Source: Bacillota bacterium (GTDB lineage Bacteria > Bacillota > Bacilli > Alicyclobacillales > SLC66). Taken from it: a DNA stretch of 16,798 nt. Both the position numbers and the translations under genes were made by a program. Of the stretch, positions 1 through 16,798 are shown one piece after another. Below the pieces are notes generated by a model, which was not told where the DNA came from, made no database searches, and saw only the letters and a program-made list of their open reading frames with translations. The DNA is taken from NCBI GenBank assembly GCA_021820825.1, contig JAKADD010000011.1, positions 1 to 16,798 of the forward strand, read 5' to 3'. How positions within the stretch are numbered: position 1 is the first letter of the stretch; each line of letters opens with the position of its first letter.

Positions 1-315
1 GAGCAGAATCGGCACGCCCATGTAAGCGCCGATCCGTTGCGCAGCCAACGCCTCGCCTTTCGCATGGTTCGAGGTGTCCGCGATGATCACCGACTGCGTC
101 TGGTGCATGAGCTCAAATCCCGCGAGTTCCGAAAGGCGCAGCACCGTCAGGTCGTCGGAACTCTCATTTTCTCTGTGGAACAGTCTTACCAGTGTGAAGA
201 ATCCGTCTTGCATCGTCACAATGAAGAAGGTAGATGTAGGAATGATGTTGCTCAGTTGACTCAAACTATCGCGCAGCGATCGTGTAAAATGACTCCATGG
301 CGCTATTCTCGGCAT
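1..315 (-). CDS. GAF-domain sensor protein, N-terminal part (cut by window edge)
   Basis: The minus strand is open from an ATG at 315 to the window edge, 105 codons without a stop, so the C-terminus is missing. A good ribosome binding site (GGGAGGTG) lies 7 nt before the ATG. The translation begins MPRIAPWSHFTRSLRDSL, continues with a stretch typical of a GAF fold (TFFIVTMQDGFFTLVRLF) and has the late GAF signature VIIADTSNHAKG followed by RIGAYMGVPILL. GAF domains bind small ligands and are often joined to signalling output domains such as GGDEF, EAL, histidine kinase or sigma-54 activator modules; the output domain here is not visible. The gene follows the manC-like gene after 28 bp on the same strand, so it is probably the last known member of that operon. 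A diguanylate cyclase output would suit the c-di-GMP theme of the window, but that is a guess. Confidence 0.8.
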   Translation of the reverse strand, partial: MPRIAPWSHFTRSLRDSLSQLSNIIPTSTFFIVTMQDGFFTLVRLFHRENESSDDLTVLRLSELAGFELMHQTQSVIIADTSNHAKGEALAAQRIGAYMGVPILL

Positions 316-343
316 TTCCTACACCTCCCGATCGACTGCCTGC

Positions 344-1711
344 TTACTTCTCAACCACATCGCAACAGCACTCCAGAATGTCATCCCACTCCTGAAATCG
401 CCGTGTGCAATCCGCTTCTGTCAGTTCCGGTCCACGTTGCACTTCAATGATCGCGAGGTCTTCTTCCGCCATCAATGCGTGCCACTGACCAGGACACACC
501 CGAATCACGTCTCCCGCCGCCACCTTCACAAGTGCGCCGTCAAGCGCCAGCACGCCCCGACCATGAATGACCGTCCAGACCTCTTCGCGCAACAGGTGTT
601 GCTGATAGCTCATGTTCGCGCCAGCTCGCAGAGTGCAGTGCCTTGTCAGAGCCTCGGATCCATCCGCCAGTTTACAGTGATCCAACACGCGATAATAACC
701 CCAACGGCGTTCTTCAAACATGGGCCGTCCTGCGAACTGCGCAACCAGGCTCTTGATATCGCCTGCATGTTCTTTGTCCGCAACCAGGATTCCATCTGGG
801 CTCGCCGCCACAATCATGTTGCGAAGCCCCACCGCCATGATCGGAATTTTCAACTCGTTAATCACCTGAGAGTCTTCACAACGCTCGGCCACTCCACGCC
901 CTATAAAGTCATTTTTCAGTTCAGGCGCCAGCACGGGCCAGGTGCCCATGTCTTTCCACGCGCCATCATAGGGAGTCACCACGATAGACTCGCTCGACTC
1001 CAGCACCTCGTAATCAAAACTGCGCAGCGGCATCTGATCAAACTGTTCAACCATGTTCCGATAGGTGGTCGGATACCCCCGTTCGCGAAGAAGGTTGATC
1101 AGGTAAGACGCTCGAAAACAGAACACGCCGCAGTTCCAGAGCGCCCCTTCTGCAACCAGTCGGGCAGCGCGATCACGATCGGGCTTCTCCGTAAAGGAAT
1201 CGACACGTCGATAGGGAGCATGACCACCCGCCTGTTCGACGCGGATATATCCAAACTGACTCGACGGACACAGCGGGCGTACACCGAGCAGAGCCAGATC
1301 GGCGCCAGAGTCGTCAAGCGTCCTTGGCAGATCAAGAACCGCTTTAAAGAAGGCCTTGTCTACATACTGATCGACAGGCGCCACCGCCACCACTTCATCC
1401 ACCAGGGTATCCTGCGACAGATACAGCGTCGCCAGAGCGATGGCGGGAAACGTATCCATGCGCATCGGTTCCACAATCACACTCACATCGCCCAATTGGG
1501 AGTAGATAATGTCCGTTTGAGCGTGCGAAGCGCAGACATACGCGTTATCCTGTGCGTCCAGGTCTGCAAGTTGCGACCAGACCCGCTCCAGCATCGAAAC
1601 CATGTCGCCCTGTTCATTCTGTAGCACCCGCAGAAACTGCTTCGAGCGCACATCGTTCGAAAGCGGCCATAACCGCTTGCCCGATCCACCCGAAAGAAGC
1701 ACCAGTTTCAC
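344..1711 (-). CDS. manC: ManC-like mannose-1-phosphate guanylyltransferase with cupin C-terminus
   Basis: This 455-aa cytoplasmic enzyme probably converts mannose 1-phosphate and GTP to GDP-mannose. The nucleotidyltransferase signature GGSGKRLWPLS is at residues 8-18, SKQFL follows, FTEKP (sugar-binding loop) is near 173-177 and WNCGVFCF (usual form WNSGMF) near 192-199. Residues about 340-445 form the type II phosphomannose isomerase-like cupin, with QQHLLREEVW and the histidine in PGQWHALM. Length fits the ManC/AlgA/XanB family (roughly 460-480 aa). The family motif EPxxRNTAPAI is altered to EPMRMDTFPAI, so the exact sugar is less certain. The start is GTG at 1711; there is no convincing Shine-Dalgarno, and a 4-codon ATG mini-frame overlaps it, so translation may depend on the upstream gene. 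It lies 49 bp after the GtrB-like gene, which fits supply of activated mannose to a polyprenyl-phosphate sugar synthase. Confidence 0.88.
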   Translation of the reverse strand: MKLVLLSGGSGKRLWPLSNDVRSKQFLRVLQNEQGDMVSMLERVWSQLADLDAQDNAYVCASHAQTDIIYSQLGDVSVIVEPMRMDTFPAIALATLYLSQDTLVDEVVAVAPVDQYVDKAFFKAVLDLPRTLDDSGADLALLGVRPLCPSSQFGYIRVEQAGGHAPYRRVDSFTEKPDRDRAARLVAEGALWNCGVFCFRASYLINLLRERGYPTTYRNMVEQFDQMPLRSFDYEVLESSESIVVTPYDGAWKDMGTWPVLAPELKNDFIGRGVAERCEDSQVINELKIPIMAVGLRNMIVAASPDGILVADKEHAGDIKSLVAQFAGRPMFEERRWGYYRVLDHCKLADGSEALTRHCTLRAGANMSYQQHLLREEVWTVIHGRGVLALDGALVKVAAGDVIRVCPGQWHALMAEEDLAIIEVQRGPELTEADCTRRFQEWDDILECCCDVVEK

Positions 1712-1760
1712 TCAATCATCTACTTTCAGTTCATTTGTGTGGCAAGAGCAGCAAAAGTTT

Positions 1761-2810
1761 CTACGATATCCCGGCCTGTACTTCCTGCACCACCGGATCA
1801 CGCCCCGTACCCGTCATCATGCGAAGATCGACAGGATATATCATGGGAACGGGCCCCGCGCCGCCTATCCCAAGTTGCTGGCGCACGAGATAGATCGGCC
1901 GCTCTTTGCTTTCTTCGTAAATTCTCCCAATGTATTCGCCCATGACACCCATCGCAACCAGTTGCACCCCGCCCAGGAACAGGATCACCACCATCATGGA
2001 AGGGTACCCTGCGACGTGATTGCCCAATACCAGTGTCTTGAAGATGATATAAATTCCATAAAAAAATGCCCCCGCCGATACGCACAGCCCAAGATATGAC
2101 GCCAGTTGCAGGGGAACCTGCGTAAACGACGTGATCCCTTCAATGGCAAAATTCCACAACTTCCAATATCCCCACTTGCTCTTTCCTGAATATCTGGGCT
2201 CCCGCGTATAGTAGACATTGGTAGTCTTAAAGCCCACCCAAGCAAAAATCCCCTTCATAAAACGTCTGCGCTCTTTAAGGCCGTCAAGGGCATCAAGCAC
2301 CGGACGGGACAACAGTCTGAAGTCGCCGATGTCGGCTGGAAGTTCAAAGCGCACCATTTTATTGATCAGGCGATAAAACAGATACGCCGTTAACTTCTTC
2401 AAACGAGTATCGCCGTCGCGCGTCACGCGAACCGCATTGACAACGTCATACCCGCTCTGCCACTTGACCACCAGTTCACCCAACACCTCGGGCGGATCCT
2501 GCAGATCAGCGTCCATCGGAATTGCGGCTTGTCCTCTTGCGTAATCCAGACCGGCAGTCAATGCACATTCCTTACCGAAGTTTCGGGATAGATCAATTAC
2601 CTTGACGCGCGGATCCCTGCGATGAAGATCAGCCAGGCGCAACAACGTATCGTCTTTGCTCCCGTCATTAACGCAAATCATCTCCCAGCTCAAGCCGATT
2701 TCCTGAAGAACTGCCAAAGTGCGATCATAAAAAGGAATGATGTTGGATGACTCATTGTACATAGGAACGATGAGAGACAAAATGGGGTTTTCACTATTGC
2801 GGTTGATCAA
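1761..2810 (-). CDS. Family 2 glycosyltransferase, polyprenyl-phosphate sugar synthase (GtrB/DPM1-like)
   Basis: This 349-aa membrane-associated enzyme belongs to the GtrB/dolichol-phosphate mannosyltransferase group, which transfers a hexose from a nucleotide sugar to polyprenyl phosphate on the cytoplasmic face. It has the GT-A start LSLIVPMYNES (11-21), VNDGSKD (47-53), the DxD metal site in MDADLQDPPE (D100, D102), and the acceptor-side stretch DIGDFRLLSR. Two C-terminal transmembrane helices lie at about 236-262 and 275-296, followed by YIGRIYEESKERP, typical of this family. The start is TTG at 2810, backed by a very strong AAGGAGGGG site ending 7 nt upstream; that site begins inside the end of the GtrA gene, whose stop is only 12 bp away. 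The pairing with GtrA and ManC suggests polyprenyl-phosphate mannose as the product, though glucose is common in GtrAB systems. Confidence 0.92.
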   Translation of the reverse strand: MINRNSENPILSLIVPMYNESSNIIPFYDRTLAVLQEIGLSWEMICVNDGSKDDTLLRLADLHRRDPRVKVIDLSRNFGKECALTAGLDYARGQAAIPMDADLQDPPEVLGELVVKWQSGYDVVNAVRVTRDGDTRLKKLTAYLFYRLINKMVRFELPADIGDFRLLSRPVLDALDGLKERRRFMKGIFAWVGFKTTNVYYTREPRYSGKSKWGYWKLWNFAIEGITSFTQVPLQLASYLGLCVSAGAFFYGIYIIFKTLVLGNHVAGYPSMMVVILFLGGVQLVAMGVMGEYIGRIYEESKERPIYLVRQQLGIGGAGPVPMIYPVDLRMMTGTGRDPVVQEVQAGIS

Positions 2811-2822
2811 GAGTACCCCTCC

Positions 2823-3197
2823 TTATACGGATAAAATGTAGACAAATCTGCGACTGAACCAGTAGTTCCATGGAAACACGACGGCAATTGCCAAAACCTT
2901 GCCCAGAACAGACGGCATAAAAAAGGTGCTCGCGTAGATAATCAGCGTACTGATTGTCAAACCAACAACATTGCCGATCGTGAATAGACCAAAGTCCTGC
3001 AAGATGAGTCGACTCGTCGCATGGTCGGAAAAGGTCCAGTACTTATTCATCAGGAAACTGTTCACAACCGCGAGCATGTAGGCTATTGCATTGGCCGTGT
3101 ACAGGTTCATATGAAAAATACTCTGTAAGACTACGAACATCCCGAAGTCGACCATTGTATTCAAAACACCCACCAGAGCAAACTGAACAAATCGCAC
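2823..3197 (-). CDS. GtrA-family membrane protein (putative polyprenyl-phosphate sugar flippase)
   Basis: This is a 124-aa protein with four predicted transmembrane helices (about 5-24, 34-52, 68-88 and 98-118). The opening MRFVQFALVGVLNTMVDFG and the stretch AVVNSFLMNKYWTF are characteristic of GtrA/DPMS-flippase proteins, and it ends with the usual WNYWFSRRFVY. GtrA proteins are thought to move polyprenyl-phosphate hexose from the inner to the outer leaflet so that GT-C type transferases can use it. Start is GTG at 3197 with GGGAGG 7 nt upstream. It is the first gene of the minus-strand operon, with a promoter at 3236-3264, and is translationally linked to the GtrB-like gene: the stop codon overlaps the next Shine-Dalgarno. 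The likely user of the lipid-linked sugar within this window is the GT-C protein at 11327-13003 (inference). Confidence 0.92.
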   Translation of the reverse strand: MRFVQFALVGVLNTMVDFGMFVVLQSIFHMNLYTANAIAYMLAVVNSFLMNKYWTFSDHATSRLILQDFGLFTIGNVVGLTISTLIIYASTFFMPSVLGKVLAIAVVFPWNYWFSRRFVYILSV

Positions 3198-3235
3198 TAA
3201 CGTTCCTCCCTACTCGGGAATATCAACTGTTTACT

Positions 3236-3264
3236 ATGCTATGCACGTAAAATGACGCTGTCAA
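3236..3264 (-). promoter_or_regulatory. Sigma-A type promoter of the gtrA-gtrB-manC-GAF operon
   Basis: On the minus strand a perfect -35 box TTGACA (3264-3259) is followed after exactly 17 bp by TAGCAT (3241-3236; 4 of 6 matches to TATAAT). This predicts a start near 3229 and a leader of about 30 nt before the GTG of gtrA. It is the best consensus promoter in the window. Confidence 0.65.
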
Positions 3265-3287
3265 CGGAGGCCAACACCAGTCAAAAG

Positions 3288-3307
3288 CCAGGACTTTAAG
3301 ATCCTGG
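3288..3307. repeat. Short inverted repeat upstream of the gtrA promoter
   Basis: CCAGGA and TCCTGG form a 6-bp inverted repeat around an 8-nt AT-rich centre. It sits about 24 bp upstream of the -35 box of the minus-strand promoter, in the 264-bp gap between divergent operons. An operator for a dimeric regulator is possible; no U-rich tract follows, so it is unlikely to be a terminator. Confidence 0.35.
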
Positions 3308-3391
3308 AGAGCCAAAAATGCCCGTATTCCCCGCATAACCACCCTGCATATCCGACACTGCAAGACAGATAACTTTAGATGTTAAAGAGAT

Positions 3392-3425
3392 TTTAATCCT
3401 CTGCCATGCGCATCTGTCATGCGCA
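3392..3425 (+). promoter_or_regulatory. Weak candidate -10 box and 8-bp direct repeat before the plus-strand operon
   Basis: TTTAAT at 3392-3397 matches the -10 consensus at 5 of 6 positions, but the -35 position 17 bp upstream (ATAACT) is poor. Just downstream, CATGCGCA occurs twice (3405-3412 and 3418-3425) with 13-bp periodicity, at about the expected transcription start. This would leave a leader of about 60 nt before 3462. A regulator site is possible but unproven. Confidence 0.3.
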
Positions 3426-3461
3426 ATCGATCAGTCGAGTTTTCAAAAGGAGAATCAAATA

Positions 3462-3656
3462 TTGACTAAGAAATCTTTAGATCGCTCGCAACGAGCGCTG
3501 AAAAGTACTCTGCAGAGATCATTAAATCCCTTGCACAGCAAGTATGATTTCGCTTACATGACAGCTCGGCAAGGCGGCGTCGGCAGGCCTCTTCATGATC
3601 TTGTCAGAGAACGTATTACCTCTTATGATTCAGTGAGCAACGATAAACTTTCCTAA
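3462..3656 (+). CDS. Small hypothetical protein, first gene of the glycosyltransferase operon
   Basis: This is a 64-aa reading frame from a TTG start at 3462 with AAAGGAGA upstream (about 9 nt from GGAG to the start). I recognise no family. It is basic at its N-terminus (MTKKSLDRSQRALKSTLQRS), has no signal peptide or membrane helix, and carries LHSKYDFAYMTARQGG in the middle. It stops 17 bp before the DivIVA-like gene, whose Shine-Dalgarno directly follows this stop, so the two are probably co-transcribed and perhaps translationally coupled. The placement between a weak promoter and a DivIVA-like gene suggests a small accessory or regulatory peptide of that operon. It could still be a chance frame, as the only support is the ribosome site and spacing. 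Confidence 0.55.
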   Translation: MTKKSLDRSQRALKSTLQRSLNPLHSKYDFAYMTARQGGVGRPLHDLVRERITSYDSVSNDKLS

Positions 3657-3673
3657 GCGGAGGATTGAAAGAC

Positions 3674-4138
3674 ATGTCATTGAGTACAAGTGTTTTTGGA
3701 TATCGACGGACAGAAGTGGATCGCACCATTGCTTCATTAAAAGACGACAGCGCACGAATGAAAGCGGAACTGGAGAGATCTCGCGCGCGTATTGAACAGT
3801 TGCAGGGAGATCTCGAAGAATACAAGGTTACGGTTGCGACACTGCGCAGACAGCGTGTGGATACACCTCAGGGTGCAGACGCTGCTGTAAAACCGCTGAC
3901 ACTTATGATAGGACCCACGGATACACTGGGGATTATTGTAACACTTGTTGAAGATATTGAATCGTCTCCAGAGATGATGATTCGGTTTCGTGTGTTTCGG
4001 GATGGATTTTACCGCATCGATGGATATGCGAAAGATTACGCCTCAATTATTGCGAAACTGCAGAACAGAAGCGACATCAGATCAGTGACAGTAAACGGAG
4101 AAACCGTACATATTATGCCAAGGGGAAAATCAGCATGA
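3674..4138 (+). CDS. DivIVA-like coiled-coil protein with C-terminal alpha/beta domain
   Basis: This is a 154-aa cytoplasmic protein. Residues 1-20 (MSLSTSVFGYRRTEVDRTIA) resemble the start of DivIVA domains, which contain an FxGYxxxEVDxfL pattern and bind curved membrane. A coiled coil follows (about 20-62, rich in Glu, Arg, Leu and Gln). After a linker, residues about 74-150 form a separate alpha/beta domain (LMIGPTDTLGIIVTLVEDIE and later IRSVTVNGETVHIM) that I cannot assign. ATG at 3674 is preferred over the in-frame TTG at 3665 because GGAGG at 3659-3663 would abut the TTG but lies 10 nt before the ATG. The stop overlaps the start of the glycosyltransferase gene (ATGA), so the products are probably made together and may act in one complex. 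A role in recruiting the glycosyltransferase to poles or septa is inference. Confidence 0.72.
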   Translation: MSLSTSVFGYRRTEVDRTIASLKDDSARMKAELERSRARIEQLQGDLEEYKVTVATLRRQRVDTPQGADAAVKPLTLMIGPTDTLGIIVTLVEDIESSPEMMIRFRVFRDGFYRIDGYAKDYASIIAKLQNRSDIRSVTVNGETVHIMPRGKSA

Positions 4139-6393
4139 AACAAATGGTTGAGCACTTCACGGAAAGTGCGCCGCACCAGACAATGCCCGCTTTTTTTTGC
4201 CTGCGCCCCTATCGCATGGGTGCAAACTCTGCACTGATTGATCCGGTCGATCCCAGAATAGCCAAACTGGTCAGTCCAGAGGCGGCGAGAGAGTTTGGCG
4301 TTTTGCCGATTCAGGAAGTTGCTGGGGTCGTTTACCTTGCCGTTCTGGATTGCCATTCCCTAAGAATCAGACAGGTTGCCGACAAAATGGAAGTTGCAGT
4401 ACACATGTGTCTGGTGGAGTCTGAGGATCTTCGCTGGGCTCAGGATCGTGTTTATGGCTTGCCAGACGATATGGACGATCGTCGACTGGGAGGTCTTCTG
4501 CTAGCGACAGAACGCATTAAATCGGCCGACATTGTCAAAGCGCTTGAGCTCCAGCGAAGTAGCGGCAGCCGCATTGGAGCGCTGCTGGCGAGTACGAATT
4601 CAATCAATCATTGGGATGTCGCGAAAGGATTGGCGAGGCAGGCGGGAGTACCGCTTATCGATTTGCTGAACGATGGAATCCCGAGCCCGCTTTTCCTTGA
4701 CCCCTCCGTTCACGAGGTGTGGAATGTCGTTGCAGAGCGGTTCTGGACTCGCCATCTCGCAGTACCGTTATACATGAATGATCGTATTCTCATGATTGCG
4801 ATGGCCGATCCATTCGACGCCGAGACGATCACTGCATTGGAACAGCGGCTAAACAGGCCAGTCAAAGTGTTCGTAACAGGGTATCGCGACATCGCGGCTG
4901 GGTTAAAAATGCGCTACGGGTTTGATCACGAACGCCAAAGTCGCGAAGCTTTACTTGAAACGGACCCGGAAAATTCCGCCCATAAACAGTTATCCAAAGG
5001 GCAGATCGTTACTGGCGCTTTGCTGACTGGAGTTGTGGCGGCGGGATGCGTCTTAAACGCACCGCTCGTTACGGCATTTCTGAGTGCAGTGATCCAACTG
5101 TTCTATTTCTCATACAGCGCGTTCCGCTTTCGGATGATGTATCGGGCAACAAAGACTGCGAGCGAAAAGGTTGTAACTTCAGTGGCATTGTCACAGGTCG
5201 ACTTACACTCCCTGCCTGCCTACACGATCCTGGTTCCTCTGTATAAGGAAACTGCCGTCCTGCCCGTACTTACCAAGGCGCTGATGGGCCTGCATTACCC
5301 AAAAGACCGTCTGGATGTCAAGCTTCTGCTTGAATCCGACGACATTGAGACCATACAGGCGGCGAAAGACGCCAATCTGCCAAACTACATTGAGTTGGTG
5401 CTTGTACCGGCATCGCTTCCGCGGACCAAGCCCAAAGCCTGCAACTACGGACTTATGACCGCCCGTGGAGAATACGTGGTCATCTACGATGCAGAGGATA
5501 TCCCGGAACCAGACCAATTGCTGAAGGCCATCGCTGTCTTTCGTCAGTCTACCGACGAGATCGCATGCGTACAGGCAAAACTGTCCTACTTCAACCACTC
5601 CCAGAATGCTTTGACGCGATGGTTCACTGCGGAGTACGCCAACTGGTTCGATCTCCTTCTGCCTGGCATGTTCTCCATGAATGTTCCCATTCCACTCGGT
5701 GGAACATCGAACCATTTCCGTACGGAGACCCTTCGCGAAATGGGCGCCTGGGATCCTTACAATGTGACGGAAGACGCCGATCTGGGCATTCGTCTTCACA
5801 AAGCGCGTTATCGAACTCTCATCATGGATTCCACCACCTATGAGGAAGCCAATGCGGACTTCGTGAACTGGATTCGGCAACGTTCGCGATGGGTCAAGGG
5901 TTACATCCAAACATGGCTGGTGCACATGAGACATCCCGTTGCACTCAGGCGCGAACTTGGACTGAAAGGATTTCTGGGTTTCCAAATGATTATAGGAGGA
6001 ACACCGCTTGTCTTCCTCCTGAATCCCGTATTCTGGATTATGACTTTCTGGTGGTTCGTGTTCGGTCAAAATGCATTTATCGTTAATCTTTTCCCAAGCT
6101 GGGTCTACTACCTTGCTCTCCTCAATCTGGCTGTGGGGAACTTTGCCTTCATGTACGCCAATATTGTGGGACTGGCTCGTCGAAAGCGTTGGGAACTCAT
6201 CGGCCTCGCCATTCTATCGCCTATCTACTGGGCATTCATGTCGATTGGAGCCTGGAAAGGTCTCTTACAGTTGATCACGCGGCCCTCTTACTGGGAGAAA
6301 ACCATTCATGGACTGAGTGTTTCTCCGCATTCCAGTTCCCTGCCTTACCTTGCAAGCGCAGTTGACACAGACACTCAAGCCGTTTCTTCCTAA
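4135..6393 (+). CDS. c-di-GMP-responsive (MshEN) membrane family 2 glycosyltransferase
   Basis: This 752-aa protein probably makes an extracellular polysaccharide. Residues about 35-108 look like a partial GspE N-terminal subdomain. Residues 112-262 are a full MshEN domain: motif one runs R117-Q140 (RRLGGLLLAT start), a 5-residue spacer follows, and motif two runs R146-Q169, then AGVPLIDL. The 24+5+24 layout is the known c-di-GMP-binding signature. Two membrane helices (about 293-332) precede a cellulose-synthase-like GT-A domain: ILVPLYKE (365-372), DAED (452-455), TED (545-547) and QRSRW (582-586, the QxxRW motif). More helices lie beyond 608. NfrB of E. coli also joins an MshEN domain to a family 2 glycosyltransferase, but with MshEN at the other end. 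It overlaps the DivIVA-like gene by 4 bp. The sugar is unknown. Confidence 0.9.
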   Translation: MKQMVEHFTESAPHQTMPAFFCLRPYRMGANSALIDPVDPRIAKLVSPEAAREFGVLPIQEVAGVVYLAVLDCHSLRIRQVADKMEVAVHMCLVESEDLRWAQDRVYGLPDDMDDRRLGGLLLATERIKSADIVKALELQRSSGSRIGALLASTNSINHWDVAKGLARQAGVPLIDLLNDGIPSPLFLDPSVHEVWNVVAERFWTRHLAVPLYMNDRILMIAMADPFDAETITALEQRLNRPVKVFVTGYRDIAAGLKMRYGFDHERQSREALLETDPENSAHKQLSKGQIVTGALLTGVVAAGCVLNAPLVTAFLSAVIQLFYFSYSAFRFRMMYRATKTASEKVVTSVALSQVDLHSLPAYTILVPLYKETAVLPVLTKALMGLHYPKDRLDVKLLLESDDIETIQAAKDANLPNYIELVLVPASLPRTKPKACNYGLMTARGEYVVIYDAEDIPEPDQLLKAIAVFRQSTDEIACVQAKLSYFNHSQNALTRWFTAEYANWFDLLLPGMFSMNVPIPLGGTSNHFRTETLREMGAWDPYNVTEDADLGIRLHKARYRTLIMDSTTYEEANADFVNWIRQRSRWVKGYIQTWLVHMRHPVALRRELGLKGFLGFQMIIGGTPLVFLLNPVFWIMTFWWFVFGQNAFIVNLFPSWVYYLALLNLAVGNFAFMYANIVGLARRKRWELIGLAILSPIYWAFMSIGAWKGLLQLITRPSYWEKTIHGLSVSPHSSSLPYLASAVDTDTQAVSS

Positions 6394-6426
6394 AGTAAAA
6401 CGGCCCGTCCAATCGAAGCCGTCATC

Positions 6427-8529
6427 TCAAGTTGTCGGGATTGTCAGACTGTACCCGGTTGCTGTCGCACCAGAACCATTCGTTACGCGCAGACCGGCAT
6501 TCCCGCCCGCAAGCGGCGTCGTGTTCGCGATACCGCCGCTGAATCCAGGAAGAGTAAACGTGATCTGTGCGCTGCTCCAGGAGTCGATGCGCACCTTATA
6601 CCAGTCACTGGGAGCTCCCCAGTTGACGCCATTCTGAGTAAGAGTGATGTACCCCGCTCCCTGTACACTGCCAAAGTTCGTACCATTGACCGTGACAACT
6701 CCAGTCTGCGCATCAATCGAAACGCCTGATATCCCCGGTACTGGAACTGCAGGAATGGTTACGCTGCATTCGGCGGAAACCTCTCCACTCCCAGCCGCAA
6801 TCAGCATATTGGCCGCTGATCCCGGAACCACCCCGCTGCCTGCATTGGGTTGACCTTGCGTCGGCAGAAAATACTTCACCTGATTGTCAGTCCAACTCTG
6901 CACGTTCACCTTATAGTCATCCTGCGGCGCGCCCCAGTTGATCCCGTTGTCGCTGAGATAGACATAGCCCTGGCCGCGGTTCGATCCAAACCCTTTCCCA
7001 GCAACCGTCACAAGCATTCCCGATGGCGTCATTGACATCGTGTAACTCGTGATCGTCGGCGTTTCGGCGACTAACGAGACGTTGGACGCCTTGGGGTTAA
7101 CCGGGTTCGAAGCAGTTTTCATAGCTGCAGACGATGTAGTCACGGAATTTGCAGAATGCATCTCAACCAGCGAAGTCGGTGCGATCACAACCTGTTGGCC
7201 GTTTATGCCCACGGTCTGTGGCACGGACGTGTTATTAATGCCAAACCATGTCGTCGTGAGTCCAGATACAATCGAGGCAACGAGCGTAGAGCCGGAATAC
7301 GTCGTTGTAAGCACACCCCCGGAACCGACTGCCTGCAACAGATTTTCGTAGGCAACCCCAGACGGGTACAGTTGATTCAGTGGCAGTTGCGGCCCGAGAC
7401 CTTCCCCTGCCAGAGAGAAGAGTCCATACGGTGTACCCGGAGTTTCATCAGCCTGAGAAGCGACTGTGCCATTTGCAAGCCACTGGTGAGCATCGCCGTG
7501 CAGCGACCACCAATCGACCTGAGAAGCGCCGCTGGCCAACCAAAGAATCATGCTTTCAGTCAGTGCAACGCCATAAATTCTCCGGATTGTCTGAGGCGGT
7601 TCCTGTTGTGATGGATTGAACTCCGTAATCCAGATCTGCGGCTGCGATCCCTGCACATTGCGGGCAATTTCAGCCTGCGCTTCCGCGACGATGGGCGGGA
7701 TGATGGAAAGCGAACTCAGGAGTCCAGAGTCGCTTCGGGCATTGGGATTAATATAGGTGTGAACGCTGACAAACTGCACATACGGCCCATCCTCGCGTAA
7801 CACGACCTGGTTCCACAGCTTTTCCGTCGTGTAGAGAGAGCTCCCTGTTCCAGAGACGATGTCCACGCCGACTTTCATGGACGGATCAACGCCATGGATG
7901 GCAATGGCCACAGCCTTGGCAACCGCAGCGTAGTTCTGGGGAGTCTTGAGAAGATGGCCCGGAGTTCCCCAGTTGGTATACTCCTCACTCCCCACGACAA
8001 TCGCCCGAATACGAATATGGTGCGACACGACATAATTGATCAGTTGCAGCGCCTGCTGCGCCTCACTGTTCGGATTCCAGGCAGTGCTTGGCCCAATGTT
8101 AAATATAAAAAGCCCCCGCGTCTTTGTCTGCGACAGCATGCTCGCCCAGTCAATCATGGTATAGGGCTGGATGTTCACCCCTAACCGACCCTGCGTCCAG
8201 TGATAGAGAGTGTTGGTCTTCCAGTCGAAATTCCACAGATTCGGATACTGAGTGTATCCAAACCCCATCTGGGAAATCAGGGGAGGTGTACTCGCACTGG
8301 GCATCTGGGCATCCCAGGATCCGATATTCACGCCAAAATTCCATTTTACGATTGGAACGGCGGTGTGCAACCCAGTTGGAGTCGCCGCTTGCGCAGCAGA
8401 GCGCAGTGGATGCTGAACCGTTGTCGTCGCATGTGCCGCCGCAGCGGCCTTCAGGACACTTCCCGGATCAATGATGAAAACCAGCGATAACAGTGCAGTG
8501 CCAATGGCTTGAAGGCGACGTGACAGCAT
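6427..8529 (-). CDS. Secreted clan GH-A-like glycoside hydrolase with two IPT/TIG-like repeats
   Basis: This is a 700-aa secreted protein. A signal peptide covers about residues 1-34 (hydrophobic IGTALLSLVFII, likely cut after an alanine-rich stretch). Residues about 60-385 look like a TIM barrel: FGVNIGSWD, then VVGSEEYTNWG (E182/E183, probable acid/base), then IWITEFNPS (E303, probable nucleophile), followed by DWWSLHGD. A beta-sandwich (about 390-465) resembles that of GH51/GH39-type arabinofuranosidases. Two homologous IPT/TIG-like repeats follow (about 491-594 and 597-700), each with a GxNFG/GKGFG turn and NGxNWGAP. It has no PE[V/T]PLA sorting tail, so it is probably released or held through the repeats. 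The usual Asn-Glu acid/base pair is Ser-Glu-Glu, so activity or family could differ. Start is ATG at 8529 with AGGGG 11 nt upstream. A c-di-GMP riboswitch and terminator precede it. Confidence 0.8.
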   Translation of the reverse strand: MLSRRLQAIGTALLSLVFIIDPGSVLKAAAAAHATTTVQHPLRSAAQAATPTGLHTAVPIVKWNFGVNIGSWDAQMPSASTPPLISQMGFGYTQYPNLWNFDWKTNTLYHWTQGRLGVNIQPYTMIDWASMLSQTKTRGLFIFNIGPSTAWNPNSEAQQALQLINYVVSHHIRIRAIVVGSEEYTNWGTPGHLLKTPQNYAAVAKAVAIAIHGVDPSMKVGVDIVSGTGSSLYTTEKLWNQVVLREDGPYVQFVSVHTYINPNARSDSGLLSSLSIIPPIVAEAQAEIARNVQGSQPQIWITEFNPSQQEPPQTIRRIYGVALTESMILWLASGASQVDWWSLHGDAHQWLANGTVASQADETPGTPYGLFSLAGEGLGPQLPLNQLYPSGVAYENLLQAVGSGGVLTTTYSGSTLVASIVSGLTTTWFGINNTSVPQTVGINGQQVVIAPTSLVEMHSANSVTTSSAAMKTASNPVNPKASNVSLVAETPTITSYTMSMTPSGMLVTVAGKGFGSNRGQGYVYLSDNGINWGAPQDDYKVNVQSWTDNQVKYFLPTQGQPNAGSGVVPGSAANMLIAAGSGEVSAECSVTIPAVPVPGISGVSIDAQTGVVTVNGTNFGSVQGAGYITLTQNGVNWGAPSDWYKVRIDSWSSAQITFTLPGFSGGIANTTPLAGGNAGLRVTNGSGATATGYSLTIPTT

Positions 8530-8552
8530 GACAGTGATATCCCCTATTCACT

Positions 8553-8590
8553 GCAAAGACAAGGCGAACTCCCATAAGGGGAGTTCGCCT
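8553..8590 (-). terminator. Intrinsic terminator of the c-di-GMP riboswitch
   Basis: AGGCGAACTCCC (plus 8562-8573) and GGGAGTTCGCCT (8579-8590) form a perfect 12-bp stem with a 5-nt loop. On the minus-strand transcript the stem is followed by UGUCUUUGC, a broken U-tract. It lies between the aptamer and the ribosome site of the hydrolase. An alternative pairing exists: GGAG-AA-TTCG on the transcript (positions 8607-8598), next to the aptamer's 3' edge, can pair with CGAACTCC in the first terminator arm (8587-8580), which would act as an antiterminator. Confidence 0.8.
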
Positions 8591-8607
8591 GCTATCACGA
8601 ATTCTCC

Positions 8608-8702
8608 GCCTTGGTAACTGGCTGGCAACCGCAGCAATTGCTACGGGAAGCCCCTTTAGTTTTGCGTCCTTGACTTTCGTCAAGTTTGCCCTTGTCATTG
8701 GC
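8608..8702 (-). promoter_or_regulatory. Class I cyclic di-GMP riboswitch aptamer (GEMM-I)
   Basis: The minus-strand RNA shows the class I c-di-GMP landmarks in order. First is AAGGGCAAAC, then a P1b-type hairpin CTTGAC-GAAA-GTCAAG with the GNRA loop, then GGACGCAAAAC, then a second hairpin arm (GGGGCTTCCCG ... GGTTGCCAGC), and finally CAGTTACC. Closing pairs GCC (8702-8700) with GGC (8610-8608) and UGAC with GUUA form P1. These match the conserved GGGCAAAC, GAAA and GGACGCAAA elements of the Vc2-type aptamer. It ends 80 nt before the ATG of the glycoside hydrolase, with a terminator between. Whether c-di-GMP turns the gene on or off cannot be settled by eye. No convincing promoter was found just upstream, so transcripts may also enter from the exosortase genes. 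Confidence 0.93.
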
Positions 8703-8756
8703 TTTGTATGATCTTACTATGCAATAACTTCCTTATTACTGTGGTAAGACTAGCAC

Positions 8757-8779
8757 ACCATTGCGTAAAACACAATGGT
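8757..8779 (-). terminator. Weak hairpin after the 8791-9348 gene
   Basis: ACCATTG (8757-8763) and CAATGGT (8773-8779) make a 7-bp stem with a 9-nt loop, 11 bp past the stop codon of the substrate gene. No U-tract follows on the minus strand, so termination would be poor and read-through into the riboswitch is plausible. Confidence 0.3.
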
Positions 8780-8790
8780 TTCCACGCGAT

Positions 8791-9348
8791 TTAATCGTGT
8801 GCATTCACGCGCCGTTTACGCATCACGTACCACACGCCCAGCATTCCAAACGGAAGAGCCGCTGCCAACGGCGTTTCCGGCAGTGTATCCACAAGCGGCC
8901 CCACGGTCTCCTGATAATACTTGGAGTTTGGAGTCGGAGATATATAATTCATGGACACGTAGACATTCACGGCGCGGCCGAAGTTTGGCAGCGGAATCCT
9001 GTATCGCACTGGATGCGTCGAATACAGGGTTCCAGTTTCCATGATCGGCAGAGTGCCCGAACTGCCAATCTGGCCGATTGGCACAATGGCAGGCGCCACA
9101 GTAAACACAAACCGCAGAGTCTTTGGAGCCGTCAAATCTGCTCCTTTGAAAACCGGGAAGTTCAGGATTACATATTTCTCACCCTTGCGCGCCGTAAACT
9201 TGTGAATCGGTTGCGTTGCATGCGCGGCGGTCTGTGCATGCAATCGCAGAGGTGGATTGTTCGGTGAAGCTGCAAAAGTTGTCATCGTCATCGCCAAAGA
9301 AGCAGCGACCATCCCGCCGAAAATCAATGCTTTTTTCCCGCCAGTCAT
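8791..9348 (-). CDS. Exosortase substrate 1: secreted protein with PETPLA-CTERM sorting signal
   Basis: This is a 185-aa exported protein. The N-terminal signal peptide has a Lys pair (MTGGKKALIFGG), a hydrophobic core and a cut site near TTFAAS. The mature part is beta-rich (VILNFPVFKGADLTAP, METGTLYSTHPVRYRIPLP). The last 30 residues form a tripartite sorting signal: LPETPLA (156-162), a hydrophobic helix with LPFGMLGVWYVM, and RKRR near the end. This is the PEP-CTERM architecture with a variant motif. The ATG at 9348 has AAGGGGGT upstream (8-nt spacing); an upstream in-frame extension lacks such a site and would bury the signal peptide. It is a paralogue of the protein at 13206-13703, sharing ETGTLY, NVYVSM, PNSKYY and ETVGPL. 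It follows Xrt-1 by 145 bp, so Xrt-1 is the likely processing enzyme (inference). The function of the mature protein is unknown. Confidence 0.85.
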   Translation of the reverse strand: MTGGKKALIFGGMVAASLAMTMTTFAASPNNPPLRLHAQTAAHATQPIHKFTARKGEKYVILNFPVFKGADLTAPKTLRFVFTVAPAIVPIGQIGSSGTLPIMETGTLYSTHPVRYRIPLPNFGRAVNVYVSMNYISPTPNSKYYQETVGPLVDTLPETPLAAALPFGMLGVWYVMRKRRVNAHD

Positions 9349-9493
9349 ATCTCTTACCCCCTTATATCGATACCCTAACAGTTGTTCTTGTTTCAAGGGA
9401 AATGGACAACAAGACACTTGCGTTTACGCTGTCGAGTTCCCGGCATGTGGTTGTCACACCAAACTCCGCGCGCCGTTCGTTCCGTGCCGTCCG

Positions 9494-11173
9494 TCATGCA
9501 TTCAGTGCTTTCGATGGGGCTGGCGCCGCCTTGGGATCTCTGAAGATGTGTCGCGCCATACCATGCACAAGGGAGAAGTAGTTTTCCAGATGTGTCGTCT
9601 GATCCGTGTTCAGCAGACCCACCGTTTGCGGCGGCGATCCGTGGTTTGCCAGAAGCATACTCAGTGCAGAGGGCATCGCCGATACAAGCGGATTACTCGG
9701 ATGAATGAAATAGGCCACTGGCGTCGCCGTCTCGGAACGGATGAACGCCACTCGCCCATGATACCGGACTGAATAGGTGTACACCGTATCCAGGTATAGA
9801 TTTCGCGGGCTTCCGATTGCGGCGGGCGCCAACAACACAGTGTACACTGTCGCGGTGATGCCTGGGGCAATCGACAGGGGGCGCTGGTCAATGATCTGCG
9901 CTCCGTGAAACAGGAGGCAATCATGTTCCGTGTACCCTTGTAAAGAAATGGGCTGATACGTCCACCACCATTCCGACAGCACCTGATCGCCATAGATAGA
10001 CCGATACGTCACCGCCGTACTGACCGCTCCCGGTCCTAAAATCGAGGCTGCATCATAGTTTCCAATCGGGTTCACCGACCACCCAAGCACCTTGGGCATC
10101 AGCTTTGGCAATACATTCGACGCCACTGGAATCGGCGTGTGATCAGTTCCCGGCGCTCCCTGATACAGCGGCCACAACAGCACCGTGAGCGCACTCACAG
10201 ATAAAATCGACATTGAGACCCGCACCCTGCCTGGCGTCCGAATCGTTTGCCCCTTTTTAAATTTGCGATTCTCAAGTCCCAGCCAGTGGGAAAATTTCAC
10301 AACGGCGACCACCATTGCAATGAACAATAGTATTCCGAGCACCGGATGAAGAATGCCAAGCGAAAAATTGGGGCCCAGTACATGAATTGAAAAGATGATC
10401 ACGGCCAGACGCAGCCAATTGGCCAGCAAAGCCAGAAACGCTGCAAACAAAATGGACAGGCTCTTCTTCCAGAGCGGACCAGTGAACGTCACCAGCACGA
10501 TGGGCAACAGAATAACCACCGCCAGAAGACTGTCCGCCCCACTGCATACCGACGTGACATACACTGTCACGGACTGGTGGTGAAACATGACCAGATAGAC
10601 GCCAACCGGGCTGCTGGCCGCCAGCCACGAAAATTTATGCGCCAGATCAGTCACAAACCGGTTCGCGAAGTCCTCCAGAACGGGATTTGTGATACTGACA
10701 ATGGACGAATAGAGAGGCGGCCAACAGAGCCATAGGTAGGCCAACGGCCGAATCAGATACTTTGTCACGCCAACCCCAAACACCAGCCAAGCCAGCCCCA
10801 GTGCCCACAGCGGCCAGATGAGCAGACCGGCGCTTTGCCCCACAAAGTAATACTGCCATATGCTGATGCCTGCCACCAACAGAGACCCCGCCAACAACAG
10901 CATCGGAATTCCCATAATTCCGTTCAATTCTGCATCGTCATTGTAACTGAGCGCTCTGCGCAGTTGCCAACCCGCCCATGTAAATGCGAATACAGGAATC
11001 CACACCAGGTACGCATACGGAGTATCCGCCAAGGCGCCGGACCACAAAGGAGTGGCATAGGGAATCAGAGGAAGCGTGCTGCCAATCGCCCATGCATAAA
11101 TCCAGGCGAGTGACCCATTGTGCCTGCGCGTGCCCGTTCTTCTGCTCTGTTCGACCGGAATCTCCACTGCCAT
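9494..11173 (-). CDS. Exosortase Xrt-1 fused to EpsI-like C-terminal domain
   Basis: This is a 559-aa polytopic membrane protein. About eight helices span residues 20-300. The exosortase catalytic triad is visible: C210 in SVCSGADS, R255 in NWLRLAV and H276 in LGILHPVLG. Exosortases are cysteine transpeptidase-like enzymes that cleave PEP-CTERM-type signals outside the membrane. After a further helix (about 318-342), residues about 360-540 form an EpsI-like (DUF3485-type) extracellular domain, with VLGWSV, WWWTYQPISLQGY and HDCLLFHGAQII replacing the usual Cys-Leu-x-Gly-x-Gly-Trp stretch. ATG at 11173 is chosen because CAGGAGG sits 6 nt upstream. Xrt-2 is a full-length paralogue. The neighbours are a GT-C transferase upstream and substrate 1 downstream on the same strand. 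An extended -10 promoter and a conserved 37-bp element lie just upstream. Confidence 0.92.
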   Translation of the reverse strand: MAVEIPVEQSRRTGTRRHNGSLAWIYAWAIGSTLPLIPYATPLWSGALADTPYAYLVWIPVFAFTWAGWQLRRALSYNDDAELNGIMGIPMLLLAGSLLVAGISIWQYYFVGQSAGLLIWPLWALGLAWLVFGVGVTKYLIRPLAYLWLCWPPLYSSIVSITNPVLEDFANRFVTDLAHKFSWLAASSPVGVYLVMFHHQSVTVYVTSVCSGADSLLAVVILLPIVLVTFTGPLWKKSLSILFAAFLALLANWLRLAVIIFSIHVLGPNFSLGILHPVLGILLFIAMVVAVVKFSHWLGLENRKFKKGQTIRTPGRVRVSMSILSVSALTVLLWPLYQGAPGTDHTPIPVASNVLPKLMPKVLGWSVNPIGNYDAASILGPGAVSTAVTYRSIYGDQVLSEWWWTYQPISLQGYTEHDCLLFHGAQIIDQRPLSIAPGITATVYTVLLAPAAIGSPRNLYLDTVYTYSVRYHGRVAFIRSETATPVAYFIHPSNPLVSAMPSALSMLLANHGSPPQTVGLLNTDQTTHLENYFSLVHGMARHIFRDPKAAPAPSKALNA

Positions 11174-11239
11174 GAGAAACCTCCTGTATCGAGTACGCAT
11201 TCGTCATAACGAATATTCCGCACTCGCATTTCTACTCAT

Positions 11240-11248
11240 ATCATACCA
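11240..11248 (-). promoter_or_regulatory. Extended -10 promoter of Xrt-1
   Basis: TGG-TATGAT on the minus strand matches the TGn-TATAAT extended -10 form (5 of 6 in the hexamer). No -35 box stands out. The predicted start is near 11233, giving a leader of about 60 nt. The conserved 37-bp element ends 22 bp upstream of the hexamer. Confidence 0.5.
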
Positions 11249-11267
11249 AGTCATTTGTTGAAGTAGG

Positions 11268-11304
11268 TTAAAATTCACGCTTGGCGACATTAAGAAAACT
11301 TTAG
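11268..11304 (-). promoter_or_regulatory. Conserved 37-bp upstream element, copy 1 (Xrt-1 promoter)
   Basis: This stretch matches 13829-13865 at 29 of 37 positions. The core, read on the plus strand, is TTGGC followed by AAGAAAACTTTAG, the last 13 bases being identical. It lies just upstream of the -35 region of the Xrt-1 promoter, a usual place for an activator to bind. It begins 23 bp before the stop of the preceding GT-C gene, in non-coding DNA. Confidence 0.55.
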
Positions 11305-11326
11305 AGTGCGTGAAACACGATTTACT

Positions 11327-13003
11327 TTAGGGAGCATTTCTCGTGACAAGATAGAGTCTGTCCTGCAAAGGGCCAGGAAACTGTTTGATGAGATGTGTCC
11401 ACGGCACATGACCCGCCCATAATCCAGGGTACTGGTAGTTGATGGCGTCCAACGCCGCCACCCCCACAGGTTTCGGCACCAGAAAGGCGTTAATGCGACC
11501 TAAGGGGTTTTTCAGGTCAGAGTTGAACTGCGGATCGCTCGTGATCACCAACTGGGAATCCTGTTTCATGAATGGAGTCATTTCGCCATTGACAAATGTG
11601 TCAGCCAACACAATCAGGTGTGGACGCACATTGATGTAGTGAGCAATACCCTTGAAAGACAAAATATGAGCGACCGAAACCGCCCCGCCGAAATTGCCCA
11701 CTGTACTAATCACTGGATGACCCGCCTCGATAACCTTGAATGTTCCCCGATCGCCATGCCCAAGATCCGGGCGCAACTGCGACTGGAACGTCTGGAAGTC
11801 TCCCCACACCAGCAGCACCGTCAATCCCGACAGCAGCCAAAACCGCCACCGCCAGTTCCCGCGTGCAATGCGAACGAGATAGGCCGCCAGCAGGATTCCG
11901 GTCGGAATATACATGATAAAGTAGCGCGCCCACAAACCAGAGATGCCCTTGTACAGCATCGCGACCTGAAGCGCGGGCACGGCAACGGCAGCCCCCAGAA
12001 GGACAAATGCCACCGGATCGGGCCGCTTGCGCACGACCATCAGGGCAACCAGCACGAACGCCAGTATGACCGGAGGGAACTGCAAAGCAAAGTGAATCAC
12101 CGTCAGCACGGACTGACCGATGTGGTGAAGCGACAGTTGCGTGAACTTCGTCACATAGGAACCGGTGCCAAGCTGCGCCGTATTGGAATACTGCGAGTTG
12201 GCGAAGTAAAGAGGGTTTTTCATGATGATCCAGTTGGCCAGCACCCACATCACACCCGTGTAGGCGATCGGCAATCCAAGCACAGTCAGCATTCCCTGCA
12301 GTTCTGTCCGCTTCTTGCCCTGCAGCCACAGCCCCACCAGGGCGCCGAGCCCTATAAAGAAGGCGAATGGCGCAGCCTCATACCGAATCAGGAATCCAAT
12401 CGCCAGCCAGATCCCGCTTTTGATCAGGGACTTGAGATCAGCCGTGTCCTGCACATAGCCGATTACGCCATCCAGCGCCCCAAGCAGGGAACCAATCATC
12501 ATCGGTTCGGACATCCCATTGCCCCCATAGAAAAAAATCATGGGGTTGAATACAAATACAAGCGTCCAGACAATACGTCCGGCCCTTCCGATACCCAGAC
12601 GCCACAGGATGCGATTCATGTAGTAAGCGGAAATCCCGGCAAAGACCGCGCTCACCAGATTCCCGGCCACGCCGTAGTCAAGCAGAGGCGGCCACAGACT
12701 GTGAAACAGGAGGAATGGCAACTCCAGAATACTGGGAAGAGGATTCCATATAAAACCAACGGCAGCCAAATTAAACCCGCCGCCATAGAGCACGTAATAG
12801 GCGTTCAGAACACGGGCGTACGCATCGCCTTGAATGAGGCCCATGTGAAACACCATCCACAGCCCGAACGCCAATGAAGACAGACCAGAAAACACGCCCA
12901 ATACTGTGGCCTCGCGAATCGAAAAAGGAACTCTCAGCGCCACACTGGATACTGCGGCACCCTCCCTGCTCTCGCTCACTCGCCTTGGAAACACTAAACT
13001 CAT
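11327..13003 (-). CDS. GT-C fold membrane glycosyltransferase (PMT/ArnT-like)
   Basis: This is a 558-aa membrane protein with about 10-11 helices across residues 30-395 and a C-terminal soluble region of about 150 residues. The first outer loop contains QGDAYAR (Asp near residue 60), the position of the acidic metal/catalytic residue in GT-C transferases that use polyprenyl-phosphate sugars. Other landmarks are GFIWNPLPSILELP, FNPMIFFYGGNGMSEP and FLIRYEAAPF, all seen in PMT-like families. It probably moves a lipid-linked hexose to a protein or glycan outside the membrane. ATG at 13003 is preferred over ATG at 13018 because GGGAG lies 8 nt before the former and nothing suitable precedes the latter. 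It sits between substrate 2 and Xrt-1 on the same strand, so the sorted proteins are candidate acceptors (inference). The acceptor and sugar are not shown by the sequence. Confidence 0.85.
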   Translation of the reverse strand: MSLVFPRRVSESREGAAVSSVALRVPFSIREATVLGVFSGLSSLAFGLWMVFHMGLIQGDAYARVLNAYYVLYGGGFNLAAVGFIWNPLPSILELPFLLFHSLWPPLLDYGVAGNLVSAVFAGISAYYMNRILWRLGIGRAGRIVWTLVFVFNPMIFFYGGNGMSEPMMIGSLLGALDGVIGYVQDTADLKSLIKSGIWLAIGFLIRYEAAPFAFFIGLGALVGLWLQGKKRTELQGMLTVLGLPIAYTGVMWVLANWIIMKNPLYFANSQYSNTAQLGTGSYVTKFTQLSLHHIGQSVLTVIHFALQFPPVILAFVLVALMVVRKRPDPVAFVLLGAAVAVPALQVAMLYKGISGLWARYFIMYIPTGILLAAYLVRIARGNWRWRFWLLSGLTVLLVWGDFQTFQSQLRPDLGHGDRGTFKVIEAGHPVISTVGNFGGAVSVAHILSFKGIAHYINVRPHLIVLADTFVNGEMTPFMKQDSQLVITSDPQFNSDLKNPLGRINAFLVPKPVGVAALDAINYQYPGLWAGHVPWTHLIKQFPGPLQDRLYLVTRNAP

Positions 13004-13063
13004 CGTCATCTCTCCCATTTCATGAAAAAATTCGCTTTGCCCACCGCCGCCGCTATAGATAGC

Positions 13064-13072
13064 AATATATCA
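13064..13072 (-). promoter_or_regulatory. Possible extended -10 promoter of the GT-C gene
   Basis: TGA-TATATT on the minus strand has the TGn extension and 5 of 6 matches in the hexamer, about 60 bp upstream of the ATG at 13003. No -35 box is evident. It resembles the extended -10 sites of the neighbouring genes, but the AT-rich context makes chance matches likely. Confidence 0.35.
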
Positions 13073-13146
13073 AGCACCGTATGAAGAATATCTGGCGGCT
13101 AATCGGCCTGAGTTTCAGGAACGGAAAGTTAGCACATTTTTATGGT

Positions 13147-13179
13147 AGCGCGAGCGGTTCAGGTTCGACCGCCCGCGCT
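13147..13179 (-). terminator. GC-rich hairpin after substrate 2, likely terminator
   Basis: AGCGCGAGCGGT (13147-13158) and ACCGCCCGCGCT (13168-13179) pair over 12 bp with one G-U wobble and a 9-nt loop. It lies 27 bp past the stop of the 13206-13703 gene. Neither side has a clear U-tract, so it may only attenuate or stabilise the transcript end. Confidence 0.5.
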
Positions 13180-13205
13180 TCCCAATACTCCCAAATATAA
13201 ATATA

Positions 13206-13703
13206 TCAACGAGCGGCGTTCAATCGCCGTTTGCGCATCACAAACCACACGCCCAGCATTCCCAGCGGCAGAGCCGCCGCCAGTGGAACCTCTGGCAATG
13301 TATCCAGCAAAGGACCGACTGTTTCCGCATAGTACTTGGAATTCGGGTCCGGAGACGTGTAGGTCATCGACACGTACACGTTCTGGGTATGCCCGTAGTT
13401 CGGAACCGGAATCTTGTAGCTGACAGCGGGACTGCTTTCATACAAGGTTCCTGTCTCGTAAATCGGAGCTGTACTCGAAGTCACGCCTGGCGGTGCAGTC
13501 GTAAATTCAAACTGCAACGTCTGCGGAGGAGTAAGCGCCACTCCCTGAAGTGTCGGGAAGTTCAGGATCAGAGACGTCTCGCCCGAAGAAACCATGACTT
13601 CCTGGGTAACTGGCTGGTTTGTGGCTGCGAATGCAGGCACTGTAACCGCCAAGGACCCTGCCGCCAAACCTGCTGTGACCAAAACTTGTTTCCATCCTCT
13701 CAT
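13206..13703 (-). CDS. Exosortase substrate 2: secreted protein with PEVPLA-CTERM sorting signal
   Basis: This is a 165-aa exported protein. The signal peptide is MRGWKQVLVTAGLAAGSL and onward to a cut site near PAFAAT. The mature part is beta-rich (LILNFPTLQGVALTPP, IYETGTLYESSPAVSYKIP). The C-terminal 30 residues carry LPEVPLAAALPLGMLGVW, then FVMRKRR and a short tail, that is motif, membrane helix and basic cluster. It is a clear paralogue of the protein at 8791-9348, and the sorting signals are nearly identical. ATG at 13703 is chosen because AGAAAGGAGGT, close to a perfect anti-16S match, ends 6 nt upstream; a TTG at 13724 lacks a site. The strong ribosome site suggests an abundant protein. 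The gene is divergent from substrate 3, with 239 bp between. The 37-bp element and an extended -10 box lie in its promoter region. The mature function is unknown. Confidence 0.87.
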   Translation of the reverse strand: MRGWKQVLVTAGLAAGSLAVTVPAFAATNQPVTQEVMVSSGETSLILNFPTLQGVALTPPQTLQFEFTTAPPGVTSSTAPIYETGTLYESSPAVSYKIPVPNYGHTQNVYVSMTYTSPDPNSKYYAETVGPLLDTLPEVPLAAALPLGMLGVWFVMRKRRLNAAR

Positions 13704-13799
13704 TTGTTTACCTCCTTTCTGCAATGGATTGTGGAGTCAGCCTGAAACGTGGACTCCAGTTCATCGTAAGGAACAGCGCGTGTTCACAGACTACTTAGT

Positions 13800-13808
13800 A
13801 TGGTATCA
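13800..13808 (-). promoter_or_regulatory. Candidate extended -10 promoter of substrate 2
   Basis: TGA-TACCAT on the minus strand has the TGn extension and 4 of 6 hexamer matches. Its support comes mainly from position: it is 23 bp from the conserved element, against 22 bp at Xrt-1. The predicted leader is about 90 nt. Confidence 0.4.
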
Positions 13809-13828
13809 GTGTTTTTCGCTTGCGTGCT

Positions 13829-13865
13829 TTAAGTTTCGGGTTTGGCAACTTGAAGAAAACTTTAG
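13829..13865 (-). promoter_or_regulatory. Conserved 37-bp upstream element, copy 2 (substrate 2 promoter)
   Basis: This is the second copy of the element at 11268-11304 (29 of 37 identical, AAGAAAACTTTAG fully conserved). It has the same orientation relative to the minus-strand gene as copy 1 and a near-identical distance to the -10 box. It also overlaps the region upstream of the plus-strand promoter of substrate 3 (13885-13893), so one regulator could control both divergent genes. Confidence 0.55.
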
Positions 13866-13884
13866 CTTAATCTGCAAGCCATTG

Positions 13885-13893
13885 TGCTATAGT
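13885..13893 (+). promoter_or_regulatory. Extended -10 promoter of substrate 3
   Basis: TGC-TATAGT on the plus strand (5 of 6 hexamer matches plus TGn) predicts a start near 13900 and a leader of about 43 nt. The -35 position is poor, as at the neighbouring promoters, and the conserved element ends 22 bp upstream of the hexamer. Confidence 0.5.
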
Positions 13894-13942
13894 TTGCCTC
13901 GCATAGAAATGGAAGGCCATCATTTGGGGGAGTGATAATTTT

Positions 13943-14620
13943 ATGATGCAACGGAAGAAACGCCGACATAAAACGGCCGTGACGGCTGGCGGTGCGCTGG
14001 CGCTGTGGCTGGCGGGCAGCCTCGTCCTTGGCGGCGCTGCATTTGCCAAGTCGGGTGGGTCCGGCGACAATGGGGGGAACGGAGAAGGAACCCTGTCCAT
14101 GTACACAACGCTTGCAAACGCGGAAAGCGGAACCTCTCCCGTCTCGGCGTTGACGGGAGGCCAGACCTACTATTTCGTTCTGGACAATCCAGGCGGGAAG
14201 ACGCCAGAGACGAACCTGAAAAACGTTCCTCCGTCACTGACGTTCAACTTCTACAATCCCGCCCACAATTTTCAGGGGAACCCGAAGAAGGCCGAGAAAT
14301 ACGCCAAGGACATACAGTTCTCGGTTAGCGGTCAACTTGTGAATAGCCACCCGTTCGTTTATCCGGTGACTCTGCCGCTCAACATCGCCACGCCAGGCGA
14401 CTATACGATCGGCACCTTTGGCGTCAATAAGCAGCCGCAATCGAACGGCCAAAACGGCGAGGACGAGTTCTTCTTCTCGACGGACCCTACGATCAACGGC
14501 ACAGTTCTCGTGGAACCGCCGACACAGGGACAAATGCCGGAAGTGCCGCTTGCAGGCGTTTTGCCAGTCATACTGGCCGCAGGCGGCATAGTATGGTTTG
14601 CACGCCGTCGTGCGCGCTGA
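13943..14620 (+). CDS. Exosortase substrate 3: secreted protein with PEVPLA-CTERM sorting signal
   Basis: This is a 225-aa exported protein. A strongly basic start (MMQRKKRRHK) precedes a hydrophobic core and a cut site near GAAFAK. The mature protein opens with a Gly/Ser/Asn linker (SGGSGDNGGNGEG), then a beta-rich domain of about 140 residues (YYFVLDNPGG, SLTFNFYNP, GDYTIGTFG) with no family I recognise. The C-terminus has MPEVPLAGVLP (198-208), a hydrophobic helix and ARRRAR. It shares the sorting signal with substrates 1 and 2 but not the mature domain. The helix differs (VILAAGGIVWF instead of GMLGVW), so it may belong to a different exosortase. ATG at 13943 has GGGGGAG 10 nt upstream. 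The gene converges on Xrt-2, with a strong shared terminator between, which makes Xrt-2 its likely partner (inference). Confidence 0.85.
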   Translation: MMQRKKRRHKTAVTAGGALALWLAGSLVLGGAAFAKSGGSGDNGGNGEGTLSMYTTLANAESGTSPVSALTGGQTYYFVLDNPGGKTPETNLKNVPPSLTFNFYNPAHNFQGNPKKAEKYAKDIQFSVSGQLVNSHPFVYPVTLPLNIATPGDYTIGTFGVNKQPQSNGQNGEDEFFFSTDPTINGTVLVEPPTQGQMPEVPLAGVLPVILAAGGIVWFARRRAR

Positions 14621-14660
14621 CCCACTTGTGTTCGTTGCGCAGCCAGCTTAATTTGAAACC

Positions 14661-14711
14661 GATCATGAAGCAGGCCGCCATCCAGGAATGGAGGCGGCCT
14701 ATTTCATGATC
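14661..14711. terminator. Bidirectional terminator between substrate 3 and Xrt-2
   Basis: This is a 51-bp inverted repeat. The outer arms are GATCATGAA and TTCATGATC (9 bp), the inner arms AGGCCGCC and GGCGGCCT (8 bp), then TCCA and TGGA around a GGAA loop, with only a 2-nt mismatch and a 1-nt bulge. It lies between convergent genes, 40 bp after the substrate 3 stop and 26 bp before the Xrt-2 stop. AUUUC follows the inner stem on the plus strand. Confidence 0.85.
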
Positions 14712-14737
14712 AAACAGTCATTCTAAAGCGGTCATGC

Positions 14738-16456
14738 TCAGGTCTTCGCGGCAGGCGCTGTTGAAATCGGGGCTGTGCTCACAACTGTCTTCATGCTCTG
14801 CCTGGCAAAGGTACGCACGAAGAAGTCAAATGCCTGCAGACTGTTCCGCTCAGGCGCAGTGAGCGTTGGCAGCGCGGACAGCGTTTGCGCGGCTGAACCG
14901 CTCGCGCCATACTGCGCCTTGAGCGCCAACGGCAGCACCGACGCCAGTGGGCCCTTGACCTGCACCCCGTAGCGGATGGGCGTCATGAACTCCGCGCGAA
15001 TGTATGCGTTGCGCCCCTTGTATTTCACAGCATAGATATAGGCAACGTCTTCAAATGCGCCACGGGAGTTGCCGCCCGCCGCATTTGACGGGAGTAACAC
15101 GGCGAACGCTTGCGCCGCGACTCCTGGGTGAACATTAAAATTCTGGCGTCCCAAGACGCTGTAGCCGTGAAAGAGCAGGCAGTTATTTACACCGTAACTC
15201 TGCAGGGCGCTGAGATTGTATGTCCACCATTCCTCCGCCATCATATAAACGCCCTGTCGATTGCTGTAGGCAAAAGCTCTGCCATACGAACCAGGACCCA
15301 GCACGCTGGTCTCGTCAAACGTACCCAAAATGCTGCGGTTGTAGCCAGCCATCTGCGGCATCAGCTGTGACAGATTGTTTGTATTGACGGAAATCGGCGC
15401 GCCGAATGATCCGGCGGCCCAGTTGTAGATGGGCCAAAGCAGCACCGTCAGAACCAGCGCGCCCGCCATTGCGACGCCTGCGCGAATCCAGCCGGGAATC
15501 GGAAGGGATTTGGTCGCTCGCACCGTTTTGCTGCGCACGCCGATCAGTTTGCCGACCAGGGCCAGAATGATCAATGTGACGACAAACAGAATCATGCCAA
15601 GCACCGGATGCAGCGTGCCGAAGGTGAAGTTGCTGCCCACCAGATGGCCGGAGATCACCAGAATGATCAGACGCAGGAGATTCATGACGACGGACATGAC
15701 CGCCGCGAAGCCGATCAGGATCGCTTTCCTTAAAACCGTTCCCTCGAACAACACAAGGATAATAGGCAACAGGATAAGCATGGCCAGAAAACTGTCTGAC
15801 CCGCTGCAGACCGACGACACCTGCACGCCAAACCACTGGCCGGCGTGCTTGACGTAGTAATCGCTGTATACATAACTCACGCGCAGCCAAGGTGCGAAAT
15901 GCGCAAACACAGTCAGACTGGCGTTTGCGAGATTCTCTAAAATGGGATTGGTAACATTGACAATCCAGGAGTAAATGGGCGGCCATACGAGCAGCAGGTA
16001 CAGGAGCGGCCGCACAAGTTTGCCCGTGACGCCCACGCCAAACATTATCCAGGCCAAGCCCAGCGCCCAGAGCGGCCACACGAGCAGCCCTGCCGAATCG
16101 CCCACAAAACTGCCTGCCCACGATGTCATCCCCGCCACCAGCAATGCGCCTGAGAGAAGCAGAAGCAGCACGCCCATAATTCCGTTTAGCTCGGCGTCGT
16201 CCTTATACGCGTCAGTGCGCGACATCGACCACCCGGCCCAGAAAAACGCGAAGACCGGAATCCATACGAGATAGGCATACGGCGTATCGGCCAAGGCGTC
16301 GCCCCACAGCGGCTGGGCATAGGGCAGGATCGGCAAAATGCTTGCCGCGATCCAAACGGCGATCCAACCGACGGATCCGTGCAGCGGACGTGTTCCCGTT
16401 CTGACGCGTTGCCGACCCCTCCGGCTGCGCGATTCAAAATGCTCGCTATTTTCCAT
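14738..16456 (-). CDS. Exosortase Xrt-2 fused to EpsI-like C-terminal domain
   Basis: This 572-aa polytopic membrane protein is a full-length paralogue of Xrt-1. The catalytic Cys, Arg and His are at C217 (SVCSGSDS), R262 (NLLRLII) and H283 (TLHPVLG). Eight or so helices span about 28-310; another helix near 330-350 leads to the EpsI-like domain (about 365-545), with EEWWTYNLSALQSY and NCLLFHGYSVLG, mirroring the Xrt-1 layout. Conserved blocks shared with Xrt-1 include ADTPYAYLVWIPVFAF and DDAELNGIMG. Two starts are possible. GTG at 16516 has AGGGGG 4 nt upstream. ATG at 16456 has CAGGGGGC about 10 nt upstream and gives an N-terminus similar in length to Xrt-1, so it is preferred. A C-terminal tail of about 15 small residues (STAPISTAPAAKT) has no counterpart in Xrt-1. 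The gene converges on substrate 3. Confidence 0.9.
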   Translation of the reverse strand: MENSEHFESRSRRGRQRVRTGTRPLHGSVGWIAVWIAASILPILPYAQPLWGDALADTPYAYLVWIPVFAFFWAGWSMSRTDAYKDDAELNGIMGVLLLLLSGALLVAGMTSWAGSFVGDSAGLLVWPLWALGLAWIMFGVGVTGKLVRPLLYLLLVWPPIYSWIVNVTNPILENLANASLTVFAHFAPWLRVSYVYSDYYVKHAGQWFGVQVSSVCSGSDSFLAMLILLPIILVLFEGTVLRKAILIGFAAVMSVVMNLLRLIILVISGHLVGSNFTFGTLHPVLGMILFVVTLIILALVGKLIGVRSKTVRATKSLPIPGWIRAGVAMAGALVLTVLLWPIYNWAAGSFGAPISVNTNNLSQLMPQMAGYNRSILGTFDETSVLGPGSYGRAFAYSNRQGVYMMAEEWWTYNLSALQSYGVNNCLLFHGYSVLGRQNFNVHPGVAAQAFAVLLPSNAAGGNSRGAFEDVAYIYAVKYKGRNAYIRAEFMTPIRYGVQVKGPLASVLPLALKAQYGASGSAAQTLSALPTLTAPERNSLQAFDFFVRTFARQSMKTVVSTAPISTAPAAKT

Positions 16457-16542
16457 ATTGAAATATGCCCCCTGCTTCACGCGTACGCTCACTTCCAGGG
16501 ACCGATCGAATTTCACAGTTCCCCCTGGCGTCGATCGCGATT

Positions 16543-16551
16543 ATCATAGCA
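16543..16551 (-). promoter_or_regulatory. Extended -10 promoter of Xrt-2
   Basis: TGC-TATGAT on the minus strand (TGn plus 5 of 6) lies 27 bp upstream of the GTG at 16516; its start point would fall near 16536. A perfect TATAAT at 16557-16562 lies close by with a TTGGAA box at a short 15-bp spacing and is an alternative. A start near 16536 allows either translation start. Confidence 0.5.
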
Positions 16552-16662
16552 TACGAATTATACGGGCGGTCTGCGGATTCCAATTGCAATGCTTGAGCGC
16601 AAACATATCACTTTAAATAATTAAATTTTTTTTGATGCAGCATTCTTGATCATTGTTCCCCG

Positions 16663-16689
16663 TGCGGAAAAATACGATAAATTTCCGCA
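16663..16689. repeat. Inverted repeat in the divergent region right of Xrt-2
   Basis: TGCGGAAA (16663-16670) and TTTCCGCA (16682-16689) form an 8-bp inverted repeat with an 11-bp AT-rich centre. It lies between the Xrt-2 promoter and the rightward promoter at 16726-16734 and may be an operator for a dimeric regulator. Next to it is an AT-rich stretch (16609-16633) with an 8-base T run. Confidence 0.35.
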
Positions 16690-16725
16690 GGCAGCTACTC
16701 CACTAGTGAACCAAAATGTGGATTA

Positions 16726-16734
16726 TGATATACT
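16726..16734 (+). promoter_or_regulatory. Extended -10 promoter of the rightmost partial gene
   Basis: TGA-TATACT on the plus strand has the TGn extension and 5 of 6 hexamer matches. The -35 position 17 bp upstream reads GTGAAC (partial match to TTGACA). The predicted start is near 16741, with a leader of about 40 nt. Confidence 0.45.
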
Positions 16735-16780
16735 CAAAGCAGGGAAAGAGATGAAATAGAGGGAGGGAAGCACAGCGGTG

Positions 16781-16798
16781 ATGCGGACAGCTAAATTC
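16781..16798 (+). CDS. Start of an unidentified gene (cut by window edge)
   Basis: ATG at 16781 opens a frame (MRTAKF) that runs to the window end. GTG at 16778 is an alternative in-frame start. GGGAGGGAAG at 16761-16770 is a good ribosome site (about 8 nt before the GTG, 11 before the ATG), and an extended -10 promoter lies upstream. Six codons are too few to assign a product. It is divergent from Xrt-2. Confidence 0.45.

Follow-up and report, generated by a model that had tools for sequence, protein, structure and literature searches.

A candidate exosortase group paired with PExPxA-tailed secreted proteins in Bacillota

Introduction

Do two exosortase genes and three genes for secreted proteins with a common C-terminal layout, lying together in a genome assigned to the Bacillota, represent a sorting system with a recognition signal of its own? 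Most exosortase-and-tag pairs have been described from Gram-negative bacteria. Early surveys, in the portions of text available, place PEP-CTERM systems exclusively in outer-membrane bacteria, with none in Firmicutes (PMC1569441, PMC3237569), and the accessible part of a strain comparison that includes Sulfobacillus as a topic reports an exosortase system in Leptospirillum only among the compared strains. The initial annotation of this locus held that the Gram-positive family XrtG has no recognised substrate. This view had to be abandoned: NCBIfam contains a substrate model, TIGR04145 (Firmicu_CTERM), the XrtG/Firmicu-CTERM pair was found in our control locus L177, and a complete Exosortase G system with a Firmicu-CTERM substrate is named in the available part of PMC12854382 (2026). 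XrtG thus has a named substrate, and Gram-positive exosortase pairs are already known. Within the open-licence literature, we found no report joining an exosortase to Alicyclobacillus, and the combination of PEP-CTERM with Alicyclobacillus gave nothing related in the text portions available.

Results

Gene content of the window

The window (the whole stretch of DNA analysed, 16,798 bp) appears from its gene content to be a surface-polysaccharide locus, and its closest relatives, a Bacillota MAG (82%) and Alicyclobacillus sp. SO9 (53%), suggest a Gram-positive setting; in the protein searches, the best 7,998-7,999 candidates were scored. Three minus-strand genes at one end encode a ManC-like sugar nucleotidyltransferase/isomerase (344..1711; PF00483 87.5 bits, PF01050 39.7 bits, TIGR01479 205.3 bits against a cut-off of 373), a GT2 protein resembling polyprenyl-phosphate sugar synthases (1761..2810; PF00535 107 bits) and a GtrA-like membrane protein (2823..3197; PF04138 94.2 bits). 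They are followed on the plus strand by a gene for a DivIVA-like coiled-coil protein (3665..4138; PF05103 24.4 bits, below the cut-off of 28; relatives at 8 of 22 loci), which overlaps by 4 bases the gene for a candidate c-di-GMP-controlled polysaccharide synthase (4135..6393, plus strand; relatives at 12 of 22 loci). The latter protein combines an MshEN domain (PF05157 77.1 bits, cut-off 23.1) with a GT2 domain (PF13632 91.5 bits) and scored 26.6 bits on NF053729 (cut-off 38). The same two domains occur together in the NfrB-type c-di-GMP-controlled synthase, as described in the available part of PMC8669469; however, their order is reversed in the window protein, its score was 48.7 against 1170 bits, and c-di-GMP binding is a prediction only.

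A secreted glycoside-hydrolase-like protein with an IPT/TIG-like region (6427..8529, minus strand; relatives at 2 of 22 loci) gave weak matches (PF01833 19.2 bits against 20.9; NF051901 24 against 625) and carries no PExPxA tail. The remainder of the window holds the exosortase-family proteins Xrt-1 (9494..11200, minus strand) and Xrt-2 (14738..16516, minus strand; with a C-terminal beta domain), the three candidate substrates S1 to S3, and, between S2 and Xrt-1, a membrane glycosyltransferase-like protein (11327..13018, minus strand) that weakly resembles GT-C enzymes (NF047440 28.6 bits, cut-off 200) and has relatives at 13 of 22 loci. Because their relatives start internally, the likely starts were revised to about 9348 for S1, 11173 for Xrt-1, 13703 for S2 and 16456 for Xrt-2, the last being the end coordinate given in the initial annotation.

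Two exosortases with an intact catalytic triad

Both enzymes exceeded the cut-offs of PF09721 (25.7; Xrt-2 73.6 bits, Xrt-1 68.4 bits) and TIGR04178 (23; 47.2 and 42.0 bits, respectively), and C237, R282 and H303 (Xrt-2 numbering) were invariant in a 34-row alignment and again in a 26-row set that included diverged members. The description of two exosortases with intact Cys, Arg and His was thereby confirmed, and we assign Xrt-1 and Xrt-2 to the exosortase/archaeosortase superfamily, with processing of a C-terminal signal as their predicted activity. In a tree built by a quick method with a single, very distant outgroup, the Alicyclobacillus-like enzymes formed two groups: 14 rows made up an Xrt-1 clade (SH-aLRT 98), and 17 rows a less certain Xrt-2 side (SH-aLRT 88).

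The AlphaFold2 model of Xrt-2 reached a pLDDT of 82.1, and that of S2 was weak (61.5). A sequence search of solved structures returned no exosortase relative and Foldseek gave no match at E <= 0.001; since a second look with Foldseek covered almost solely the C-terminal domain, we claim no fold for the core.

A conserved tail on unlike secreted proteins

S1 (8791..9417, minus strand), which has a signal peptide, ends in the tail TLPETPLAAALPFGMLGVWYVMRKRR; S2 (13206..13724, minus strand) ends in TLPEVPLAAALPLGMLGVWFVMRKRR and has at least 12 homologues in which the tail block is retained; and S3 (13943..14620, plus strand) ends in QMPEVPLAGVLPVILAAGGIVWFARRRAR. Their tails start with TLPETPLAAALP, TLPEVPLAAALP and QMPEVPLAGVLP, respectively, and each includes a hydrophobic helix as well as a basic cluster. 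The open reading frames lay where the initial annotation had placed them, in agreement with its account of three secreted proteins that share a C-terminal PE[V/T]PLA motif followed by a hydrophobic stretch and a cluster of Arg/Lys residues. Of 12 window genes tested, three (S1, S2 and S3) had the pattern PE.P.A...P within the final 45 residues; among 20,000 shuffles of the 12 window tails, three matches were obtained in 0 and one match in 11. S1 and S2 are homologous over their full length (58% identity) and S3 belongs to an unrelated body family, so that the window by itself supplies two independent bodies rather than three.

Across the window and the fetched loci, 87 distinct model matches were reduced to 69 by a pattern filter (P, then E/F, then P/R/T/A/S two positions on and A/T/P two further) and to 67 by demanding two basic residues. 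The resulting consensus was P-E-x-P-(aromatic/Leu)-A-x-x-x-P. Since the filter demands motif residues, the counts for the first Pro (67 of 67), Glu (66), the second Pro (61) and Ala (62) are favoured by the selection, while those for the other positions are unaffected, including the Val that follows Glu (45) and the downstream Pro (65 of 67), which comes after two looser positions and a hydrophobic residue. The second Pro and an LA pair had been proposed as fixed parts of the motif. The former proved to be strongly conserved but not absolute, with PEVRYA in L108 and PETRYA in L109 as exceptions; the Leu was retained in only 16 of the 67 tails, the position before Ala being otherwise mostly occupied by Tyr (26), Phe (11), Trp (6) or Val (5), so that LA is better written as (aromatic or aliphatic)-A. 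The downstream Pro, which the initial annotation had left unnamed, belongs to the motif.

After both ends had been stripped, 62 bodies fell into 35 BLAST clusters. Pfam matches in 56 tailed proteins, hand-picked from matches of at least 17.5 bits and excluding near-duplicates and a few others, included GH30, GH16, GH5, CBM6, CBM11, CBM56, ice-binding, ferritin-like, GDSL, NHL, Hcp-like and fn3 domains (among the best 25 of 32 families); furthermore, one tailed body in this set of full proteins resembled the PEP-CTERM protein ScyF (E 1.1e-6). Because one short tail is found on many otherwise unlike secreted bodies, the PExPxA tail behaves, at the level of sequence, as a sorting signal.

Comparison with named exosortase and signal families

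Among the matches reported, Xrt-1 and Xrt-2 fell below the cut-off of every named NCBIfam Xrt subfamily, a statement that covers four proteins (Xrt-1, Xrt-2 and those of L010 and L016) because the rest of the 26-row set was represented by best E-values without bit scores. XrtG resembles the present enzymes in being a Bacillota exosortase encoded beside a tailed substrate and glycosyltransferases, as in control locus L177, whose single adjacent XrtG/Firmicu-CTERM pair scored 116.3 bits (TIGR04145, cut-off 50) and 207 bits. In contrast, Xrt-2 and the diverged L016 enzyme reached only 16.8 and 37.5 bits against the TIGR03110 cut-off of 102.75, and TIGR04145 was not reported for S1-S3, for ten tails or for the 56 proteins. 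The XrtA models TIGR02602 and TIGR03109 were top-scoring on the catalytic core, and the XrtA/PEP-CTERM system shares the polysaccharide neighbourhood and the P-E start of the motif; their scores were nonetheless 59.8 against 105.55 and 53.4 against 208 bits, respectively. The PEP-CTERM model TIGR02595 was not reported for the window tails; in 3 of 25 genomes it had a match barely above its cut-off (best E 0.137), and PExPxA tails of G019 and G023 accounted for two of these matches.

Archaeosortase C (ArtC) pairs with PEF-CTERM. The ArtC model TIGR03762 matched the core and the L016 tail aligned to PEF-CTERM across the motif, but the scores were 26.6 against 100 bits for the enzyme and 14.3 against 23 for the signal (TIGR03024, in one of ten tails). 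XrtD, the partner of VPLPA-CTERM, is likewise a long enzyme with a domain following the core, yet the TIGR04152 matches (40.6 and 30.4 bits, cut-off 400) ended with the core. Named signal variants were also considered for the tails, and a scan of ten tails at E <= 10 gave weak matches alone. Two of these slightly exceeded the cut-off of the MYXO-type model TIGR03382 (16.3 and 17.5 against 15.85 bits), aligning from the second Pro onward, and the GVDTG model spanned the motif in S3 below its cut-off (20.2 against 29). The tails of the window itself stayed below every named NCBIfam sorting-signal cut-off reported, so that a match to an already named signal family, which would have spoken against a separate system, was not borne out. 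By curated cut-offs, the locus is therefore best described as carrying a putative new exosortase group with a putative new suffix-type signal, distinct from XrtG/Firmicu-CTERM, XrtA, XrtD and archaeosortase C.

Co-occurrence of tail and exosortase

Altogether, 59 + 249 genomes were examined, in addition to those reached through the loci. The 59 genomes represent the order containing Alicyclobacillus sp. SP_1, and PF09721 was above cut-off in 15 of them. All 15 carried the tail at E <= 1.2e-6, compared with 3 of the other 44 at E <= 1e-3 (Fisher P 2e-11), a line placed after seeing the gap between the worst positive (1.2e-6) and the best of the remaining 41 genomes (0.0168). The tail model had taken rows from 8 of the 15 exosortase-positive genomes; the seven that gave none were all tail-positive (7 of 7 versus 3 of 44; P 1e-6). 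One of the three exceptions, G063, carries an exosortase fragment of the same group, truncated by the contig end, beside its tail gene. At E <= 1e-3, the other two, G019 and G023, hold 7 and 8 tails, numbers that rise to 9 and 10 at E <= 1, and three models, including the family alignment and TIGR04178, detected no exosortase above cut-off in either genome; a divergent exosortase was thus sought there and rejected. These two genomes stand against strict co-occurrence. The fit is also imperfect in G016, where a contig ends in a fragment of an exosortase of this group and the best tail reaches just E 0.02.

The second sample comprised 249 genomes of the phylum of Sulfobacillus harzensis, in some of which the best 32 candidates were scored in the tail search. 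PF09721 was above cut-off in 6 of them, and the tail was found at E <= 1e-3 in 2, G010 and G224, whose exosortases scored 476 and 307 bits (the latter a fragment) on the family model; the tail model had taken a row from G010 and none from G224. The exosortases of the other four PF09721-positive genomes scored 24 bits on the family model or were not matched by it at E <= 1e-5: G288 has an XrtG, G258 an XrtK, G242 passes TIGR02602, and G174 has two exosortase copies below every named subfamily cut-off. A further genome, G280, was below the Pfam cut-off and passed the XrtG model. The tail was absent from all five of these genomes with other exosortase kinds. Tail and enzyme thus coincided in 15 of 15 exosortase-positive genomes of the order and in both phylum genomes with this exosortase group. 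The expectation that the tail occurs only with homologues of Xrt-1 and Xrt-2 failed in G019 and G023, and the opposite prospect, an absence of co-occurrence, was not borne out. Taken together with the scores of the window proteins below all named NCBIfam cut-offs reported, this tracking across genomes supports the proposal of a distinct exosortase class with its own signal.

Gene order and division of labour

Twelve distinct genomes had a single tail match at E <= 1e-3 (G008, G010, G011, G012, G013, G015, G035, G045, G046, G047, G057 and G063; G014 was excluded because its contig matches that of G015). In 11 of the 12, no more than about 280 bp separated the tail gene from the exosortase gene, and in 7 the two overlapped, the overlaps hinging on the first start codon of each frame; in G013, the tail gene was located 3 kb away on the opposite strand. 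Members of the S1/S2 family were identified among the 62 bodies in the window and in G001, G002, G004, G006, G007 and G066, all of which have Xrt-1-type enzymes, and in six loci (L001, L002, L004, L006, L007 and L105) a gene of this family immediately precedes Xrt-1. The exosortase-positive genome G005 has seven tails at E <= 1e-3, and its Xrt-1-type enzyme adjoins a tail protein outside the S1/S2 cluster. This arrangement suggests that Xrt-1 may be dedicated to the adjacent S1/S2 family, with Xrt-2 as a candidate for the scattered tails.

Discussion

We conclude, with a probability of about 0.85, that an exosortase group unnamed in NCBIfam pairs with secreted, PExPxA-tailed substrates in Bacillota, because anatomy, motif, co-occurrence and adjacency were all observed; from these we infer cleavage, an acceptor and a division of labour. 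It is likely, at slightly lower confidence than the pairing, that the exosortase processes the tagged substrates, and there is an even chance that these are transferred to a glycan or lipid acceptor.

Other enzymes might act on the tails. Their three-part layout is identical to that of LPXTG-like sortase signals, and LPxTG_anchor and other sortase-signal models weakly matched a few of them (TIGR01167, cut-off 15.9, gave 14.0 and 14.2 bits in two of ten tails, and among the 56 full proteins two sortase-signal models each weakly matched one protein). Nevertheless, it is highly improbable that the tails are sortase signals and the nearby exosortases serve another role. The tails have no TG part and the leading Leu is substituted in 18 of 67; the sortase family PF04203 was present in 10 of the 18 genomes with a tail and in 26 of the 41 without one (P 0.81), and 7 of the 15 exosortase-positive genomes (G001, G002, G004, G005, G006, G007 and G015) yielded no sortase, a distribution that does not support sortase as the tail enzyme. 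That another protease cuts the tails, with the exosortase as an accessory and G019 and G023 working without it, would accommodate the tails of these two genomes and is unlikely rather than highly improbable; the completeness of both assemblies is, however, uncertain, contig ends having truncated the exosortase genes of G063 and G016, and the proximity of tail and exosortase genes in the single-tail genomes argues against it.

The tails might also serve as uncut C-terminal membrane anchors, co-occurring with exosortases through a common polysaccharide lifestyle. A helix with basic residues can anchor a protein unaided and tail processing is predicted, yet selection for a helix alone would not explain why P-E-x-P-x-A-x-x-x-P is retained on 35 body clusters or why 41 of the 44 genomes negative for the exosortase have no tail at E <= 1e-3; this reading is a shade less probable than another protease. 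Considerably more weight, although still on the unlikely side, attaches to an exosortase that acts as a plain protease and releases its substrates instead of joining them to an acceptor, since acceptor and transpeptidation are proposals; against this, related systems leave their substrates anchored, an analogy drawn from the available part of PMC11980579, and the neighbouring genes encode glycosyltransferases.

On the favoured reading of an exosortase paired with its tagged substrates, a substrate would be exported and halted in the membrane by its tail, and the Cys/Arg/His site of the exosortase would cut at or near PExPxA. The new C-terminus would then be coupled to an acceptor in the envelope. 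This acceptor would most probably be linked to lipid or polysaccharide and be synthesised with the help of the adjacent glycosyltransferases, and the attachment would keep glycan-binding and glycan-cutting proteins in the surface layer. More tentatively, and at somewhat less than even odds, the exosortase may be the general surface-anchoring enzyme of several acidophilic Bacillota that yielded no sortase, with several unrelated substrates per genome joined to a c-di-GMP-controlled exopolysaccharide or lipid carrier; this would be the first multi-substrate exosortase pathway of bacteria that lack an outer membrane.

To our knowledge, judged from their taxonomy, these Bacillota hosts lack an outer membrane. 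If this is true, a suffix-type signal on glycan-active and other secreted Bacillota proteins would mean that the pathway needs none, and such hosts, with their simpler envelope, would ease the search for the exosortase acceptor. The pairing would also provide a testable route to surface building by acid-mine biofilm formers, and several otherwise nameless proteins per genome would acquire a predicted location.

Tail-bearing proteins and exosortase copies in other genomes

A variant of the C-terminal candidate sorting signal, LPEVAWPAxLP, was found on proteins at two loci of relatives (L011:19688-20551 and L017:6196-7059); the bodies of these proteins belong to one common family, and their host genomes carry an exosortase of the window type. 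Many tagged proteins were also encoded in two assemblies, G019 (loci L081, L101, L103, L162 and L163) and G023 (L080, L102, L104 and L164-L168), in neither of which an exosortase was detected by three models; a GH16 enzyme with carbohydrate-binding modules was among them.

A broken third exosortase copy, consisting of two short frames of ~100 aa, follows the MshEN-GT2 gene at L001:18900-19459. Two short exosortase/archaeosortase-family proteins of G174, a genome from the 249-genome phylum sample, scored below all named subfamily cut-offs (L116:1465-2277 and L119:1321-2208). The same exosortase and tail protein occurred on contigs of an Alphaproteobacteria MAG and a Bacillota MAG (L015/L016), which suggests that the contig assigned to the former was mis-binned.

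Polysaccharide gene neighbourhoods

At L106:10181-16558, a DUF3492-plus-GT4 gene cluster, which we take to be PelF-like, adjoins the exosortase and tail gene in place of the MshEN-GT2 module; L107 and L016 were judged by eye to be arranged similarly. In the window (3665-6393), the gene for MshEN-GT2, a candidate c-di-GMP-controlled polysaccharide synthase, is paired with a DivIVA-like coiled-coil gene, and this pairing recurs among relatives (L004, L008, L010, L105, L108 and L109). Possibly, the DivIVA-like protein acts together with a polysaccharide synthase linked to c-di-GMP, as a partner not previously described.
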